DNA from: Clostridiales bacterium
GTDB taxonomy: Bacteria; Bacillota; Clostridia; Lachnospirales; Lachnospiraceae
DNA: 64,000 nt
Assembly (NCBI GenBank): GCA_021202925.1
Contig: JAJQCD010000014.1
Span: 62,001-126,000, forward strand
Direction of reading: 5' to 3'
Numbering within the stretch: position 1 is the stretch's first letter; every line of letters begins with the position of its first letter. The notes below the pieces were generated by a model that worked only from the letters and a program-made list of their open reading frames with translations, was not told the DNA's origin and did not search any database. Below, piece after piece: positions 1-64,000 of the stretch. The position numbers and the translations under genes were made by a program.

Positions 1-638
1 GTTGACAACGGGAAACACACAATGAAGAACAACAAACCACTGACAATATAGGCCGGGGCATACGCACCGCCGGTCGTTGCTCCGGTTACGAAGCTGTAGG
101 TCAGCGAAATCAGGTCCGCCCCACCTACAATATAAAGACAGGAGGTATTTTTAATCAGATTGACGACCTGATTGACCATCGGCGGCAGGATAATCTTGAT
201 ACTCTGCGGCAGGATAATGTGATACATCATTCCTCCATAAGCAAAGCCCTGCGACTGTGCCGCCTCAAACTGTCCTTTGGGAATGGATTCAATTCCAGCC
301 CGGATAACCTCAGACATATAGGCGCCGTGATAGATCCCAAGCGAAAGGGTTCCTGTAATCTGGATTCCCATACTTTTTCCCGCAAACGCAAGTGCATAAT
401 ACAGGAAACACAGCTGCAGCAAGAGAGGGGTATTCTGTATTAGTTCGACATAAACCCGGCTCACCGCCTTCAAAGGCTTCTTTCCACTGGTTGCCATCAG
501 GCCAAAGATGGTTCCCAGGACAAATGCCAGAACCAGCCCGAAGATGGCTGTCTTTGCCGTATTGGCCAGCCCCAGAAGAAATGTTCCCCGGAACGTCCAT
601 ACCTTCCCCCATGCGTCTGCGCTAAACAATCCGGACAT
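1..638 (-). CDS. Amino-acid ABC transporter permease (partial, 3' end outside window)
   Basis: This is a HisM/GlnP-type inner-membrane permease of a polar amino-acid ABC importer. I read it directly from the reverse strand; it is missing from the ORF track because its stop lies outside the window. The translation begins MSGLFSADAWGKVWTF and carries transmembrane segments and an EAA-type cytoplasmic loop (GQFEAAQSQGF, then LPQSIKIILPP), the loop that docks on the ATPase. Two ATGs lie 6 bases apart; AGGAGG abuts the first, so the second (638) is the better start. It follows the binding lipoprotein in the same operon as the ATPase at 1887-2609. The substrate is not determinable; glutamine, glutamate or another polar amino acid is usual for the family. 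Confidence 0.88.
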   Translation of the reverse strand, partial: MSGLFSADAWGKVWTFRGTFLLGLANTAKTAIFGLVLAFVLGTIFGLMATSGKKPLKAVSRVYVELIQNTPLLLQLCFLYYALAFAGKSMGIQITGTLSLGIYHGAYMSEVIRAGIESIPKGQFEAAQSQGFAYGGMMYHIILPQSIKIILPPMVNQVVNLIKNTSCLYIVGGADLISLTYSFVTGATTGGAYAPAYIVSGLLFFIVCFPLS

Positions 639-799
639 ATCCATCCTCCTTCTGCTTCATCCGGCCGGTTTCCATATCAGCAGGTGGCTCCGTATCCGTA
701 TTACGCGAAGCCGCCTGCCAGCCGCCAGAGTATTCCTTCCGTTTACCGGTCATCTTCCATGGCTGAGATAACCGGAATCCGGTGTGATGCAACCCGCAC

Positions 800-1744
800 T
801 TAATTCAGGCTGTATTCTTCAATCAGGCCATCAATCGTGCCGTCCTCCAGCCATCCGGTGATCAGTTCCTCACACAGTTCGGAAACGCCGGAACCCTTGG
901 TCGTCGCGATTCCATACTGCTGCGGAGCAAACTGCTCATCAATGTAGGTACGGGAATCCGTGTTGTAAACAGCGAGGATGGACTTATCCACACAGAACGC
1001 GTCAACCTCTCCTGCACTCAGCGCCGTCGAAATGGTCGGATAATCGTCATACTGCTGGAACGAAATTCCTTCCGTCCAGGTCGCTGGATCAAACGTCTCC
1101 GCATCATAATCATCCGCACTGAGGAATCCACCCTCGATCATGGCTTCCACCAAGGACTTTGCGGAAGTAGAACCAGAAGAAACACCAACCTTTGCGTCCT
1201 TCAGTCCCTCCAGGGAAGTAATCCCTGAAGACTGCTCCACCAGAACCGTTACATAATCCGTATAATATGGCGTGGTGAAATCCCAGGTCTGCTTTCTCTC
1301 ATCGGTGATCGTAAAGGTTGCAAGCACGCAGTCGATGTCCCCGGAATCCAGCAGCTCGCCGCGCGTCGCTGCGGTCACAGCCGTGTACTCAACGTCCACG
1401 CCGAGATAATCGGCGATCTTCTGCGCCAGGTCAATCTCCATGCCGGAATATTCGCCGGTCAGCGTATCCTGATAGCCAAACCCGATGACCGCATTCTTTA
1501 CACCGACACGCAGAACGCCGCGATCCACGATTGCCTGCACATCCTCTGCGAGCTCTCCTTCCGCAGCTGCTTCTGTCTCAGCCGCCTCTGCCTCAGCCGT
1601 CTCTTCCGTCGCCTCGGTCGCGGCCGCTGTCGTCTCCGCTGGTGCTGCCGTCGTCTCCGTCGTGCTGCTCCCACATCCGGCAAGCATCATCGCCGACATC
1701 CCGGCTGCCATCGCCATCGAAATCACTCTCTTCCAATCCTTCAT
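800..1744 (-). CDS. Amino-acid ABC transporter substrate-binding lipoprotein
   Basis: Extracellular lipid-anchored receptor (SBP family 3) of the amino-acid importer formed with the flanking ATPase and permease. The protein is 314 aa from MKDWKRV; the longer ORF start lacks a ribosome site, whereas GGAG sits just ahead of this ATG. The lipobox is MLAGCGSS near residue 24. A long Thr/Ala/Glu-rich linker (TTAAPAETTAAATEATEE) follows, then the family-3 fold with VLRVGVKNAVIGFGYQD at the first strand, GMEIDLAQKIADYLGV, and FTTPYYTDYVTV in the hinge region. It is the middle gene of an ATPase-SBP-permease operon. The ligand is unknown; the order and family resemble glutamine/glutamate importers. 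Confidence 0.9.
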   Translation of the reverse strand: MKDWKRVISMAMAAGMSAMMLAGCGSSTTETTAAPAETTAAATEATEETAEAEAAETEAAAEGELAEDVQAIVDRGVLRVGVKNAVIGFGYQDTLTGEYSGMEIDLAQKIADYLGVDVEYTAVTAATRGELLDSGDIDCVLATFTITDERKQTWDFTTPYYTDYVTVLVEQSSGITSLEGLKDAKVGVSSGSTSAKSLVEAMIEGGFLSADDYDAETFDPATWTEGISFQQYDDYPTISTALSAGEVDAFCVDKSILAVYNTDSRTYIDEQFAPQQYGIATTKGSGVSELCEELITGWLEDGTIDGLIEEYSLN

Positions 1745-1886
1745 AATGTTCTCCTCCTTGCTTCCTCTTGCTGATAACGATTCCGGAAGATGGATTCCCA
1801 TCTGTCCGCAAACGTTACATGATTTGATACTATCTGAGAAGGCCCGGCTTCACAAAAACCCTGCCATATCTCCATCCATGCATCCA

Positions 1887-2609
1887 TTAGCGGATAATCT
1901 TTCCCAGGAACTGCCTGACCCGTTCGTTTTCCGGATTCTCAAAGAAATGTTCCGGTGTTCCTTCCTCAATGATCTGGCCGTCCGCCATAAAGACGACCCG
2001 GTCCGCTACCTGTCGGGCAAATCCCATCTCATGCGTTACAACGACCATCGTGATGTTTTCCCTGGCCAGTTTGATCATCACGTCCAGCACCTCCTGGATC
2101 GTCTCCGGATCCAGCGCCGAAGTCGGTTCGTCAAACAGGATGATCTTCGTCTGCGCACACAGCGCCCGCGCAATCGCAATCCGCTGCTGCTGGCCGCCTG
2201 ACAGCGTCGTCGGATAGACATGCGCCTTATCGGTCAGACCGACAACCTCCAGATAATGATAGGCCAGCTCCTCCGCTTCCTTCCTTGATTTGTGATGAAG
2301 CTTGATCGGCGCCAGCGTCAGATTCTTCAGCACCGTCATATGAGGATAGAGGTTAAACTGCTGGAATACCATCGAAGTCGTCTCCCGCACGACCCTGGTC
2401 TTATTCTTCGAAGTCAGCTCCATGCCATCGATATAGACATGGCCGCTGGTCGGCTCCTCCAGAAAGTTCATGCAACGCACGGTTGTCGACTTTCCGGAAC
2501 CGGAAGGACCAATGATCACCAGCTTCTCTCCTTCCTTCACTTCCAGATTGACGTCCTTCAGGACGTGCAGATCGCCAAAATATTTGTTTACATGTTCCAA
2601 CTTAATCAT
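1887..2609 (-). CDS. Amino-acid ABC transporter ATP-binding protein (GlnQ-like)
   Basis: Cytoplasmic ATPase that drives the importer whose binding protein and permease lie downstream. It is 240 aa, the usual length for GlnQ/HisP proteins. Motifs visible: Walker A GPSGSGKST, Q-loop VFQQFNLYPHMT, signature LSGGQQQR, Walker B IILFDEPTSALDPE and the H-loop VVVTHEMGFA. The ORF track starts 21 codons earlier, but the family N-terminus MIKLEHVNKYFG and an AGAGAGGTG site support 2609. It is first in the operon, preceded by a consensus promoter and, unusually, by an intrinsic terminator-like hairpin inside the short leader. Confidence 0.93.
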   Translation of the reverse strand: MIKLEHVNKYFGDLHVLKDVNLEVKEGEKLVIIGPSGSGKSTTVRCMNFLEEPTSGHVYIDGMELTSKNKTRVVRETTSMVFQQFNLYPHMTVLKNLTLAPIKLHHKSRKEAEELAYHYLEVVGLTDKAHVYPTTLSGGQQQRIAIARALCAQTKIILFDEPTSALDPETIQEVLDVMIKLARENITMVVVTHEMGFARQVADRVVFMADGQIIEEGTPEHFFENPENERVRQFLGKIIR

Positions 2610-2683
2610 AAACCAGGCACCTCTCTGTCCAATTCGCGCTCCGACCGGACACCGAAACATCCATTGTTGCAACGCTCTGCCAC

Positions 2684-2718
2684 GAAAAAAGAGGGTTTGT
2701 GCCTACTCACAAACCCCC
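2684..2718 (-). terminator. Intrinsic terminator-like hairpin in the leader of the amino-acid ABC operon
   Basis: On the minus strand the sequence forms a 9-bp stem (GGGTTTGTG/CACAAACCC, 6-nt loop) followed by TCTTTTTT. It lies just downstream of the promoter at 2734-2762 and upstream of the ATPase start, so it either ends pgi transcripts or attenuates the ABC operon. The structure is seen; the role is inferred. Confidence 0.7.
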
Positions 2719-2733
2719 TTGTCGTTAACAAAG

Positions 2734-2762
2734 AGTATACATAACATTTCCGCTTTTGTCAA
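2734..2762 (-). promoter_or_regulatory. SigA-type promoter of the amino-acid ABC operon
   Basis: On the minus strand TTGACA (2757-2762) and TATACT (2734-2739) are separated by exactly 17 bases, a near-perfect consensus. The predicted start at about 2727 would put the terminator-like stem within the first 35 bases of the transcript. Confidence 0.8.
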
Positions 2763-2839
2763 GCTTAAAATTTCACAATTTGCTGTGGTCATGCTTTACC
2801 ACGGTGCAAAGTGACAGTATCCGTCACTTCGTCATTCAA

Positions 2840-4420
2840 TCAGATGTTCAGCAGGTCACTGTATACGCTCAATGCACCGTCCGTATCATGTGCAAGCACA
2901 CGCTTCGCCAGAACCTTGCCCAGCTGCACACCTTCCTGATCAAAGCTGTTCACGTTCCACACAAACCCCTGGAACATCACCTTGTTCTCGAAATGCGCCA
3001 GCAGAGCGCCCACGGTTCTCGGATTCACCTGATCGCCGATGATAATGCTGGACGGACGACCGCCTTCAAAATTCTTATTGCGGTTCTCATCTTCCTTGCC
3101 GCAGGCAAAGGCTACGATCTGCGCAGCTACGTTCGCGCACAGCTTCTGCTGGCTCGTGCTGTCCTGGATCACAACGTCTGTCTCCAGCTGGTTGTTGCGA
3201 TATCCGATGAACTGCAGCGGCACAATCGATGTCCCCTGATGCAGGAGCTGATAGAAGGAATGCTGTCCATTCGTTCCGGGCTCGCCAAAGATTACCGGGC
3301 CGGTCTCATAGCTGACACGCTCGCCAAAACGGTTCACACTCTTGCCGTTGGACTCCATATCCAGCTGCTGCAGATGAGCCGGGAAGCGGCTGAGCGCCTG
3401 CGAATACGGAAGAACCGCAGTACACAGATAGCCGAGCACGTTGCGCTCATAGACGCCGATCAGCGCATCCAGCATGGACGGATTCTGCAACACATCCTTA
3501 TTCGTTGCCAGCTTGTCCTCTTCTGCCATACCGGCCAGAAAATCTGCGAACACCTCCGGCCCAAATGCCAGCGACAGAACCGCGCCGCCAACCGCCGAAC
3601 TGGAAGAATACCGTCCGCCGATATAATCGTCCATAAAGAACGCCGCCAGATAATCGTCGCTCTTTGCTAACGGAGAAGTCTCGCTGGTGACTGCGATCAT
3701 ATGCTTCGACGTATCCAGACCCGCATTCTTCAGGGCATCCTTCACAAAAGATTCGTTGGTCAGCGTCTCCAGCGTCGTACCGGACTTTGAAACCAGTACA
3801 AACAGAGAATGAGCCACGTCAATCGAATTCAGGACAGCCGCCGCGTCATCCGGATCCACGTTGCTGATGAACTTCGCTTCCATCTTGAAGGTGCCATTCT
3901 TCTTCGCCCAGTTCTCCAGAGCCAGATAAATCGCACGCGGCCCCAGATCGCTGCCGCCAATACCAATCTGGACAACCGTCGTGAACTTCTCCCCCGCCGC
4001 ATTCGTGATCTCGCCTGCATGCACCTTATTCGCGAACTCCGCGATCCTCTGCTGCTGCGTGGTATAGAAAACGCGCTTATCTACGCCGTCTGCCGTCACT
4101 GTCTCGCCCAGCTGGCCGCGAACCAGATGGTGAAGCACCAGGCGCTTCTCACCGGTATTGACCACCGCGCCATTATACAGAGTCTCGAACTTCTCGGACA
4201 GCTGCGCCTCCTCGGCCAGCTTCACCAGATCCGCCAGGATCGCGTCGTCAACCTGCTTTGCCGCATAATTGTAAACAAGCCCCTCTGCCATCGGAACACT
4301 GTACTTCTTCACGCGCTCCGCTCCGCTCTCTCCGGACATGACCTCTTTGAGGTTTACACGATCCGCCTTCAAAAGCTCCTGATAGGACGCCAGCGTGTCC
4401 AGGTTGTTCCAGTTAATCAT
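2840..4420 (-). CDS. pgi: Glucose-6-phosphate isomerase
   Basis: Interconverts glucose 6-phosphate and fructose 6-phosphate in glycolysis and gluconeogenesis; cytosolic. The protein is 526 aa, of the longer PGI type. Recognisable segments include QIGIGGSDLGPRAIY near residue 155 (sugar-phosphate binding), SKSGTTLETLTNE in the SIS core, GGRYSSSSAVGG, and GTNGQHSFYQLLHQG close to the C-terminal third. The start at 4420 follows AAGGAGGG by nine bases; the 33 extra codons in the ORF track cover the leader. It stands alone between a CapA-like gene and the amino-acid ABC operon and has its own promoter at 4519-4547. A 7-bp hairpin (AAGTGAC/GTCACTT) follows the stop but has no long T-run. Confidence 0.96.
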   Translation of the reverse strand: MINWNNLDTLASYQELLKADRVNLKEVMSGESGAERVKKYSVPMAEGLVYNYAAKQVDDAILADLVKLAEEAQLSEKFETLYNGAVVNTGEKRLVLHHLVRGQLGETVTADGVDKRVFYTTQQQRIAEFANKVHAGEITNAAGEKFTTVVQIGIGGSDLGPRAIYLALENWAKKNGTFKMEAKFISNVDPDDAAAVLNSIDVAHSLFVLVSKSGTTLETLTNESFVKDALKNAGLDTSKHMIAVTSETSPLAKSDDYLAAFFMDDYIGGRYSSSSAVGGAVLSLAFGPEVFADFLAGMAEEDKLATNKDVLQNPSMLDALIGVYERNVLGYLCTAVLPYSQALSRFPAHLQQLDMESNGKSVNRFGERVSYETGPVIFGEPGTNGQHSFYQLLHQGTSIVPLQFIGYRNNQLETDVVIQDSTSQQKLCANVAAQIVAFACGKEDENRNKNFEGGRPSSIIIGDQVNPRTVGALLAHFENKVMFQGFVWNVNSFDQEGVQLGKVLAKRVLAHDTDGALSVYSDLLNI

Positions 4421-4518
4421 AGTAAAATACCCTCCTTGATGTGTGATTGATTCGGACGTCTGACAGGCCCCGCCATCTGCCGTTTCCATCGATTGCCCGA
4501 ATATTGACAACTGAGTCA

Positions 4519-4547
4519 ATTATACTATCAAATCGGCCTGAATTCAA
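4519..4547 (-). promoter_or_regulatory. Promoter of pgi
   Basis: On the minus strand TTGAAT (4542-4547) and TATAAT (4519-4524) are 17 bases apart, in the gap between the CapA-like gene and pgi. The leader would be about 90 nt. Confidence 0.7.
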
Positions 4548-4552
4548 GCACT

Positions 4553-5878
4553 TCACGACGCTGCAACAATTCGCCCCGTTTCCTGCTCATACACCAGCTT
4601 CGTGCCGTAGGGCTGACTGTATTCCGTCAAATGCCGCGCGATGGCCGCCCCCGTCTCCGGATCCGCACAGACCGGAATCCCACGGCTCAGCGCACGCGGA
4701 CTGTTCATATGGAGATCAATAGGGATCAGGCTCCAGGACAGAGCACCGTCCTCCCAGTCCAGCTCAAGCAGGCAATTCTCTGAGAAACGCCGCTCCGCAT
4801 GGAAACCAATGAAATTTCCCTCCTTGTCTTTCGCGCGGTTCCGATGAAGATCAGACGGTCTGCTGTCCACATCATATCCATAGCTCTCATACATCTCCGG
4901 TGCAATGATCGATTCTCCTGCCTCAAATTCCATCAGAAGGCTTCCCAGATTATAGAAAATCGGCTTCCCTTTGTAAATTTCCACGCCGCGCAGGAAATGA
5001 GCGCCGTGACAGGCCACCACATCTGCTCCTGCGTCAATCGCATTCCTTGCCAGCTTCTCAATGAATTCCGGCGGGCGGGAGGCATACCAGTTTTCATTCA
5101 GCCCCTCGTGCGTATGCAGGCTGAAAATAGTAAGGTCAGAGCGATGGGACGCATCCCGGACACTCTTCATCACCTCGGCAGCGTCTTTTTCATTTGCATA
5201 AGTACGAACATATGCATGGTCTCCACGCTCGATCTGCAGACACCCTTCAAACAGTGAACCAAAACGAAAGCTGTCATTTCCCTGAGGCGGGTACGTCTCT
5301 ACCCGGCATCCTTCATCCATGCTCGCACGCGTACCAAGGGCAACGTCAATCTGCTGCAGCTGTGCAAACATCTCATCGGGAAGCACATACGCTCTTCCCC
5401 AACGCAGAGGATTGCAGCCCGGCCGTGCGGCGACCGCCGCGCCGCTGTCGCTGGCCGCGAAGACCTCCGAGCGGGTCGTGCCGGTCGCCACGATCCCGAC
5501 GCGTCCGGATGGAGTGTCCAGGAAACGCGGCAGACGGGCGTCACGCAGGTTCCGCCCTACACCACAGGGGATCAGCCCTCTTTTCTCCGCCCCGCGAATC
5601 GTATCCATCACACCTTCCCACCCATAATCACCGGTATGGTTGTTGACAAAGCCCACCATTTTCAGATTCAGGTCGGTGAACTCATCCAGGGTGGCCGGTC
5701 TCACCGACGTCATATAGCCACGCCCACAGGCCGGCGGCGTCTCCGGCTCCGGCGTACAGAATTCTGCATTCACAAAAGCCCCGTCGGCCTGACGGAGCAG
5801 ATTTACCAGACGAACGTCCAGTCTCGATGCCAGATTGCGACTCGAAAACAGCGCATCGCCACAAACAACAAATTTCAT
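4553..5878 (-). CDS. CapA-family protein (metallophosphatase-like)
   Basis: Member of the CapA/PgsA family, named after poly-gamma-glutamate capsule proteins but with a calcineurin-like phosphoesterase fold. The 441 aa protein starts at MKFVVCGDALFSSR, with AGAGG ahead of the ATG; the 53-codon extension in the ORF track has no coding look. Motifs: GDALFSSR at the N-terminus, VNAEF, FVNNHTGDYG, SLHTHEGLNE and CHGAHFLRGVEIY, the last with FYNLGSLLMEFEAG downstream. No signal peptide or membrane anchor is visible, so it should be cytosolic, unlike classical CapA. It starts 22 bases after the ABC ATPase and probably belongs to that operon. The biochemical function is unknown; a role in processing an imported gamma-linked peptide is only a guess. 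Confidence 0.8.
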   Translation of the reverse strand: MKFVVCGDALFSSRNLASRLDVRLVNLLRQADGAFVNAEFCTPEPETPPACGRGYMTSVRPATLDEFTDLNLKMVGFVNNHTGDYGWEGVMDTIRGAEKRGLIPCGVGRNLRDARLPRFLDTPSGRVGIVATGTTRSEVFAASDSGAAVAARPGCNPLRWGRAYVLPDEMFAQLQQIDVALGTRASMDEGCRVETYPPQGNDSFRFGSLFEGCLQIERGDHAYVRTYANEKDAAEVMKSVRDASHRSDLTIFSLHTHEGLNENWYASRPPEFIEKLARNAIDAGADVVACHGAHFLRGVEIYKGKPIFYNLGSLLMEFEAGESIIAPEMYESYGYDVDSRPSDLHRNRAKDKEGNFIGFHAERRFSENCLLELDWEDGALSWSLIPIDLHMNSPRALSRGIPVCADPETGAAIARHLTEYSQPYGTKLVYEQETGRIVAAS

Positions 5879-5900
5879 CCTCTCAGATTCCTTTTCTATC

Positions 5901-6638
5901 CTATTTCGCTGACATATGTCGCAAAAACTGCTTCGTCTCCTCTTCCCGGGTATGATCGAAGACTTCCTCCGGCGTGCCATGCTCCACGATTCGTCCCGCT
6001 GAAAAGAACGCAATATGATCCGAAACATCCCTTGCAAAATTCATCTCATGCGTAACAATGATCATTGTGCGGCCCTCGTCCGCGATCGAGCGAATGACAT
6101 CCAGCACACCGCCGATCATTTCCGGATCCAGGGCGCTGGTCGGTTCGTCCAGAAGAATCACCTTCGGATTCAATGCCAGCGCACGGGCAATCCCCACCCG
6201 TTGCTGCTGCCCGCCCGAAAGCTGATGCGGATAATATTTCATCCGGTCGGCCAGTCCCACACGGCGCAGTTCCTCTTCTGCAATCTCCTTTGCTTCCGCC
6301 TCACTTTTGCCCTGGACAATAACAAGCCCCTCCATGACATTCTCCAGTGCGGTGCGATGCCGGAAAAGATTGTAGGACTGAAAAACCATGGCCGTATTGC
6401 GTCGCAGCGTCAGAATGTCTGCCTTTGTCGCGTGACTGGTATCCACACGGATTTCGTCCAGCGTAATGATTCCCGAATCGGCCGGTTCCAGGAAATTGAT
6501 CGTGCGCAGGCAGGTCGACTTTCCGCTGCCACTGGAACCGATAATCGACACAACCTGACCGGTTTCTACCGTCAGATCAACGCCGCAAAGGACGTGATTC
6601 TTTCCGAAGGATTTATCCATCCTTTCCAGTTTAATCAT
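5901..6638 (-). CDS. Amino-acid ABC transporter ATP-binding protein
   Basis: ATPase of a second polar amino-acid importer (245 aa, GlnQ/TcyN type). Walker A GSSGSGKST, Q-loop VFQSYNLFRHRT, signature LSGGQQQR, Walker B VILLDEPTSALDPE and H-loop VTHEMNFARD are all intact. The ATG overlaps the permease stop by eight bases (ATGATTAA), implying translational coupling. The order binding protein, permease, ATPase differs from the operon at the left edge. A cystine or related substrate is possible from permease similarity but is not shown. Confidence 0.93.
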   Translation of the reverse strand: MIKLERMDKSFGKNHVLCGVDLTVETGQVVSIIGSSGSGKSTCLRTINFLEPADSGIITLDEIRVDTSHATKADILTLRRNTAMVFQSYNLFRHRTALENVMEGLVIVQGKSEAEAKEIAEEELRRVGLADRMKYYPHQLSGGQQQRVGIARALALNPKVILLDEPTSALDPEMIGGVLDVIRSIADEGRTMIIVTHEMNFARDVSDHIAFFSAGRIVEHGTPEEVFDHTREEETKQFLRHMSAK

Positions 6639-7350
6639 CGTCGTCCACCTCCCGGTCCATGATATTAAAGCGTTTCTCCAGCTTGTTGATCACAAACTCG
6701 ATCAGAATACACATCACCCAGTACAGGAGCGCCAGGCCGATGTACACCTCAAAGAAACGCATATTGTTGCCGGACACGACCTTTGCCTTTCCCATCATAT
6801 CCATGACACCGATGGTAAACGCAAGAGAAGTAGATTTCACCAGGCTGATCAGACTGTTCCCCAGATTAGGGATCGCAACGATCATGGCCTGCGGCAGAAT
6901 TACACGGCGCATGGTCTGTGCGCCGGTCATACCGATGGAATACGCCGCTTCAATGTCTTTATAGTCCACCGAGAGGATGGACGCCCGCAGCGTCTCTGCC
7001 ATATAAGCCGCCTCATTCAGGGAAAACGCGACAAAGACAAACGCCATACTGGGAATACTGTTAATATTGAACGAAGTATTGAATTTATAATTGAATATAT
7101 TCAGCATCACCGGAATCCCATAATACGACAGGAAAATCTGTACCAGTAACGGGGTTCCTCTCATAAATGAAATGTACACGGTCGCAATCTGCGTGAGTAC
7201 CGGCCATTTCTTAATCCGGAACAAAGCCAGTAGAAAGCCCAGAATGATGCCGATGATAGCGGCCACCACGGCGATCTCTAACGTCACCGGAATGTTGGGA
7301 ATAATACGCCAGATGCCTTCGACAATGGCGGAAGGTTTAAATAAATTCAC
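6631..7350 (-). CDS. Amino-acid ABC transporter permease
   Basis: Inner-membrane permease (about 239 aa) of the second amino-acid importer. Several hydrophobic helices are clear (VTLEIAVVAAIIGIILGFLLAL, then FVFVAFSLNEAAYMAETLRA), and the EAA loop reads DIEAAYSIGMTGAQTMRRVILPQA. It resembles YtmL/TcyL-type cystine permeases, but the substrate cannot be fixed by eye. Both candidate starts are GTG: one at 7359 (used by the ORF track, no ribosome site) and one at 7350, which has AGGTGG five bases ahead; I prefer 7350. The 3' end overlaps the ATPase start. Confidence 0.9.
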   Translation of the reverse strand: MNLFKPSAIVEGIWRIIPNIPVTLEIAVVAAIIGIILGFLLALFRIKKWPVLTQIATVYISFMRGTPLLVQIFLSYYGIPVMLNIFNYKFNTSFNINSIPSMAFVFVAFSLNEAAYMAETLRASILSVDYKDIEAAYSIGMTGAQTMRRVILPQAMIVAIPNLGNSLISLVKSTSLAFTIGVMDMMGKAKVVSGNNMRFFEVYIGLALLYWVMCILIEFVINKLEKRFNIMDREVDDDD

Positions 7351-7380
7351 ATTGACCACCTGTCTGACAGGACAACAGAA

Positions 7381-7420
7381 ATTCCCAGGCCAGACACAAA
7401 ACGGTCTCTGGCCGGGGATT
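7381..7420 (-). terminator. Intercistronic hairpin between binding protein and permease
   Basis: A stem of about 13-14 bp (attcccaggccaga/tctggccggggatt) with one mismatch or bulge. On the minus strand it is followed only by TTTC, so it is probably a partial terminator or 3' stabiliser that keeps the binding-protein message more abundant than the permease and ATPase message, as is common in such operons. Confidence 0.55.
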
Positions 7421-7448
7421 TTCTTTCTGATTCCCTGTCTTTTTTTGC

Positions 7449-8384
7449 TTAATCAACCGGTACGTAATCGTCTCCAAAATACGCAATGCTCAGTTCAGAC
7501 AGCGTTCCGTCTGCCTTGATCTCAGCCAGTCCTGCATCAAACGCCTCCTGAAGCTCAGTATTGTCCTTGCTGAATAACAGCCATGCCTCCGAGATTTCGA
7601 TCTCATCCGCATTCGGAATCTCATACACATTGTACTCATAGCCATATTCTTCTGTCACATTGGTCACATACGTCTGGTTGTAAATGCAGGCGTCATAACG
7701 CCCATTATACAGATCAACCAGCACCGCACTTGCATCCGCATCGGTATACTGGATATCAATCGCATTATCCGGGTTCAGCTCATTGTAGCTCTCCATGAAC
7801 AGCGCATTGGCACGGCCCGCACCACCCGGAACCCGCTTGCCTCCCAGATCATCAATCGTCGTGATGTCTGTATTATCCGGAGCGGTAATCAGCACAATCT
7901 TATTCTTGAAATAAGGTTTCTCCGAGAACAGATACTTCTCCTCACGCTCCGGCTTTTTGGAAATATTGCCGACAATTACATCATACCGATTGGAATCCAG
8001 ACCCACAAACATGGACTCAAATTCTGTAATTTCATACTGAATTGTGCATCCCAGGCGTTCTCCCATCGCATTCAGCATCTCGATCTCATATCCCTGCAGA
8101 TCGCCATTGTCGTCCACATAATTGTACGGCTTCGGCGTTCCCGGAACTGCCACGATGACCGTCTCACCGTCCAGCAGCTTCGCAGATGTCTCCTCCTGCG
8201 TTGTCTCTGCTTCTCCGCTTTCTTCTGTAGCTGCGGAATCCGTTTCCGCCGCAGTCTCCTCCTGCGCCGCCGTTGTCGTCTCAGCCGCAGTCGTCGTAGT
8301 GGTGCTGCTGCTCCCGCCGCACGCTGTCAACACGACAGCAAGCAGTGCCGCCCCGACAACTGACACACCCGTTTTCTTTCTCAT
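7449..8384 (-). CDS. Amino-acid ABC transporter substrate-binding lipoprotein
   Basis: Receptor (SBP family 3) of the second amino-acid importer, 311 aa. The signal peptide ends in LLAVVLTACGGSS, a standard lipobox. A Thr/Glu-rich linker of about 45 residues precedes the fold, which begins ETVIVAVPGTPKPYNYVDD and continues with LQGYEIEMLNAMGERLG and FSEKPYFKNKIVL. AAGGAGGAAGTGGATT precedes the ATG. It is the first gene of the operon; the promoter lies about 160 bases upstream. It has a Tyr/Asn-rich ligand region (YNGRYDACIYNQTYVTNV). Ligand unknown; cystine-type binders are among the nearest families by general appearance. Confidence 0.9.
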   Translation of the reverse strand: MRKKTGVSVVGAALLAVVLTACGGSSSTTTTTAAETTTAAQEETAAETDSAATEESGEAETTQEETSAKLLDGETVIVAVPGTPKPYNYVDDNGDLQGYEIEMLNAMGERLGCTIQYEITEFESMFVGLDSNRYDVIVGNISKKPEREEKYLFSEKPYFKNKIVLITAPDNTDITTIDDLGGKRVPGGAGRANALFMESYNELNPDNAIDIQYTDADASAVLVDLYNGRYDACIYNQTYVTNVTEEYGYEYNVYEIPNADEIEISEAWLLFSKDNTELQEAFDAGLAEIKADGTLSELSIAYFGDDYVPVD

Positions 8385-8546
8385 AATCCACTTCCTCCTT
8401 CATTCCATCGATTGACATAAACATAGCAGAATCGTTGCGCTTTGGCTAATATCTGCTCTCTATGACCAGTTATCGATTTTCACTATTGCGCATCCATCAA
8501 ATAACACACACGAAAAGCACACCGACACTGCAACGCTTTAAATCAT

Positions 8547-8575
8547 ATGCTACCACATTTTCCCGGATAATTCAA
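8547..8575 (-). promoter_or_regulatory. Promoter of the second amino-acid ABC operon
   Basis: On the minus strand TTGAAT (8570-8575) and TAGCAT (8547-8552) are 17 bases apart. The leader to the binding-protein start is about 155 nt; I see a possible CGTTGC/GCAACG long-range pairing in it but no recognised riboswitch. Confidence 0.55.
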
Positions 8576-8609
8576 TTTTTTTCTGTCTAATCTGCCAGCC
8601 GCCCCGCGC

Positions 8610-9416
8610 TCACCACGCCCCCACATAACCGATGGTGACGCTGCTGTTCGCGGCGCCCGCCGCCATGGCCTCCGCAATGCCCTTGCCCTCACAGACCGCA
8701 TACAGGAATCCGGCGATAAAGCTGTCCCCGGCTCCCATGGTATCCACGACCTCGCAGGGTACGATCCCGCCGTAATAGAAGCGCGCCCCGTCATAAGCCA
8801 TACTGCCCTTCCCCCCGCGGGTTACCACCATGACCTTCGGCCCTTTTTCCTGCAATGCCGTCAGCTCGCCCTGAAGCTCCTCATCCGTTTTTTCATCGTC
8901 AGCGAAAAAACCATAATCCACATGGGCGATTGCCTTCACCGCGGCGGGATCATACGGCCGTGTAGCAAAGTCATAGGCCACCAGAACGCCGCGCTCCCGG
9001 AGCCGAAACAGTTCGTCCTCGATCGTCCCCCAGAGCCCGGTCACTACCATGTCATATCCCGCCAGGAACTCGATATCCGCATCATCCAGCCGGAAATCCG
9101 CCATGACTCCCTCTTCATATTCACCAAGAATCCGGTCGCCGTCTGCCAGTTTCACATGCGTCACTGCCGTTGCCCCTGGCAGGATTTTCATATGCGACAC
9201 ATCCACGCCTTTTCCCCGGATTGCCGCAATCATCTGCTTTCCGTAATCATCTGTCCCCACCGGGCCGACATAGGCTGTTTCCGCGCCCAGACGCGCCGCA
9301 TAGACGGCTACGTTAACCGGATTCCCACCGGGAAATGCCTTACCGGCTTCATCATAAATGTCCATGCAGTTATCACCTGCAGTAGCAATCCGGATTCTCT
9401 TCCTGTTCTCTGCCAT
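8610..9416 (-). CDS. frlD: Fructoselysine 6-kinase (PfkB family)
   Basis: ATP-dependent kinase that phosphorylates fructoselysine (the Amadori product of glucose and lysine) at C6, giving the substrate for FrlB. About 268 aa. The N-terminus IATAGDNCMDIYDEAGKAFPGGNPVNVAVY, the segment GEYEEGVMADF, and the C-terminal PfkB signature DTMGAGDSFIAGFLY with ending GYVGAW match the FrlD subgroup as I remember the E. coli enzyme. The start is uncertain: MAENRKRIRI (9416) fits the family, but ATGs at 9452 and 9476 are open too. It is the last gene of the PotABCD-like/frlB operon. A glucoselysine or other glycated amine substrate remains possible. Confidence 0.87.
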   Translation of the reverse strand: MAENRKRIRIATAGDNCMDIYDEAGKAFPGGNPVNVAVYAARLGAETAYVGPVGTDDYGKQMIAAIRGKGVDVSHMKILPGATAVTHVKLADGDRILGEYEEGVMADFRLDDADIEFLAGYDMVVTGLWGTIEDELFRLRERGVLVAYDFATRPYDPAAVKAIAHVDYGFFADDEKTDEELQGELTALQEKGPKVMVVTRGGKGSMAYDGARFYYGGIVPCEVVDTMGAGDSFIAGFLYAVCEGKGIAEAMAAGAANSSVTIGYVGAW

Positions 9417-9492
9417 TCTGTCTCTATTCCATTCCGATTTTCCCGGTTCCATAGTTCCTGCCTGATATCCTGTCATGCGGAATCACCGTCGT

Positions 9493-10488
9493 TCAATAAT
9501 CAAACTGGCGGTAATACCTGCGGATGACCATCGGATGGCAGTTGATCTGTTCCATATGCGCATCAATCCGCTGCGTCACCGCATGCATCACCAGATGGCT
9601 GATATTTCCCCGGTACTTTTCGCTGATCCCCTCCAGCGCATAATCCTTTGTATCGATAATCGTATAATTTGCGCATACCTTTGGCAGAAACGCAGCCACC
9701 CGTTCGCTCAGCTTCCGCTGCGAATCTTCTCCGATAAACACGGTCACCGGAGTATCTTTTTCAATCACCTCCAGTGTACCATGGAAGAACTCCGCACTGT
9801 GAATGGATTTGGTGCGAATCCAGTGCTGCTCCTCCCAGTAGCACATCGCATAAGAATAGGTCGCTCCATACTGATTCCCCGCGCCGACAAAATAATGCAG
9901 CCGGTCATTGCAATGCTTCTGCGCGAACTCCCGTCCAAACGCATCAGCCGATTTTTCCACCTCCACCAGTGCCTTAGCCAGACTGGCGTCCATCTCTTCA
10001 TAAAATTCATCGTAGTCGTCGAACTCACCGGCGTTCTTCATGAAGCGGTCCGCTACCATAAAGAATTTCAGCTGTTCATTCGATCGATAGGAAATCACGG
10101 CGTCCACCATCCCGGCAAGCGGTGCATCCGCCTTATCAATAAATCCAAGGATCTTTGCCCCTTCCGCCCTTGCCTTCCCTACCGCGGCGACCATCTCCGC
10201 CGTACTTCCTGATTCCGACGAACCGATCACAATCGTACCGGCTCCGATCCGCCGATTGCCCGTCGCCATATACTCTGCCGCGTTCTGCGAAAACAGCTCA
10301 ATCGCAGACCGCTCTTTCATATGAACCTCGGCCTGCAGGCATGACGCCCATGTGCCGCCAATTCCCATCCAGCAGATGTTGCGATATCCTTCTTCACAGA
10401 TCGCATCCACGATTTCCTCGATCTGGCCACGAAGCGCCAGCGCACCATTCACACTATCCAGCTGTTTCTGTTCGTCAAATTTTAGCAT
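9493..10488 (-). CDS. frlB: Fructoselysine-6-phosphate deglycase (SIS domain)
   Basis: SIS-fold enzyme predicted to cleave fructoselysine 6-phosphate into glucose 6-phosphate and lysine; cytosolic, no metal or cofactor expected. 331 aa. SIS features: ICWMGIGGTWASC near residue 38, IVIGSSESGSTAEMV near 90, and the FrlB-like C-terminal stretch HWIRTKSIHSAEFFHGTLEVI, ending HPMVIRRYYRQFDY. ATG at 10488 has GGAG nine bases ahead; a second ATG five codons upstream (10503) is possible. It sits directly before frlD and after the PotD-like binding protein. Glucose 6-phosphate released here would feed pgi-type central metabolism. A close relative acting on another glycated amino acid cannot be excluded. 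Confidence 0.85.
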   Translation of the reverse strand: MLKFDEQKQLDSVNGALALRGQIEEIVDAICEEGYRNICWMGIGGTWASCLQAEVHMKERSAIELFSQNAAEYMATGNRRIGAGTIVIGSSESGSTAEMVAAVGKARAEGAKILGFIDKADAPLAGMVDAVISYRSNEQLKFFMVADRFMKNAGEFDDYDEFYEEMDASLAKALVEVEKSADAFGREFAQKHCNDRLHYFVGAGNQYGATYSYAMCYWEEQHWIRTKSIHSAEFFHGTLEVIEKDTPVTVFIGEDSQRKLSERVAAFLPKVCANYTIIDTKDYALEGISEKYRGNISHLVMHAVTQRIDAHMEQINCHPMVIRRYYRQFDY

Positions 10489-10573
10489 ATTTTCTGTCTC
10501 CATTCTGTCTCGATTTCAGGCGTCGGCTCCCCGCCGCCGCTTTTGCGCTTTCCTGCATGACGGTCATAACACA

Positions 10574-10600
10574 GCCACCCCGGCGACACGCCAGGGTGGC
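10574..10600 (-). other. Strong intercistronic hairpin between PotD-like gene and frlB
   Basis: Perfect complementarity gccaccc/gggtggc and ggcg/cgcc around a single mismatch, with a three-base loop. No T-run follows on the minus strand, so it is more likely an mRNA-stabilising element that protects the binding-protein message than a terminator. Confidence 0.6.
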
Positions 10601-10620
10601 CATGGGAAGCTCTTCTTTTT

Positions 10621-11721
10621 TTATTCGCCAACCTTCAGTTTCTGATAATAATCGTTATAAATGGTCAGTGCCTCGCCAACATCCTCCTGGAAGAACACAT
10701 TTTCCTTGTAGGAAAAATCTCTCGCCGGATCGCTCTTATAGGAATCCGACGCCACCTCCACCGCCGCGTCATTCGGGCAGGAGTACGGGAACTCATCCAG
10801 ATTCGCCGCCATCACCTCCGGCGTACAGATATAATCCAGGAACTTTTCCGCCAGATCGATATGCTTCGCGCCTGTCGGAATCACATACAGGTCAATTCCC
10901 AGCTGGATCGCGTCGTCCGTGAAATCTGCAATGCGGATGGTATCCTTTTCCGCCATCGCCCAGGAAGCGTTTCCATCATAGGTAATGGCAACGGAAGCAG
11001 TTCCATTGGTCAGGTTCTGTTCCGCATTGCCGTAGGCGACAACATTCGCGTTGAACTGCACCAGCCACTCATAAGCCTCTGCGATCTCACTCTCCTCCGT
11101 CGAGTTCGGGTCATAACCGAGGGCAATCAAAGCAATCGGGAACAGATTTCTCGCACCATCAATGGTGGATATCTTGCCCGCCAGCGACGGATCCAGCAGA
11201 TCGTTATAGCAGGTAATCTCAACCGGACAGGTTTCTGAATCATAAACAACATAAATATAATTCATCAGGTAAGGGACGCAATACCCTTTGGAAACCCAGT
11301 ATGTATCATTCAGATTGGCCGAATTGGGGACATTGTCCAGATTAATCTCCTGCACATAGCCGCCCGCAATCAGCGATTCCATATATGCGTCGCAGGTCAT
11401 GATCAGGTCATACTCATCCCCGCCGCCGGCCGTCAGCTTGTTGATGGCATCCGCATTGTCACTCATATAGGAAAGATTGATCGTGCAGTTGTTTTCCTTC
11501 TCAAAATTCGCAATCAGGTCATCGGAAATATATTGCTGCCACATATAAATATTCAGCTCCGTACTTCCCGCGTCCGCTGACGCCTCCGCCTGGGTCGAAG
11601 TGGTGCCCGCAGACGCCTCCGCACTGCCTGCCCCCGAATCCGAACTACTGCCTGTGCCGCATGCCGCCAGGGTCAGAGCCAGTGCCCCGGTAAGCAAAAC
11701 GGCTGTCCATGTTTTCTTCAT
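10621..11721 (-). CDS. PotD-like ABC transporter substrate-binding lipoprotein
   Basis: Extracellular binding lipoprotein of the spermidine/putrescine (PotD/PotF) family, 366 aa. Lipobox TLAACGTGS, a Ser/Ala/Thr linker, then LNIYMWQQYISDDLIANFEKEN as in PotD. The residues that contact polyamine in E. coli PotD appear changed: the D-A-R-E segment reads GARN here, the WNGS segment reads YDGN, and the Trp of WMDS is Gly. The substrate is therefore probably not a polyamine. Being immediately upstream of frlB-frlD, it may bind fructoselysine or another glycated amino acid. Its ATG follows GAGGAACAGAG. This is an inference from context and remembered PotD residues. Confidence 0.87.
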   Translation of the reverse strand: MKKTWTAVLLTGALALTLAACGTGSSSDSGAGSAEASAGTTSTQAEASADAGSTELNIYMWQQYISDDLIANFEKENNCTINLSYMSDNADAINKLTAGGGDEYDLIMTCDAYMESLIAGGYVQEINLDNVPNSANLNDTYWVSKGYCVPYLMNYIYVVYDSETCPVEITCYNDLLDPSLAGKISTIDGARNLFPIALIALGYDPNSTEESEIAEAYEWLVQFNANVVAYGNAEQNLTNGTASVAITYDGNASWAMAEKDTIRIADFTDDAIQLGIDLYVIPTGAKHIDLAEKFLDYICTPEVMAANLDEFPYSCPNDAAVEVASDSYKSDPARDFSYKENVFFQEDVGEALTIYNDYYQKLKVGE

Positions 11722-11734
11722 TCTCTGTTCCTCC

Positions 11735-12553
11735 TCATTTTTTTGTTCCTCTGTGGAAAGCTTTCAGAATCATATTATTCAAAATCATCGCCGCAACGAT
11801 GACCAGAATCATAATTGTTGTCAATGCGTTCACATCCGGTGTCACACCGGTTCGGCTCATTGACAGAATCAGCACCGGCAGAGTCGACTGTTTCGCCCCG
11901 GCCAGCATATTACTCATGACGACGTCATCAAAAGACAGGGTAAACGCCAGAAATGCCGCGCTCATAACACCCGGAAAGATATTCGGCAACGTCACGCGCA
12001 GAAATGTCTGCACCCGGTCCGCACCCAGATCCATGCTGGCTTCCTCCAGCGTCTCGTTGTCCCCGCTGATTCGTCCCTTAATCGTCACAACCGCATAGGG
12101 AATACAGAAGGTACAATGTCCGATCAGAATCGTTCCCAGTCCAAGCGCCACCCCGATCTTCATGAAAATGATCAGCAGCGCCACCGCCATGACGATCTCC
12201 GGCACGATAATCGGAATATACAACAGGTTGTTGATATATTTCTTCATTTTAAACTCATATCGTTTCAATCCCAGCGCACCAATCGTTCCAATGAAAACAG
12301 ACAGCAGCGTACTCAGCACTGCAATCAGAAGGCTGTACACCAGACTGCCCACCAGCGAAGAATTGGAAAAGAGTTTTGCGTACCACTGCGTCGTAAATCC
12401 GTTCCAGTAATAATTGTATCTCTGGTCATTAAATGAAAAGATCATCATCACCGCAACCGGCAGGTAAAGCACAGCATAGATCAGGAATACATACCCATTG
12501 CAAAGCCGGTTCCAGCGCCTTTTCTTCTTTGCTATTCTTGATTCCTTCATCAT
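11735..12553 (-). CDS. PotC-like ABC transporter permease
   Basis: Second inner-membrane permease of the PotABCD-like importer, 272 aa with about six transmembrane helices. The N-terminus NGYVFLIYAVLYLPVAVMMIFSFN is typical of PotC, and the EAA loop is LEEASMDLGADRVQTFLRVTLPNIFPG. The start codon overlaps the PotB stop as ATGA, so the two are translationally coupled. The binding protein follows after 13 bases. Confidence 0.92.
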   Translation of the reverse strand: MMKESRIAKKKRRWNRLCNGYVFLIYAVLYLPVAVMMIFSFNDQRYNYYWNGFTTQWYAKLFSNSSLVGSLVYSLLIAVLSTLLSVFIGTIGALGLKRYEFKMKKYINNLLYIPIIVPEIVMAVALLIIFMKIGVALGLGTILIGHCTFCIPYAVVTIKGRISGDNETLEEASMDLGADRVQTFLRVTLPNIFPGVMSAAFLAFTLSFDDVVMSNMLAGAKQSTLPVLILSMSRTGVTPDVNALTTIMILVIVAAMILNNMILKAFHRGTKK

Positions 12554-13443
12554 ACCACCTCCATGTCATCGATCTTCGCAAATCTCGTATAGATGAAGAT
12601 CAGCAGCATGGTAACCAGAATCAGCAGCACCGAAAGCGCCGCACCAAGCGGCCAGTTTCGAATCGAACCGAACTGGTTCTTGATAATATTACCGATGTAA
12701 AGCACCTTGCCACCGCCCAGCATGTCCGTCACGGTATAAATACCAAGGCTCGGAATGAACACAAGAATGATCGCCGAAAAAATCCCCGGAAACGTAATCG
12801 GCAGCGTAATCCTTGTAAACGTCGTCACCGCATCCGCCCCCAGATCAGCGGAAGCCTCAAGAAGTGACTTCTCCAGCTTTTCTATCGTGCTGTATAATGG
12901 CAGCACCGCGAACGGCAGCATATTGGTAATCAGGCCGAGCATGACCAGACCATCCGTATAGACAAACGTGATCGGCTCACGGACCAGGCCGTGTCCCGTC
13001 AGGAAATTGTTCACCGGCCCGCTGGTCTGAAACAGCAGCAGCCAGCTGTTCAGGCGCATCAGCGAATTGGTCCAGAACGGAATCATAATCAGCGTCACCA
13101 GCTTCGCCGCCGTCTCCTTCGGCTTGCGGGCAATAATGTAGGCAAGCGGATAACCAAACAGCAGACAGGCCACGGTCGTAATCCCCGCCGCTTTCAAAGA
13201 CTTCAGCACGACCTTGAAATAGGTCGGATCCAGAATGGTCTGGTAGCTTTCCAGGGAGAACTCATAGACGACATCGCCAAACACACCCCTGGACATAAAG
13301 CTGATATAAATGACATACAGCATTGGCAGCGCCACAAACAGGACCATCCACACAGATACCGGACCCGCCATGGCCAGAACCGGGATCCGGTTCTTCTTTC
13401 GCGGAGCCGACATTCCGTCAGAAACGATATTTTTTCCGTTCAT
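12550..13443 (-). CDS. PotB-like ABC transporter permease
   Basis: First inner-membrane permease of the PotABCD-like importer, 297 aa with six predicted helices. MAGPVSVWMVLFVALPMLYVIYISF is the first helix region; the EAA loop is LLEASADLGADAVTTFTRITLPITFPG. It pairs with the PotC-like protein. The ATG overlaps the ATPase stop by four bases (ATGA). Confidence 0.92.
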   Translation of the reverse strand: MNGKNIVSDGMSAPRKKNRIPVLAMAGPVSVWMVLFVALPMLYVIYISFMSRGVFGDVVYEFSLESYQTILDPTYFKVVLKSLKAAGITTVACLLFGYPLAYIIARKPKETAAKLVTLIMIPFWTNSLMRLNSWLLLFQTSGPVNNFLTGHGLVREPITFVYTDGLVMLGLITNMLPFAVLPLYSTIEKLEKSLLEASADLGADAVTTFTRITLPITFPGIFSAIILVFIPSLGIYTVTDMLGGGKVLYIGNIIKNQFGSIRNWPLGAALSVLLILVTMLLIFIYTRFAKIDDMEVV

Positions 13444-14525
13444 CCCATCGCCTCCTGACCGCTCTTGCGGATTGCCACAGCTTTTTCAGGGTTCCAGAAC
13501 ACATATACCCGATCTCCCTCTGAGACCGAATGATCCTGTTCAAAACGGGAATACTTCACTTCCTGTCCATTTTTCAGGTCGAGCGCCGTTTTAACTACGG
13601 TTCCCTGGTAGATAAAATCCTTCACCGTTCCCGGCAGGTCAAATCCTTCTGCCGACTCACGACTCACCATCATGTATTCCGGACGAATCGCCACATGCAT
13701 CTCTTCTCCAACCGCAAAGCCTTCTCCGCAGACACGCATCCGCCCCGCTTCCGTCTGCACCGTCAGCACTTCCCCATCGATCTCTCTCACTTTTCCGTCA
13801 AAGATATTCGACTCACCGATGAATCCCGCAACAAATTTCGTCTTCGGATGATCGTAAATCTCCGCCGGCACATCCAGCTGCTCGATCACACCCTCATGCA
13901 TAACCGCAATCCGGTCGCTCATGGTCAGCGCTTCCTCCTGATCGTGCGTGACATAGATAAAGGTGATGCCCAATTTCTTCTGCAGGCGCTTCAGTTCAAT
14001 CTGCATCTGCTTGCGCAGCTTCAGATCCAGTGCGCCCAACGGCTCATCCAGCAACAGCACCCGCGGCTGATTCACCAGCGCCCTGGCGATCGCCACACGC
14101 TGCTTCTGCCCACCCGACAGTTCATCCGGCTTGCGCTTCTCATAGCCTTCCAGCTGCACCATCCGCAGCATTTCGCCCACCCGCTTTTCGATCTCCGCTT
14201 TCGGAACCTTCTTAATCGTCAGGCCATACGCCACATTTTTAAAGACCGTCATATGCGGGAACAAAGCATAGTTCTGAAAGACCGTATTGACATTTCTCTG
14301 AAACGGTTCCTTGTTCTCAATGCTCTCTCCCTCTACCCGGATTACACCGGCTGACGCTTCCTCGAATCCCGCGATCATACGCAGTGTCGTCGTCTTGCCG
14401 CATCCGGACGGCCCCAGCAACGTCAGAAACTCCCCCTCTCCGATCTCAAGATTCATCTTCTTGACGACCAGATTGGAACCATAACGCTTTTCCACCCCTT
14501 CCAGCGAAATAATCGGCTTGTCCAT
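13440..14525 (-). CDS. PotA-like ABC transporter ATP-binding protein
   Basis: ATPase of the PotABCD-like importer, 361 aa, the normal length for PotA. Walker A GPSGCGKTT, Q-loop VFQNYALFPHMT, signature LSGGQKQR, Walker B LLLDEPLGALDLK, H-loop YVTHDQEEA. The C-terminal TOBE-type regulatory domain runs from about residue 240 (MHVAIRPEYMMVS). It is the first gene of a six-gene operon that ends in frlB and frlD, with its own promoter upstream. A GGGGG site precedes the ATG. Confidence 0.93.
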   Translation of the reverse strand: MDKPIISLEGVEKRYGSNLVVKKMNLEIGEGEFLTLLGPSGCGKTTTLRMIAGFEEASAGVIRVEGESIENKEPFQRNVNTVFQNYALFPHMTVFKNVAYGLTIKKVPKAEIEKRVGEMLRMVQLEGYEKRKPDELSGGQKQRVAIARALVNQPRVLLLDEPLGALDLKLRKQMQIELKRLQKKLGITFIYVTHDQEEALTMSDRIAVMHEGVIEQLDVPAEIYDHPKTKFVAGFIGESNIFDGKVREIDGEVLTVQTEAGRMRVCGEGFAVGEEMHVAIRPEYMMVSRESAEGFDLPGTVKDFIYQGTVVKTALDLKNGQEVKYSRFEQDHSVSEGDRVYVFWNPEKAVAIRKSGQEAMG

Positions 14526-14558
14526 TGCCGTGTCCCCCTCTCTTTTCTCCTGTCTTGT

Positions 14559-14587
14559 ACTATAACAATTTTTTGTCTAAAGTGCAA
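14559..14587 (-). promoter_or_regulatory. Extended -10 promoter of the PotABCD-like/frl operon
   Basis: On the minus strand TTGCAC (14582-14587), a 17-base spacer ending TTGT, and TATAGT (14559-14564); the TGN before the -10 gives an extended -10. It is the only good promoter before the six genes. Confidence 0.7.
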
Positions 14588-14690
14588 TCCATTTTCCTCT
14601 TATTTTTCTGAATTTTATTTACAAATCATGCGGCTGTCAGAAATACAAAGTCGCGAAACCTGTCACCAACTGCTTCTTTCATGCACTTTA

Positions 14691-14725
14691 GCGGAAAAAG
14701 GAGATGTGCCACGCACATCCCCTTC
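14691..14725 (-). terminator. Terminator of the kinase/FHA island
   Basis: On the minus strand GGGGATGTGC-GTG-GCACATCTCC is a 10-bp stem followed by TTTTTCCG. It follows the DUF975-FHA gene, the last gene of the island, and precedes the pot/frl promoter. Confidence 0.85.
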
Positions 14726-14765
14726 TTCGGTATCCTTTCCCTGTTAAATATAACTGTTTCAGGCG

Positions 14766-15821
14766 TCATTTGCAATCCAGTATAAAAATATCCGCGCTTG
14801 TCCCAAGCTGCAGATAGGTGCCCGGCATGATATCGACCGTCTGTCCCTTTGGAAGTCGTCCCGCCTGCATATTGTAGGTCCCGAAGCTGGACAGATCCGT
14901 CACACGGAATTTCTGCCCGTCGAACTCCACCGTCAGATGCAGCCTGGAAACCTCCGGCGACTGAATGACCACGTTGCATTTCGACGCATCGCGTCCAATC
15001 CGGATGACCGCGCCGCGATCGACCGGAATATTCGCCCCGGTGAATTCTCCTTCCACACCGATCAGATATCCCTTCTTTTCATTCTGTGAAAGAACCGGAG
15101 ATGCACCCTTTGTCTCCCGTACCGTTGCTCGTTCCGGTATCGCAGGAGCGCTGTCCGCAGACACCGCCGCCCTGGGGGCCGATTCATATCCGGCAGCCGC
15201 TCCCTGCGGGGCGTCATACACTTCATGCCGCGCCGGAACGCGCCCTTCGAGCCGCTGCTCCTTGAGGGTCAGATAGAGTTCCGCGCTCGTCGCATGGATA
15301 TAAGGCAGCACCAGAAGCAGGCCGACACCGCACACAACTGCGCCGAGAAGAATCCATCCCAGGAAAGACAATCCCAGCACAAAAAGCGCCATCTTGTTGC
15401 CGTCCATCATTTCCTTGCTCATGCGGAAAATCTCTTTTCTGCTCTTCTCCGGATAGTCAACAGCCAGATACGGAACCATCGCATACTCGTAGGACTTGAT
15501 GATTCCCGGAATAAAGAACAGAAGCGACCACAGGAAGGTAAACAGGTTCCTGCAGAATATGATGCCGCAGCAACGCAGGAACTGGCCGCCGCTGAATCCA
15601 TGAAACAGTTCGCCTGCGCCCGCGTTTTCCTGTCTGCGCTCGCTGTTCAGGAAATAGCTGTACAGTCCGATTTCCAGCAAATATCCGACAAGGATATTAA
15701 GCGGCGGAACGATCGTTATCCCTGAAAGAAGGAAATAAATAATCAGTGTCAGTACCGCGCTCCAGTAATATTTTTTCAGGCTTTTCTTCGCCCTCGTTTT
15801 CAGTTCTGCCCTGGTCCACAT
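14766..15821 (-). CDS. DUF975 membrane protein fused to a C-terminal FHA domain
   Basis: Polytopic membrane protein (351 aa) whose N-terminal 205 residues look like DUF975: MWTRAELKTRAKKSLKKYYW, then several helices, with LFFIPGIIKSYEYAMVPYLAVD and FRMSKEMMDGNK as hallmarks. A flexible linker follows, then an FHA domain from about residue 255: IRIGRDASKCNVVI, SPEVSRLHLTV, DLSSFGTYN. FHA domains bind phosphothreonine, so this is probably a membrane target or anchor for the kinases encoded upstream. AAGGAG lies eight bases before the ATG. It is the last gene of the island. DUF975 alone has no known activity that I can name. Confidence 0.85.
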   Translation of the reverse strand: MWTRAELKTRAKKSLKKYYWSAVLTLIIYFLLSGITIVPPLNILVGYLLEIGLYSYFLNSERRQENAGAGELFHGFSGGQFLRCCGIIFCRNLFTFLWSLLFFIPGIIKSYEYAMVPYLAVDYPEKSRKEIFRMSKEMMDGNKMALFVLGLSFLGWILLGAVVCGVGLLLVLPYIHATSAELYLTLKEQRLEGRVPARHEVYDAPQGAAAGYESAPRAAVSADSAPAIPERATVRETKGASPVLSQNEKKGYLIGVEGEFTGANIPVDRGAVIRIGRDASKCNVVIQSPEVSRLHLTVEFDGQKFRVTDLSSFGTYNMQAGRLPKGQTVDIMPGTYLQLGTSADIFILDCK

Positions 15822-15850
15822 GTTTCATACTCCTTACCATTCTTTTTTCC

Positions 15851-15883
15851 GTGCGGCTGCCGCACAACAGCCGGCAGCCACAC
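15851..15883 (-). other. Intercistronic hairpin
   Basis: A 12-bp stem with one mismatch (gtgcggctgccg/cggcagccacac) and a nine-base loop, between the cell-wall-repeat gene and the DUF975-FHA gene. No T-run on the minus strand, so a processing or stability element is more likely than a terminator. Confidence 0.5.
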
Positions 15884-15903
15884 CCGTGATTTACCACTTA
15901 CAA

Positions 15904-16755
15904 TCAGTCGTCGTAATCGTAATCATCTTCGTCATAATCATCCCAGTAATCGTCGCTGTCATAATATCCGCGTTCCACATCATAGATATACTCTTTGATC
16001 TGCTCTTCGGTTGCGTTCAACGCGGAAAGCTGCCGGGTCACCTTATCCTCCCAGTTGGCCCGCTTGGTCGCGCGTCTGGTCGAGGAGGTTGCGGTCAGGA
16101 CATTCTCCTTATATTGCTCATACAGATCTTCCATTTTCTCTTCGATCCGATCCTGATTGTCCTGCTGGACTTCCTCCTGCAGCTGCGACATTGCGTCACC
16201 GCCCAGATAAGGTCTCCAGGACTCATCGGTCGCGGACGTCGCCGCATTCTTGAAATCGATCGACCCATCGTTGTTGAAACGCAGCATCAGACCATCCTTC
16301 TCAATGATCTCGCCGGTTCGCAGACTGCCGTCCGCCTGTGCCTGGTACATGCTTCCGCCAACGGTGAAATTTGTGCTGTACTTCATCGCCCCGGTACTTT
16401 CATCCAGGTAATAACGTTTGCCGCCCAGATCCAAGAATCCGGTCTTCATGGCGCCGCTGGCATCCAGATAATAATACTCATCATTCACCAGCACCCAGCC
16501 GGTCTGCATCACACCGGACGCATCGGAATAATACCAGACTCCGTCCTTCTGATACCAGCTGGAAGCCGCCATATGTCCGGTCCCATCAAAGAAATACCAG
16601 GCTCCGTCGATCTGCATAAACTGATCGCTGGCGCGGCTGCCGCTATCATTCAGATAGTAATAACCAGCTTCATCCTGCTCCCAGCCCGCATAGACCGGAA
16701 AAACTGCCGCCAGTGTCATAACCGCTGCTGCGACTCCAATACTCCACTTCTTCAT
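15904..16755 (-). CDS. Secreted choline-binding-like cell-wall repeat protein with acidic tail
   Basis: Exported protein, 283 aa. A Sec signal peptide (MKKWSIGVAAAVMTLAAVFPVYAG) is followed by about six choline-binding-type repeats of the GxWYYxDxxGxMxTGW kind (GAWYFFDGTGHM, GVWYYSDASGVMQTGW, EYYYLDASGAMKTGF), which normally bind teichoic-acid choline or other wall polymers. Residues from about 175 form a helical, charged region (MSQLQEEVQQDNQDRIEEKMEDLYEQY). The last 20 residues are almost only Asp and Tyr. Placed between the PASTA kinase and the DUF975-FHA gene, it may be a wall-located partner of the kinases. No enzymatic domain is visible. Confidence 0.82.
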   Translation of the reverse strand: MKKWSIGVAAAVMTLAAVFPVYAGWEQDEAGYYYLNDSGSRASDQFMQIDGAWYFFDGTGHMAASSWYQKDGVWYYSDASGVMQTGWVLVNDEYYYLDASGAMKTGFLDLGGKRYYLDESTGAMKYSTNFTVGGSMYQAQADGSLRTGEIIEKDGLMLRFNNDGSIDFKNAATSATDESWRPYLGGDAMSQLQEEVQQDNQDRIEEKMEDLYEQYKENVLTATSSTRRATKRANWEDKVTRQLSALNATEEQIKEYIYDVERGYYDSDDYWDDYDEDDYDYDD

Positions 16756-16820
16756 GTTTGTTCCTCCTTTTCTTTTTCCTGCCAGCGCGGGATTTCCCGC
16801 ACGGCATTATGATCCTATAC

Positions 16821-16988
16821 CTACCATCCTTCAATACCGCCGAACAGATCATCGTCGAGCGAACCAGCTGTCGTCTCCGGCGCTGCGGTAGTTTCCGGCG
16901 CTGCCGTCGTTTCCGGCGCCGCTGTCGTCGGTGCGGCCGTCGTTGGCGCTGCGGTGGTTTCCGGCACCGGTGCCTGAGTCGCAGCCGG
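16821..16988 (-). other. Severed C-terminal tail of the PASTA kinase, downstream of an in-frame amber codon
   Basis: Reading past the TAG at 16989-16991 in the same frame gives 55 uninterrupted codons: PAATQAPVPETTAAPTTAAP, more PETTAA repeats, then AGSLDDDLFGGIEGW and a TAG. The repeat composition equals the tail of the neighbouring pseudokinase, so this was, or is, part of the kinase. The stop could be a CAG-to-TAG mutation, a sequencing error or a readthrough site. Confidence 0.75.
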
Positions 16989-19016
16989 CTATGTCTGTGC
17001 CTGAGTTGTCTCTAAAGCCGCCGTCGTCTGTTTCGCCGGATCCTTGCCCTTACTGATGACCAGGTCCACCGAATCGCCCTTTTTCACTTCCGCTCCGTTT
17101 TCCACACTCTGGGAAATAACCTTTCCGGAAGCAATCGAGTCACTATACTCCTCCGTCACTCCGCCTACAGTAAGACCAAGGGCTTCGATTGTTTCTGTTG
17201 CCTCCTCAAGTGACATCAGTTGTACATTCTCCATATAAATCTTTTCCTGGCCAATGCTGACCGTGACCGTCACATAGGTATCGCGATTCACCATCTCTCC
17301 TGCGGCCGGAGACTGCGCCAGAATCGTGCCTTCCGGTTCGTCGCTGTTTTCTTCTACCCAGTTAACCTTCAGGCCAACCGCCTCCAGGGCAGGTTCCACG
17401 TCCCCGCGGTTCAGTGCCATCAGTTCCGGAACCTCTACCTGCACGCTCTCGTCGCCTTGCTGACTCTCCTCGTTCATGCAGATCGTCAGAACAATCTCCG
17501 CGCTCAAGGCCACATTATCGTTCTGTTCTTCACTGACACTCAGAACCGAATCGTAGAGTCCTGGTTCGTCGCTTTCCTTAATCACAACATTCCGAAAACC
17601 GGCTTCTTCCAGCTTCTCCATCGCTTCCTCACGCATCAGCCCGACAATGGACGGGAAAACCGCTTTCTCCTGTCCCTTACTGATATACACCATGACCTCG
17701 GTTCCCTGCGCGATCACGCTGTTGGCCGGCACTTCCTGATACGAAATCAGATTCTCCGGGATTTCCTCGGAATATTCCATCCGGTCTCTCGACATGCCCA
17801 GACGCTCATCTGCCAGAATGGTCTCCGCCTCATCTGCGTCCTCGTTGACCACATTCGGCATACGAACCATATCCGCTTCCATCTGTGCCGTAGACGAACT
17901 CATATGCAGCCGGATCACGCCGGTCATCAGAAGGACAATCACTGCGGCTACCGCCAGAATCACGGCGCCACTCAAAGCGAACACCCACTTCGGAATCCTG
18001 CCCACATCGTTTTTATCCTTCGTGATCGTGCGTTCCTTTACTTCTGCCGCGGACAGTTCTGTCAGGAACTCGCCCATGGTCTGCGTCCGATCCTGCGTCT
18101 TGATATGGAGCGCATTCATCAGCGCGGTTTCTGTCGGCTTGCTCAGTTTGACGCCCAGCCGGGACGGCTTCTTCAGTTCATCCTTGACGCTGCGCTCCAT
18201 CGCATCCTCCGGCGTCACCTCCGTAAGCATTTTATAGAGCGTAGCCGCCAACGCGTACACGTCTGTCCAGGTCCCCTGATCGCCCCGGCTGCGATACTGC
18301 TCCTCCGGGGCATAACCCGGTTTGATGATTACAGACAGACTCTTGCTGTGCTTTGTGGTCGCGTAACGGGCCGCGCCAAAATCCAGGAGCTTGACCCGCA
18401 GGTTGTCAGGCTCATCCGGGTTCAACACATAGATATTGTCCGGCGCAATGTCCCGGTGAAGGATTCCCTCCTTATGTACGCTCTCCATGGCGGAAGCGAT
18501 CTGCTTCGTGACATGAATCGCCTGCTCCGGCGTCATCTTTCCCTTCTCCTTCAGGTAATCCTTCAATGTCATACCTTCCAGAAATTCCATAACAATATAG
18601 GAAGTATTGTTTGCCTCAAAGCAATCGTAAATCTGGACGATCCCCGGTACGGATTCAAAACGGGCCAGCCGCCTGGCTTCCTCAATCGTCTTCACCAAGC
18701 CCTCCCGGTACTGCTCCTCCCGTTCTCCGGAATAGACCGTCACCGGCAGCTGCGTCGGCATCCGCGTGGCAAACTCTCCCGGCAGGTATTCCTTGATCGC
18801 AACCTTACGTTGCATCAGGTAATCCCACCCAACATATGTGATTCCAAATCCGCCAAAGCCCAGTACCTTTCCGACGATATACTTCTCTTTGAGTACCGTA
18901 CCGGGCGGAATGTGGTACGACTGCTCCGCCGGTGTATCAAAGGCATACCCGCAATAAGGACAGACTTCAAAGCGATCGTCGTATTCCTTCATGCAGCCCA
19001 TGCATAATCTGTTCAT
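16989..19016 (-). CDS. Zinc-ribbon Ser/Thr kinase with PASTA ectodomain (PknB/PrkC-like)
   Basis: Transmembrane Hanks-type kinase, 675 aa. Order: zinc ribbon (CMGC...CPYCGY) at residues 5-24; kinase domain from about 42 with GFGGFGITY, KVAIKEY, HRDIAPDN, LLDFGAAR and GYAPEEQY, all catalytic motifs intact; one transmembrane helix (PKWVFALSGAVILAVAAVIV) around 343; four PASTA-like repeats outside, each with the XSXGXE-type ends (VYISKGQEKAV, VTVSIGQEK, LVISKGKDP). PASTA modules in PrkC sense muropeptides or lipid II. The zinc ribbon at the N-terminus is not part of classical PrkC. Translation stops at an amber codon after TTQAQT while a Thr/Ala/Pro tail continues in frame. GGGAG precedes the ATG. 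Confidence 0.88.
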   Translation of the reverse strand: MNRLCMGCMKEYDDRFEVCPYCGYAFDTPAEQSYHIPPGTVLKEKYIVGKVLGFGGFGITYVGWDYLMQRKVAIKEYLPGEFATRMPTQLPVTVYSGEREEQYREGLVKTIEEARRLARFESVPGIVQIYDCFEANNTSYIVMEFLEGMTLKDYLKEKGKMTPEQAIHVTKQIASAMESVHKEGILHRDIAPDNIYVLNPDEPDNLRVKLLDFGAARYATTKHSKSLSVIIKPGYAPEEQYRSRGDQGTWTDVYALAATLYKMLTEVTPEDAMERSVKDELKKPSRLGVKLSKPTETALMNALHIKTQDRTQTMGEFLTELSAAEVKERTITKDKNDVGRIPKWVFALSGAVILAVAAVIVLLMTGVIRLHMSSSTAQMEADMVRMPNVVNEDADEAETILADERLGMSRDRMEYSEEIPENLISYQEVPANSVIAQGTEVMVYISKGQEKAVFPSIVGLMREEAMEKLEEAGFRNVVIKESDEPGLYDSVLSVSEEQNDNVALSAEIVLTICMNEESQQGDESVQVEVPELMALNRGDVEPALEAVGLKVNWVEENSDEPEGTILAQSPAAGEMVNRDTYVTVTVSIGQEKIYMENVQLMSLEEATETIEALGLTVGGVTEEYSDSIASGKVISQSVENGAEVKKGDSVDLVISKGKDPAKQTTAALETTQAQT

Positions 19017-19037
19017 AGCACACTCCCGCTGCCCGCC

Positions 19038-19776
19038 TTATGACTGGCCGTTCTCTTTCTTCTCCAGGTCTTCCCAGGCAAATTCCTTCGTACAGCAGGG
19101 AATGATCATCAGATCTACCTTGCCAAGTGAAATGATGTCGTTGGCTTTCAGCACAACATGATCCAGAACCACATCGTCATTGACATAAAACAGCTCTCTG
19201 GCATCTCCCGCCTGCGCAAGGAACATCCTCTCCTTTGGCTCATAAACAATCACCGCATGACGGTCTCTGGAAACCGAACGCTCCCCTTCCAGACAGATAT
19301 CCATATCGCGGCCGCGGCCAATAAAATTCCGCCCGCTTTTCAGCGTAAAGCTCTGGCCAAAATACTCGCCTTTCGTGCAGACCAGCCATCCCACCACCGG
19401 CTCTGCCTTCACCGGCGTGGCAATCGCTTCCTCATAATAACGACGCGTCGGTACATCGTCATCCGGCAAAGACTGCACCGGAGCGGCCGCGGACGGTTGT
19501 GGACGAACCGGTTCCATCGGAAGTACCTCGACTGGTTCCTGTCTCTTCTGAGTCACATCGGAATCGGTCGCAATATGCTGCACTGTAACCGCATCATCTT
19601 CAGCAACCCCACCTCCGCTGTAAAGAATCCATTGTTACATTCTCCGATCCATTTACCGGCCGCATGGCTACGGTCGTGGAATCATCAGACGCCCCGGCCG
19701 CCGCACCGCAATGTGGGCAGGACGCGTAACGATCTCCGTCATAGAAATGACCTTTTTCACACCTTTTCAAATTCAT
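19038..19776 (-). pseudogene. Zinc-ribbon FHA protein, frameshifted
   Basis: A paralogue of the FHA gene at 30271-30882. The true start is the ATG at 19776 (GGAGGG six bases ahead) giving MNLKRCEKGHFYDGDRYASCPHCG, but this frame stops at 19600. The rest (ORF 19038-19583, with NFIGRGRDMDICLEG, RSVSRDRHAVI and the ending IIPCCTKEFAWEDL) is in another frame. Removing one T from the minus-strand TCTTTAC at about 19622-19624 restores DSYSGGGVAEDD, which matches DSYNSSAGMGG in the paralogue. So either a single-base insertion or a sequence error. When whole it would be a soluble protein of about 245 aa carrying a zinc ribbon and a phosphothreonine-binding domain. Confidence 0.82.
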
Positions 19777-19879
19777 ATCTATCCCTCCATTCTTTCTGTT
19801 ACTTGATTATCTGGAACCGGGGCAGGCATAACCTTCCCGCCTCCGGTATCTCCACAGATTATTCTGCCGCAAAACCGCC

Positions 19880-22123
19880 CTATGACATTGGGCTGTCTAC
19901 GGATTCCGGACTTTCTACGGCTGCCGATGTCTCTGTAATCTCCGACGCCTCAATCGTGAACGGTAACACCGTTGCCTCTGATACGGCGGTCGTCTCCGGC
20001 ACTATCGTCGTTTCCGGTTCCGCCATTGTCTCTGGCGCCACCGTCGTTTCCGGCGCCACCGTCGTTTCCGGCGCTGCGGTTGTCTCTGGCGCTGCCGTTG
20101 TCTCCGGCGCTGCCGTTGTCTCCGGCGCTGCCGTTGTCTCTGGCGCTGCCGTTGTAACCGGCGCCGCGGTTGTGGCGGTTGTGGTCGATTTCTTCACAGA
20201 AGACGTCTGCTTCGCCGGATTCTTTCCTTTGCTGACCGTCAGATCCACAGAATCGCCGCGCAAAGCCGCCTCATCCTGTGCAATACTCTGCGTAATCACC
20301 TTTCCGGATGCAACCGAGTCGCTGTATGTTTCCGTCACGGTTCCGACTGCAAGTCCCAGCGTCTCGATCTCCTCTGTCGCCTCCTCCAGCGACATCAGCA
20401 ACACGTTTTTCATATAGATTTTTTCCGGGCCGATACTGACTGTCACGGTCACGTAGGTATCCCGGTTCACAATCTCGTCCGCCTTCGGTTCCTGCGCCAG
20501 TACACGTCCCTCTGGCTCATCACTGTACTCTTCCACCGGATTCAGCTTCAGGCCTTTCTTTTCCAATGCGGCTCCCGCTTCTGCCCGATCCATGCCGATC
20601 AGGTCAGGAGCCTTCACCTGCTGGCTGTCATCGCCATCCAGACTTGCCTCATTCATACAGACCGTAACCATAATCTCTGTGCCCAACGCCACGTTGGCGC
20701 CCTCCATCTGACTGATCTCCAGAATGTGATTGTAAACGCCTTCGTCCATGGATTCCTTCATCTGAATATTCTCAAAACCGGCCTCCGCAAGCCGCTCCAG
20801 TCCTTCCTCACGCGCCAGTCCCCGCACCCGGGGAATCACACCTTTTTCCGAACCTTTGCTGATATGGACGACAATCTCCGTCCCCGCATCGAGCAGAGTC
20901 CCTACGGGCTTTTCCTGATAAGAAATCACATTTTCCCCAACTTCATCCGAATATTCCATCCGCTCTCTCGACATTTCCAGGCCAAGATCCTTCAATGCTT
21001 CTTCTGCTTCATCCGCATCCCGGTTCACGACATTGATCATGCGGACAGTTCCCTTTTGCAGTCCGGTCTCACCGGTCTCTTTCAGAGAAACACGCAGGAA
21101 ACCAACTCCTATCACAATCATCAGCACCAGCAATACTCCTGCAATCGCCGCCGCCGCGATAACCGCTCCTTTCGGAATCCCTAACGGTTTCCGCAGATCC
21201 CGCCTTCTGTTGCGGTTCCTGGAAAAAGACTCCTCTGCTTCTCGCGTCACCCGGCCATTTAATTCCTCCTGAAACCGACGCATGGACTTGGTCTCATGAG
21301 AAAGTGCATGCTTCATGGCCGTCATCACATTCCTGGAAAGTCCCGTCTGGCTCAACAGTAGTTCCTGCTCCAGCCTGTCACCTTCGAGAATCTCCCGCCC
21401 GCTCACCAGGCAGCAGAACAGCTTTGCCAGGCCATATACATCTGTTTCCGGTCCCGGATTATCATAATTTACAATTCCCGGTTCCCCGCAGACATAGCGC
21501 CACGAACCAAAATCCTTCAGAATCAGCCGTCCGTCTCCCGTATACCAGAATGCCTCCGGATCAAGCATTCCATGGCTGACTCCAAGTTCATGGCATTTTT
21601 CCACGGCCTCCCAGGCCTTCCTCAGCAAAGTCAGCGCCTCGCTTTCACTCAGGCGTCCGTCGGCTAATCTGTCCCCCAGCGTCTGCAGTTCCCGTGCCTC
21701 CGTAATTGCATAGGCCGTCCGGTTCTCCTCAAAGCAGGCGCAATAGGTTATCACATCCGGCTCCCGGTACGCGCGAATCAGTTCCCGGCTCTCATGGATA
21801 AACGCCTGCAGCCCTTCCTGAAATCGTTCCTGCCTTGATTCATAAATGGTCATCTGCGGATTCCCGCCACGCGAGGCACAATATCTGGGGAAATATTCCT
21901 GAATCCGTACCTGACGGTCAAAGATGGCATCCCAGCCCCGGTAACAGATATCCACATCACGCACCCGGATCACGGTTCCCACAATATAGCGGCTGTGCAG
22001 GATCGTTCCCGGCATCAGCCCCATATCTGCCTCCCGTGTCACACCGTGAACGTATCCGCAATAAGGACATTTGTCTTCATATTCCTCGGCGTATTCCTTC
22101 ATACAGTTCAGACAACGCCTCAT
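19880..22123 (-). CDS. PASTA-type transmembrane pseudokinase
   Basis: 747 aa, built like the kinase at 16989-19016: zinc ribbon (CLNCMKEY...CPYCGY), kinase-like domain, transmembrane helix (AVIAAAAIAGVLLVLMIVIGVG, around 335) and four PASTA-like repeats, then a long PETTAA-repeat tail. The catalytic motifs are lost: the glycine loop reads VIRVRDVDICY, the VAIK lysine is Gln (RQVRIQEYF), HRD is replaced by SHGMLDPEA without the catalytic Asp or Asn, and the APE region is gone; only KDFG survives. It is therefore predicted inactive and probably allosteric or scaffolding for the active PASTA kinase. The start at 22123 overlaps the previous stop as ATGA; the ORF track's 12 extra codons are not needed. 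Confidence 0.86.
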   Translation of the reverse strand: MRRCLNCMKEYAEEYEDKCPYCGYVHGVTREADMGLMPGTILHSRYIVGTVIRVRDVDICYRGWDAIFDRQVRIQEYFPRYCASRGGNPQMTIYESRQERFQEGLQAFIHESRELIRAYREPDVITYCACFEENRTAYAITEARELQTLGDRLADGRLSESEALTLLRKAWEAVEKCHELGVSHGMLDPEAFWYTGDGRLILKDFGSWRYVCGEPGIVNYDNPGPETDVYGLAKLFCCLVSGREILEGDRLEQELLLSQTGLSRNVMTAMKHALSHETKSMRRFQEELNGRVTREAEESFSRNRNRRRDLRKPLGIPKGAVIAAAAIAGVLLVLMIVIGVGFLRVSLKETGETGLQKGTVRMINVVNRDADEAEEALKDLGLEMSRERMEYSDEVGENVISYQEKPVGTLLDAGTEIVVHISKGSEKGVIPRVRGLAREEGLERLAEAGFENIQMKESMDEGVYNHILEISQMEGANVALGTEIMVTVCMNEASLDGDDSQQVKAPDLIGMDRAEAGAALEKKGLKLNPVEEYSDEPEGRVLAQEPKADEIVNRDTYVTVTVSIGPEKIYMKNVLLMSLEEATEEIETLGLAVGTVTETYSDSVASGKVITQSIAQDEAALRGDSVDLTVSKGKNPAKQTSSVKKSTTTATTAAPVTTAAPETTAAPETTAAPETTAAPETTAAPETTVAPETTVAPETMAEPETTIVPETTAVSEATVLPFTIEASEITETSAAVESPESVDSPMS
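20020..20172 (-). repeat. 18-bp tandem repeats encoding ETTAAP units
   Basis: About eight imperfect copies of an 18-bp unit (ggcgctgccgttgtctcc and variants), each coding for six residues of the pseudokinase tail. Similar repeats occur at about 16860-16975 in the severed kinase tail. The tail is likely a disordered extracellular or wall-spanning spacer; copy number may vary by slippage. Confidence 0.75.
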
Positions 22124-24243
22124 ACGTCCTGATCCTCTCCATACTCCATCGTCAGCCAATCCAGAAGACCGGCCAGTTCCTCAAACTCATTGTTGCTCTC
22201 GACATAAGTTTTCATCATATTTTTGTTGAGGGGCAACCCATTCCCGCCCTGAAGGTTATACACATCCTGCGCGGTCTCTCCCAGGAGATAATATACCAGA
22301 CTATCCGCCGCTTCCTTGGCATCCCCCTCCAGGCTGCCGTCAATACTCCAGAGAGAGGTGAACTGTCCCCGAATCTTCCCGTCCTTCCAGAGACTCTCCA
22401 TCACTTCCATCCGGTAAATGCCGCCCAGGCTGGCCCGGATAACCTCATAGTCATCCGTCGTTCCCAGATAATACGCTGTCCGGCGTTCCAGGAACGGTTC
22501 GTAACCCTTTTCTCCGGTCTCCGGCTCCTCAAACGCTTCCTGCCCGGCAGCGTCCGCAAACGCCGTACGATACATCTCGCGCACTTCACTGCTCACACAA
22601 TAGCTGACGTTTCCTTCTGAATCAATCAGCTGGCTTATGTTCGTTACCTCGTCTGCCCGGAAATCCTCCGGGATCTGGTTCGTATTGACATAGAGCACCG
22701 GTGCGCGGAACGAAATCGGAATCTGTTTCTTCTCCTCCCCGAAATATGCCTGGAATCCCTTATCCTTCATAAAGTAATAATTCTTCTCATCCAACGTATC
22801 ATATGTGGTATCCAGCGTCCCCAGCCTTGCCCAAAGCTCTGCATCAGCCGCCGTGATCGATGTGGTTTCAAAGACGGCCGGCAGCGTACTTGCCTCCATC
22901 AGCTGTCCGGCATATTCCTCTGACGAATCTCCGGAGATCAGTTCCAGCGTGACGCTGGAAAATCTTTCCTGATATTCTTCTGCCATCTTCCCGAGCATTT
23001 CCTCCGATGTGATCCGTTCCACATGTTTCGTTTCACCCGTTTCCGTTCCTATCGCGGACGCTGCCTCAATCTCAGAAAGTTTCTCTGCATTGATGTCCGG
23101 CATCTCAACACGAATCGCCGCTGCAATCCGATAGAGCGCCTGCTGTTTCCCCCGATACACCCAGAGACATCCTGCTCCCGCCGCGAGCACCACCAGACAG
23201 ATTCCTGCGATACCGATTCCACGCCGGAACTTTCTGCGTTTCAGTTCCGCATCGACCGTAAGTATTTTCGTCTGATTCTGAATGGCCTCCTTGAACTGAT
23301 CCACATTGCGGAAACGCAGCTCCTGGTTCAGGGCCATTGCCCTCATGATACTGGTATTCAGATACTCCGGTAGGTCCGGCACAAAAGTCACAGGCGGTGG
23401 GAGCTTATCATCCACAACCCGGTTCACGGACTCCTCCGGCATCCTTCCGGTGATCGACCGGTAAAGCACTGCACCGACCGCATAAATATCTGTCCACGGT
23501 CCCTGACGGCTCCGGCTCCGATACTGCTCCGGCGGCGCATAACCTGGCTTCAGGATAATCGAGAGCGTCTTTTCTTCCTCTCCGCTCGAAAAACGCGCCG
23601 CGCCGAAGTCAATCAGCTTCACCCGGTATCGATCGGATCCCGGTTCCTCCGGCACCAGAAAAATATTATCCGGACTCACATCACGGTGAATGATGCCCAC
23701 CTTGTGAATCTCTTTCAACGCATCCAGCACAGACATGACGACATGAACCGCCTCGTCTACCTCCACCTTTCCGCCATGCTGCTTAATATATTCCTTATAG
23801 GACATGCCGTCCAGAAACTCCATAGCAATGTATGCCGTATTGTTCTCCTCGAAGAACTCATACACATTTACGATATTCGGATGCGTGTTAAAGCGCGCCA
23901 TATTCCTCGCTTCCGCCAGGAACCGTTCTTTGCCGCCGCGAAACTCCTCTGCCCGGTTTCCGGAATAGACGATCACTTCCTTCTCTCCCGGCACACGATT
24001 GACGATTCCATTGGGATAATATTCCTTGACTGCTACCTTCTTCTCCAGAACCGTATCCCATGCACGGTAGGTAATGCCAAATCCACCGAATCCGACCGTC
24101 GTACCGACCAGATAGCGATCCTTCAGCTTCACCCCCGGATACAGATGATACGCTTCCTTAGGCGGACTCCCCGGTATAAAACCACACCAGGGACAGACCC
24201 CATAGGCTTCGTCAAACGTTTTCATGCAGTTTAAGCAAATCAT
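22120..24243 (-). CDS. Zinc-ribbon Ser/Thr kinase with extracellular solute-binding-like domain
   Basis: 707 aa. Zinc ribbon (CLNC...CPWCGF, residues 3-21); kinase domain from about 38 with GFGGFGITY, KVAVKEYYP, HRDVSPDN, LIDFGAAR and GYAPPEQY, so active; transmembrane helix (GIAGICLVVLAAGAGCLWVY) near 345; then about 335 residues outside that read like an ABC-type solute-binding fold: LPAVFETTSIT, APVLYVNTNQIPEDF, ERRTAYYLGTTDDYEVI and, near the end, NLQGGNGLPLNKNMM. A kinase carrying such a sensor would couple binding of a sugar-like or other solute to phosphorylation. It overlaps the preceding phosphatase by 32 bases and the pseudokinase by 4. The ectodomain call is by eye and needs profile confirmation. 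Confidence 0.82.
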   Translation of the reverse strand: MICLNCMKTFDEAYGVCPWCGFIPGSPPKEAYHLYPGVKLKDRYLVGTTVGFGGFGITYRAWDTVLEKKVAVKEYYPNGIVNRVPGEKEVIVYSGNRAEEFRGGKERFLAEARNMARFNTHPNIVNVYEFFEENNTAYIAMEFLDGMSYKEYIKQHGGKVEVDEAVHVVMSVLDALKEIHKVGIIHRDVSPDNIFLVPEEPGSDRYRVKLIDFGAARFSSGEEEKTLSIILKPGYAPPEQYRSRSRQGPWTDIYAVGAVLYRSITGRMPEESVNRVVDDKLPPPVTFVPDLPEYLNTSIMRAMALNQELRFRNVDQFKEAIQNQTKILTVDAELKRRKFRRGIGIAGICLVVLAAGAGCLWVYRGKQQALYRIAAAIRVEMPDINAEKLSEIEAASAIGTETGETKHVERITSEEMLGKMAEEYQERFSSVTLELISGDSSEEYAGQLMEASTLPAVFETTSITAADAELWARLGTLDTTYDTLDEKNYYFMKDKGFQAYFGEEKKQIPISFRAPVLYVNTNQIPEDFRADEVTNISQLIDSEGNVSYCVSSEVREMYRTAFADAAGQEAFEEPETGEKGYEPFLERRTAYYLGTTDDYEVIRASLGGIYRMEVMESLWKDGKIRGQFTSLWSIDGSLEGDAKEAADSLVYYLLGETAQDVYNLQGGNGLPLNKNMMKTYVESNNEFEELAGLLDWLTMEYGEDQDV

Positions 24244-25051
24244 CCCTGCCGTCCTCCTGTTTTCCCAAATATCGGATCAGAACCGCCGTCGTATTGTCCT
24301 GTCCTCTCACTCTGCGGTCCATAGCCATATCCGTCAGCCGATCCGCTGCGATTGCCATATCAATGTCATTATCCGTTGCCATCGCCCAGACCTGGCTCTC
24401 ATTCAGGCTTTTGTAAATTCCATCGCTGCAGAGTACCACAATATCGCCCGGCTCCAGCTTCAGAGGAGTCCGGTTGGAATCGATATACTGAACATGATTC
24501 ATGCCGAGAAAACTGATCAGCGCGTCCGCCTGCGGCGTCGCCGATTCCCGGTCAAATTCCTCCCTGCTGATCACGCCGGCATCCAGCCTTTGCTTTAACA
24601 GCAGACGATAATTGTGTTCCACATTCAGTGAACGAATCCGGTCGCCACGAATCAGATAAATCATGCTGTCTCCCACCGACACCCAGTACATCTGATCGCC
24701 CTGAAAGCTCGCGGCCACCAGTGTCGTCCCGGCCCCCAGCGCTTTTCCCCTTTCATTGCGCAACGCTGTCACCGCCTGATCCATCCTGCCAACTTCCCCG
24801 GTCAGGAAATCCGACATCGGAAGATTTCCCGACCTGCGGCGAAAATCCTGAATCATCTGCTGAATGGCCGTCTGGCTGGCCCGTTCTCCACCTTCGAGAC
24901 CGCCCATGCCATCACAGACGACCGCCAGAATCTGATCGGAGTCAATGCAATAATAAGCAGCGTCCTGCTGATATTTTCTGGTTCCCAGGATGCTGCTTGC
25001 CCCTACATCATAAGTGGGATTCCAGCCACGCTTTTCCTCAACGATATTCAT
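24212..25051 (-). CDS. PP2C-family Ser/Thr phosphatase
   Basis: Metal-dependent phosphatase of the PP2C/Stp family, 279 aa, likely to reverse the action of the neighbouring kinases. Motifs: RKYQQDAAYY (metal Asp), VCDGMGGLEGGE, VSVGDSMIYLIRG, CSDGIYKSL and GQDNTTAVLI with the last metal-binding Asp. No membrane segment. Its start overlaps the end of the kinase-FHA gene by 14 bases and its end overlaps the next kinase by 32, so the three are translationally coupled: a kinase-phosphatase-kinase cassette. Confidence 0.92.
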   Translation of the reverse strand: MNIVEEKRGWNPTYDVGASSILGTRKYQQDAAYYCIDSDQILAVVCDGMGGLEGGERASQTAIQQMIQDFRRRSGNLPMSDFLTGEVGRMDQAVTALRNERGKALGAGTTLVAASFQGDQMYWVSVGDSMIYLIRGDRIRSLNVEHNYRLLLKQRLDAGVISREEFDRESATPQADALISFLGMNHVQYIDSNRTPLKLEPGDIVVLCSDGIYKSLNESQVWAMATDNDIDMAIAADRLTDMAMDRRVRGQDNTTAVLIRYLGKQEDGRDDLLKLHENV

Positions 25052-26543
25052 ATCTCACTCCCAATTCAATGACGCATGACGCACTGGCCAGGGCAAACCT
25101 GGCCGGCGGGCTGACAAAGCAATCCATTCCCCGTTTCAGGCGTTGCCCATTGTAATACACACCGTTTACCGACAGGTCACGGATGCAGAAACGCCGCGTC
25201 TGCTCCACCCAGGTAATCAGGCAATGAACCCGGCTGATATCATTCGGTCTCTCCACACAGATATTTGCCTCTGTCTTCGACCGCCCCAGCTTCAGCGTCT
25301 CGTTTCGGGGGATATTCCAGTTTTTCCCCTTTTCCGGTCCCAGGACGACGGACACATAAGGAAGCGCCACCTTCTGCGGCTGCCTGGCTGGCGCCTGCGG
25401 CCTCGCCGGGGTAACCTTCGCCGGGGTAATCCTCGTCGGAGTAACCGGCCTGACCGGAATTCCCAGTCTCTGCGGCGGCGCAGACCGATTCTGCACCGCT
25501 GGACGCACCTGCGCTGCCGGTCTCGCCTGTGCTGTTGGTCTCACCTGTGCTGCCGGTCTCGCAACCGGCATTTCCATTCCTGCAGCGATTTCCGCGATAA
25601 ACCGTTGCATGGTTTTTGTCCGCTGATTGGCCTTGAGCGCCAGCGCCCGATCCACTGCATCCGAAATCCCCGCCGACACCCCGACATTCATTTCCTTCAG
25701 AGAGACATAGTCCTGTCCCGCCAGGCGATCCGGAGCCGTCGGAATATATTTTCCGGTCAGCGCGTAATAGTAAGTTCCTGCCAGCGAATATACATCCGTG
25801 AAACTTCCCTGCACCATTTCCGTCGAATACTGCTCCGGCGGTGCGAAGCATGGCTTCAAAACGACAGACAATCCCGACTGCATGCCGGTCTGCGTCTGTT
25901 TTGCACTGCCAAAATCAATCAGTTTCACCTGATCCTGCCTCGTGATAAAAATATTTTCCGGTGTGATATCCCGGTGAATAATCTTCGTTTTTGTATGAAT
26001 CACATCCATCGAGACGGCAACCTGAAGAACAATATCTGTAGCTTTCTGCACCGGAAGCCGCCCCTTCGTCGCACGGACAATCTGCTGGAGATTCGCTCCG
26101 TCCAGATATTCCATGACAAAATACGCCGTATTGTTCTCCTGAAACACATCGGTGATATCCACAACCGACGGAATATTCTCCAGACGGCTTAAGATACGGG
26201 TTTCATCAAAGAACCGCTTCAGTCCGGCCCGGTAAGGCAGCTCCACCTGTTCCGACAAAACCTCCAGCATCCGTCCGTGCTCGCTGCGCCTGCAGATTTC
26301 ATTCGGCGCGTATTCCTTCACACAGCAAATCGCCTGCTTCGCATAGTCAAACGCCTTATAGGTAATTCCAAATCCGCCCTCTCCCAGCGTTCTCCCCAGG
26401 TAATACCTTTGCTGCAGGACCGTACCCGGAGGAAGTGCCCTCTGATAGACCTTCCCCTCAAATCGTGTCTGATATCCACACTTCGCACAGCATCCGTTCA
26501 CGAACCCTGGTGCAAAACAATTCGGGCAAAAATCTGTCTGCAT
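25038..26543 (-). CDS. Soluble zinc-ribbon Ser/Thr kinase with C-terminal FHA domain
   Basis: 501 aa, no transmembrane helix. Zinc ribbon (CPNC...CAKCGY) at the N-terminus; kinase domain from about 45 with GEGGFGITY, CCVKEYAP, HRDITPEN, LIDFGSAK and CFAPPEQY; then a Pro/Ala/Arg-rich linker (RPAAQVRPTAQARPA...) of some 85 residues; then FHA with LKLGRSKTEANICV, DISRVHCLI and DLSVNGVYYNG. The FHA could recognise autophosphorylated linker threonines or bind partners. ATG at 26543 with AGGTGG eight bases ahead is preferred to the GTG at 26555. The preceding VWA-FHA gene ends only five bases upstream. Confidence 0.9.
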   Translation of the reverse strand: MQTDFCPNCFAPGFVNGCCAKCGYQTRFEGKVYQRALPPGTVLQQRYYLGRTLGEGGFGITYKAFDYAKQAICCVKEYAPNEICRRSEHGRMLEVLSEQVELPYRAGLKRFFDETRILSRLENIPSVVDITDVFQENNTAYFVMEYLDGANLQQIVRATKGRLPVQKATDIVLQVAVSMDVIHTKTKIIHRDITPENIFITRQDQVKLIDFGSAKQTQTGMQSGLSVVLKPCFAPPEQYSTEMVQGSFTDVYSLAGTYYYALTGKYIPTAPDRLAGQDYVSLKEMNVGVSAGISDAVDRALALKANQRTKTMQRFIAEIAAGMEMPVARPAAQVRPTAQARPAAQVRPAVQNRSAPPQRLGIPVRPVTPTRITPAKVTPARPQAPARQPQKVALPYVSVVLGPEKGKNWNIPRNETLKLGRSKTEANICVERPNDISRVHCLITWVEQTRRFCIRDLSVNGVYYNGQRLKRGMDCFVSPPARFALASASCVIELGVRYEYR

Positions 26544-26548
26544 TCCGC

Positions 26549-28270
26549 TCACCACCTGACTGTGATTTTCAAGGTACCGGCCTCGATCCGGTCTCCCGGC
26601 ATCAGCGGATGCCGGCTGTGAATCTCCTTCCCATTCACCTGCGTTCCGTTCAGAGAATTCAGATCAGAAATAGATACATGCTCCTTTTCCCGTTCCAGAC
26701 AGAAATGTCGCCGGGAAAGCTCCCTGTCATTCAGACAGATGTCGCAGGAAGGCGAACGCCCTACCAGCAGCCTGCGGTCAAATTCCCAGACCGCTTCCGA
26801 TTCCCCGCCTTCTGCAGAAAGAATCCGGACATCCATCTGGATCCGGTCGTCCTGCGTCTGTCCGGACGCCGTTTCCTCCTGCGCCTTTTTCTTTCTCGAA
26901 GTGACAGCTACCACGATCGCCACGACAATCAGCGCTGCAAAAATCAGAAACAGTATGCCGCTTATATCCTGCGGCATCCCCGGAATCAGCCGCTCGGGCT
27001 CTGGTTCCGGCTCCGGCCTTGTCTCCGCGCTGTCGATCTCAATTGTCAAGCTGCTTTCCGCAAGTGGATTTTTCTCCATCGAGACGTCCGTCAGATTGGT
27101 CAATGTCAGCTCATAGGTTCCGTTCCAGACTGGTTTGTCTACTGTCAGCTTTACCGCAGCGGCCAGATCTTCATCCACGGCCACCGAAACCACACCCAGG
27201 TCCGCCAGTCCATCCTCTCCGCTGTAACGAACCTGATAATTCGCCGCTGCATCCATTCCATACAACGGTTCACTGAACACGAGACGGATCGCCTGTCCTC
27301 CGGCATATTGCCACTCCACCAGAGACGGCGCCTCTTCATCCGGGATCCAGTGATCGTTTACTGCATCCTTCCGGAGCACCACTCCGTCCGCAAGTTTCAG
27401 ACTGAATGTTTCCGTCTGATAACTCACCAGATTCGTCGCCGCCCGATACCGTGCGCAGACATCGGAATCCAGCAATTCACAGAGTCCCGTCAGCAGATTA
27501 TCCTCTCCCGTCTTCTCAAACACAGTCAAGGTTCCACCCGAAGACCTTGCGAATGTTCCAAGACCGTCCAGGTACTCCTTCTTCGTATCCGCCGGACCGA
27601 ATGCGTAAACCGGAATGGAACGATCCTGAAGCCGTGTCAGGGCCTCGTCAGCCTGTGTCTTTCCCACGGTAAAATCTTCTCCATCCGTCAGCACGACAAA
27701 AACCGTCCGGCTCCGTTCGGTCTCTCTCTCCGCATCCGCGGCCGCCAGGTATATGGCCTCAAACAGCAGCGTCTCCTGATTGTCATTATCAAGCGCATCC
27801 AGCACCGCAGCCATTTCCTCCGGCGTCTGTTCTCCGTCTGTCACTCGCGTCACTTCATCGCCAAAGGCATACAAAACCAGACGGTCTTCATTCCCCAAAG
27901 TATCCTGCAGGGCCTGAATCGACGCTTTCATCCGGGCAAAACTACTGTCTGAGATCGAAGCAGAAATATCGACCAGCACATAATACCCAATGCCATTACC
28001 GGTCTCCCCAAACACCTGCGGGGTCTCCTGCAGCACCAGCTTCTCCTGACCCAGCCAGGCCTCACCTCCCTGCATTTCCTCCGGAGTAACCCCGCTGCCA
28101 TACACGACGACCTCCGGCATATTCAGATACACCTGCCCGATCCTTCGTTCTCCGGCCGCCGTAGCGGATTCCGTTCCCGTCTCTGTCGCCCGGGCCGTCC
28201 CCGCAGTCAGTAAAACCAGCAGCAGCACAAACGCAGCCAGTCCGTTCCGGTATCTCCCGCTCTTTCTCAT
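26549..28270 (-). CDS. Membrane-anchored VWA protein with cytoplasmic FHA domain
   Basis: 573 aa. Signal peptide or N-terminal anchor (NGLAAFVLLLVLLTAGTARA); VWA domain from about residue 95 with the MIDAS pattern YVLVDISASISDS (D-S-S replaced by D-I-S-A-S) and VFVVLTDGEDF; a beta-rich region of some 150 residues; a Pro/Glu stretch (RPEPEPEPER); a transmembrane helix (ISGILFLIFAALIVVAIVVAV) near 455; then a cytoplasmic FHA with LLVGRSPSCDICL, RELSRRHFCL and DLNSLNGTQVNG. It thus links an extracellular adhesion-type domain to phosphothreonine recognition inside. AAGGAGACAAGT precedes the chosen ATG; the ORF-track start lies in a duplicated 31-bp repeat. Confidence 0.87.
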   Translation of the reverse strand: MRKSGRYRNGLAAFVLLLVLLTAGTARATETGTESATAAGERRIGQVYLNMPEVVVYGSGVTPEEMQGGEAWLGQEKLVLQETPQVFGETGNGIGYYVLVDISASISDSSFARMKASIQALQDTLGNEDRLVLYAFGDEVTRVTDGEQTPEEMAAVLDALDNDNQETLLFEAIYLAAADAERETERSRTVFVVLTDGEDFTVGKTQADEALTRLQDRSIPVYAFGPADTKKEYLDGLGTFARSSGGTLTVFEKTGEDNLLTGLCELLDSDVCARYRAATNLVSYQTETFSLKLADGVVLRKDAVNDHWIPDEEAPSLVEWQYAGGQAIRLVFSEPLYGMDAAANYQVRYSGEDGLADLGVVSVAVDEDLAAAVKLTVDKPVWNGTYELTLTNLTDVSMEKNPLAESSLTIEIDSAETRPEPEPEPERLIPGMPQDISGILFLIFAALIVVAIVVAVTSRKKKAQEETASGQTQDDRIQMDVRILSAEGGESEAVWEFDRRLLVGRSPSCDICLNDRELSRRHFCLEREKEHVSISDLNSLNGTQVNGKEIHSRHPLMPGDRIEAGTLKITVRW

Positions 28271-28286
28271 ACTTGTCTCCTTTATC

Positions 28287-28348
28287 CGCCCCTTGCCTGA
28301 CGGCAATTTCCTTCATTCGCCCCTTGCCTGACGGCAATTTCCTTCATT
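28287..28348. repeat. Tandem duplication of a 31-bp unit
   Basis: Two adjacent identical copies of cgccccttgcctgacggcaatttccttcatt (28287-28317 and 28318-28348) just upstream of the VWA-FHA start. A shorter relative, cattgcctgacgcc, occurs near 29246. Function unknown; recent duplication is likely because the copies are identical. Confidence 0.85.
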
Positions 28349-28408
28349 CGCACCGCACGCACGCCCGGTCTCCCCAGCGGATACGCAGTATCTGCATCGC
28401 AGCCGATC

Positions 28409-29137
28409 TCACGAATCCAGCCACACTGCCACAGCAGAAAAATTATCCATATTCCGGTTTCTGCCATTTTTGCGCACAATGGCGGCCATCTGTCTCACCC
28501 AGTCTTCCGGATCCTTCGCATGCTTCAGACAGTGCATCATCTTCTTCTCATCGATCAATTCCCAGAATCCGTCTGTACACAGCAGGAAAGCCTGTTTCCC
28601 GGTTCGTTCTTTCGGCGGCTCGATCTGATACCTCGGATCATCCCAGTCCGCCCCCAGTACCCGCAACAGCCGGTTGCGATCCGGATGATTGCGAATCTGC
28701 TTTTCCCGAATCTGTCCGGCGGCCACCAACATCTGGGGAACACTGTGATCTAGCGTGCGCCCCGCCAGCTTTCCATTCTCAAACCAGTACAGGCGGCTGT
28801 CTCCGATATGTCCCCAGCGAACCTGCCCTGCCTCCACATAGAGCACAACTAATGTTGTCTTCATGTCTCTGGCGGAAAGGTCTTCCCGCTGCTTCTTTAT
28901 GATTGCGTCCTGGGCACTCTGAAACGCCCTCCCCAGGCTCTCCTCGCCGCCTCCAAGTTCCGCAAAACACATAATGGCGGACTCGACCGCAAGCTGGGAC
29001 GCCAGCTCACCTTTTCCGTGTCCGCCAAGACCGTCGGCGAGAACAAAACAGTACTCCTGCTCATTCTGATACATACCGACATTATCCTCATTGTTTCCCC
29101 GATCTCCCGGATCACTGAACAAATAACAGGGAGGCAT
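28409..29137 (-). CDS. PP2C-family Ser/Thr phosphatase
   Basis: Second soluble PP2C phosphatase of the island, 242 aa. Motifs: DRGNNEDNVGMY (metal Asp), VLADGLGGHGKGE, GHIGDSRLYWFE, LCTDGFWELI and NMDNFSAVAVW. The ATG at 29137 (MPPCYLF) has GGTGG five bases ahead and is preferred to the GTG used at 29158. It precedes the VWA-FHA gene and follows the membrane FHA gene. Having two distinct PP2C genes in one cluster suggests different substrates, for example soluble FHA proteins against membrane kinases. Confidence 0.91.
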   Translation of the reverse strand: MPPCYLFSDPGDRGNNEDNVGMYQNEQEYCFVLADGLGGHGKGELASQLAVESAIMCFAELGGGEESLGRAFQSAQDAIIKKQREDLSARDMKTTLVVLYVEAGQVRWGHIGDSRLYWFENGKLAGRTLDHSVPQMLVAAGQIREKQIRNHPDRNRLLRVLGADWDDPRYQIEPPKERTGKQAFLLCTDGFWELIDEKKMMHCLKHAKDPEDWVRQMAAIVRKNGRNRNMDNFSAVAVWLDS

Positions 29138-29264
29138 CTCTTCCACCCACCTTTCCACCTTCTTCGCCGACAGCCAGCCATCCGCCCGCGGAAGGGGAAA
29201 ACGCCCCTCCCGCGCACATGGTCAACCGCCTTCGGTCAGACCCCATTGCCTGACGCCATCCGCA

Positions 29265-30155
29265 TCAGTTCAGCCGGAATCCGTTTCGTCTACTGCTTCC
29301 CAGATAAATCACCGTACCTCTGGAAAGCTGCTTCGGCTGCCCGCTCTCCAGGCGGCTTCCGCTCTCCAGATAAGTACCGTTGCTCGAATAATCCGTCACA
29401 ACATACTGATTCGAACGACCATCAAAACGAACCACGCAATGCTTGCGGCTGACATCCGTCGCAGACTGGTCAAAGACAATATTCGCTTCCTGGGTAGAAC
29501 GGCCAAAGACCAGCTCCGAGCCGTCAGCCAGGTCAAACGTCGCATCCTTGTACATACCGACCGTACCCACGATTACGCCCCGGTTCTGCACTACATTGGT
29601 ATCGCCCGGCTTCTTCTCCTGCTCGACAAATTTTCCAAAACGAATGGAATTGGAAAACGCGATCAGCATACCAAACACCTTCGCCACCGGCCAGAATGCC
29701 GGTATAATATTCATCCACGCCGTATTCGGATTGAAACCAAACAATTCATAAAACTTCTGATAATACAGGAACGTGAATACCATGTTAGCAAGAACGTAGA
29801 CGATCAAAAGCACCGTGATAATCGCCATATTCCCTGTCAGCTTATACAGAAGCGTCAGAATCAGCCCCACCGACACCCATGTAACCAGAGAATTGCCAAA
29901 GAAAAAGATGTACCAGACCGGACAGCGTGCAATCTTCATCTGATAAATCTGACGGGCGACCGGCACAAACGGCATAAAGTCTCCCTCTACCTTCGCCTTC
30001 CGTCCCGTACACATCAAAGCATACCCATGGACAAAATAAGTAGCCAGCACAAATGCGATGCCCAGTACAGCAATCAGCATACTGATTCCCTGAATCATAC
30101 CTGCAATTCCGTCAATCAATTGTTCCAACTCATAAATATCACTCAAACCTGACAT
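29265..30155 (-). CDS. Polytopic membrane protein with C-terminal FHA domain
   Basis: 296 aa. The N-terminal 180 residues contain about five hydrophobic helices (MIQGISMLIAVLGIAFVLATYFV, WYIFFFGNSLVTWVSVGLILTLL, and others) and resemble small DUF5684-like membrane proteins, though that match is uncertain. The C-terminal FHA reads LVFGRSTQEANIVF, TDVSRKHCVVRF and DYSSNGTYLESG, with the conserved Gly-Arg, Ser-Arg-His and Asn residues. Start at MSGLSDI with GGGAGG ahead; the ORF track adds 17 codons. Together with the DUF975-FHA protein it is one of two polytopic membrane FHA proteins in the island. Confidence 0.84.
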   Translation of the reverse strand: MSGLSDIYELEQLIDGIAGMIQGISMLIAVLGIAFVLATYFVHGYALMCTGRKAKVEGDFMPFVPVARQIYQMKIARCPVWYIFFFGNSLVTWVSVGLILTLLYKLTGNMAIITVLLIVYVLANMVFTFLYYQKFYELFGFNPNTAWMNIIPAFWPVAKVFGMLIAFSNSIRFGKFVEQEKKPGDTNVVQNRGVIVGTVGMYKDATFDLADGSELVFGRSTQEANIVFDQSATDVSRKHCVVRFDGRSNQYVVTDYSSNGTYLESGSRLESGQPKQLSRGTVIYLGSSRRNGFRLN

Positions 30156-30270
30156 ATTTCTGCCTCCCTCACCTGTTTGTATATAGATCCCCCTGAGCAT
30201 GGCCAAAAAACGGTCACATGCCCTGTCGCATCATCCTGAAACCGGATCCGATGCTGGTCTTTCTTCCGGA

Positions 30271-30882
30271 TCAGTCCAGTTCCCAGTTGAACGCCTCGTC
30301 ACAGCACGGGATCAGCATCAGCTGGACATCCCCAATCTGCATCACATCATTCTTCTTCATCTGAACCGGCGAAAGTACAACATTCCCATTGATATAGAAC
30401 AGTTCTCTCGACTCGCCCGGCTGCGCGATGAAAATATTCTTCCTCGGCTCATGAATAATGGTCGCGTGCCGCTCTCTGGATACACTGTTCTCTCCGGCCA
30501 GGCAGATATCCATCTGCGAGCCGCGGCCAATGAAGTTCCGTCCGCTCTTCAAACGGAAATCCTGCCCGTAAAATTTCCCTTTCGTGCAAACCAGCCAGCC
30601 GACTGTCGGAGCTGCCGACACCGCGCCGCTCTCTACCGCTTTCTTACTCTGGTAAATGCTGATCGTCTTATTGTCATCCTCATCGACCGGAGCAACGCCG
30701 CCCATGCCCGCACTGCTGTTGTACGAGTCCAGATCCAGCGTCTCCCTGTCCCCGCTTCCCGGGGCATCCTGAAACGGCACCGTTCTGCCTTCATCCGGAC
30801 TGACACCGCCTCCACAGTGCGGACAGGATGAATAAATATCACTGTCATAAAAATGTCCGTTGCTGCATTTCGTTAACTTCAT
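30271..30882 (-). CDS. Zinc-ribbon FHA protein
   Basis: Soluble 203-aa protein. N-terminal zinc ribbon KCSNGHFYDSDIYSSCPHCGG, a flexible middle containing TVPF and ETLDLDSYN, and an FHA domain from about residue 115: NFIGRGSQMDICLAG, NSVSRERHATII, LFYINGNVV. The C-terminus LMLIPCCDEAFNWELD is shared with the frameshifted paralogue at 19038-19776. The short Thr-rich segment before the FHA resembles the phospho-acceptor region of GarA-type FHA proteins, so it could be a direct kinase substrate; that is inference. AAGGAG precedes the ATG at 30882. It is probably the first gene of the main island transcript. Confidence 0.88.
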   Translation of the reverse strand: MKLTKCSNGHFYDSDIYSSCPHCGGGVSPDEGRTVPFQDAPGSGDRETLDLDSYNSSAGMGGVAPVDEDDNKTISIYQSKKAVESGAVSAAPTVGWLVCTKGKFYGQDFRLKSGRNFIGRGSQMDICLAGENSVSRERHATIIHEPRKNIFIAQPGESRELFYINGNVVLSPVQMKKNDVMQIGDVQLMLIPCCDEAFNWELD

Positions 30883-30964
30883 TTCTGATGTTCTCCTTTC
30901 CCCGTCATCCACTCCCGCCGGCCTTATCTTCCTCTGCCGTGTTTCCTGCATGACTGCTGCGGTC

Positions 30965-30973
30965 ATTATATCA
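30965..30973 (-). promoter_or_regulatory. Extended -10 promoter of the FHA/kinase operon
   Basis: On the minus strand TTTGATATAAT carries TGA followed by a perfect TATAAT (30965-30970); the -35 (GGGCAT) is poor, as is allowed with an extended -10. It lies about 80 bases before the zinc-ribbon FHA gene. Confidence 0.55.
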
Positions 30974-30999
30974 AAAATTATCTGCCCATGCCCCCGTCA

Positions 31000-31041
31000 T
31001 ACAAAAACAGCCCTTTTTTATACAAAAACAGCCCTTTTCTA
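31000..31041. repeat. Tandem 21-bp direct repeat
   Basis: Two adjacent copies of tacaaaaacagcccttttt(t/c)ta (31000-31020 and 31021-31041, 20 of 21 identical) between the LytTR gene stop and the FHA promoter. Could be a doubled operator; no inverted symmetry is seen. Confidence 0.8.
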
Positions 31042-31773
31042 TGTCTCTGATTCCTCGGAAGATTCTCTGGCCATAAAATCGGTATAGCACTTTCTCGTAA
31101 TCGGATACCGGGATTTGCTGATGGGAATCCTCTCCCCGCTCTCCACAACAATCCATCTTCCCTCAATCTGCCGGACCCGACGCATATTGACGACGTAACT
31201 CTTGTGGCATTGAATGAAATCCTCCGTCAGCTGTTCTTTCAGCTTCTGTAACCGCCCATAACAGTCATAGCGGCCGCTTCTCGTCCGGATCTCCACCAGA
31301 TGCCCCACACTCTCCAGATATACAACCTCACGGAAATCAATCGACTGAATCCTGCCCCTGCGCCGAATCAGCAACCCACACCCCGGCTCAGGCTCCATTT
31401 CTCTGAGCAGACGGGCAAAGCACTCCGTCACTGCTCTCTGCTCCAGTGGTTTGACCAGAAATCCGCCCGGCAAAATCTCCCGGATAAAAATCTGTTCCAC
31501 AAAACGCTGCGGACACTCCGCCATATAAACCATCTTTGCAAAAGGGCACTGATCCCGGATTTCCCGAACCATTTTCACCCAGTTTCTCCCGGGATCCCAC
31601 TCCAGGCTGATCAGAATCACCTGATAAGGCACATTTCCCAGTTCCAGAATTTTTATCAGCGACGACGGATCCGGATACCAGTCACATTGCCTGATTTCCT
31701 GGATCTGTCCGGCCACATGTTCAATCTGCCGCCGGACAGACACATCCGCGTCACATATTGCTACCTTTATCAT
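31039..31773 (-). CDS. LytTR DNA-binding response-regulator-like protein with degenerate receiver
   Basis: 244 aa. N-terminal receiver-like domain (IKVAICDADVSVRRQIE) and a C-terminal LytTR DNA-binding domain from about residue 130 (SIDFREVVYLESVGHLVEIRT, QCHKSYVVNMRRV, IPISKSRY). At the position of the phospho-acceptor Asp the sequence reads VILISLEWDP, with Ser in its place, while the conserved Lys survives in GFLVKPLE. No histidine kinase gene is adjacent. It may be regulated without aspartyl phosphorylation, perhaps by the Ser/Thr kinases next door, and probably controls the island. The ATG at 31773 is preferred to the GTG one codon upstream. Confidence 0.85.
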   Translation of the reverse strand: MIKVAICDADVSVRRQIEHVAGQIQEIRQCDWYPDPSSLIKILELGNVPYQVILISLEWDPGRNWVKMVREIRDQCPFAKMVYMAECPQRFVEQIFIREILPGGFLVKPLEQRAVTECFARLLREMEPEPGCGLLIRRRGRIQSIDFREVVYLESVGHLVEIRTRSGRYDCYGRLQKLKEQLTEDFIQCHKSYVVNMRRVRQIEGRWIVVESGERIPISKSRYPITRKCYTDFMARESSEESET

Positions 31774-31809
31774 CACTCAAAGCTTTTCCTTCCTCATTAC
31801 CCCGTTTTG

Positions 31810-32445
31810 TCACTCCAGAATCCCTTCCAGGAACGCCTTTATCTTCTCCTTACTAAACAGATCCAGGACAGAAAATTCTATATACTCATCGTCTTCCTCT
31901 TCAGACGCTTCCTCTTCCCCCGGTACAATCACCCGATCGGCCTCATCCCGGTCAATCAATCTGGTGTCCAGTACCATATACCACGTTCCGTCATCCTTTT
32001 CCATATTGATCACATTACTCTCGCCGGAATTCGCTTCATCAAAGAACACAGTCGCCTTATCGCCCTTGATTCGTGTCTCCGTCACCTGAAAATCGACCTC
32101 GGGATATCCCATCTCATTCATCTGATCTCCCAGCATTCCCTGGAACAACGGCATGACATTAAGCAGATCCTCCGCGCTGATACCCAGGTCGACTCCCGAA
32201 ACCTTTCCGGCAATCTTCATCACGATGTCCATACCGGACGTCAGCGCGTCGACCGTATCCTCATCCATACAATCCATCATTCCCTGCACATCCATCGCGT
32301 TCACTGCATCCTCAAACGCTTCGATCGTATCCTCTGGCATGGCCTCCTTCGTCATAGAAACCGACAGACTACAGCCCGTTCCCAACAACAGGAACGACGA
32401 CGCCAGCCCCACCAGAAAAGGCCGACCAAACTTTGTCTTTTTCAA
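31810..32445 (-). CDS. Lipoprotein of unknown function
   Basis: About 211 aa. Signal peptide ending SSFLLLGTGCSLS, a clear lipobox, then an acidic domain (AFEDAVNAMDVQGMMDCMDED...) reminiscent of NTF2-like DUF4878 lipoproteins, with VTETRIKGDKATVFF and GTWYMVLDT, and a Glu-rich C-terminal stretch. Start uncertain: a TTG at 32445 has AGAGGG eight bases ahead and gives MKKTKFGRPF, whereas the GTG at 32454 used by the ORF track has the site too close. It lies upstream of the LytTR gene with an extended -10 (TGGTATGAT) about 40 bases before it. Function unknown; an envelope partner of the kinase island is possible. Confidence 0.75.
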   Translation of the reverse strand: MKKTKFGRPFLVGLASSFLLLGTGCSLSVSMTKEAMPEDTIEAFEDAVNAMDVQGMMDCMDEDTVDALTSGMDIVMKIAGKVSGVDLGISAEDLLNVMPLFQGMLGDQMNEMGYPEVDFQVTETRIKGDKATVFFDEANSGESNVINMEKDDGTWYMVLDTRLIDRDEADRVIVPGEEEASEEEDDEYIEFSVLDLFSKEKIKAFLEGILE

Positions 32446-32585
32446 TACCCGCACCCTCTTTCTGGCTAAAATAAGCCATTGTTATCATACCATATCCAAA
32501 CTCGCAAAAACTGGCTATTTTTGTCGATAAATGGGCCATTTTTGTTCATTATGTATCCGATTATCATTTTCAGATCACATCCCAA

Positions 32586-32620
32586 CAAAAAAGCGGACCT
32601 CTCACGAATAAGAGATCCGC
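32586..32620 (-). terminator. Terminator of the MATE operon
   Basis: On the minus strand GCGGATCTCT-TATTCGTG-AGAGGTCCGC is a 10-bp stem with one G-T pair, followed by TTTTTTG. It follows the MATE gene and separates it from the signalling island. Confidence 0.88.
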
Positions 32621-32643
32621 CCTTACAATGCCCGTCAGGGACT

Positions 32644-34017
32644 TTATTTTCCATCAGCCGGAAGCGTTTTAAAATAATGTATAATAAGAGGAACCGTCGT
32701 AATAAAAGTCAGTATATCGCTTATGGCCTGCGCCGACTGGATTCCCAGAATACCCAAAAAATGCGTTCCTATTATAATAGTGGGTATAAAGAAAAGGCCG
32801 TTTCGGAACAATGAGGAAACAAACGCCAAAAACGCCTTTCCCGTGCTCTGGAAGGTCATATTGGAAACCACGCCTAACGGCTGAAAAAGCATACTCACAC
32901 ACTGAAGTCTTAACGCCAGGATCCCGATATCCAGGACCTCAGGATCTTTTCGGAATATACCGACCGCATAAGGAGCGGCGAAAAAACAGGCAATTGCACA
33001 GGTGCCTAAAATTCCCTCGCTTAAAATCCATGTAAATCGGAAAGCTTTCCTCACCCTTGAATATTTCTTCGCCCCGTAATTGAATCCGCTTACAGGCTGA
33101 TACCCCTGGCCGACTCCAAGACCGACCGCAAACACAAGGAAAACAATCCGCGAAACGATACTCATGGCGGCAACGGCAGCGTCTCCATAAACAGCGGCAT
33201 AGTTATTTAACAGCATGGTTGAAATGCTTTGAAGTCCCTGCCTTGACATCGAAGGGAACCCAATCGTTACGATTTCCTTAAATTTATCCGGGTCAAACTT
33301 AATATGTGCAAGTTTCAGTTTGACTGACGTCTTCCCCCGAACAAAAAACGAAAGAAGGATAAAAAAGCTGACGATCTGCGAAAATGCCGTGGAAAGACCG
33401 GCTCCGTATATTCCCAGTCCGAAATAAAAGATAAGGATCGGATCGCCGATCATATTTAAAAGCGCGCCGGAGACAAGACCGATCATTGCAAAGTTTGCCT
33501 TCCCCTCAAATCTCAGAATGTTATTCATGACAAACCCACAGACGGTAAAAGGTGCTGCGGCAATGATAAATTTCACATAAGTGGCCGCATATGGCAGAAT
33601 CGTCTCCGTGCTGCCCAGAAGCCTTAAAAAAGGATTTAAAAAAGCCAGGCATATCCCGCCGATGACGATACTTAAAATAAATGCAATCGCAAAAGATATC
33701 GTAGCATATTCTCCGGCTGCTTCCTCATCCTTTTCTCCCAGACTTCTTGCGATATTGCTTCCGGCTCCCTGGCCGAACATAAACCCGATTGCCTGTAAAA
33801 CCGACATGAACCCGAACACAATGCCCACGGCTCCGCTGGCGCTTAAGCCGATCTGACTGACAAAATAGGTATCTGCAATATTATATAAATTTGTAACCAG
33901 CATACTGATGGTAGCCGGTATTCCCAGTGAAAGAATAATCCGGTTCACCGAGCCCTCAGTCATTATTTTAAACTGTGTATCGTTATTTTCTTTCTGCACA
34001 ACTCGTACCTCATTCAT
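32644..34017 (-). CDS. MATE-family multidrug efflux transporter
   Basis: Twelve-helix cation-coupled antiporter, 457 aa. Family features: SVNRIILSLGIPATISMLVTNLYNIADTYFV at the N-terminus, GQGAGSNIARSLGEKDEEAA, and GVGQGYQPVSGFNYGAKKY near residue 270, the last typical of the DinF/VmrA-like MATE subgroup. ATG at 34017 has GGAGG nine bases upstream; ten further codons in the ORF track are not needed. It follows the nitroreductase-like gene by about 58 bases, so the two are likely co-transcribed and controlled by the divergent HxlR regulator. Drug or metabolite export is expected but the substrate is unknown. Confidence 0.93.
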   Translation of the reverse strand: MNEVRVVQKENNDTQFKIMTEGSVNRIILSLGIPATISMLVTNLYNIADTYFVSQIGLSASGAVGIVFGFMSVLQAIGFMFGQGAGSNIARSLGEKDEEAAGEYATISFAIAFILSIVIGGICLAFLNPFLRLLGSTETILPYAATYVKFIIAAAPFTVCGFVMNNILRFEGKANFAMIGLVSGALLNMIGDPILIFYFGLGIYGAGLSTAFSQIVSFFILLSFFVRGKTSVKLKLAHIKFDPDKFKEIVTIGFPSMSRQGLQSISTMLLNNYAAVYGDAAVAAMSIVSRIVFLVFAVGLGVGQGYQPVSGFNYGAKKYSRVRKAFRFTWILSEGILGTCAIACFFAAPYAVGIFRKDPEVLDIGILALRLQCVSMLFQPLGVVSNMTFQSTGKAFLAFVSSLFRNGLFFIPTIIIGTHFLGILGIQSAQAISDILTFITTVPLIIHYFKTLPADGK

Positions 34018-34075
34018 ACCATTACGACCTCCCGTGACCGAAGCCACAGGAGGTTCCCTGTGCCTGCAGGACAGA

Positions 34076-34837
34076 TCAGTTTACAAACGTCGTCATCTCA
34101 GAAAAATCATTTCTCTCAGTCGGGCCGGTAACCGCATCTGCATCAAGTGTACCTGTGTCCGTCGCCTCGCCGATCAGAATCGCTCCCACAAATGCCATCT
34201 CATCCGGGATACCAAGCTGCGCTTTATATTCTGCCTGTTTCTCGCCGTTCAGAGCAATGGATGGAGACGAAACAATTTTCGTTCCGTAACCGAGTGCCAG
34301 AGCCGCCGAATTCATCGCCTGAGTCGCAAGACCCGCATCATACTCCTTGCCATCGCCACAGGAAATCAAAATAGCCAGAGGCGCGTCGGCAATGCCTGCC
34401 TTTGCGATCCCGCCCATGGCTCCGGCCGGCAATCCCGCACTCATATCGTCGGCAATCTGCTGCAATACATCATGAGAAGTTACCGCAGTGAAATGCCAGT
34501 TTTGCATATTCATACCGCTTTGTGCATTGATTCCTGCTTCCAGAATCGTCCGCATATCTTCTTCCGATACCGGAGTGTCTTCAAAATATTGATTGGTCTT
34601 CACTTCGGTCAGATACTGCGCAAATGCTTCGTTACTTACTGTGTTTACCGATTCCTGGACAGTATCTGCGGCTTCCCTGGTATCTCCGGCCTGTTCTTCC
34701 GTCGCAGCCGTTTCCGCATCCGTCGATGTTTCTGACTCAAAGGCTTCCGTCGTTGCTGCTGTCGTTTCGGCAACGGCAGTGGAGCAGCCGGTCAAAGCAA
34801 CTGCAAGTAACAGTGAAATCATCCATCTTTTCTTCAT
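34076..34837 (-). CDS. Nitroreductase-family lipoprotein
   Basis: 253 aa. Lipobox VALTGCSTA after a short signal peptide, a Thr/Glu/Ala linker of about 50 residues, then a nitroreductase-like fold: MRTILEAGINAQSGMNMQNWHFTAV (FMN-binding region), ILISCGDGKEYDAGLATQAMNSAALALGYGTKIV. An exported, lipid-anchored flavoprotein is unusual, since most nitroreductases are cytosolic. It is divergent from HxlR with its own promoter and lies upstream of the MATE gene. AAGGAGGAG precedes the chosen ATG. A redox role toward quinones or electrophiles outside the membrane is inferred, not shown. Confidence 0.85.
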   Translation of the reverse strand: MKKRWMISLLLAVALTGCSTAVAETTAATTEAFESETSTDAETAATEEQAGDTREAADTVQESVNTVSNEAFAQYLTEVKTNQYFEDTPVSEEDMRTILEAGINAQSGMNMQNWHFTAVTSHDVLQQIADDMSAGLPAGAMGGIAKAGIADAPLAILISCGDGKEYDAGLATQAMNSAALALGYGTKIVSSPSIALNGEKQAEYKAQLGIPDEMAFVGAILIGEATDTGTLDADAVTGPTERNDFSEMTTFVN

Positions 34838-34872
34838 AAAACAGCTCCTCCTTGACATCAATAATTGTGTTC

Positions 34873-34901
34873 ATTATAATATAGTTAGAAAAAAGCATCA
34901 A
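34873..34901 (-). promoter_or_regulatory. Promoter of the nitroreductase-MATE operon with possible HxlR operator
   Basis: On the minus strand TTGATG (34896-34901) and TATAAT (34873-34878) are 17 bases apart. The promoter is embedded in an imperfect inverted repeat gttag-aaaaaag...gtagaaaaaa-ctaac (34884-34920) that is a reasonable binding site for the divergent HxlR protein. Confidence 0.7.
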
Positions 34902-34956
34902 GTGCGTAGAAAAAACTAACCTGGTCATAGAAACCGAACCAGAGAAAGCAGAGGAA

Positions 34957-35331
34957 ATGACCTTCGAAGATTTCAAAGAGATGCTGAAAGGCATTGACAC
35001 CGATTGTGAAGCGTGCCCGGTAAAAAATGCAATCGCTTTATTTCAGGGGAAATGGACCGCCAGAGTTTTGCTGGAACTGATCCGCAACGAACCGTTACGT
35101 TTCAAGGAACTCCAGCGCAAAGTAACCGGCGTAACCAACAATATGCTTACCGTAACCTTAAAAGATTTAGAGGCGCGAGGCCTGATTATCCGGACTCAGT
35201 ATCAGGAAGTCCCATTAAGGGTCGAATATTCTCTGACGGAAGAAGGGCGCAGCCTTTATACGATCTTTGTCGCTATGGCGGCATGGGCAAATGAACACAA
35301 CGTTCCGGAAACGAAAAAGCTTTCTGTGTAA
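34957..35331 (+). CDS. HxlR-family transcriptional regulator
   Basis: Winged-helix regulator of 124 aa. CEACPVKNAIALFQGKWTARVLLELI near the N-terminus and the HxlR core PLRFKELQRKVTGVTNNMLTVTLKDLEARGLI are clear. The Cys residues in the CEACPV segment match the redox- or electrophile-sensing cysteine of HxlR/YodB/HypR proteins. It is divergent from the nitroreductase-MATE operon, the usual layout for a local repressor or activator of oxidative or electrophile stress genes. The ribosome site (AGAGG) is close to the ATG; a shorter start at 34981 (MLKGIDTD) is possible. Confidence 0.9.
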   Translation: MTFEDFKEMLKGIDTDCEACPVKNAIALFQGKWTARVLLELIRNEPLRFKELQRKVTGVTNNMLTVTLKDLEARGLIIRTQYQEVPLRVEYSLTEEGRSLYTIFVAMAAWANEHNVPETKKLSV

Positions 35332-35383
35332 CAAAAAGCACTGGAAAGCTTTTTGATGTTTTTAAATGTCATATGGTACATAA

Positions 35384-36985
35384 ATGATGAGACAACTGAC
35401 TAAACTTTTTCAAAATGCATTTCATTCTTTCGAAGAAACCCTCGACTACACCAGCCCAGGGCGATCCTACGAAGATGAACCCATCCATCTTTCACCGGAG
35501 CATGAAAAAAAGCTGCCACCAAAGGAATACCGCCGCATGCGGGATCTTGCTTTGCAGTCACCCTTCAACCGCAACAACGACGCGAAAATCTTTTATCTGC
35601 AAGCCCGGTATATGGAGCAGTTTGAGGATGACTGCCCTTATGATAGCGAAGTGCTTCATTACTATCCCACCTATCAGAGTTTGTCCACGGCCGAGCTGCG
35701 GGGATATTTTACCTGGCGTACCCGGCTGCGTCATGGACAGCTTGAAAAGACTTCTCTGTCCTACGCCTACCTCTATATATACGAACTCCTGCATCGGATC
35801 GGTGCAACGGACAAAGAAAACGGGTTCGAAAAACTCACCTGGTTTTATGAACAATATGGTGCCCTGGATCCGCAGATCCAACGTTATGCAGGGCAATGGA
35901 TTATCGATTATGCCATTTATTATAATCTGCCGCCGGAACGCGTCCGGGCTTACACAAATGCAGACTTTGACGAGGCCATGGACGCCATGCGGCATTGCGA
36001 TACTGTCAGTGATGAGGTGCTGTTTCCGGCAATCATGCGGCTCTCTTCCTATCGTCTGGACAAGTCCCGCGCCTACAAGCTGCATCCGGCAGAACTGGCG
36101 CAGGTCATCTGTGAAGCCTACCGCAGACTCAATGCCCGCTACGCGAAACGCTATCAGTGCCCCTATACAGAAAAGCTTTATGGGCATAAGGTAAAAACCT
36201 GGTATCAGCCTTTCCGTGCGGCAGTATTTTTCAATCATGTCCGACGGGATCATTTTGAATATTGGCTCAGCCCTGTGCAGTGTTATCGTTGTGAGCAAAA
36301 TCAATGGAATGTGGAACGTGCTTATCTCCTGCCTCAGCGAAACCGGGATCTGGGTGTGTTTGTCCGCGCAGCTGACCGGCTAGTAAGAGAAGCTTATGAC
36401 ATACGCCCGGCTCTCAAAGCCGGCAATGAAACCAAAACCATGATACGCCTGATCGAGGATGCCATCGCAGAACAAAAAAAAGCAGCTACACCCATAATCG
36501 AATTCGATCTGCGCCAGCTGAACCGGATCCGCAAAAGCTCGGAAATAATCGGAAGAAAGCTGATGACGGAGGAAGAACGCGATACGGATGGAAGTCAGTC
36601 TCCGACAACGGCAGGTGAGGCACCATCTTCTGTCGATCAGAAGAAGATTCCGGTCACTGATTCCGCAATTCCGCTTTCCGCTTCGTCCGCCGGATTCACA
36701 GGATCAGCAGATTCTCCATACGCCTCCACGGTTTCGCCAGCCGAATCCACATCCGGCGGCTGCCCCCTCTCCGGCGATGAACTGCGTTTCTTACAGATCC
36801 TGCTATACGGCGGAGACTTGCAGAGTTTCCTGTCGGAAAAGCACCTCATGGCCTCCGTACTGGCCGAGGCTGTCAACGAGCAGCTCTATGACGAATTTGC
36901 CGATACGGTGATTACATTTAATGAAAATACGCCCGTAATCGTAGATGATTATCGGGATGACCTGAAAGGAATGATACCAAGTTGA
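35384..36985 (+). CDS. TerB-N/TerB-C domain protein
   Basis: 533 aa. The N-terminal half matches TerB-N (YEDEPIHLSPEHEKKLPPKEYRRMRDLAL, DDCPYDSEVLHYYPTYQSLSTAELRGYFTWRTRLRHG); residues from about 330 to the end, with a Ser/Thr/Pro-rich insert (400-460), match TerB-C (LSGDELRFLQILLYGGD...EAVNEQLYDEFADTVI). These domains occur in tellurium-resistance-associated stress or defence operons. It is the first gene of a plus-strand three-gene module. No Shine-Dalgarno is visible before the ATG, and the promoter is weak (TTGATG/TACATA). Biochemical function unknown; it may act as an adaptor for the ATPase and helicase. Confidence 0.87.
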   Translation: MMRQLTKLFQNAFHSFEETLDYTSPGRSYEDEPIHLSPEHEKKLPPKEYRRMRDLALQSPFNRNNDAKIFYLQARYMEQFEDDCPYDSEVLHYYPTYQSLSTAELRGYFTWRTRLRHGQLEKTSLSYAYLYIYELLHRIGATDKENGFEKLTWFYEQYGALDPQIQRYAGQWIIDYAIYYNLPPERVRAYTNADFDEAMDAMRHCDTVSDEVLFPAIMRLSSYRLDKSRAYKLHPAELAQVICEAYRRLNARYAKRYQCPYTEKLYGHKVKTWYQPFRAAVFFNHVRRDHFEYWLSPVQCYRCEQNQWNVERAYLLPQRNRDLGVFVRAADRLVREAYDIRPALKAGNETKTMIRLIEDAIAEQKKAATPIIEFDLRQLNRIRKSSEIIGRKLMTEEERDTDGSQSPTTAGEAPSSVDQKKIPVTDSAIPLSASSAGFTGSADSPYASTVSPAESTSGGCPLSGDELRFLQILLYGGDLQSFLSEKHLMASVLAEAVNEQLYDEFADTVITFNENTPVIVDDYRDDLKGMIPS

Positions 36986-38304
36986 AGATACCAAAACGAA
37001 TCGCCGCTACTCTTATCAATGCTCTCAAGGGCGGCGTTGTTCCCCGTATCGGATTGCCCTATATTACCGTTGGTCGGGAACAGGAAATCAACGCCCTGCT
37101 CCATGACGTAGAAATTATTGCCGACGGCGGAGCGGCATTTCGTTTCATTTCCGGCAAATACGGCAGCGGCAAGAGCTTCTTGCTGCAAACCATCCGCAAC
37201 TATGTCATGGATAAAAATTTCGTGGTTGTGGACGCCGACCTGTCCCCGGAACGCCGTCTTCAGGGTACCCGAGGCCAGGGGCTGGCGACTTATAAGGAAC
37301 TGATCCGCAATATGTCTACCAAAACCCGTCCCGAAGGCGGCGCTCTGCCGCTGGTTCTGGACAAATGGATCAGCGGCATCCAGAGCACAGTGGCTGTAGA
37401 TACCGGTCTGTCCTTTGACGATCCGGAATTCAGCCGGCTCGTTCAGCAGAAAATCTTTACGGTCATCAATGATCTGAACGGCATGGTGCACGGCTTTGAT
37501 TTCGCCAGACTGCTGACCCTCTATTATGAAGCATATTTCAATAATGACGAGGAAACCAAAGCGAAAGTCATCCGCTGGTTCCGCGGGGAATATCTGACAA
37601 AGACCGAGGCCCGCCAGGATCTGGGCGTCAATGTCATCATCACGGATGACGACTGGTACGAATATATCAAGATTTTCGCAGCCTTCCTGAAAAATGCGGG
37701 TTATGCCGGTATGCTGGTACTCATTGACGAGCTGGTCAATATCTATAAGATTCCCAACAGCATTACCCGGCAGTATAACTACGAAAAGATCCTTACCATG
37801 TACAATGACACTCTGCAGGGCAAAGCCAGTCATCTGGGCATCATTCTCTGCGGGACGCCTCAGTGTATCGAAGACACCCGCAGAGGAGTTTACAGCTACG
37901 AAGCCCTGCGCTCGCGGCTGGCCGAAGGACGCTTTGCCCGCGAAGATACCCGCGATCTGCTGGCTCCCATCATTAAACTGGCTCCCCTGACCAACGAGGA
38001 GATGCTGATTCTCGTAGAAAAACTGTCCGATATTCATGCTCAGCTCTTTGGTTATGAACGCCGGCTGACTCAGGACGACCTGATTACCTTTATCCGCATC
38101 GAATACAGCCGGGTGGGCGCCAATTCCCACATCACTCCCAGAGAGATTATCCGGGACTTCATCGAGCTGCTGGACATCCTCTTTCAGAATCCCCGGCTTG
38201 ACGTAGCCTCTCTCATGAACTCAGAGGATTTCTCCTACGCGCAGACTCCTCTGGAAGAACAGGCGACGGATCATCTGGGGGAATATGCAGAATTTACGTT
38301 GTAA
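36982..38304 (+). CDS. BREX BrxD-like P-loop ATPase (DUF2791)
   Basis: 440 aa. Starts with TTG that overlaps the TerB-C stop as TTGA (AAAGGA about 12 bases ahead). Motifs: FRFISGKYGSGKSFLLQTIRN (Walker A), VVVDADLSPERRLQGTRGQ, MLVLIDELVNIYKI (Walker B), and LGIILCGTPQCIEDTRRGVYSYEALRSRL (sensor). It is the AAA-like ATPase found as BrxD in BREX type 2 systems and as a stand-alone partner of TerB proteins. The long C-terminal part (DLLAPIIKLAPLTNEEMLILVEKL, ITPREIIRDFIELLDIL) is typical. It is translationally coupled to both neighbours. Confidence 0.88.
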   Translation: MKIPKRIAATLINALKGGVVPRIGLPYITVGREQEINALLHDVEIIADGGAAFRFISGKYGSGKSFLLQTIRNYVMDKNFVVVDADLSPERRLQGTRGQGLATYKELIRNMSTKTRPEGGALPLVLDKWISGIQSTVAVDTGLSFDDPEFSRLVQQKIFTVINDLNGMVHGFDFARLLTLYYEAYFNNDEETKAKVIRWFRGEYLTKTEARQDLGVNVIITDDDWYEYIKIFAAFLKNAGYAGMLVLIDELVNIYKIPNSITRQYNYEKILTMYNDTLQGKASHLGIILCGTPQCIEDTRRGVYSYEALRSRLAEGRFAREDTRDLLAPIIKLAPLTNEEMLILVEKLSDIHAQLFGYERRLTQDDLITFIRIEYSRVGANSHITPREIIRDFIELLDILFQNPRLDVASLMNSEDFSYAQTPLEEQATDHLGEYAEFTL

Positions 38305-38319
38305 GGAGATGGGAACTCT

Positions 38320-40608
38320 GTGAATACTTTTAACCGCTATGCGCCTTTTATCCAGGACTATATCTACCAGAACGGCTGGGAATCGCTGCGGGCTGTCCAG
38401 GCCGCGGCGGCGGATGTGATTTTCAACACCGACCAGAATCTGCTGCTCACGGCTTCCACTGCCTCCGGCAAGACGGAAGCCGCTTTTTTCCCCATCCTCA
38501 CTCTCTTTACCGAAGATATGCCTTCCTCTGTGGGCGCGATCTACATCGGCCCGCTAAAGGCCCTGATCAATGACCAGTTTATCCGCCTCTACGATCTCTG
38601 TAAGGAAGCGGACATCCCGGTCTGGCACTGGCACGGAGACGTATCACAATCGCATAAAAACAAGATGATGAAGCACCCCTCCGGTATCCTGCAGATCACT
38701 CCGGAGAGTCTGGAAGCCATGCTCCTGCACCGGCGCTCCGCCATCGCAAAACTCTTTGGCGATCTGCGGTTCATCGTCATCGACGAGGTGCATTCTCTCA
38801 TGCGCGGAGACCGGGGCGGGCAGACGCTGTGCCTGATCGAACGCCTGTGCCGTCTGGCAAATGTCAATCCACGACGCATCGGTCTCTCCGCCACCATCGG
38901 CGACCCCAGAGACGCGGGAGCCTTTCTTTCCGCAGGGACCGGCCGGCAGACGATCGTCCCGAAGCTGCCGCAGGGCAGAATGAAATGGCGGCTCTCGATG
39001 GAACATTTTTATACCTTCCCGCCGACCAACCCCGGCGCGCCTACACGAATCCATGGACAGGTTCCGCCGGAAACCGTATCGGTATCCGATACTCAGGAGA
39101 CCGATGATGCTCTGTCGCCCAGAACTGACATCGCCCCGAAAGAAGCCGACCCCGGCATCGGATATATCTTTGAACACACCAGAGGCAAAAAGTGTCTTGT
39201 CTTCGTCAATTCCAGAGAGGAATGTGAGGCTGTCACTACAACTTTACGCCAGTACTGCGAAGCAAAGAACGAACCGGACCGCTTCCTCATTCATCACGGC
39301 AATCTGTCCCAATCCTACCGGGAGACCGCCGAAGCAGTAATGAAAGATGAAGAGCAGTTCCAGACCACGGTTACGACCGCCACTCTGGAACTGGGCATCG
39401 ATATCGGCAGGCTGGAACGCGCTTTTCAGATCGACGCGCCGTTTACCGTTTCCTCTTTCCTCCAGCGTATGGGACGCACCGGGCGCCGCGACCTGCCGCC
39501 GGAGATGTGGTTTGTCATGCGAGAGGAACCTCCCGAACCTCGGGCTCTCCTGCCCGTCACCATCCCCTGGAAACTGATCCAGGGGATCGCGCTGGTACAG
39601 CTTTACCTCGAGGAGCGCTGGGTAGAGCCGCCGAAACTGGACGCCTTGCCCTATAGTCTGCTCTACCACCAGACAATGAGTACCCTCGCCTCCTGCGGGG
39701 AGATGACGCCGGCACAGTTAGCGTCCCGGATCCTCACTCTGCGGTATTTCCGCAATGTCTCACAGGAGGATTTCCGCATTCTCCTGCGCCATCTGTTAAA
39801 AACCGATCATATCCAGCAGACCGAAGGCGGCGGCCTCATCGTAGGCCTCGCCGGGGAACGGGTCATCAACAATTTTAAATTTTACGCCGTATTTCAGGAA
39901 AATGAGGAATACACCGTCCGCGCCGGTTCCGAAGAACTCGGCACCATTGTCAAACCGCCGCCAGCCGGAGAAAAGATCGCCATTGCCGGTCATGTCTGGC
40001 TGGTCAATGAAGTAGACCACAAGCGCCATCTGGTCTACTGCGAACTGGTCAGGGGCAAAGTACCCGCCTACTTCGGCGAGGTCGCGGGCGACATTAACAC
40101 CAAAATATTGGAACGGATGAGGGGAGTTCTCTGTGAAGAGAAATCCTATCCTTATCTGATGAAAAATGCCGTGACCAGACTGGCCACGGCCCGTATCTCC
40201 GCCAGAAATTCCGACCTCGTCCACAAACCTCTGGTCTGTCTGGGCGGCAATATGTACTGCCTTTTCCCCTGGCTTGGCACCTATGCGTTTCTTGCACTGG
40301 AACGCTTTCTCAAGATCCGCTGCGGCAAACGCCTGGGACTGAAGGGACTCGACCCCTCCCGGCCATATTTTATCCAGTTTGTGATGACCGTTTCCGAACG
40401 GGAATTCTGGAAGATTCTCAGAGAAGAACTGGAACAGCCGATCGACCCGATGAGCCTGGTCTATCCACGTGAAGTACCCATTTTCGACAAATACGATGAA
40501 TATCTGCCGGAAGAACTGGTCAAAAAAGGCTTTGCCTGCGGGGTGCTGGGGATTGATGAGATGAAGGAGAAGATGCTGCGGATGTGCGATGCTCCGATCC
40601 GATTCTAG
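38320..40608 (+). CDS. DEAD/DEAH-box superfamily 2 helicase (Lhr/BrxHI-like)
   Basis: 762 aa. Helicase motifs in order: Q-like RAVQ near the N-terminus, Walker A TASTASGKTEAAFFP, IGPLKALINDQ (Ia), IVIDEVHSLMRGDRGGQ (II, DEVH), LSATIGD (III), LGIDIGRL and FLQRMGRTGRRDLP (V, VI). After the core, a long C-terminal region (400 to 762) resembles the winged-helix and DUF parts of Lhr-type or BrxHI helicases. GTG start with AAGGAG ahead. With the TerB-C protein and BrxD-like ATPase it forms a compact operon that lacks PglX, PglZ and other BREX genes. Nucleic-acid remodelling during phage or damage stress is inferred. Confidence 0.88.
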   Translation: MNTFNRYAPFIQDYIYQNGWESLRAVQAAAADVIFNTDQNLLLTASTASGKTEAAFFPILTLFTEDMPSSVGAIYIGPLKALINDQFIRLYDLCKEADIPVWHWHGDVSQSHKNKMMKHPSGILQITPESLEAMLLHRRSAIAKLFGDLRFIVIDEVHSLMRGDRGGQTLCLIERLCRLANVNPRRIGLSATIGDPRDAGAFLSAGTGRQTIVPKLPQGRMKWRLSMEHFYTFPPTNPGAPTRIHGQVPPETVSVSDTQETDDALSPRTDIAPKEADPGIGYIFEHTRGKKCLVFVNSREECEAVTTTLRQYCEAKNEPDRFLIHHGNLSQSYRETAEAVMKDEEQFQTTVTTATLELGIDIGRLERAFQIDAPFTVSSFLQRMGRTGRRDLPPEMWFVMREEPPEPRALLPVTIPWKLIQGIALVQLYLEERWVEPPKLDALPYSLLYHQTMSTLASCGEMTPAQLASRILTLRYFRNVSQEDFRILLRHLLKTDHIQQTEGGGLIVGLAGERVINNFKFYAVFQENEEYTVRAGSEELGTIVKPPPAGEKIAIAGHVWLVNEVDHKRHLVYCELVRGKVPAYFGEVAGDINTKILERMRGVLCEEKSYPYLMKNAVTRLATARISARNSDLVHKPLVCLGGNMYCLFPWLGTYAFLALERFLKIRCGKRLGLKGLDPSRPYFIQFVMTVSEREFWKILREELEQPIDPMSLVYPREVPIFDKYDEYLPEELVKKGFACGVLGIDEMKEKMLRMCDAPIRF

Positions 40609-40646
40609 AGTTCTGCAATTATGCCGCCGCACAGAATATCTCCCCT

Positions 40647-41291
40647 TTATTCCTTCATCCGCGGCAGATTCCAGCGATAATGTCTCGCCAGCACCCGGAT
40701 CATGATCACCACAACCGGAGAAATCACCAGCGCCGTCATCTCACTGATATTGCGATAAAGCAGTACATAACACAGCGCTCCCGCAATCGACGCACAGGCA
40801 TAAATGTGGCGCACCAGGATGTACGGCGGATCCTGCGCCATCATATCACGCAGGAGACCGCCGCCTACTCCGGTCAGCGTTCCCAAAAACACGAGCAGAA
40901 AGGTTTTGTCTGCATAACCGCTGTCAATCCCGGTCGTGACACCCACCACGGTGAATGCGCCCAGACCGATGGAATCCATGATAAACATGACCTGATCATA
41001 CATCAGGCGCCGGTCTCCCTGCCACATATCCCTTTTGATATACAATATACAAAACAATACCAGTGCGGCGGCAGCTGCGATCAGTGTATAAACCGGATTG
41101 GTCAACGCCTTTGGCACAATACCCAGGATCACATCGCGGGTCATGCCGCCACCCACGGCAGTCACCACTCCCAGCACGCAGATCCCAAACAGATCCATGC
41201 CTTTATGTATGCCAACCATCGCTCCGGAGGCCGAAAACGCGATGGTTCCCATGATTTCCATGATAAAGATAACGCTATTCGTATACTTCAT
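40647..41291 (-). CDS. Trimeric intracellular cation channel (TRIC/UPF0126) family membrane protein
   Basis: 214 aa with seven predicted helices and the two repeated glycine-transporter-like (UPF0126) halves: GTIAFSASGAMVGIHKGMDLFGICVLGVVTAVGGGMTRD and LGAFTVVGVTTGIDSGYADKTFLLVFLGTLTGVGGGLLRD. The matching GGGMTRD/GGGLLRD motifs show the internal duplication. Homologues are annotated as YicG/TRIC; potassium or glycine movement has been proposed for the family. Convergent with the helicase gene, with no terminator between them. Confidence 0.9.
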   Translation of the reverse strand: MKYTNSVIFIMEIMGTIAFSASGAMVGIHKGMDLFGICVLGVVTAVGGGMTRDVILGIVPKALTNPVYTLIAAAAALVLFCILYIKRDMWQGDRRLMYDQVMFIMDSIGLGAFTVVGVTTGIDSGYADKTFLLVFLGTLTGVGGGLLRDMMAQDPPYILVRHIYACASIAGALCYVLLYRNISEMTALVISPVVVIMIRVLARHYRWNLPRMKE

Positions 41292-41453
41292 TGATTATTT
41301 TCTCTTTCTGCTGCAATTGATCATACAGCCAGCAATCAGAATCTCCATCTCTTTTTTCGATAACTTCCCCGTTGTAAGCTGAATTTTTAAACTGGACCGC
41401 CTCAAATATACACTTCTATCGTTTCCGCGCCACTGACTTTCATGCGTGGTGGA

Positions 41454-41471
41454 GCGCCGCGTCAGCGGCGC
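41454..41471. other. Perfect GC-rich hairpin
   Basis: gcgccgc-gtca-gcggcgc, a perfect 7-bp stem with a four-base loop in the 41292-41495 gap, which otherwise shows no convincing gene. No T-run follows on either strand, so the role is open. A 64-codon ORF on the minus strand reaches into this gap but its coding status is doubtful. Confidence 0.5.
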
Positions 41472-41495
41472 ATGTCGGTTTACTGTCAACTCCTT

Positions 41496-42677
41496 TTAGA
41501 GCATTTCAACTTCATAACCTCTTGCAACAGCCACTTCCGCATCATTTTCATAATAGATTCTTTCCAAATGCTCCGGAATCGCTGTCCAGAAATATGGGAT
41601 TGTACTTCCCCAGCGCTCCATCAATTCCTCTTGGGTGATCTCATCGTCTCCCTGTCTACCCATAATCACGACCTCATCTCCCGGTTGTGCCTCCGGACAA
41701 CCAGTCAAATCCACTGTCATATGTTCCAGTGACATCGGACTGCAAATCGGTACCCTCTTTCCACGAATCAGAACCGTACCTCCTTTTACTTGTCCCCGAC
41801 CAATTCCATCTGATACTCCGCCTGCAAGAATTCCGATCTTTTTAGGCGAATCCAATCTTATCGCCTCAAAATTTGGTCCCAACTTTCCGCCCACAACATC
41901 CTTAACAATCAGCAATCTGCTTTTCCATGCAAGCAACGCAGGCTGAAGATCGGGATGGCCTTCTCGCCTCTCCAGTGGAGAATAACCCCAGATACCACGC
42001 CCCGGACATGCTCCCGTCAAACGAATATCCGGATATGCAATGCTTCCCGGTGTATTGACAAGCTGCGCGAATGGAATATGAATACCATAGCTTTCCAGCT
42101 GATCCAGAGCTTTTTTAAAACGATCATACTGCCACATCGGATAGGATTTCTTTGATTCATCCCAACCCGCATAAGCCATATGACTATAAATACCATCTAC
42201 ACGGATATTCCGATAAGACACCATCTCGCGGATCGCATCAGCACATTCCTCCGCATTAATCCCCAGGCGCCCACGTCCAGTCTCAATCTTAACAAAAATT
42301 CCAACTTCCTCCGAAGCAGCTTTTGAAATATTTTCTGCCTGGAACGGATACATAACTGTAGGTGTAAGCTTATATTCTACATATAGCTTTGCAACTTCTT
42401 CCTCAACCAGGTTGCTCGCAAATACCACAATCTGAATGGTAATCCCTGCTTCGCGAAGTTTGATCGCTTCATCAATATTTCCTACCGCAATCACCTTTGC
42501 CCCTGCTTCCTGCAGTGCCTTACATGCCATAATGACTCCATGACCGTAAGCATTCGCCTTTACTGCCGGCATAACCGTTATCTTTTCTCCAACCATTTCC
42601 TGAATCTTCCTGAAATTACCTTTAATATTATCTAAGCTGATTTCCAGCCAACAGGTTCTATGTAAATTTGCCTTCAT
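41496..42677 (-). CDS. alr: Alanine racemase (PLP-dependent, fold III)
   Basis: 393 aa. PLP lysine motif AVKANAYGHG near residue 40; ETGRGRLGINAEEC in the barrel; PMSLEHMTVDLTG in the C-terminal domain. Converts L- and D-alanine for cell-wall synthesis or catabolism; a serine or other amino-acid racemase of the same family is possible. AT-rich intergenic DNA and the divergent LysR gene suggest local regulation of a dedicated racemase rather than the housekeeping copy. The ATG follows GGGGATAGAATAATT. Confidence 0.9.
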   Translation of the reverse strand: MKANLHRTCWLEISLDNIKGNFRKIQEMVGEKITVMPAVKANAYGHGVIMACKALQEAGAKVIAVGNIDEAIKLREAGITIQIVVFASNLVEEEVAKLYVEYKLTPTVMYPFQAENISKAASEEVGIFVKIETGRGRLGINAEECADAIREMVSYRNIRVDGIYSHMAYAGWDESKKSYPMWQYDRFKKALDQLESYGIHIPFAQLVNTPGSIAYPDIRLTGACPGRGIWGYSPLERREGHPDLQPALLAWKSRLLIVKDVVGGKLGPNFEAIRLDSPKKIGILAGGVSDGIGRGQVKGGTVLIRGKRVPICSPMSLEHMTVDLTGCPEAQPGDEVVIMGRQGDDEITQEELMERWGSTIPYFWTAIPEHLERIYYENDAEVAVARGYEVEML

Positions 42678-42807
42678 AATTATTCTATCCCCTTTTATGA
42701 TATTGAAAAATTTTACGGGTTACAAGAATTGAGCTCTCTTCTTTTTCTGATTCTATCTTACAATACATATCAATTATAATCAAATATCAATTTATTAATA
42801 AAATATA

Positions 42808-42837
42808 TTGTTTTTTATAAATACTTTGCCGTATAAT
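42808..42837 (+). promoter_or_regulatory. Promoter of the LysR gene
   Basis: TTGTTT (42808-42813) and TATAAT (42832-42837), 18 bases apart, in AT-rich DNA between alr and lysR. A minus-strand TATAAT (42773-42778) may serve alr, so the regulator probably binds here. Confidence 0.5.
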
Positions 42838-42913
42838 GATACCTGATACCTGTAAACCAAATAAAGAAAGACTGTACAAACATCCACATGAAAGAAACAG
42901 GAAGGGAAAAATT

Positions 42914-43849
42914 ATGTTTACCCACATGAATTATATCTATGAAGTTTACCGGGAACGCAGCTTTAGCAAAGCTGCTCAGAAACTCTATATCTCTCAGTCT
43001 TCTCTGAGCCTTACCATCAAACACGCGGAAGAAAAAATTGGCATGCAAATCTTTGACCGCAGTACCTATCCTATCCAGCTTACGGAATTTGGCTCTCTTT
43101 ATATCCACGCCGTTGAGGAAATCCGCAATATCACCAACAATCTGACTAATTATATCTATGACATCAACAATTTAAAGCGAGGCGAAATTTCCGTTGGTTC
43201 CGGCAATTTTCTTACTACCTACCTGGTTGCTCCTGCAATACTGACCTTGAAAAAACGATATCCCAATATCTCCGCAAAGCTCCTGGAAGGCCGAACCAAA
43301 GATCTTGAACATAAGCTTGCCATCGGTGATATCGACGTCCTGGTAACCAACGGTCATTTGGATGAATCTTCTTATAAGAAAACTTTTCTATTTGAAGAAC
43401 ACATGATTCTGGCAGTTCCTCTTAGTATTATGCCCGAACCACTCTATCCAGAATTTACCCTTTCCTATGAAGATATCCGGAACAACTCAATTTTCACAAA
43501 AAGCGGAGTGCTGTTAAAAGGATTCGAATCAATCCCTTTTATCGGAATGCGTCAGGGAAATGACTCGCGAATCCGTACTGATAAAATCTTTGCTGACGCC
43601 TGCTTTTCCCCCAAAATTGTGCTGGAACTCGATCAATCATCTACCACCTTCCGCCTCTCCCATGACGGAATGGGAGCCTGTATCGTCACGGATACTGTAA
43701 TACGTCAATTAGGCCATGAAGCAGAAATGGTTTTCTACCGAATCGACCATCCTCATGCTAATCGAGATGTCTCCATCTACACCAGAAATGTTAGTTATGT
43801 AACACGCACAATGGATGTTTTTATCAATATCCTTCAGGGGCAGATTTAA
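42914..43849 (+). CDS. LysR-family transcriptional regulator
   Basis: 311 aa. N-terminal helix-turn-helix (MNYIYEVYRERSFSKAAQKLYISQSSLSLTIKHAEEKIGMQIFDRS) and a type-2 periplasmic-binding-like effector domain. The start at MFTHMNYIYE has AGGAAGGG upstream; the earlier ATG in the ORF track lies in the leader. Divergent from alanine racemase, whose expression it most likely controls, perhaps with D- or L-alanine or a related amino acid as effector. The 43850-44060 stretch that follows shows no gene. Confidence 0.92.
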   Translation: MFTHMNYIYEVYRERSFSKAAQKLYISQSSLSLTIKHAEEKIGMQIFDRSTYPIQLTEFGSLYIHAVEEIRNITNNLTNYIYDINNLKRGEISVGSGNFLTTYLVAPAILTLKKRYPNISAKLLEGRTKDLEHKLAIGDIDVLVTNGHLDESSYKKTFLFEEHMILAVPLSIMPEPLYPEFTLSYEDIRNNSIFTKSGVLLKGFESIPFIGMRQGNDSRIRTDKIFADACFSPKIVLELDQSSTTFRLSHDGMGACIVTDTVIRQLGHEAEMVFYRIDHPHANRDVSIYTRNVSYVTRTMDVFINILQGQI

Positions 43850-44060
43850 TTCTCCCCCTTTTCTTTACGATTATAGTAAGCGATGAATAATCCGGCGGTT
43901 TTACAGTTCCCGGAATCCATGAGATAATCTTTTCAGTTGGATATACACCAGATTATTTTTATCTGCCTTTTTATTTCTACTCTATTTTCACTTTCATAAA
44001 ATATTTTCTGTTTTATGAATGATATTATTGCACAAAGCCAAAATTTATGATAACATGTGA

Positions 44061-44429
44061 AACACGGTTGATACGGGCTTCCGCACAATCAACACCAATA
44101 CAATTAATTATGAAGATACCTTTTTTCTGGAAAATATCATTTACAATGAACTGTTAACCCAGGGTTTTACCGTCTTTACCGGAAAAACCTATAAATCCGA
44201 AGTTGATTTCGTCGCGATTAAAAATGGCAAAAAATGCTTTATTCAGGTCTCTTATCTGCTGGCGAGCCAAAGTACCATTCAGAGAGAATTTGGCGCCTTC
44301 TCTCCGATTACAGACGCCTCACCCAAATATGTCCTGTCCCTGGACAGACTTGACCTGAGCCGTAATGGGATTGCGCATGTGAACATTGTGGATTTCCTGC
44401 TGCACAGAGTGCAGCTTGCATTAACCTGA
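44061..44429 (+). pseudogene. C-terminal remnant of an AAA ATPase (DUF4143-type)
   Basis: An open frame of 122 codons without a start reads INYEDTFFLENIIYNELLTQGF, SEVDFVAIKNGKKCFIQVSYLL, YVLSLDRLDLSRNGIAHVNIVDFLL, the usual C-terminus (DUF4143, nuclease-like ENE/EVDF pattern) of archaeal-type AAA ATPases common in Lachnospiraceae. Everything N-terminal is missing. It is not in the ORF track because it has no ATG. Confidence 0.8.
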
Positions 44430-44483
44430 ATCGTTCTTCACAACGAAATTTTTATATTGCCACTTTCGATCTTTTAGGCTATA

Positions 44484-44539
44484 TTTAGTTCAGATTGATT
44501 TGAGTCAAATTCATTTGAGTCAAATCAATCTGAACTAAA
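44484..44539. promoter_or_regulatory. Large perfect palindrome with repeated ATTTGAGTCAAAT motif
   Basis: Perfect 20-base arms tttagttcagattgatttga (44484-44503) and its complement (44520-44539) surround a 16-base centre that is itself self-complementary (tcaaat-tc-atttga). The 13-base palindrome ATTTGAGTCAAAT occurs twice. It lies just upstream of the broken AAA ATPase start and is a plausible autoregulatory operator or cruciform. Confidence 0.8.
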
Positions 44540-44558
44540 ATAATTGCAGGAGACCGAT

Positions 44559-44910
44559 ATGTTTATAGGAAGACAACGAGAGCTTGCAAGTCTGCAGGAA
44601 TTGTATGACAAGGCCGGTTTCGGAATGTCTGTCATCTACGGCAGAAAAAGAATCGGCACTCAGCTTTATGGAGAATAAAGTTCTGAGTGAAAAAAGCCCA
44701 TTATTTGGCAGAAGGGACTCTCAGATCAAGCTGGAACCTTTTGATTATAAAACTGCTGCGCTTTTTGTCCCGGACTACTCTTTCGAAGACAAGGCCATCT
44801 GCTACGGTGTTACAGGCGGAGTCGCCAAATATCTTGCCATGATGGATCCGGAAAAGAGTCTTCCGAAAACATCTTTTCGAAAACAAAATGCGATGCCGAT
44901 ATCAGTCTAA
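44559..44910 (+). pseudogene. Internally deleted AAA ATPase (DUF234-type)
   Basis: MFIGRQRELASLQELYDKAGFGMSVIYGRKRIG starts at 44559 with a good GGAG site but runs into a stop after 39 codons, just where the Walker A should begin (RKRIG, then no GKT). Beyond it the frame shifts to SFMENKVLSEKSPLFGRRDSQIKLEPFDYKTAALFVPDY...YGVTGGVAKYLAMMDPEKSL, a middle part of the same family. An internal deletion has removed the catalytic core and the C-terminus. The 3' end overlaps the EIIA stop. Confidence 0.8.
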
Positions 44911-45369
44911 CTGAACAATACCCTTATCGCCTGCCTTAACAGCGCCTCTTTTTCGCAAACAGACTTTCTCTCCGCCTGTAAAGATCACGGGAGAGGTCAG
45001 GCAAATCCCCTGTGCTCTCACATAGTCGATATCCACCTGCACCAGTAATTCCCCCTGTTTCACGTTATCCCCTTGTTTTACAAAAACCTGAAACCCCTGT
45101 CCGTTCAGGCTCACGGTATCGATGCCGATATGGATCAGGAGTTCTGTCCCGCCCATGCTTTTTAAACCAAAGGCATGACCTGTGGGAAAAGCTGCCGTCA
45201 CCGTCCCGCTTACAGGTGCGATCACCTTTCCGTCGCTCAGTTCGACCGCGAAGCCGTCGCCCATGACCTTATTCGAAAACACGGGGTCTGGTACCTGTTC
45301 AATCGGGATAAGTGATCCCGTCATCGGAGAAATCAGTTCTTCTTTCTTTTTACGGCTGAATAAACCCAT
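44902..45369 (-). CDS. Glucose-family PTS EIIA component
   Basis: 155 aa, EIIA-Glc (Crr) type. Segments: ISPMTGSLIPIEQVPDPVFSNKVMGDG at the N-terminus, AFPTGHAFGLKS, and GGTELLIHIGIDTVSLNGQGF, in which the histidine of LIHIG is the phosphorylation site. It receives phosphate from HPr and passes it to the EIICB encoded upstream in the operon. The ATG abuts the lyase stop (TAGATG) with AAGGAGG inside the lyase end, so the two are coupled. Last gene of the operon. Confidence 0.95.
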   Translation of the reverse strand: MGLFSRKKKEELISPMTGSLIPIEQVPDPVFSNKVMGDGFAVELSDGKVIAPVSGTVTAAFPTGHAFGLKSMGGTELLIHIGIDTVSLNGQGFQVFVKQGDNVKQGELLVQVDIDYVRAQGICLTSPVIFTGGEKVCLRKRGAVKAGDKGIVQLD

Positions 45370-46737
45370 CTAATTCTTCTCCTCCTTTAACTCCTGCGCT
45401 TTCAACCTGGCCTCCCGTGCCATCGTATGGGCCAGAAAGCTGCTGATACCCGTGTAATTTTCAGGCAGAATCATCTCCTCTAACTCCTGTTCTGTAAAAT
45501 TTTCAGACAGGATCGGATCTTCTTTCAGCACAGTCAGATAATCTTTTCCTTCCAATTCAACCAACATCGCTTTTTCATACAGAAGCTGATGCGCCTGATC
45601 TTTGCCAAGCTTCCGCGCAATCCGCATCATTACACATTCGCTGTTGTCCAGTCCCTTATTTAACATGACGTTCTGATACATCCGTTCTTTATTAATTCGG
45701 ATTGTCGCCGTAAGCTCCTCCGCCCTCATCAGAACCTCCGTCGTAAGTTCGAGAGCTTCCTCGAGCATTCCATCATACAGCATGTAGGAACTGGAATCTC
45801 CTTCAAACATGCGCACACTGGAAAAGAGCCCCAGAGATACCATCGAGTAAAGCTTCTGCGCGTTGGCGATAATACCTTTTGCCAGTTTAGGATTTATCTT
45901 CTGCGGCATGGTAGAACTGCCGATCGTTCCCTCCTGAAAGGCTTCGCTGACCTCTCCAAATTCCTCCATGCCGGTGTAATATACTTCCTCCGCCATTTTG
46001 TGAAGACCATTGCACAAGAGCGCGAGGTTCATAATATACTCTTCTTTATGGCTGCTGATATTTCTGGACGGAACCGGCATGACGTACATCCCCAGCTTTT
46101 CAGCCAGACGCTTCTGCACTCGATATCCGATATCGCCGGTTGCGTTAAATGCCCCCACGGCGCCTCCCGCCATAACCTGAAAGACTCGCTTTTCACACTC
46201 CTCCAGACGTTCGGCCGCGTTCAAAAGCTCGCTGATCCAGACGGATATCTTGTATCCGTAGGTGATGGGAATCGCATGGCGGCCATGGGTCCGGCCGGCC
46301 ATAACCGTATCGGCGTGCTGCTCAGCCAGACAGGCCAGATGATCCAGAATATCCACGATGTACGACTTAAATATCCCGTGAATTTTATAAGTCGTATAAA
46401 GCTGTGCCGTCTGCTGGATATTCTGAGTCGTGACGCCATAGTGGACATATTTACCGCCCTGCTCATCACAGGCTTTTACCAGTACCTTCACAAACGGGAC
46501 AAAGCCATGCCCCACTTTCTCTTTGATCCGCTCCATCTCTTCCAGATCGATTCGATCCAGTTTTGCGTTTGCCATAATATTATCGGCTGCGCTGCGGGGA
46601 ATAAATCCCTCGTCCGCCTGAGAATCCGCCAATGCCGCCTCTACCCTCAGCCATGATTCAATCCTGGCATCATTGGTAAGAAGCGCCTTTATCCCCCTGT
46701 CATCGCCCTTACTCTTTGAATCATATAATGCTCTCAT
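45370..46737 (-). CDS. Aspartase/fumarase-superfamily lyase (PurB/CMLE-like)
   Basis: 455 aa. Superfamily hallmarks: HYGVTTQNIQQTA (region 1), MAGRTHGRHAIPITYGYK (catalytic His region) and GSSTMPQKINPKLAK (flexible signature loop with the catalytic Ser). Family members cleave C-N or C-C bonds to release fumarate or a related product, for example adenylosuccinate lyase. Sitting between EIICB and EIIA of a glucose-type PTS, it probably acts on the imported phosphorylated compound rather than in purine synthesis; the substrate is unknown. The usual Glu after the loop is not in its expected place (NPKLAKG). Confidence 0.87.
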   Translation of the reverse strand: MRALYDSKSKGDDRGIKALLTNDARIESWLRVEAALADSQADEGFIPRSAADNIMANAKLDRIDLEEMERIKEKVGHGFVPFVKVLVKACDEQGGKYVHYGVTTQNIQQTAQLYTTYKIHGIFKSYIVDILDHLACLAEQHADTVMAGRTHGRHAIPITYGYKISVWISELLNAAERLEECEKRVFQVMAGGAVGAFNATGDIGYRVQKRLAEKLGMYVMPVPSRNISSHKEEYIMNLALLCNGLHKMAEEVYYTGMEEFGEVSEAFQEGTIGSSTMPQKINPKLAKGIIANAQKLYSMVSLGLFSSVRMFEGDSSSYMLYDGMLEEALELTTEVLMRAEELTATIRINKERMYQNVMLNKGLDNSECVMMRIARKLGKDQAHQLLYEKAMLVELEGKDYLTVLKEDPILSENFTEQELEEMILPENYTGISSFLAHTMAREARLKAQELKEEKN

Positions 46738-46747
46738 CGTTTTTCCC

Positions 46748-48325
46748 TTATCCCTTCAAAATCTTATCAACCGCATTTCTTACAAACTCCACATGAGGAC
46801 CGAAAACAACATGGATGTGATTTTTCGACGGGAAGAAGATACCGGCGCATCCCGATTCCTTCAGTCCGATCTGATTTACCTTTTCCGGATCCTTTAAATC
46901 AATCCGAAGCCTGGATATACAATTTTCTACCTTTAAAATATTATCGGCTCCTCCCAGGTTCGCGACCACGATGCGGGCGATTTCCGGCCAGTCCTTATCC
47001 TTCAGCAGCTGGCTTGCGGATTCTTCAACCTCAAAGGCTTCCCGTCCCGGAGTTTCGAGATTCCACTTCTTAATAAAGAATCGGAATGCGCTGTAAAATA
47101 CCACAAAATTAACGAGACCTAAAAGTATCAGACTCGGCCAGTTTGTATTTTCGTACAGCAGCCCAAAGATACCAAAATCAAAAATTGTTCCCCTGATATA
47201 TCCGATCGCAATATGCAGCATCTGATAAGGAATCGTCATCAGACCACACAGTACGCAGTAAACCGCAAACAGCTGAGGCGAGATGAACAGGAATGAAAAC
47301 TCCAGCGGTTCCGTGATATTTCCCAGAAAAGCAGTCAGCACACAGGTTGTGATAACACCCTTAGCCATTTTACGGTTTTTTGGAAACGAGGTATGGTACA
47401 TGGCAAGGCCGATCGCCGGAATACGGAACAGCGTTGTCAGCATCTGGCAGCCTCCCAGATAACTGGTCAGCTTCGGCATCAGTTCTGACCAATAGGGGCT
47501 GTCAGGCCCCAGATTAAACAGAATCTCATTTACCGCCGGTAAAATGCCCACATATTCGGTGCCATTAATCATGTAGGTGCCGCCGGCTTCCGTAAAACGA
47601 ACCACTGCCGCGAGAACATGGTGAAGCCCAAAGGGAATCAAAGCACGGTGGAGCATATAGTAAATCCCGCTTCCGATGTAATCCGTAGTGAAAATAAAGG
47701 AAATGCTGATCAAAAAACGGATCAGTATATCCCAGATCAGCGGAAGCACAAGCCCAATCGGGATCATACATACAAATGTGATAATCGGTATGGATTTTTT
47801 TCCGCCGAAAAAGGCAAATGCCAGCGGAAGCTCCAGGTTATAAAATCGATCCGCAACCTTAGCCGCAACAAGGCCGGAAATCAGTCCGCCAAGCGCCTCT
47901 GTTTTCAATGTCTGTACTCCGAGCACTACTCCCTGGCCGACCTGATCCATGACCGCTGTGTCAGCCAGTGTTCCGGTAGCTCTGAGATATACGTTCATCA
48001 CGGTATTTAAAGTCAGGTAACCCGCCACTGCCGCAAAGACAGCGATCCCCTTTTCTTTTTTCGCCATCCCCTGTGCAACGCCCATGGCAAAGAGAATCGG
48101 AATATTATTGAAGATGACAGCGGTAATGTCCTTTGCTCCACTGATAAACAATTTTAACAACGGAACCGCGAGAATCGGGAATTTTTCAATCATATACGAC
48201 TGTCCCAACGCGCCGCAGATCCCTGTTATCATGCCGATCGGCGCCAAAAGAGCTATGGGAAGCAGCAGCGAACGTCCAAAGGTCTGTATCTCATCTTTGA
48301 ATCTGACAGAATCTTTTTTACTCAT
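46748..48325 (-). CDS. Glucose-family PTS EIICB permease
   Basis: 525 aa. N-terminal EIIC membrane domain of about ten helices (FGRSLLLPIALLAPIGMITG, GNITEPLEFSFLFISPQLF with the substrate-binding Glu region) and a C-terminal EIIB domain from about residue 435, with the phosphocysteine motif VENCISRLRIDLKD. It imports and phosphorylates a sugar or sugar derivative. The order EIICB, lyase, EIIA is unusual. GAGGAGG precedes the ATG. Expression is probably set by the divergent Mga/BglG-like regulator. Confidence 0.93.
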   Translation of the reverse strand: MSKKDSVRFKDEIQTFGRSLLLPIALLAPIGMITGICGALGQSYMIEKFPILAVPLLKLFISGAKDITAVIFNNIPILFAMGVAQGMAKKEKGIAVFAAVAGYLTLNTVMNVYLRATGTLADTAVMDQVGQGVVLGVQTLKTEALGGLISGLVAAKVADRFYNLELPLAFAFFGGKKSIPIITFVCMIPIGLVLPLIWDILIRFLISISFIFTTDYIGSGIYYMLHRALIPFGLHHVLAAVVRFTEAGGTYMINGTEYVGILPAVNEILFNLGPDSPYWSELMPKLTSYLGGCQMLTTLFRIPAIGLAMYHTSFPKNRKMAKGVITTCVLTAFLGNITEPLEFSFLFISPQLFAVYCVLCGLMTIPYQMLHIAIGYIRGTIFDFGIFGLLYENTNWPSLILLGLVNFVVFYSAFRFFIKKWNLETPGREAFEVEESASQLLKDKDWPEIARIVVANLGGADNILKVENCISRLRIDLKDPEKVNQIGLKESGCAGIFFPSKNHIHVVFGPHVEFVRNAVDKILKG

Positions 48326-48435
48326 GATATCCTCCTCATTCGGTGTTTTACATTTTTACATCCTGGCCAGTGATTAATTATACTATATCGTTGGAACCGC
48401 ACAGCTTCAAGGCCACTTTTCTGCCCCTGCGGAAA

Positions 48436-48465
48436 CAAAAAAATGCCCCAAAAAACAGCGGGCAT
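48436..48465 (-). terminator. Terminator-like hairpin between PTS operon and regulator
   Basis: On the minus strand ATGCCC-N11-GGGCAT is followed by TTTTTTT. It lies about 110 bases upstream of the EIICB start and overlaps the regulator's extended -10 (TGGTATACT) on the plus strand. It may stop antisense or leader transcripts; the same inverted repeat could be an operator. Confidence 0.5.
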
Positions 48466-48494
48466 GGTATACTGGAATCAGGGAGGATATACTC

Positions 48495-50051
48495 ATGGGA
48501 ATTCATTATTACGATCTTCAGACGGCATCACTGATTCAGGAAAAGCACTCCATGTCTCTGGTCGAATGCGGCCGCCGCATGAACAGAAGTGTGAGCAGCG
48601 TCAAAAACAGCATTGCCGCCGTAAACGCATATCTCCCGCCCGAAAAGCAGATTCTCATCAATGATTATCATGCTGTTTTTCAGATGACCTATACGGAATA
48701 TCTTGAGTTTATCCGTTCTCTGACGCTCGACGACTATTACTCCTCGCAGTCAGAGCGCCTCGATATTATCGCGGTATATGCGTTTTTTAACGAGACTCTC
48801 AATATGACGCACCTTTATGACACGCTGCGTATCAGTCTTTCTACCAAAAAGAAAGACAGCCGGGCGCTGTCTGAATGGCTTGCCGACAGGAATCTGTCCA
48901 CAGAAGTGGTACCCAGAGCCGGGATCCGCATTGTCGGAGACGAAATTCTTTACCGAATCTGTGTCAGCAACATTCTATATCAATATGTAGAGGTAGATCG
49001 TGATTTTAATCTCACTTTTCGTCATGCCAACAATCCATGGCAGCTGCTTATTGTCCGATACTATCTCGTCAAAGCAGACGCTCAGCTTGAGCGTACACGG
49101 GCGGCTTTAACCCGGCTAATTGACTCGAATCACTGCCGGATTTCCTATGCTTCGGTCAAATTCCTCTATATTTACCTGAGCTGCGCATACTTCCGTCTGG
49201 ACGCCGGTCACGCGCTTACAACTGTAAAGACTCTCCCGGTTTCTCTCCATGATTATCAGTTGTCGGAAAATCCACCGGAGAATGAATTTGTCAATCAGCT
49301 CATTTCCTCGCTGGATTTTATCTCACAGGTACTGCCGCCTTTTAACGAGACTCTCTCCTCCCTGTCGACCCGGATGATACAGGAAGTGCAAAATCAGATT
49401 ATCACCAGGATTCTGGATGACCACTGCATCTACGAAGAAGTATATTCTTTTCTCCACAAATGTATCATCCGCAACCATTATCATTTTTCTTTTTATGATA
49501 ATAAACTTGAGGAAACCAGAGAATATTACCACAACCTGTACGATGTGCTGAAGACAGCCGTAAAACCTTTTGAAGAGTTTTACGGCCTCCCACTGAGCCA
49601 TTTCCAGATTTCCTCTCTGACCCTGATTTTTCGCAAATTCATCACCAAAAACAAACTGGCCGGACGTAATCAGAAACGGCTGGTGATCGTTACCAATTCT
49701 TCGATGGAAAAAGTCGGCTTCTTTATGGAAAAGCTGAAGCTGCGGGCAGATGTCCTTCTTAAAGAAGTGATTCACATCAATGAACTTTACCTGCTCGAGC
49801 AGATCGACTATGATCATCTGATCGTTTTTTCCAACCGGATTGCCACTATGCTCAGCGACCTGGGATATGACTGCATAAAACTGCATTTTTATCTGGGCGA
49901 AGAAGACTATCAGCTTTTATTCCGCCATGGTTTTTCCACTTCCAGAAGGAAATTAAAAGCCTCGTCTTTTGTTGCTGAAATCTCCGGCGTGTCCTCCAAC
50001 CACATGACCCGATATCTGCTGGAACATTACGAGGATTTTTTCATGGAATAA
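48495..50051 (+). CDS. Mga/BglG-like transcriptional regulator
   Basis: 518 aa. N-terminal helix-turn-helix (MSLVECGRRMNRSVSSVKNSIAAVNAYL), a middle region with PRD-like and Mga-like helices (WLADRNLSTEVVPRAGIRIVGDE), and a C-terminal part resembling an EIIB-like fold (KRLVIVTNSSMEKVGFFMEKL...YDHLIVFSN). This layout fits regulators that sense PTS activity by phosphorylation. It is divergent from the EIICB-lyase-EIIA operon and is the probable activator. GGGAGG precedes the ATG. The exact family (Mga, LicR or BglG) cannot be decided by eye. Confidence 0.78.
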   Translation: MGIHYYDLQTASLIQEKHSMSLVECGRRMNRSVSSVKNSIAAVNAYLPPEKQILINDYHAVFQMTYTEYLEFIRSLTLDDYYSSQSERLDIIAVYAFFNETLNMTHLYDTLRISLSTKKKDSRALSEWLADRNLSTEVVPRAGIRIVGDEILYRICVSNILYQYVEVDRDFNLTFRHANNPWQLLIVRYYLVKADAQLERTRAALTRLIDSNHCRISYASVKFLYIYLSCAYFRLDAGHALTTVKTLPVSLHDYQLSENPPENEFVNQLISSLDFISQVLPPFNETLSSLSTRMIQEVQNQIITRILDDHCIYEEVYSFLHKCIIRNHYHFSFYDNKLEETREYYHNLYDVLKTAVKPFEEFYGLPLSHFQISSLTLIFRKFITKNKLAGRNQKRLVIVTNSSMEKVGFFMEKLKLRADVLLKEVIHINELYLLEQIDYDHLIVFSNRIATMLSDLGYDCIKLHFYLGEEDYQLLFRHGFSTSRRKLKASSFVAEISGVSSNHMTRYLLEHYEDFFME

Positions 50052-50066
50052 TTGGTCAACGTTGCG

Positions 50067-50099
50067 ATGGAGCGGCCGCTTTTAAAACTGCCGCTCCAT
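50067..50099. terminator. Hairpin between convergent genes
   Basis: A 10-bp perfect stem (atggagcggc/gccgctccat) with a 13-base loop, between the regulator and the minus-strand AAA-ATPase gene. No U-tract on either strand, so terminator function is uncertain. Confidence 0.4.
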
Positions 50100-50141
50100 G
50101 ATTCAACCGAGAATTATTTCTCCCAGCATAAAACCAACAAA

Positions 50142-51731
50142 TCAGACTTCTTCAATCACGCAACTATGCTTCTTCGCTCTCGCGCCTTTTGCATCCCTGT
50201 CATAATTGATCCCAACTAAAAGCAAATTGCCGGAATACTCCTCTAACACACCTTCATACCGATTATCATGAATCTGTTTAATCGCACTGTCAGCATCCTT
50301 ATCATACTTTAGTTCGATGATCATGGCAGGCATTCCCACTCCCCGCCTGGGAATAAACGCCAGATCAGCAAAGCCCTTACCCGCAGGAAGTTCCCGTATC
50401 ATGTTATAATATCGTTTCGCTGTATAATATGCAATCGTAATGGCACAACTCAGAGACGCTTCATTATTATATTGAAGTACAGAACAAACAGAACCGTGAA
50501 TTTCCTCCAGCGCTTCGGCCACTGCTTCTTCATCCTTTCTCAGGGTTGCCTGAAGTAACTTTTCCGAATCCGATATCGCCTTTCCTATCATTCCCCAATT
50601 CCCGGTACTCACCGCATCCTCAAATGCCTCAGCGACTTCCAGATTCGGGATATAAGCCTCCCGCCTCCTCGAATCATAAGCAAGATAACCCAGATGGACA
50701 AGAAGTGTCAACACATCATTTCTGTTGTTAAAAGATGTTAAATCGTTTTGGAATGTACTGATCTTTATGCCGACATGACTGCCGCCAAGCATTTCAATAA
50801 CTGCGCTTTTCAATCCGTCATAACCCATTCCAATATATTCTTTTAAGCTTTCAAAAGACTCTGTCTGCGTCCAGTAATTCAAAATCTCCCCTTCCCGTAA
50901 TGCACTCATCACAGAATTCGGACTGTACACATGCTGAATCCGGCTGAATGAATATCCGTCATACCATGTGCGTAAATCCTCAAAATTCATTTGTGAATCT
51001 TCACACAAACGCTTCACTTCGTCTTCTGTAAATCCGACATATTCAGCCAGGCATCCCGGCTTTGTCATAGAATATTCTCTGAAATCCGTCAATGCAGATT
51101 CTGTCCCGTATTTCTTAATCGGAAGAATTCCCGTCATATAAGCAGCCGCAATTGTCTCATCCGTTGTCGTCCCGCCCTTGAACAGCCCGCGAAGCAGTTG
51201 GATATATTCTTTTTGAAGAGATTCCTTGCTTTTTGCCTCACGGAAAAGCGCGTCCCACTCATCAATAATGATGACGAATTCGTTTCCTGTCTTTTCCGAA
51301 ATTCCGGAGAGCGCTCGGGGCAGTGATTTCTCACTTTCCGGAACCAGATTAAAAAACTTTTCTCTCAGTTCCGAAATAACGCTGTTTTGAATATCTTTGA
51401 CCATTTCATCGATATGATCTGTCGTAGAGATAAACCACGTAATATCCAGATAAATCACATCGTATTTATTTAACCCTTTTTCAAAAGATGCTTTTTTCGA
51501 TATCTCTAATCCTTCGAAAAGAGCACGCGAATCACAGCTCTTATCATAATAAGCGCACAGCATCTTTGCCGCAAACGACTTGCCAAAACGACGGGGACGG
51601 CTGACACTTGTCAATTTCAGAGGCGTATTAATGGTACTGTTTACATAGTCAATTAATCCTGTTTTATCAACATAAACACCATTTAAAATTGTCTGAAACC
51701 CCTTATTTCCAGGATTCAGATACATGCCCAT
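50142..51731 (-). CDS. AAA-ATPase-like protein with DUF1703 nuclease-like domain
   Basis: 529 aa. N-terminal AAA-ATPase_like region (MGMYLNPGNKGFQTILNGVYVDKTGLIDYVN, VSRPRRFGKSFAAKML as the P-loop, IIIDEWDALF as Walker B) and a C-terminal DUF1703/PD-(D/E)XK-like domain (RELPAGKGFADLAFIPR...MIIELKYDKDADSAIKQI, the E-K pair of the fold). Such genes are abundant in Lachnospiraceae and Bacteroidetes and are of unknown role; mobile or addiction-like behaviour has been suggested for them. GGAGGG eight bases before the ATG. Together with the two remnants at 44.0-44.9 kb it is one of three such ATPases in the window. Confidence 0.88.
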   Translation of the reverse strand: MGMYLNPGNKGFQTILNGVYVDKTGLIDYVNSTINTPLKLTSVSRPRRFGKSFAAKMLCAYYDKSCDSRALFEGLEISKKASFEKGLNKYDVIYLDITWFISTTDHIDEMVKDIQNSVISELREKFFNLVPESEKSLPRALSGISEKTGNEFVIIIDEWDALFREAKSKESLQKEYIQLLRGLFKGGTTTDETIAAAYMTGILPIKKYGTESALTDFREYSMTKPGCLAEYVGFTEDEVKRLCEDSQMNFEDLRTWYDGYSFSRIQHVYSPNSVMSALREGEILNYWTQTESFESLKEYIGMGYDGLKSAVIEMLGGSHVGIKISTFQNDLTSFNNRNDVLTLLVHLGYLAYDSRRREAYIPNLEVAEAFEDAVSTGNWGMIGKAISDSEKLLQATLRKDEEAVAEALEEIHGSVCSVLQYNNEASLSCAITIAYYTAKRYYNMIRELPAGKGFADLAFIPRRGVGMPAMIIELKYDKDADSAIKQIHDNRYEGVLEEYSGNLLLVGINYDRDAKGARAKKHSCVIEEV

Positions 51732-51803
51732 ATCATTTGCCCTCCTTCCCGGCGATTCACCAGTCTCTTTGCATTATAAAGTATTTCATTCCATATTTCA
51801 ACC

Positions 51804-51833
51804 TTGACAAACGATACTCCCTGATGCTAGACT
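51804..51833 (+). promoter_or_regulatory. Promoter of the NCS2 permease
   Basis: TTGACA (51804-51809), 18-base spacer ending TGC, TAGACT (51828-51833); the TGN supports an extended -10. The leader is only about 45 bases, too short for a purine riboswitch. Confidence 0.6.
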
Positions 51834-51884
51834 TTAATTCGATAAAATTCCCCATACCCAACGAAAAAAGGAGGACAACAAAAC

Positions 51885-53330
51885 ATGAAAGCACCAGAAA
51901 AGCAATCAAGTCCCTATGCGTTTTACGGTTCTATTCCCTTCTCTCAGGCCATTCCCCTCGGCCTTCAGCATGTCATGGCCATGTTCGTCGGCAATCTCAC
52001 TCCCCTGATCATCATCATGGGAGCCTGCGGGCTCACGGTTGACGCCGGGTACGGCGCCATGCGCACGGCGATCCTGCAGAATGCAATGATCATCGCCGGC
52101 GTCGTCACCCTGGTACAGATGTTCTCCATCGGTCCGTGCGGCGGCAAAGTGCCGATCGTCATGGGCACATCCTCCGGATTTCTCGGCGTGTTCCAGAGTA
52201 CCGTCGCAGCGCTTGGCGGCGGCGCCCTCACCTATGGTGCGATCATGGGCGCCTGCATCATCGGCGGCATCTTCGAAGGAATCCTCGGATGCTTCCTGAA
52301 ACCGTTGCGCCGCTTCTTCCCACCGGTCGTTACCGGCTGTGTCGTTATGGCAATCGGACTTTCCCTGCTCTCCGTCGGCATCAACTACCTGTGTGGCGGT
52401 TCCGGCACGAAGGATTACGGATCCGGTTACAATCTCTTCCTCGGCGCCGTTGTACTCATTTCGATTCTGCTGATGAAGCATTTTACCAACCCCACAAGCC
52501 TGCTGAGCACTTCTTCGATCCTGTTCGGCATTCTGATCGGTTATCTGGTAGCCATCGTTATGACCCTGACGCTTCCCAACACGGCCGTCACTGCGGATGG
52601 GACCGAATATACCTGTGCCTGGGTTGTCAAGTTTGCATCTGTGCGCGATGCAGCATGGATTTCCCTTCCCTGCTTCATCGGGATCGGCGCGTTATCCGAT
52701 CTGCACCTGACCTTTGACATCTCCGTCATTCTTCCTGTCTGTATCATGTTCATCGTCACCGCGATTGAGACAGTCGGTGATATTTCCGGATGCATGGAAG
52801 GCGGCGTCGGCCGCGAAGCGACCGATGAGGAACTTTCTGGCGGTGTCATCTGTGACGGTCTCGGTTCCGCCTTCGCCGCTCTCTTCGGTGTCCTGCCGAA
52901 CACATCCTTCTCGCAGAATGTCGGTCTGGTTTCCATGACGCATGTCGTCAACCGCATGGCTCTGACCTGCGGCGCGGTCTTCCTGGTTCTCTGCGGACTC
53001 TGTCCAAAAATCGGTGCCTGCGTCTCCATCATGCCCCAGCCGGTTCTCGGCGGCGCAGCTGTCATGATGTTTGCCTCCATCCTGGTATCCGGCATTCAGC
53101 TGGTCACCCGGGAGCCGATTACATCCCGTGAAGTCACGATCATCTCCGTGGCGCTTGGTCTTGGCTACGGTCTCGGCTCTACCACCGGAGCGACTGCTCA
53201 CCTTCCGTACTATGTGCAGCTGATCTTTGGCGGTTCCGGTATCGTTCCCGCTGCATTTGCGGCCATCCTGCTGAATGTTCTGCTTCCAAAGGGACTTATG
53301 ACGCCTTCCACCGCTGCAAAAGCAAAGTAA
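51885..53330 (+). CDS. NCS2-family purine permease (xanthine/uric acid type)
   Basis: 481 aa, about 14 helices. MAMFVGNLTPLIIIMGACGL at the N-terminus, MGTSSGFLGVFQSTVAALGGGALTYGAIMGACIIGGIFEGILG, and AIETVGDISGCMEG...ISGGVICDGLGSAFAALFG, PNTSFSQNVGLVSMTHVVNR, the last being the conserved NCS2 region that contacts the nucleobase. Imports xanthine or uric acid by proton symport. AAAGGAGG precedes the ATG. A strong terminator follows. No purine-degradation genes are adjacent. Confidence 0.93.
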   Translation: MKAPEKQSSPYAFYGSIPFSQAIPLGLQHVMAMFVGNLTPLIIIMGACGLTVDAGYGAMRTAILQNAMIIAGVVTLVQMFSIGPCGGKVPIVMGTSSGFLGVFQSTVAALGGGALTYGAIMGACIIGGIFEGILGCFLKPLRRFFPPVVTGCVVMAIGLSLLSVGINYLCGGSGTKDYGSGYNLFLGAVVLISILLMKHFTNPTSLLSTSSILFGILIGYLVAIVMTLTLPNTAVTADGTEYTCAWVVKFASVRDAAWISLPCFIGIGALSDLHLTFDISVILPVCIMFIVTAIETVGDISGCMEGGVGREATDEELSGGVICDGLGSAFAALFGVLPNTSFSQNVGLVSMTHVVNRMALTCGAVFLVLCGLCPKIGACVSIMPQPVLGGAAVMMFASILVSGIQLVTREPITSREVTIISVALGLGYGLGSTTGATAHLPYYVQLIFGGSGIVPAAFAAILLNVLLPKGLMTPSTAAKAK

Positions 53331-53346
53331 GCATGTGACACAATAA

Positions 53347-53398
53347 AAGGCTCTCGCATCCATGCCCGCAAAGCGTGGATACGAGGGCCTTGTTTTGT
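53347..53398 (+). terminator. Terminator of the NCS2 permease gene
   Basis: Long, slightly imperfect stem aaggctctcgcatccatgc/gcgtggatacgagggcctt followed by tgttttgt, immediately after the stop. Confidence 0.75.
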
Positions 53399-53414
53399 GT
53401 CCTTTTCCTGATAA

Positions 53415-53816
53415 TCAGTCGATTGCTATATAGGTGAATGTCCCCTCCGCCAGATGGTTGTTCACATCATCCGTGACATCGAGCCGGAATACCATCACAT
53501 GGTGCCCGCACCGCACTTCCCGCGCCGTTGCCTGAATATAACGGCAATTCATGCCCGCTTCCAGATAATGAAAATCCGCGTCCAGCGTCACCACCTTACG
53601 CCCATAGGACGCCGCTGCCGCACCTCCCGCTACATCCGCTGCCGTAAACAACACCCCGCCGTGTACCGCGTTATATGGATTCCACATATCCGCCGTGATC
53701 GGAATCATCGTCACCACGTATCCGGTCTCCACCTTCACCAGTTTCATTCCAATCAGATTTGCAAACCGATTCTTTGCAATCCGCTCCTGCACCAGTTTTT
53801 CGGCCTCCTGATCCAT
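53415..53816 (-). CDS. PaaI-family hotdog thioesterase
   Basis: 133 aa, single hotdog domain. AVHGGVLFTAADVAGGAAA is the family helix with the catalytic Asp region (HGG...D), and TLDADFHYLEAG follows. Likely hydrolyses an acyl- or aryl-CoA thioester in the cytosol. No operon partner; convergent with the NCS2 permease. Confidence 0.9.
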   Translation of the reverse strand: MDQEAEKLVQERIAKNRFANLIGMKLVKVETGYVVTMIPITADMWNPYNAVHGGVLFTAADVAGGAAAASYGRKVVTLDADFHYLEAGMNCRYIQATAREVRCGHHVMVFRLDVTDDVNNHLAEGTFTYIAID

Positions 53817-53892
53817 CTCATTCTCCTCCTGTAAAATTTTAACAGCATTTCAAAATAGTGATAAAAATTTTGAAATTCTTAAGATGCGTTTC

Positions 53893-53921
53893 TTGTTTTC
53901 TGACTTTATCTGTGGTATAAT
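53893..53921 (+). promoter_or_regulatory. Promoter of the HPr-like gene
   Basis: TTGTTT (53893-53898), 17-base spacer ending TGG, TATAAT (53916-53921): an extended -10 promoter. It leaves a leader of about 160 nt with no recognised riboswitch. Confidence 0.65.
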
Positions 53922-54088
53922 TAAATATATTGTAACTATTTCGGTTCTATCTTATCTTATATCCGGAATCGTTACAATAAATTTTCGGATTTTGGTGTTC
54001 TCTCCCGATTTTCGGAAAGTTTACCGATACTGTTGATTTGCTTCATCCCTCACTGAAGCGTCCTGCGACAAAGGAGGTCGGGACAATT

Positions 54089-54334
54089 ATGATACGCAAG
54101 CAAATTAACACCCGCACGAGGCATGTGCCCGTGCCCCTTTCCTTTCTCATCTCAACCGCAAATTCCTTTGACTGCGAGATTTACATGGAATGCGGACAAC
54201 GCAATGTCAATGTGAAATGCTACGATGAGATGATCCGCCACTTAAGACCAAGCGGTCATTCGATTCTGTTCTGCTTCAACGGAGCCGATGAACTCGCCGC
54301 CCAGAAGAAAATCGAAAAGATTTTTCACAACTGA
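54089..54334 (+). CDS. HPr-like protein lacking the active-site histidine
   Basis: 81 aa, HPr length. Aligned by eye to HPr, FLISTANSFDCEIYMECGQRNVNVKCYDEMIRHL and the ending KKIEKIFHN follow the fold, with the Pro of the active-site loop kept (PVPLSF), but the phosphorylatable His-15 position is Val. The start at MIRKQINTRT has AAAGGAGG upstream; the ORF-track start lies in the leader. It cannot carry a PEP-derived phosphate by the normal route, so a regulatory or scaffold role is possible. Possible HPr-fold assignment only; weak similarity. Confidence 0.65.
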   Translation: MIRKQINTRTRHVPVPLSFLISTANSFDCEIYMECGQRNVNVKCYDEMIRHLRPSGHSILFCFNGADELAAQKKIEKIFHN

Positions 54335-54389
54335 TTATGAAAAAGCTGACTGACGGTACAACCTGTGTAAAGGGACAGCCGCTGATGGT

Positions 54390-54437
54390 TTGACTGATTT
54401 CTCATCCAAACTCTCACGACTGTCCCTCTTTCTGTGC
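54390..54437. terminator. Probable terminator between HPr-like gene and ABC-F gene
   Basis: Complementary ends agggacag/ctgtccct and an inner gtttg/caaac stem, then ctttct. Convergent genes flank it; the long loop makes the call tentative. Confidence 0.4.
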
Positions 54438-54442
54438 TTCGA

Positions 54443-56080
54443 TCAGTTGTCTTCTTCCTGCTTCTCCGATACCTGGAATACAAAACGCTTTCTCGCCATC
54501 TCATCGCTCTCCAGATATTCATCATAAGTCGTAATCTTATCGATCAGCTTTCCGTTGATGATCTCCATGATCCGGTTCGCCGTGGTCTGTACGATCTGAT
54601 GATCCCGGGAAGAGAAAATCAGTACACCCGGAAACTTCACCAGGCCGGTATTGAGTGCGGTAATTGCTTCCATGTCCAGATGATCCGTCGGCTCGTCGAG
54701 CATCAGCACATTCGCGCCGGAAATCATCAGCTTCGATAACATACAGCGCACCTTCTCACCACCTGACAGGACTCTCACCTTCTTGACTCCGTCTTCCCCG
54801 GCAAACAGCATCCGGCCCAGGAACCCCCGCACATAAGTCGCATCCTTTTCTGAGGAATACTGCGTCAGCCAGTCTACGATTGTATCATCACTGTCAAATT
54901 CTGCCGCATTATCCTTCATGAAATAAGACTGCGTCGTCGTCAGCCCCCACTTATAAGAGCCTTCATCCGGTTCCATCTCCCCGGCCAGAATCTGGAACAG
55001 CACCGTCTTCGCGCGCTCATTCGGCCCTACCAGGGCGACCTTGTCCGTGCGGTTGAGCGTAAAGGTCAGTCCATCCAGGATTTTCTCCCCGTCGATGGTC
55101 TTCGACAGGTTCTCCACGCTCAGCACCTCGTTACCAATCTCCCGGAACGGACGGAAATCAATATACGGGTATTTACGGCTTGACGGCTTGATCTCATCCA
55201 GCTCGATCTTCTCCAGAGCCCTCTTTCTCGACGTCGCCTGCTTCGACTTTGATGCATTCGCAGAGAACCGCTGGATAAATTCCTGCAGTTCCTTAATCTT
55301 TTCTTCCTTCTTCCGGTTCGCTTCCTTCATCTGCCGGATCATCAGCTGGCTCGACTCATACCAGAAATCATAATTGCCTGCGTACAACTGAATCTTGCCA
55401 TAGTCGATATCCGCAATGTTCGTGCAGACCTTATTGAGAAAATAGCGGTCATGCGACACCACAATAACCGTATTCTCAAAACCGATCAGGAACTCTTCAA
55501 GCCACGCGATTGCATCCAGATCCAGGTGGTTCGTCGGCTCATCCAGAAGCAGAATATCCGGATTCCCAAACAGTGCCTGCGCCAGCAACACTTTAACCTT
55601 CAGTGAACCAATCAGGTCTTTCATCAGGCTGTCGTGATACTCCGTATCCACACTAAGGCCATTCAGGAGATTCGCCGCGTCGGATTCTGCCTCCCAGCCG
55701 TTCATCTCCGCGAACTCCCCTTCCAGTTCTGCCGCCCGCAGACCGTCTTCGTCAGAGAAATCTTCCTTCATATAGATGGCATCCTTCTCCTTCATCACAT
55801 CGTAGAGATGCTGATTGCCCATAATCACCGTATCCATCACGGTATAATCATCATATTTAAAATGATCCTGCTGCAGGAAGGAAAGGCGCTGCCCCGCTGT
55901 AATCACCACATCTCCGTTGGTCGGTTCCAGCTGACCGGACAGAATCTTCAGAAATGTGGACTTACCGGCGCCGTTTGCGCCGATCAGGCCATAACAGTTG
56001 CCTTCCGTAAATTTGATGTTGACGTCCTCGAACAATGCCTTCTTTCCTACCCGAAGGGTTACGCCATTTGCACTTATCAT
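54443..56080 (-). CDS. ABC-F family ATPase (YbiT-type)
   Basis: 545 aa, two ABC domains without membrane parts, acting on ribosomes. First NBD: Walker A GANGAGKST, Walker B DILLLDEPTNHLD; its signature reads DLIGSLKVKVLL where LSGGEK-type is usual. Second NBD: Walker A GPNERAKT, which is typical of the YbiT/NEIAKT subgroup, signature LSGGEKVR and VLMLDEPTDHLD. The helical linker (RKKEEKIKELQEF) joins them. General translation factor of the Uup/YbiT kind more likely than an antibiotic-resistance factor. The promoter is at 56134-56161. Confidence 0.92.
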   Translation of the reverse strand: MISANGVTLRVGKKALFEDVNIKFTEGNCYGLIGANGAGKSTFLKILSGQLEPTNGDVVITAGQRLSFLQQDHFKYDDYTVMDTVIMGNQHLYDVMKEKDAIYMKEDFSDEDGLRAAELEGEFAEMNGWEAESDAANLLNGLSVDTEYHDSLMKDLIGSLKVKVLLAQALFGNPDILLLDEPTNHLDLDAIAWLEEFLIGFENTVIVVSHDRYFLNKVCTNIADIDYGKIQLYAGNYDFWYESSQLMIRQMKEANRKKEEKIKELQEFIQRFSANASKSKQATSRKRALEKIELDEIKPSSRKYPYIDFRPFREIGNEVLSVENLSKTIDGEKILDGLTFTLNRTDKVALVGPNERAKTVLFQILAGEMEPDEGSYKWGLTTTQSYFMKDNAAEFDSDDTIVDWLTQYSSEKDATYVRGFLGRMLFAGEDGVKKVRVLSGGEKVRCMLSKLMISGANVLMLDEPTDHLDMEAITALNTGLVKFPGVLIFSSRDHQIVQTTANRIMEIINGKLIDKITTYDEYLESDEMARKRFVFQVSEKQEEDN

Positions 56081-56133
56081 CTTCCAATACCTTTCTTCGT
56101 GGGAGCTTTCCTACATAATCGCAATTCATCTAT

Positions 56134-56161
56134 ATTGTACAGGAAATATTTATTTTTTCAA
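56134..56161 (-). promoter_or_regulatory. Promoter of the ABC-F gene
   Basis: On the minus strand TTGAAA (56156-56161), 16-base spacer and TACAAT (56134-56139). The rest of the 56081-56396 gap holds direct repeats attttacat (near 56203 and 56232) and TTTACA/TTTAAC half-sites about 11 bases apart that could be a PhoP-type box for the Na/Pi gene; no gene is seen there. Confidence 0.5.
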
Positions 56162-56396
56162 GCGTTTTTTCGTTCCGGCTCTCTTTTCTGAATTTTAACC
56201 TGTATTTTACATTCGCCGGATTTTTCTTTCCGGATTTTACATGAATTTAACGATATTCTGCCTTTCATTTGATATCGCGCCTTTACAATACATTTGAAAT
56301 CAGGACAGCATCTTCTTGCCCGGTCTGCGCCCGTACAGGAAGTATCCTGAATTTATTCTGTAATGATTACGCATATACGAATGGAGGTTCGTACCA

Positions 56397-58115
56397 ATGA
56401 ATGAATCACTGAAAGTTCTCTTTGGCCTCATCGGTGGCCTGGCGATGTTCCTCTATGGAATGAATACCATGAGCGACAATCTGCAGAAGGTTGCCGGAGA
56501 CCGGATGAGGAAAATCCTCGGATTTCTGACAAGCAACCGGGTGATGGGCGCTCTGGCCGGCGCACTGGTCACCGCCGTCTTACAGAGCAGTTCCGCCACT
56601 ACGGTAATGGTGATCGGTTTCGTCAGCAGCGGACTGATGACACTCCCACAGGCGATCTCCGTCATCTTCGGTGCCAACATCGGCACCACCATGACCGCAC
56701 AGCTGATGGCCTTCAAGATCAGCAACTACATTTATCCGATTATTTTCATTGGCTTTATCATGTACTTTGCCGGTAAAAAAGAACGAGTAAAGAACATCGG
56801 TATGGTCATCTTCTCTTTTGGCCTTCTCTTCGAGGGAATCGAGATCATGGGAAGCACCATGAAACCGCTCGCCGGCAGCGCCGTCTTCACGGATCTGATG
56901 GGACAGGTATCCCACATTCCGGTATTCGGCATTCTTCTTGGAGCGGTTATGACGCTCGTCGTGCAGAGCAGTTCGGCGACCATCGCCGTTCTTCAGAACT
57001 TTGCCTCTCAGGCAGGCCCGGACGGCGTCACCAGCGTCATCGGTCTCACCGGCGCAATCCCGATCCTTCTGGGCGATAACATCGGTACCACCATCACAGC
57101 CCTGCTCGCCAGTATCGGCCAGTCCCGGAACGCCAAGCGAACCGCGATCGCCCACAGCTTCTTCAATATCACAGGCAGCGTTGTCTTTGCCTGCATCATT
57201 CCGGTATTTGCCAGCTTTGTGCGCATGATCTCGCCGAGCGGCCCGGAAGTGGAAGTGATCTCGCGCCAGATCGCCAACGCACACACAACGTTTAATATCG
57301 CATGCACCCTGATCTGGCTTCCGCTTCTGCCGCTCATGGTGAAGCTGGTCACCACCGTCATCCCGGGCGAAGACAAGAAGACACTGACGGTCAGTCAGCC
57401 AAAATATCTGGACGAAAAGGTGCTGGGGCAGCCACTTCCGGCCCTCTGCCTCATCTCACAGGAAATCGACCGCTGTGCCGGATATACCCTGTCCCTGATG
57501 AATGCTGTCAAGGCAGAAATTCTCGGTGACGCCATCCCCCATGTCGACATTCCCTCAGAAGAATTGTTTCAGTCCGTAAAGAATCTGCAGGAACAGATCG
57601 CACAGTACATCTCCCGGCTCTTCTCCCGTGGTGTGCTCACGGAGGAACAGGCAGAACTGACGGCCGGATTGCTGTTCGTTGTCAATCATGTGGACCGGAT
57701 TGCGGACCGGTGCGAAGAAATCGGAGAGAAGAATCGCCTGTTGAAAAACGATGGCGTTACCTTCTCCAGAGAAGCTTCCGACGAACTGGAAGACTGTTTT
57801 ACCATTCTGGGACGAATGTTTGAAGAAGCAATGGACTGCATCCGGACCGGCAGTGATGAAGCCGTGGAGTCCATGACAAAAGATAAAAATCAAATCCACC
57901 GGGCTCAGAAAAAATACAACAAGAACCATCTGGTGCGTGTCCGCAGGAAGATCTGCAACTCTACCCTGACCCAGGATTACGGCAACATTCTCTACAGCCT
58001 TGACCGGATCGCCGACAACTGCACGGCCATCGCAGAAGAATCTCAGGATCAGGTATCCTTTGTCACTCTGAATGCGGCCATCGACGCAGTGACGCTGGAG
58101 GAGGAGACCTCATGA
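56397..58115 (+). CDS. Na+/phosphate cotransporter with C-terminal PhoU-like domain
   Basis: 572 aa. Two inverted halves of the NptA/SLC34-like fold, each with the QSSSAT motif (VLQSSSATTVMVIGF near residue 65 and VVQSSSATIAVLQNF near 188) and GANIGTT/GDNIGTT. From about residue 350 a helical PhoU-like domain follows (SVKNLQEQIAQYISRLF, VNHVDRIADRCEEIGEKN, ILYSLDRIADNCTAIAEES). It imports phosphate with sodium, and the PhoU part probably senses or limits uptake. GGAGG precedes the ATG. Its stop overlaps the start of the PstS-like gene as ATGA. Confidence 0.92.
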   Translation: MNESLKVLFGLIGGLAMFLYGMNTMSDNLQKVAGDRMRKILGFLTSNRVMGALAGALVTAVLQSSSATTVMVIGFVSSGLMTLPQAISVIFGANIGTTMTAQLMAFKISNYIYPIIFIGFIMYFAGKKERVKNIGMVIFSFGLLFEGIEIMGSTMKPLAGSAVFTDLMGQVSHIPVFGILLGAVMTLVVQSSSATIAVLQNFASQAGPDGVTSVIGLTGAIPILLGDNIGTTITALLASIGQSRNAKRTAIAHSFFNITGSVVFACIIPVFASFVRMISPSGPEVEVISRQIANAHTTFNIACTLIWLPLLPLMVKLVTTVIPGEDKKTLTVSQPKYLDEKVLGQPLPALCLISQEIDRCAGYTLSLMNAVKAEILGDAIPHVDIPSEELFQSVKNLQEQIAQYISRLFSRGVLTEEQAELTAGLLFVVNHVDRIADRCEEIGEKNRLLKNDGVTFSREASDELEDCFTILGRMFEEAMDCIRTGSDEAVESMTKDKNQIHRAQKKYNKNHLVRVRRKICNSTLTQDYGNILYSLDRIADNCTAIAEESQDQVSFVTLNAAIDAVTLEEETS

Positions 58116-58966
58116 GAATACATCACATACACATCCTGTCTGCCATCTGTCTCACGCTGGGACTTGCCACATGCGGGCTGACCGCCTGCGGCGGCTCTCA
58201 GCCTTCGCTTCCGGATCTCTCCGCACTCGGCGAGATCCATGCCATTGCCCGCGAGGAAGGTTCCGGCACACGCGCGGAATTCGAGTCCCTGGTCGGGACC
58301 GACGAAAAAGGAGCTGCTCAGGTCGCCCTGTCTACAGGAGAAGTAGAGTCCCTTATTACCGCAGACTCAAACGCGATCGGTTATCTTGCTTTCAGTGCTC
58401 TCTCAACGCCCGATATCAAACTGATTTCCGTTGACAGCGTCCTGCCACAGGAACAGACCATTCGCGACAACCGGTATCCGCTTTGCAGAAACTATTACCT
58501 TGCTTACCTTGGCGAGCCGGATGCGCTCACCACCGACTTTCTCGCGTATGTAATGAGTGCCGGACAGGGGCAGGTCGCGGACTTCTGCATCCCGGTTCAC
58601 ACACCGTCGCATTTTCTGTCTGACCGCTCCTTGGGCACCGTCACTATCACCGGCTCCACCTCCGTCGCCCCTCTGATGGAACAGCTTGCCGCGGATTACA
58701 TAACCTACAATCCCAATGCTTCCATTCGCATCGAGGCAACCGATTCCTCATCCGGACTGACCGCTGCCATCCGCGGTGAATGCGACCTGGCAATGTCCTC
58801 GCGCTCACTGAAAGACTATGAGGCAGAGCTGCTGGAATATCAGGCGATCGCTTATGACGCGATTGCCGTTGCTGTCAACCAGGCCAGCCCCTTAACGAAT
58901 CTGTCCCTCTCACAATTGAAGGGCATCTACAACGGAGACTTCGATCGGTGGACTGATGTAAAATAA
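58112..58966 (+). CDS. PstS-like phosphate-binding lipoprotein with apparently swapped halves
   Basis: 284 aa. Lipobox GLTACGGSQ. Residues about 40-165 (EIHAIAREEGSGTRAEF, NAIGYLAFSAL, RYPLCRNYYLAYLGE) read like the C-terminal half of PstS, and residues about 180-284 (TVTITGSTSVAPLMEQLAADYI, TDSSSGLTAAIRGECDLAMSSRSL, KGIYNGDFDRWTDV) read like the N-terminal half. The normal order is reversed, so the protein looks circularly permuted or is what remains of a tandem duplication. It overlaps the Na/Pi transporter by four bases and has no PstCAB genes beside it; it may feed the cotransporter or the wider Pst system. Confidence 0.82.
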   Translation: MRIHHIHILSAICLTLGLATCGLTACGGSQPSLPDLSALGEIHAIAREEGSGTRAEFESLVGTDEKGAAQVALSTGEVESLITADSNAIGYLAFSALSTPDIKLISVDSVLPQEQTIRDNRYPLCRNYYLAYLGEPDALTTDFLAYVMSAGQGQVADFCIPVHTPSHFLSDRSLGTVTITGSTSVAPLMEQLAADYITYNPNASIRIEATDSSSGLTAAIRGECDLAMSSRSLKDYEAELLEYQAIAYDAIAVAVNQASPLTNLSLSQLKGIYNGDFDRWTDVK

Positions 58967-59021
58967 ATAATGAGGTTATCCGAAATCTGCGCTTTGCGTA
59001 AATCCATTTTTCTCCAGGACA

Positions 59022-59056
59022 CAAAAAAGGGGACATGCACCATGTCCCCTTTTTCG
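59022..59056. terminator. Bidirectional terminator
   Basis: aaaaaggggacatg-cac-catgtccccttttt: a 14-bp arm pair flanked by A- and T-runs, which works for both the PstS-like gene (plus) and the nucleoside hydrolase operon (minus). Confidence 0.92.
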
Positions 59057-59072
59057 TGTCTTTCTTTTCTTC

Positions 59073-60056
59073 TTATTTGCCATACGACCGAATCGTATCC
59101 AGAAGCAGCTGTTTCATTCTCTCGCTGTCCATCTCCATTGCCAGTTCCACATTCAGCGCCCCCTCTTTCGCTCCCATCTCCTCATGGGAAATCTGCCGTT
59201 CGTGCGCCAGATCTTCCTTTGGATCCGCTGAAAGAAACGCGCGCCAGTCGCAGACCGTCATGCCTCTGGTCAATTCACCCTTCGTTTCCACATCCATGTG
59301 TACCTTCACACTTTTCGTGATGATCGAAGGATCAATCATCCAGGAAACGGCGCTTGCGTCGCACAGGTTGCTGTACCCGTACCGCCTGATCGCAAAGGAA
59401 AGGAGCTCCGCGGCAAACTCCGCTACCGGCCCGCCGCACTGGCGGATCTGCTCCACTTCCTTTTCTGTGAACCGGTTCTGGCGAAGCACATTCAGTCCCA
59501 CCATCCGGATCGGGATACCCGACTGCAATACGATCTGTGCCGCTTCCGGATCTCCCGAAATGTTAAACTCAGCCACCGCCGTGTCATTTCCGACAAAAGC
59601 GGATCCCGCCATACTCAGAATCCCCGGAATCCGGGTCGCCAGCCGTGGCTCCTTCAGTAATGCCTGGGCCACATTCGTCATGGGGCCAAGGGTAATCAGC
59701 GCCACATCATCCCGGTTCATAAAGGTGTCAATCAGGTAGTCCACGCCGTGCCGGGATTCCAGCTTCTTTATCGGTTCCTGCACGAACACATCTCCCAGTC
59801 CGCTGTTTCCATGCACATCCGTTGCGCGGACAACCTTTCGCCCCAAAGGCAGATTGTATCCCGCATATACCGGGATCTCCGGCCGTCCGGCCAGTTCCGT
59901 AATCAGACGGGCATTCCGCTCCGTATACTGAAGATCGGTATTCCCGCCCACTGCTACGATTCCCGCCACATCCAGATGCTTCATACAAAGCAGCAGAGCA
60001 AAGCAGTCATCAATCCCCGGATCGCAGTCGATGACAACCTTTTTCCCCTCCATCAT
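59073..60056 (-). CDS. Inosine-uridine preferring nucleoside hydrolase
   Basis: 327 aa. Calcium-binding motif VVIDCDPGIDDCFALLL at the N-terminus, IVAVGGNTDL, YAGYNLPLG, ALITLGPMTNVA, and AEFNISGDPEAAQIVLQSG, all typical of the IUNH superfamily. It cleaves imported ribonucleosides to ribose and base. It overlaps the upstream permease stop by one base (TGATG), and is the last gene of the nucleoside ABC transporter operon, so uptake and hydrolysis are linked. Two ATGs are adjacent; the first is used. Confidence 0.93.
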   Translation of the reverse strand: MMEGKKVVIDCDPGIDDCFALLLCMKHLDVAGIVAVGGNTDLQYTERNARLITELAGRPEIPVYAGYNLPLGRKVVRATDVHGNSGLGDVFVQEPIKKLESRHGVDYLIDTFMNRDDVALITLGPMTNVAQALLKEPRLATRIPGILSMAGSAFVGNDTAVAEFNISGDPEAAQIVLQSGIPIRMVGLNVLRQNRFTEKEVEQIRQCGGPVAEFAAELLSFAIRRYGYSNLCDASAVSWMIDPSIITKSVKVHMDVETKGELTRGMTVCDWRAFLSADPKEDLAHERQISHEEMGAKEGALNVELAMEMDSERMKQLLLDTIRSYGK

Positions 60057-60985
60057 CAGGCAGTTCCTTTCTCAATCTTCCTCTGGCGGCTGATACGGAT
60101 CGAGCTGATCACAACCAGAGCAATGATCGTCGCGCCATAAGGGATCATCTCAATGAATTCTGACGGGAAACCGCCCTGGCTCTTCAACGTCGTGGCTGTC
60201 GCGTCGCAGAAGCCAAAGAATACCGCGGCAATTGCCGATCCGACCGGATTGCCGTCGGCAATGTTGCTGGCCGACAGGCCGATGTATCCACGGCCGTTGA
60301 CCATGTTCTTCATAAAGAAGCTGACCCAGCCCATCGACATGAACGCGCCGCCAAAGCCGCAGAGGATTCCTGATATAAGGAAAGAAATATACCCGACCGT
60401 TTTCACGTTGATCCCAACCGACGCAGCCGCATCCGGATTCTCACCCACGGCCCGCAGGCGCAGTCCCAGCCGGGTCCGGTACAGGAACATCCACACAACA
60501 AACACGCTGAGAAAGGCCAGATAGGTCAGAATATTGTGCCCGGAAATCATCGGCCCGATCAGGGGAATGTTCTCAATCAGAGGAATATTGATGGACGGAA
60601 CCGTAAACGCGCGGATCGCCGCGGAGGTTGTCGATTTCTCTCCCGTCAGAACATACATGACAAATACCGTTCCGCCGGATGCCGCCAGGTTAACCGCAAT
60701 ACAGGTCAGATACAGATCGGTCATGCCGCTCAGGCTGGCGAAGGCAATCACCCAGCCAACAATACACCCGACAATGACCGCACCTAGCAGGCCAACCCAT
60801 ACATTGCCGCTGAATCCGGCGAAAATAACACCGGCCAGCGCCGCACAGAGCATCATGCCTTCCAGGGCCATGTTCATCATGCCGGCCTTCTTACTGATTA
60901 CAGCCGCCAGTCCGGCAAAGATCAGAGGCGTCCCCAGACGCAGGACAGAAAAGCCAAAGCTCGCAAACCAACTCAGTGTAAACAT
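60056..60985 (-). CDS. Nucleoside ABC transporter permease (NupQ/YufQ-like)
   Basis: 309 aa, membrane protein of the BPD_transp_2 (ribose/branched-chain type) family. ISKKAGMMNMALEGMMLCAAL is the family N-terminal motif; RLGLRLRAVGENPDAAASVGINV is the cytoplasmic coupling region. The start MFTLSWFASFG at 60985 has GGAGGAG upstream; the ORF track adds 19 basic codons. It works with the YufP-like permease and the YufO-like ATPase. Confidence 0.92.
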   Translation of the reverse strand: MFTLSWFASFGFSVLRLGTPLIFAGLAAVISKKAGMMNMALEGMMLCAALAGVIFAGFSGNVWVGLLGAVIVGCIVGWVIAFASLSGMTDLYLTCIAVNLAASGGTVFVMYVLTGEKSTTSAAIRAFTVPSINIPLIENIPLIGPMISGHNILTYLAFLSVFVVWMFLYRTRLGLRLRAVGENPDAAASVGINVKTVGYISFLISGILCGFGGAFMSMGWVSFFMKNMVNGRGYIGLSASNIADGNPVGSAIAAVFFGFCDATATTLKSQGGFPSEFIEMIPYGATIIALVVISSIRISRQRKIEKGTA

Positions 60986-60989
60986 GCCA

Positions 60990-62111
60990 TCACTCCTCCT
61001 TTCCTTCCGTCGCAGGCGCAACCACTTCTTCTTTCTTCTCATGAGCCAGATTCTCCTGCGCCGCCTTATAGATCAGCTTCTTCTTGAATCGTCCCATGAA
61101 CTCATCCGCAGCCACCATCAGAATAATAATACCCTGAATCACCGTAATAAAGTCAATCGGGATATCTCCCTTGGAATTTACGACGTCCGCGCCGATACGG
61201 ATATACGCCAGAAGCAGCGCCGCAACCGGCACAAGCAACGGATTTCTTCTGGCAAGCACCGCCACCATCAGACCGTCAAACCCATGCTGTGTACTGGCAA
61301 TCCACTTATAGCGATCGTAGTTGGCCAGAATCTCGGTGGTTCCACCGATTCCCGCCAGAGCGCCGCCGATGAGCTGGGCGCACACGATCGTCCCGGCCAT
61401 GTTAATTCCGCTCGCCTTCGCAAACAGAGGATTGCTTCCCACCACACGCATCTTATAGCCGAAGACAGTCTTAAAAAACAGAACAGCAACCAGCGCCACG
61501 GCAATCACGGCAAAAAACAGACCTGCCTGAATGCGGAAAGCGCCAAATATGGTGGGAATCGATGCATTGTCCGGAAGCGGAAGCGAACCCAGGGATGAGA
61601 TCGACGCGTCGCGCATCTTATAGCGCAGGACATACGTCGACAGAAACACCAGCATGCTGTTGAGCATCAGCGAAACAACAACAATATTGGCGTTGAATTT
61701 GATATCCAGCCAGGCCGGAATCATCGTGATCACCACACCCACCAGTGCGCCGACCACCAGCAGCACCAGAATCATAAGCGGAGCCGGAAGCCCCTCCCCA
61801 AGATTGATGGCGACATAGGTAGAGATACAGCCGGCAAACATGAAAATTCCCTCGCCGGACAGATTGAACTTGTTCACCGCATACATGAAACAGAAGCAAA
61901 GTCCCGTAAAGGTAAACGGAATCGCCAGGTTCACAATACTTCCGATCCGTCGAACGGACGAAACCGGTCCCAGGATAAACTGCTGAATAATATACAGAGG
62001 TTCCTCACTGACCGCAAACAGTGTGACCAGGGCAACTGCATACGCAATCGCAATGGCTACAACGATCCGGAGCAGCTCCACCATGGTTTCTACCCTTCTT
62101 GTTCTATTCAT
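60990..62111 (-). CDS. Nucleoside ABC transporter permease (NupP/YufP-like)
   Basis: 373 aa, about ten helices, BPD_transp_2 family. NLAIPFTFTGLCFCFMYAVNKFNLSGEGIFMFAGC and FKTVFGYKMRVVGSNPLFAKASGIN are the family segments; the C-terminus is acidic and cytoplasmic (AQENLAHEKKEEVVAPATEG). Overlaps the ATPase stop as ATGA. Partner of the other permease. Confidence 0.92.
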   Translation of the reverse strand: MNRTRRVETMVELLRIVVAIAIAYAVALVTLFAVSEEPLYIIQQFILGPVSSVRRIGSIVNLAIPFTFTGLCFCFMYAVNKFNLSGEGIFMFAGCISTYVAINLGEGLPAPLMILVLLVVGALVGVVITMIPAWLDIKFNANIVVVSLMLNSMLVFLSTYVLRYKMRDASISSLGSLPLPDNASIPTIFGAFRIQAGLFFAVIAVALVAVLFFKTVFGYKMRVVGSNPLFAKASGINMAGTIVCAQLIGGALAGIGGTTEILANYDRYKWIASTQHGFDGLMVAVLARRNPLLVPVAALLLAYIRIGADVVNSKGDIPIDFITVIQGIIILMVAADEFMGRFKKKLIYKAAQENLAHEKKEEVVAPATEGKEE

Positions 62112-63658
62112 AGCAGCCCCTCCATTTCCTCTTGCGTCATCGTCTTAATTCCAAGCATGTATTCGCCCAGAAGCTCCTCCGATACCTGATTGGCCTTGGG
62201 GAACGCAGCCACCACCCTGCCCTTACGCATTACCAGAAGCCGGTCCGAGCACTCCAGAACCTCATTCAGATCGGCGGAAATCAGCAGCGTTGCCGTTCCT
62301 TCCTCTCTGGACTTCTTCACAATCGTCTTGCGGATCATCTCGGCAGCGCCCACATCGATGCCCCGGGTCGGCTGATTTGCCAGGATGAAATTGGATCCGG
62401 AGGTAAACTCCCTGGCCACAACTACCTTCTGAATATTACCGCCGCTCAGCATTCGCACCGGCTGGCTCTTATCGTCACAGGCAATCTCAAATTCCTGAAT
62501 ATACCGATCCACAATCTCATCGATATGCTTCTGATTTAAAAAGAATCCCTTGCGGTATTCCTTCCGGAAATAGCGGTCGGCAATGATATTGTCACGAATT
62601 GACATATCGCCTGCGCAGCCGTACTCCATACGATCCTCGGGAATATAGGCAAGCCCCAGATCCCGGATCTGGCGAACCGTTCTGCCCTTTATATCTGTTC
62701 CGTTGACTTCTACCACGCCGGATGAATAAACGCCCATGCCAGAGAGCACGTCAGAGAGGTCTCCCTGACCGTTCCCTTCTACGCCCGCGATTCCCACAAC
62801 CTCTCCTTCATGAATATCAATAGAGACATCATCGAGGACACGCTTGCCCGCGGCGTTGATCTTCACCAGATTCTTGATATGTACAACCGGTTTTCCCGGT
62901 TTGGGATCCTCTTTGTCGATCTTTAAAACCACATCCCGTCCGACCATCAGTCTGGAAATATCGGATTCATCCATATCCTTCAGGTCATAGCTGCCCAGGC
63001 AATAGCCATGGCGCAATACCGTGATTCTGGCACAGATCCGCTTTACCTCCTCAAGCTTATGGGAGATAAAAATAATCGAATGGCCATGCTGCTTTAACAG
63101 CATCAGCTGCTCAAACAGCTCATCCGTCTCCTGCGGCGTCAGCACCGCCGTCGGCTCGTCCATGATAATAATCTTTGCGCCCTTGATCAGCACCTTCATG
63201 ATCTCAACCTTCTGCATCTGTCCCACGGAAAGATCCTGAATCTTTGCCATCGGATCGATGTTGAAATCATACTTGTCCGCAACCTCCTGTGTCATGGCGA
63301 CTGCCTTCTTAAAATCAAAAAGCCCGTTCTTCATGGGCTCCACGCCCAGCACCACATTCTCCGCCACCGTCAGCGACGGGATCAGCATAAAATGCTGATG
63401 TACCATACCAATTCCTTTGCTGATCGCATCCAGCGTGTTCAGTATTTTGACCGGCTGTCCATCGAGAAACACCTCGCCGGACTGGGGCGTCTCATGACCG
63501 AACAACACCTTCATCAGGGTCGTTTTCCCCGCGCCGTTCTCACCCACCAGCCCCAGGATCTCGCCCTCATAAAGCCAGAAAGTAATATTTTTATTCGCGA
63601 CAAAGCCGTTACCGTAAATCTTGGTGATCCCATCCATCCTTAATACTTCTTTGGGCAT
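62108..63658 (-). CDS. Nucleoside ABC transporter ATP-binding protein (NupO/YufO-like, tandem NBD)
   Basis: 516 aa with two ABC domains. NBD1: Walker A GENGAGKTT, signature LSVGQMQK, Walker B IIIMDEPTAVLTP. NBD2: degenerate Walker A (GVEGNGQGD), signature LSGGNIQK, then ILANQPTRGIDVGA. This is the RbsA/YufO form, in which the second site is altered. The start at MPKEVLRMDG has GGAGGAAT ahead. Downstream of the BMP lipoprotein and upstream of the two permeases. Confidence 0.93.
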   Translation of the reverse strand: MPKEVLRMDGITKIYGNGFVANKNITFWLYEGEILGLVGENGAGKTTLMKVLFGHETPQSGEVFLDGQPVKILNTLDAISKGIGMVHQHFMLIPSLTVAENVVLGVEPMKNGLFDFKKAVAMTQEVADKYDFNIDPMAKIQDLSVGQMQKVEIMKVLIKGAKIIIMDEPTAVLTPQETDELFEQLMLLKQHGHSIIFISHKLEEVKRICARITVLRHGYCLGSYDLKDMDESDISRLMVGRDVVLKIDKEDPKPGKPVVHIKNLVKINAAGKRVLDDVSIDIHEGEVVGIAGVEGNGQGDLSDVLSGMGVYSSGVVEVNGTDIKGRTVRQIRDLGLAYIPEDRMEYGCAGDMSIRDNIIADRYFRKEYRKGFFLNQKHIDEIVDRYIQEFEIACDDKSQPVRMLSGGNIQKVVVAREFTSGSNFILANQPTRGIDVGAAEMIRKTIVKKSREEGTATLLISADLNEVLECSDRLLVMRKGRVVAAFPKANQVSEELLGEYMLGIKTMTQEEMEGLL

Positions 63659-63681
63659 ATATTCCTCCTCCTCATCAAACA

Positions 63682-63702
63682 GGGGCGCCTTCACGGCGCC
63701 CC
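63682..63702 (-). other. Intercistronic hairpin between BMP lipoprotein and ATPase
   Basis: ggggcgcc-ttcac-ggcgcccc, an 8-bp perfect stem without a T-run. Such stems usually protect the upstream binding-protein message or lower downstream expression. Confidence 0.55.
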
Positions 63703-63724
63703 CGCCCCCGGTATCGCCCGATCG

Positions 63725-64000
63725 TTACGGCGCCACCGCATCCAGGTACTGCTGATATTCGGCCTCGTCCGCAAAATCATAATAGGATTTCACTGTGATT
63801 TCTCCAGCCAGAATCTTCTCCTGTGATTCCGCCATCTTGTCTCTGACTTCCTGCGGAACATTCTCCTGGAAGAACTCATTATCCACATAGCCCACGGAAT
63901 TCTGCTTCAGGCCCAGGTGGTTTTCCTTGCCCCATACATCCTCGCCCGCTTCCACGGAATGGAAGAAGGAAACCAGAGAATCGCCTACGTTCTTAAGCAT
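63725..64000 (-). CDS. BMP-family nucleoside-binding lipoprotein (partial, 5' end outside window)
   Basis: Only the last 91 codons are present; the frame is open to the window edge, so the apparent ATG at 64000 is internal. MLKNVGDSLVSFFHSVEAGEDVWGKENHLGLKQNSVGYVDN and EVRDKMAESQEKILAGEITV match the C-terminus of the basic-membrane-protein (Bmp/PnrA/TmpC) nucleoside receptors. It lies ahead of the ATPase, two permeases and a nucleoside hydrolase, which supports a nucleoside ligand. Confidence 0.87.
   Translation of the reverse strand: MLKNVGDSLVSFFHSVEAGEDVWGKENHLGLKQNSVGYVDNEFFQENVPQEVRDKMAESQEKILAGEITVKSYYDFADEAEYQQYLDAVAP

Follow-up and report, generated by a model that had tools for sequence, protein, structure and literature searches.

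A predicted pseudokinase family kept beside active zinc-ribbon kinases in a Lachnospiraceae signalling operon

On the minus strand of the window, the whole 64,000-nucleotide stretch of Clostridiales contig JAJQCD010000014.1, from a gut bacterium, analysed here, a gene at 19880-22123 encodes a kinase-like membrane protein with PASTA repeats (PSK), close to a PASTA kinase whose catalytic residues are retained (ACT). This raises the question of whether the degenerate protein has a role of its own, and through which of its parts. The original prediction took it for a dedicated membrane pseudokinase that could heterodimerise with ACT through shared PASTA and zinc-ribbon parts; the kinase encoded immediately upstream (K2) did not enter that comparison.

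The pseudokinase and its operon

The predicted gene proved real and its coordinates correct: the reading frame runs from an ATG at 22123 to a stop at 19880, with a TTG at 22159 as an alternative possible start. As predicted, the protein has the same architecture as ACT, with a zinc ribbon, a kinase-like domain, a transmembrane helix and PASTA repeats. Its features are as follows:

19880-22123, minus strand: PSK, zinc-ribbon, pseudokinase, transmembrane and PASTA protein of 747 aa
22052-22114, minus strand: zinc ribbon, C4, C7, C19 and C22, the cysteines invariant across the family alignment
21239-22009, minus strand: pseudokinase domain, aa 39-295, from alignment with active paralogs
21110-21166, minus strand: single transmembrane helix, about aa 320-338, from hydropathy
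20039-21046, minus strand: PASTA ectodomain, about aa 360-695, from Pfam and an iterated profile
19883-20038, minus strand: C-terminal tail, Pro/Thr/Glu-rich with ETTAAP repeats, from direct reading

Pfam recognised PASTA (E 9.5e-45) in PSK, with three repeats, or four by the iterated profile. The Hanks-profile comparison proposed with the original prediction gave a Pkinase match of E 2.4e-09 for PSK and 2.4e-33 for ACT, whose PASTA match is 1.5e-46. The PSK match (residues 106-267) covers only profile positions 43-220, so the glycine-loop part is unmatched. Alignment with active paralogs confirmed the losses that had been predicted. R, R and D occupy the three Gly positions of the glycine loop, the beta3 Lys is replaced by Gln75 (VRIQEYFP against VAIKEYLP), HRD has become HGM (184-186) with Met186 at the Asp position, and the metal-binding Asn of the catalytic loop is Ala191, while DFG (204-206) is kept. 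The segment from DFG to TDVY, counted on the alignment, is 16 residues shorter than in ACT and has no APE-type motif. The alphaC Glu is present in the window protein and is Gln in most PASTA-bearing orthologs.

The Stk1/PrkC model NF033483 scored 182.8 bits with PSK and 316.5 with ACT, both below its 450 cut-off, and the match in PSK lies in the PASTA part (E 1.4e-53). PSK therefore shares kinase-TM-PASTA order with Stk1/PrkC/PknB-type kinases but differs from them in its missing catalytic residues, its N-terminal zinc ribbon and its low score; PASTA repeats do follow the helix, as in a functional PASTA kinase, whereas the catalytic Lys, Asp and Asn are gone. In a PDB profile search the PSK profile matched kinases, PpkA (5hnv) being the closest (E 5.3e-26). 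Kinase-domain homology combined with loss of the beta3 Lys and HRD Asp would place PSK among the Hanks-type pseudokinases, and judged by these residues it is a degenerate kinase-like membrane protein, predicted to be catalytically dead.

The neighbouring genes encode kinases, phosphatases and FHA proteins:

15904-16755, minus strand: secreted protein with glucan/choline-binding-type repeats
16989-19016, minus strand: ACT, active zinc-ribbon PASTA kinase of PSK-like architecture
19038-19776, minus strand: zinc-ribbon FHA protein, frameshifted in the window
22120-24243, minus strand: K2, active zinc-ribbon FGITY kinase with a transmembrane helix and a solute-binding-related ectodomain
24212-25051, minus strand: PP2C phosphatase (Pfam)
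25038-26555, minus strand: K3, kinase plus FHA domain, catalytic residues present
26549-28306, minus strand: VWA-FHA protein (Pfam)
28409-29158, minus strand: second PP2C phosphatase (Pfam)
29265-30206, minus strand: FHA-domain protein (Pfam)
30271-30966, minus strand: FHA-domain protein (Pfam)

All catalytic residues are retained in K2, K3 and ACT. The stop codon of K2 overlaps the PSK start in the sequence ATGA (22123-22120). The K2 ectodomain matched SBP_bac_8 in 10 of 13 members (best E 1.6e-11), and its profile matched sugar-binding proteins in the PDB. It appears to be a diverged solute-binding protein (SBP_bac_8/SBP_bac_1), so that K2 would hold sensor and kinase in one chain. The frameshift of the FHA gene, either a sequencing error or a true loss, falls within 19584-19660, between zinc ribbon and FHA domain; the relative in genome G007 is intact. 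The secreted repeat protein has an acidic Asp/Tyr-rich tail and lies downstream of ACT in most related loci. Near the operon end, 14766-15821 (minus strand) encodes a DUF975 membrane protein that carries an FHA domain at its C terminus, and a TerB_N/TerB_C protein at 35384-36985 (plus strand) lies near a DEAD-box helicase gene (38320-40608).

Orthologs, topologies and selection

Beyond the window, searches of the genus, the family and named genomes found PSK orthologs at 26 loci, and every one of the assemblies concerned belongs to Lachnospiraceae or to related clostridia. Most are metagenome assemblies; the carriers include the cultured Hungatella effluvii DSM 24995, an Enterocloster sp., Candidatus Lachnoclostridium, Caccovicinus and Cottocaccamicrobium. 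PSK comes after K2 in each locus, and where the contig is long enough an FHA gene and/or the PASTA kinase comes next. The two genes overlap by 4 bases in 14 loci and are separated by at most 28 bp in most others; in L093 and L096 an FHA-ABC transporter gene is inserted between them. Some soluble-type loci likewise have a two-FHA ABC transporter gene at this place (L061:9176-11524; L058:4198-6511; L064). K2 and ACT occur without PSK in G006, G008, one locus each of G017 and G022, L098 and several other genera, while PSK without the K2-ACT pair was not found among the loci examined, a pattern that fits an accessory subunit.

The orthologs differ in how they are attached to the membrane. By the rows of alignment A3, PASTA repeats with a transmembrane helix are present in only 10 of the 27 proteins, and the other 17 have no PASTA. 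Among the latter are tail-anchored forms with the helix at the extreme end (L082, L084, L085, L087, L100), forms with a helix and a short non-PASTA ectodomain (L089-L091), forms with no helix (L086, L092-L097, L099) and a long outlier (L101). Since PASTA varies while the pseudokinase domain and zinc ribbon are constant, the PASTA part is optional.

Loss of catalytic residues runs through the whole family. None of the 27 rows in the family alignment has the beta3 Lys, and nearly every member has also lost the HRD Asp, the Asn and the activation segment, a common HG motif standing in place of HRD. L091 is an exception in that it retains HGD...N, with Gln for Lys and GFG for DFG. The activation segment is shortened in most members, L085 having an insertion instead. 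The DFG Asp is present in most membrane forms, and soluble forms lose DFG. For comparison, of the 187 kinase domains that could be read in the fetched loci, 143 keep all four catalytic residues; some genomes are counted twice in this set.

On a midpoint-rooted kinase-domain tree, the 28 PSK rows grouped into a single clade (100/100, 100% of bootstraps), with ACT, K2 and K3 outside it. The PSK branch is long, and long branches call for caution about monophyly; the common HG motif and the absent Lys agree with it. Between the window and G007, dN/dS (NG86) was 0.10-0.13 for the kinase-like domain of PSK, 0.028 for ACT and 0.040 for K2, values that are rough because dS exceeds 1. The orthologs thus being monophyletic, syntenic and under purifying selection, the description of the window protein as a dedicated membrane pseudokinase holds. 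Taken by its sequences, PSK is an old, selected family of predicted dead kinases and probably a new pseudokinase family, with C. difficile CD2148 compared by description only.

Conservation is unevenly distributed along the protein. Mean identity in the beta1-beta3 sheet is 62% in PSK and 68-69% in ACT/K2, and in the zinc ribbon 58% against 59-69%, whereas in the catalytic loop, the activation segment and the C-lobe it drops to 22-37% against 65-79%. Conserved N-terminal parts beside diverged catalytic parts are expected if selection keeps a docking surface and not an active site; N-lobe conservation could also reflect fold stability alone. Mirror-tree partial correlations were 0.57 for PSK-K2 and 0.28 for PSK-ACT, a weak difference because all these genes are co-inherited.

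PASTA pseudokinases also occur in other Lachnospiraceae genera, at or close to the position that the active PASTA kinase occupies (L102:8942-11665; L103:9387-11939; L110:2474-4780). The one in G361 directly follows K2 (L102), in the PASTA kinase of G317 (L103/L101) Arg replaces Lys and the other motifs read HRA and YNF, and the PASTA protein of G270 has HYN and INF (L110). These losses lie outside the pattern of the PSK clade and are apparently independent of it, tree placement covering L101 only. Several PASTA proteins with catalytic losses in this operon type suggest that, given an active K2, the operon may do without catalysis by its PASTA subunit.

PASTA ectodomains of PSK and ACT

On a tree of the ectodomains, those of PSK and ACT were intermixed. 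In G007 the two ectodomains are 87% identical and the kinase domains 33%, and DNA identity rises at a sharp boundary just past the transmembrane helix, from about 40-57% to 95%. This pattern is best read as gene conversion between PSK and ACT. The G007 assembly is fragmented, with the PSK N-terminus on another contig; a chimeric assembly is nevertheless an unlikely cause, because a single contig carries PSK, FHA and ACT in the order of the operon and the two copies differ (87% at the amino-acid level). Ectodomains were also closer than kinase domains in the window (57 vs 32%), L076 (65 vs 33%) and L078 (55 vs 31%). Over the PASTA-bearing loci, ectodomain identity averaged 49.3% within and 41.9% between loci (permutation p 0.0001), and the same-locus excess persisted when the window and G007 were removed (p 0.0002); the corresponding kinase-domain values were 31.5% and 31.1% (p 0.08).

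Close tracking was clear in about 4 of the 10 PASTA-bearing loci (window/G007, L076, L078) and was not seen in L075, L077, L079 or L083. Ectodomain exchange as a general rule was therefore rejected, as it is seen in only part of these loci. The PASTA arm would either derive from repeated capture out of the gene next to it or have been homogenised in some lineages.

A candidate docking subunit and its alternatives

The reading that we favour, with slightly better than even confidence, is that PSK serves the K2/PASTA-kinase pair as a subunit without catalysis of its own, for docking or allosteric control, and that its PASTA arm is optional. PSK would be kept as such a subunit in a cell-envelope operon for kinase, phosphatase and FHA signalling. 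It may dock onto K2 and/or ACT through its zinc ribbon and N-lobe sheet, and the docked protein may then set the activity of these kinases or bring both together. Back-to-back dimers of bacterial Hanks kinases use the N-lobe face. Where a PASTA ectodomain is present, it would serve as an extra arm by which PSK follows the same cell-wall ligand as ACT. From gene order, K2 and not ACT is the likeliest co-translated partner; synteny and translational coupling indicate co-production, not contact. The DFG Asp retained in most membrane forms would leave room for unusual nucleotide or metal binding. The original proposal of a heterodimer through shared PASTA parts finds some support in PASTA-bearing members and fails as the family's core mechanism, since PASTA is missing from 17 of 27 members and the helix from about a third, all in the same operon position. 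The zinc-ribbon half of the proposal survives better, as conservation is concentrated in the zinc ribbon and the N-lobe sheet.

The ectodomain data raise the alternative that PSK works chiefly as a co-receptor or decoy by way of PASTA, its ectodomain pairing with that of ACT and sharing or competing for a peptidoglycan ligand. The jump in identity past the G007 helix, the same-locus excess confined to ectodomains and the lack of PSK/ACT separation on the ectodomain tree all speak for it, yet it says nothing for the PASTA-less majority, some with no helix at all, and tracking fails in four named loci; we regard it as unlikely. The soluble forms point elsewhere, to a phospho-switch adaptor whose juxtamembrane or C-terminal tail is phosphorylated by an active kinase and then bound by the operon's FHA protein. 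An invariant Thr in a [DE]E[AV]T[ILV]E motif at the C-lobe end occurs in 9 of 9 distinct short soluble members (type c loci), the gene immediately downstream encodes an FHA protein at every one of the nine loci, and MviN and FhaA set a precedent (PMC12599244). The motif was not seen, however, in PASTA-bearing members, the window protein among them; such an FHA gene is missing from the eight loci whose PSK is membrane-anchored and has no PASTA, and that of the window is frameshifted. We consider this mechanism quite improbable.

That PSK has gained another enzymatic activity in a remodelled cleft, in the manner of SelO or SidJ, draws on the DFG Asp of most membrane forms and the common HG motif at the HRD site, SelO likewise having HG.. 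and DYG/DFG (PMC12599244). With the beta3 Lys gone in all members, the cleft among the least conserved regions and DFG missing from soluble forms, we give it very little credence. Nor is PSK plausibly a decaying, functionless duplicate of a PASTA kinase, a notion we find scarcely credible: its non-synonymous rate is about four times that of the active kinases, but dN/dS is well below 1, reading frames are intact, cysteines invariant and synteny fixed, and the family is old, monophyletic and spread over many genera. On dN/dS, synteny and monophyly the pseudogene reading was rejected. A bolder version of the docking-subunit model, which we hold to be doubtful, makes PSK a two-sensor hub that bridges K2 and the PASTA kinase and would combine two outside signals in one membrane complex, its PASTA arm sometimes re-copied from the active kinase so that the ectodomains stay compatible.

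Known systems offer partial parallels. The Mycobacterium tuberculosis protein MviN (ActPs3) is, like PSK, a Hanks pseudokinase on a membrane protein with an activation-loop deletion and a link to a PASTA kinase (PknB) and FHA; its pseudokinase domain dimerises back-to-back and recruits FhaA once phosphorylated by PknB (PMC12599244). Unlike PSK, MviN is actinobacterial, has all three motifs degraded and belongs to a peptidoglycan-synthesis protein, with no zinc ribbon or PASTA described (PMC12599244); the window protein shares the activation-loop deletion and keeps DFG. C. difficile CD2148 is described as a clostridial Hanks-type protein with a TM anchor that acts together with the PASTA kinase PrkC and modulates what it does; it has no PASTA, both its HRD Asp and Asn are Ser, and the authors leave pseudokinase status possible (PMC9674922). 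By description, CD2148 differs from PSK in that no zinc ribbon is mentioned for it and 41 phosphoproteins depend on it in vivo (PMC9674922). EssB/YukC of type VIIb secretion is likewise a membrane-anchored Firmicutes protein with degraded glycine and activation loops, EssB acting as a scaffold (PMC12599244), and differs from PSK by operon. A type VII link was rejected, as YukC (PF10140) had no Pfam match in PSK or in the window genome. The PpkA-PppA-Fha system of T6SS resembles the PSK operon in that kinase, PP2C and FHA genes act together; the PpkA stretch matched by the PSK profile keeps HRD and DFG, whereas the PSK operon has PASTA and solute-binding-type sensors, and no T6SS genes were present among the annotated window genes. 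DYD kinases combine Arg for the beta3 Lys with a DYD motif, where PSK has Gln and DFG/DYG. The PSK family was not found in open-access literature on this operon type, on TerY-like modules or on PpkA with pseudokinases, and none of the seven bacterial pseudokinase families reviewed in 2025 is described there with PASTA repeats (PMC12599244).

A known role is rare among bacterial pseudokinases. PSK provides a natural series in which a predicted dead kinase at one fixed position bears a PASTA arm, has a membrane anchor only or is soluble, and this series lets the role of the pseudokinase domain be asked apart from its sensor.
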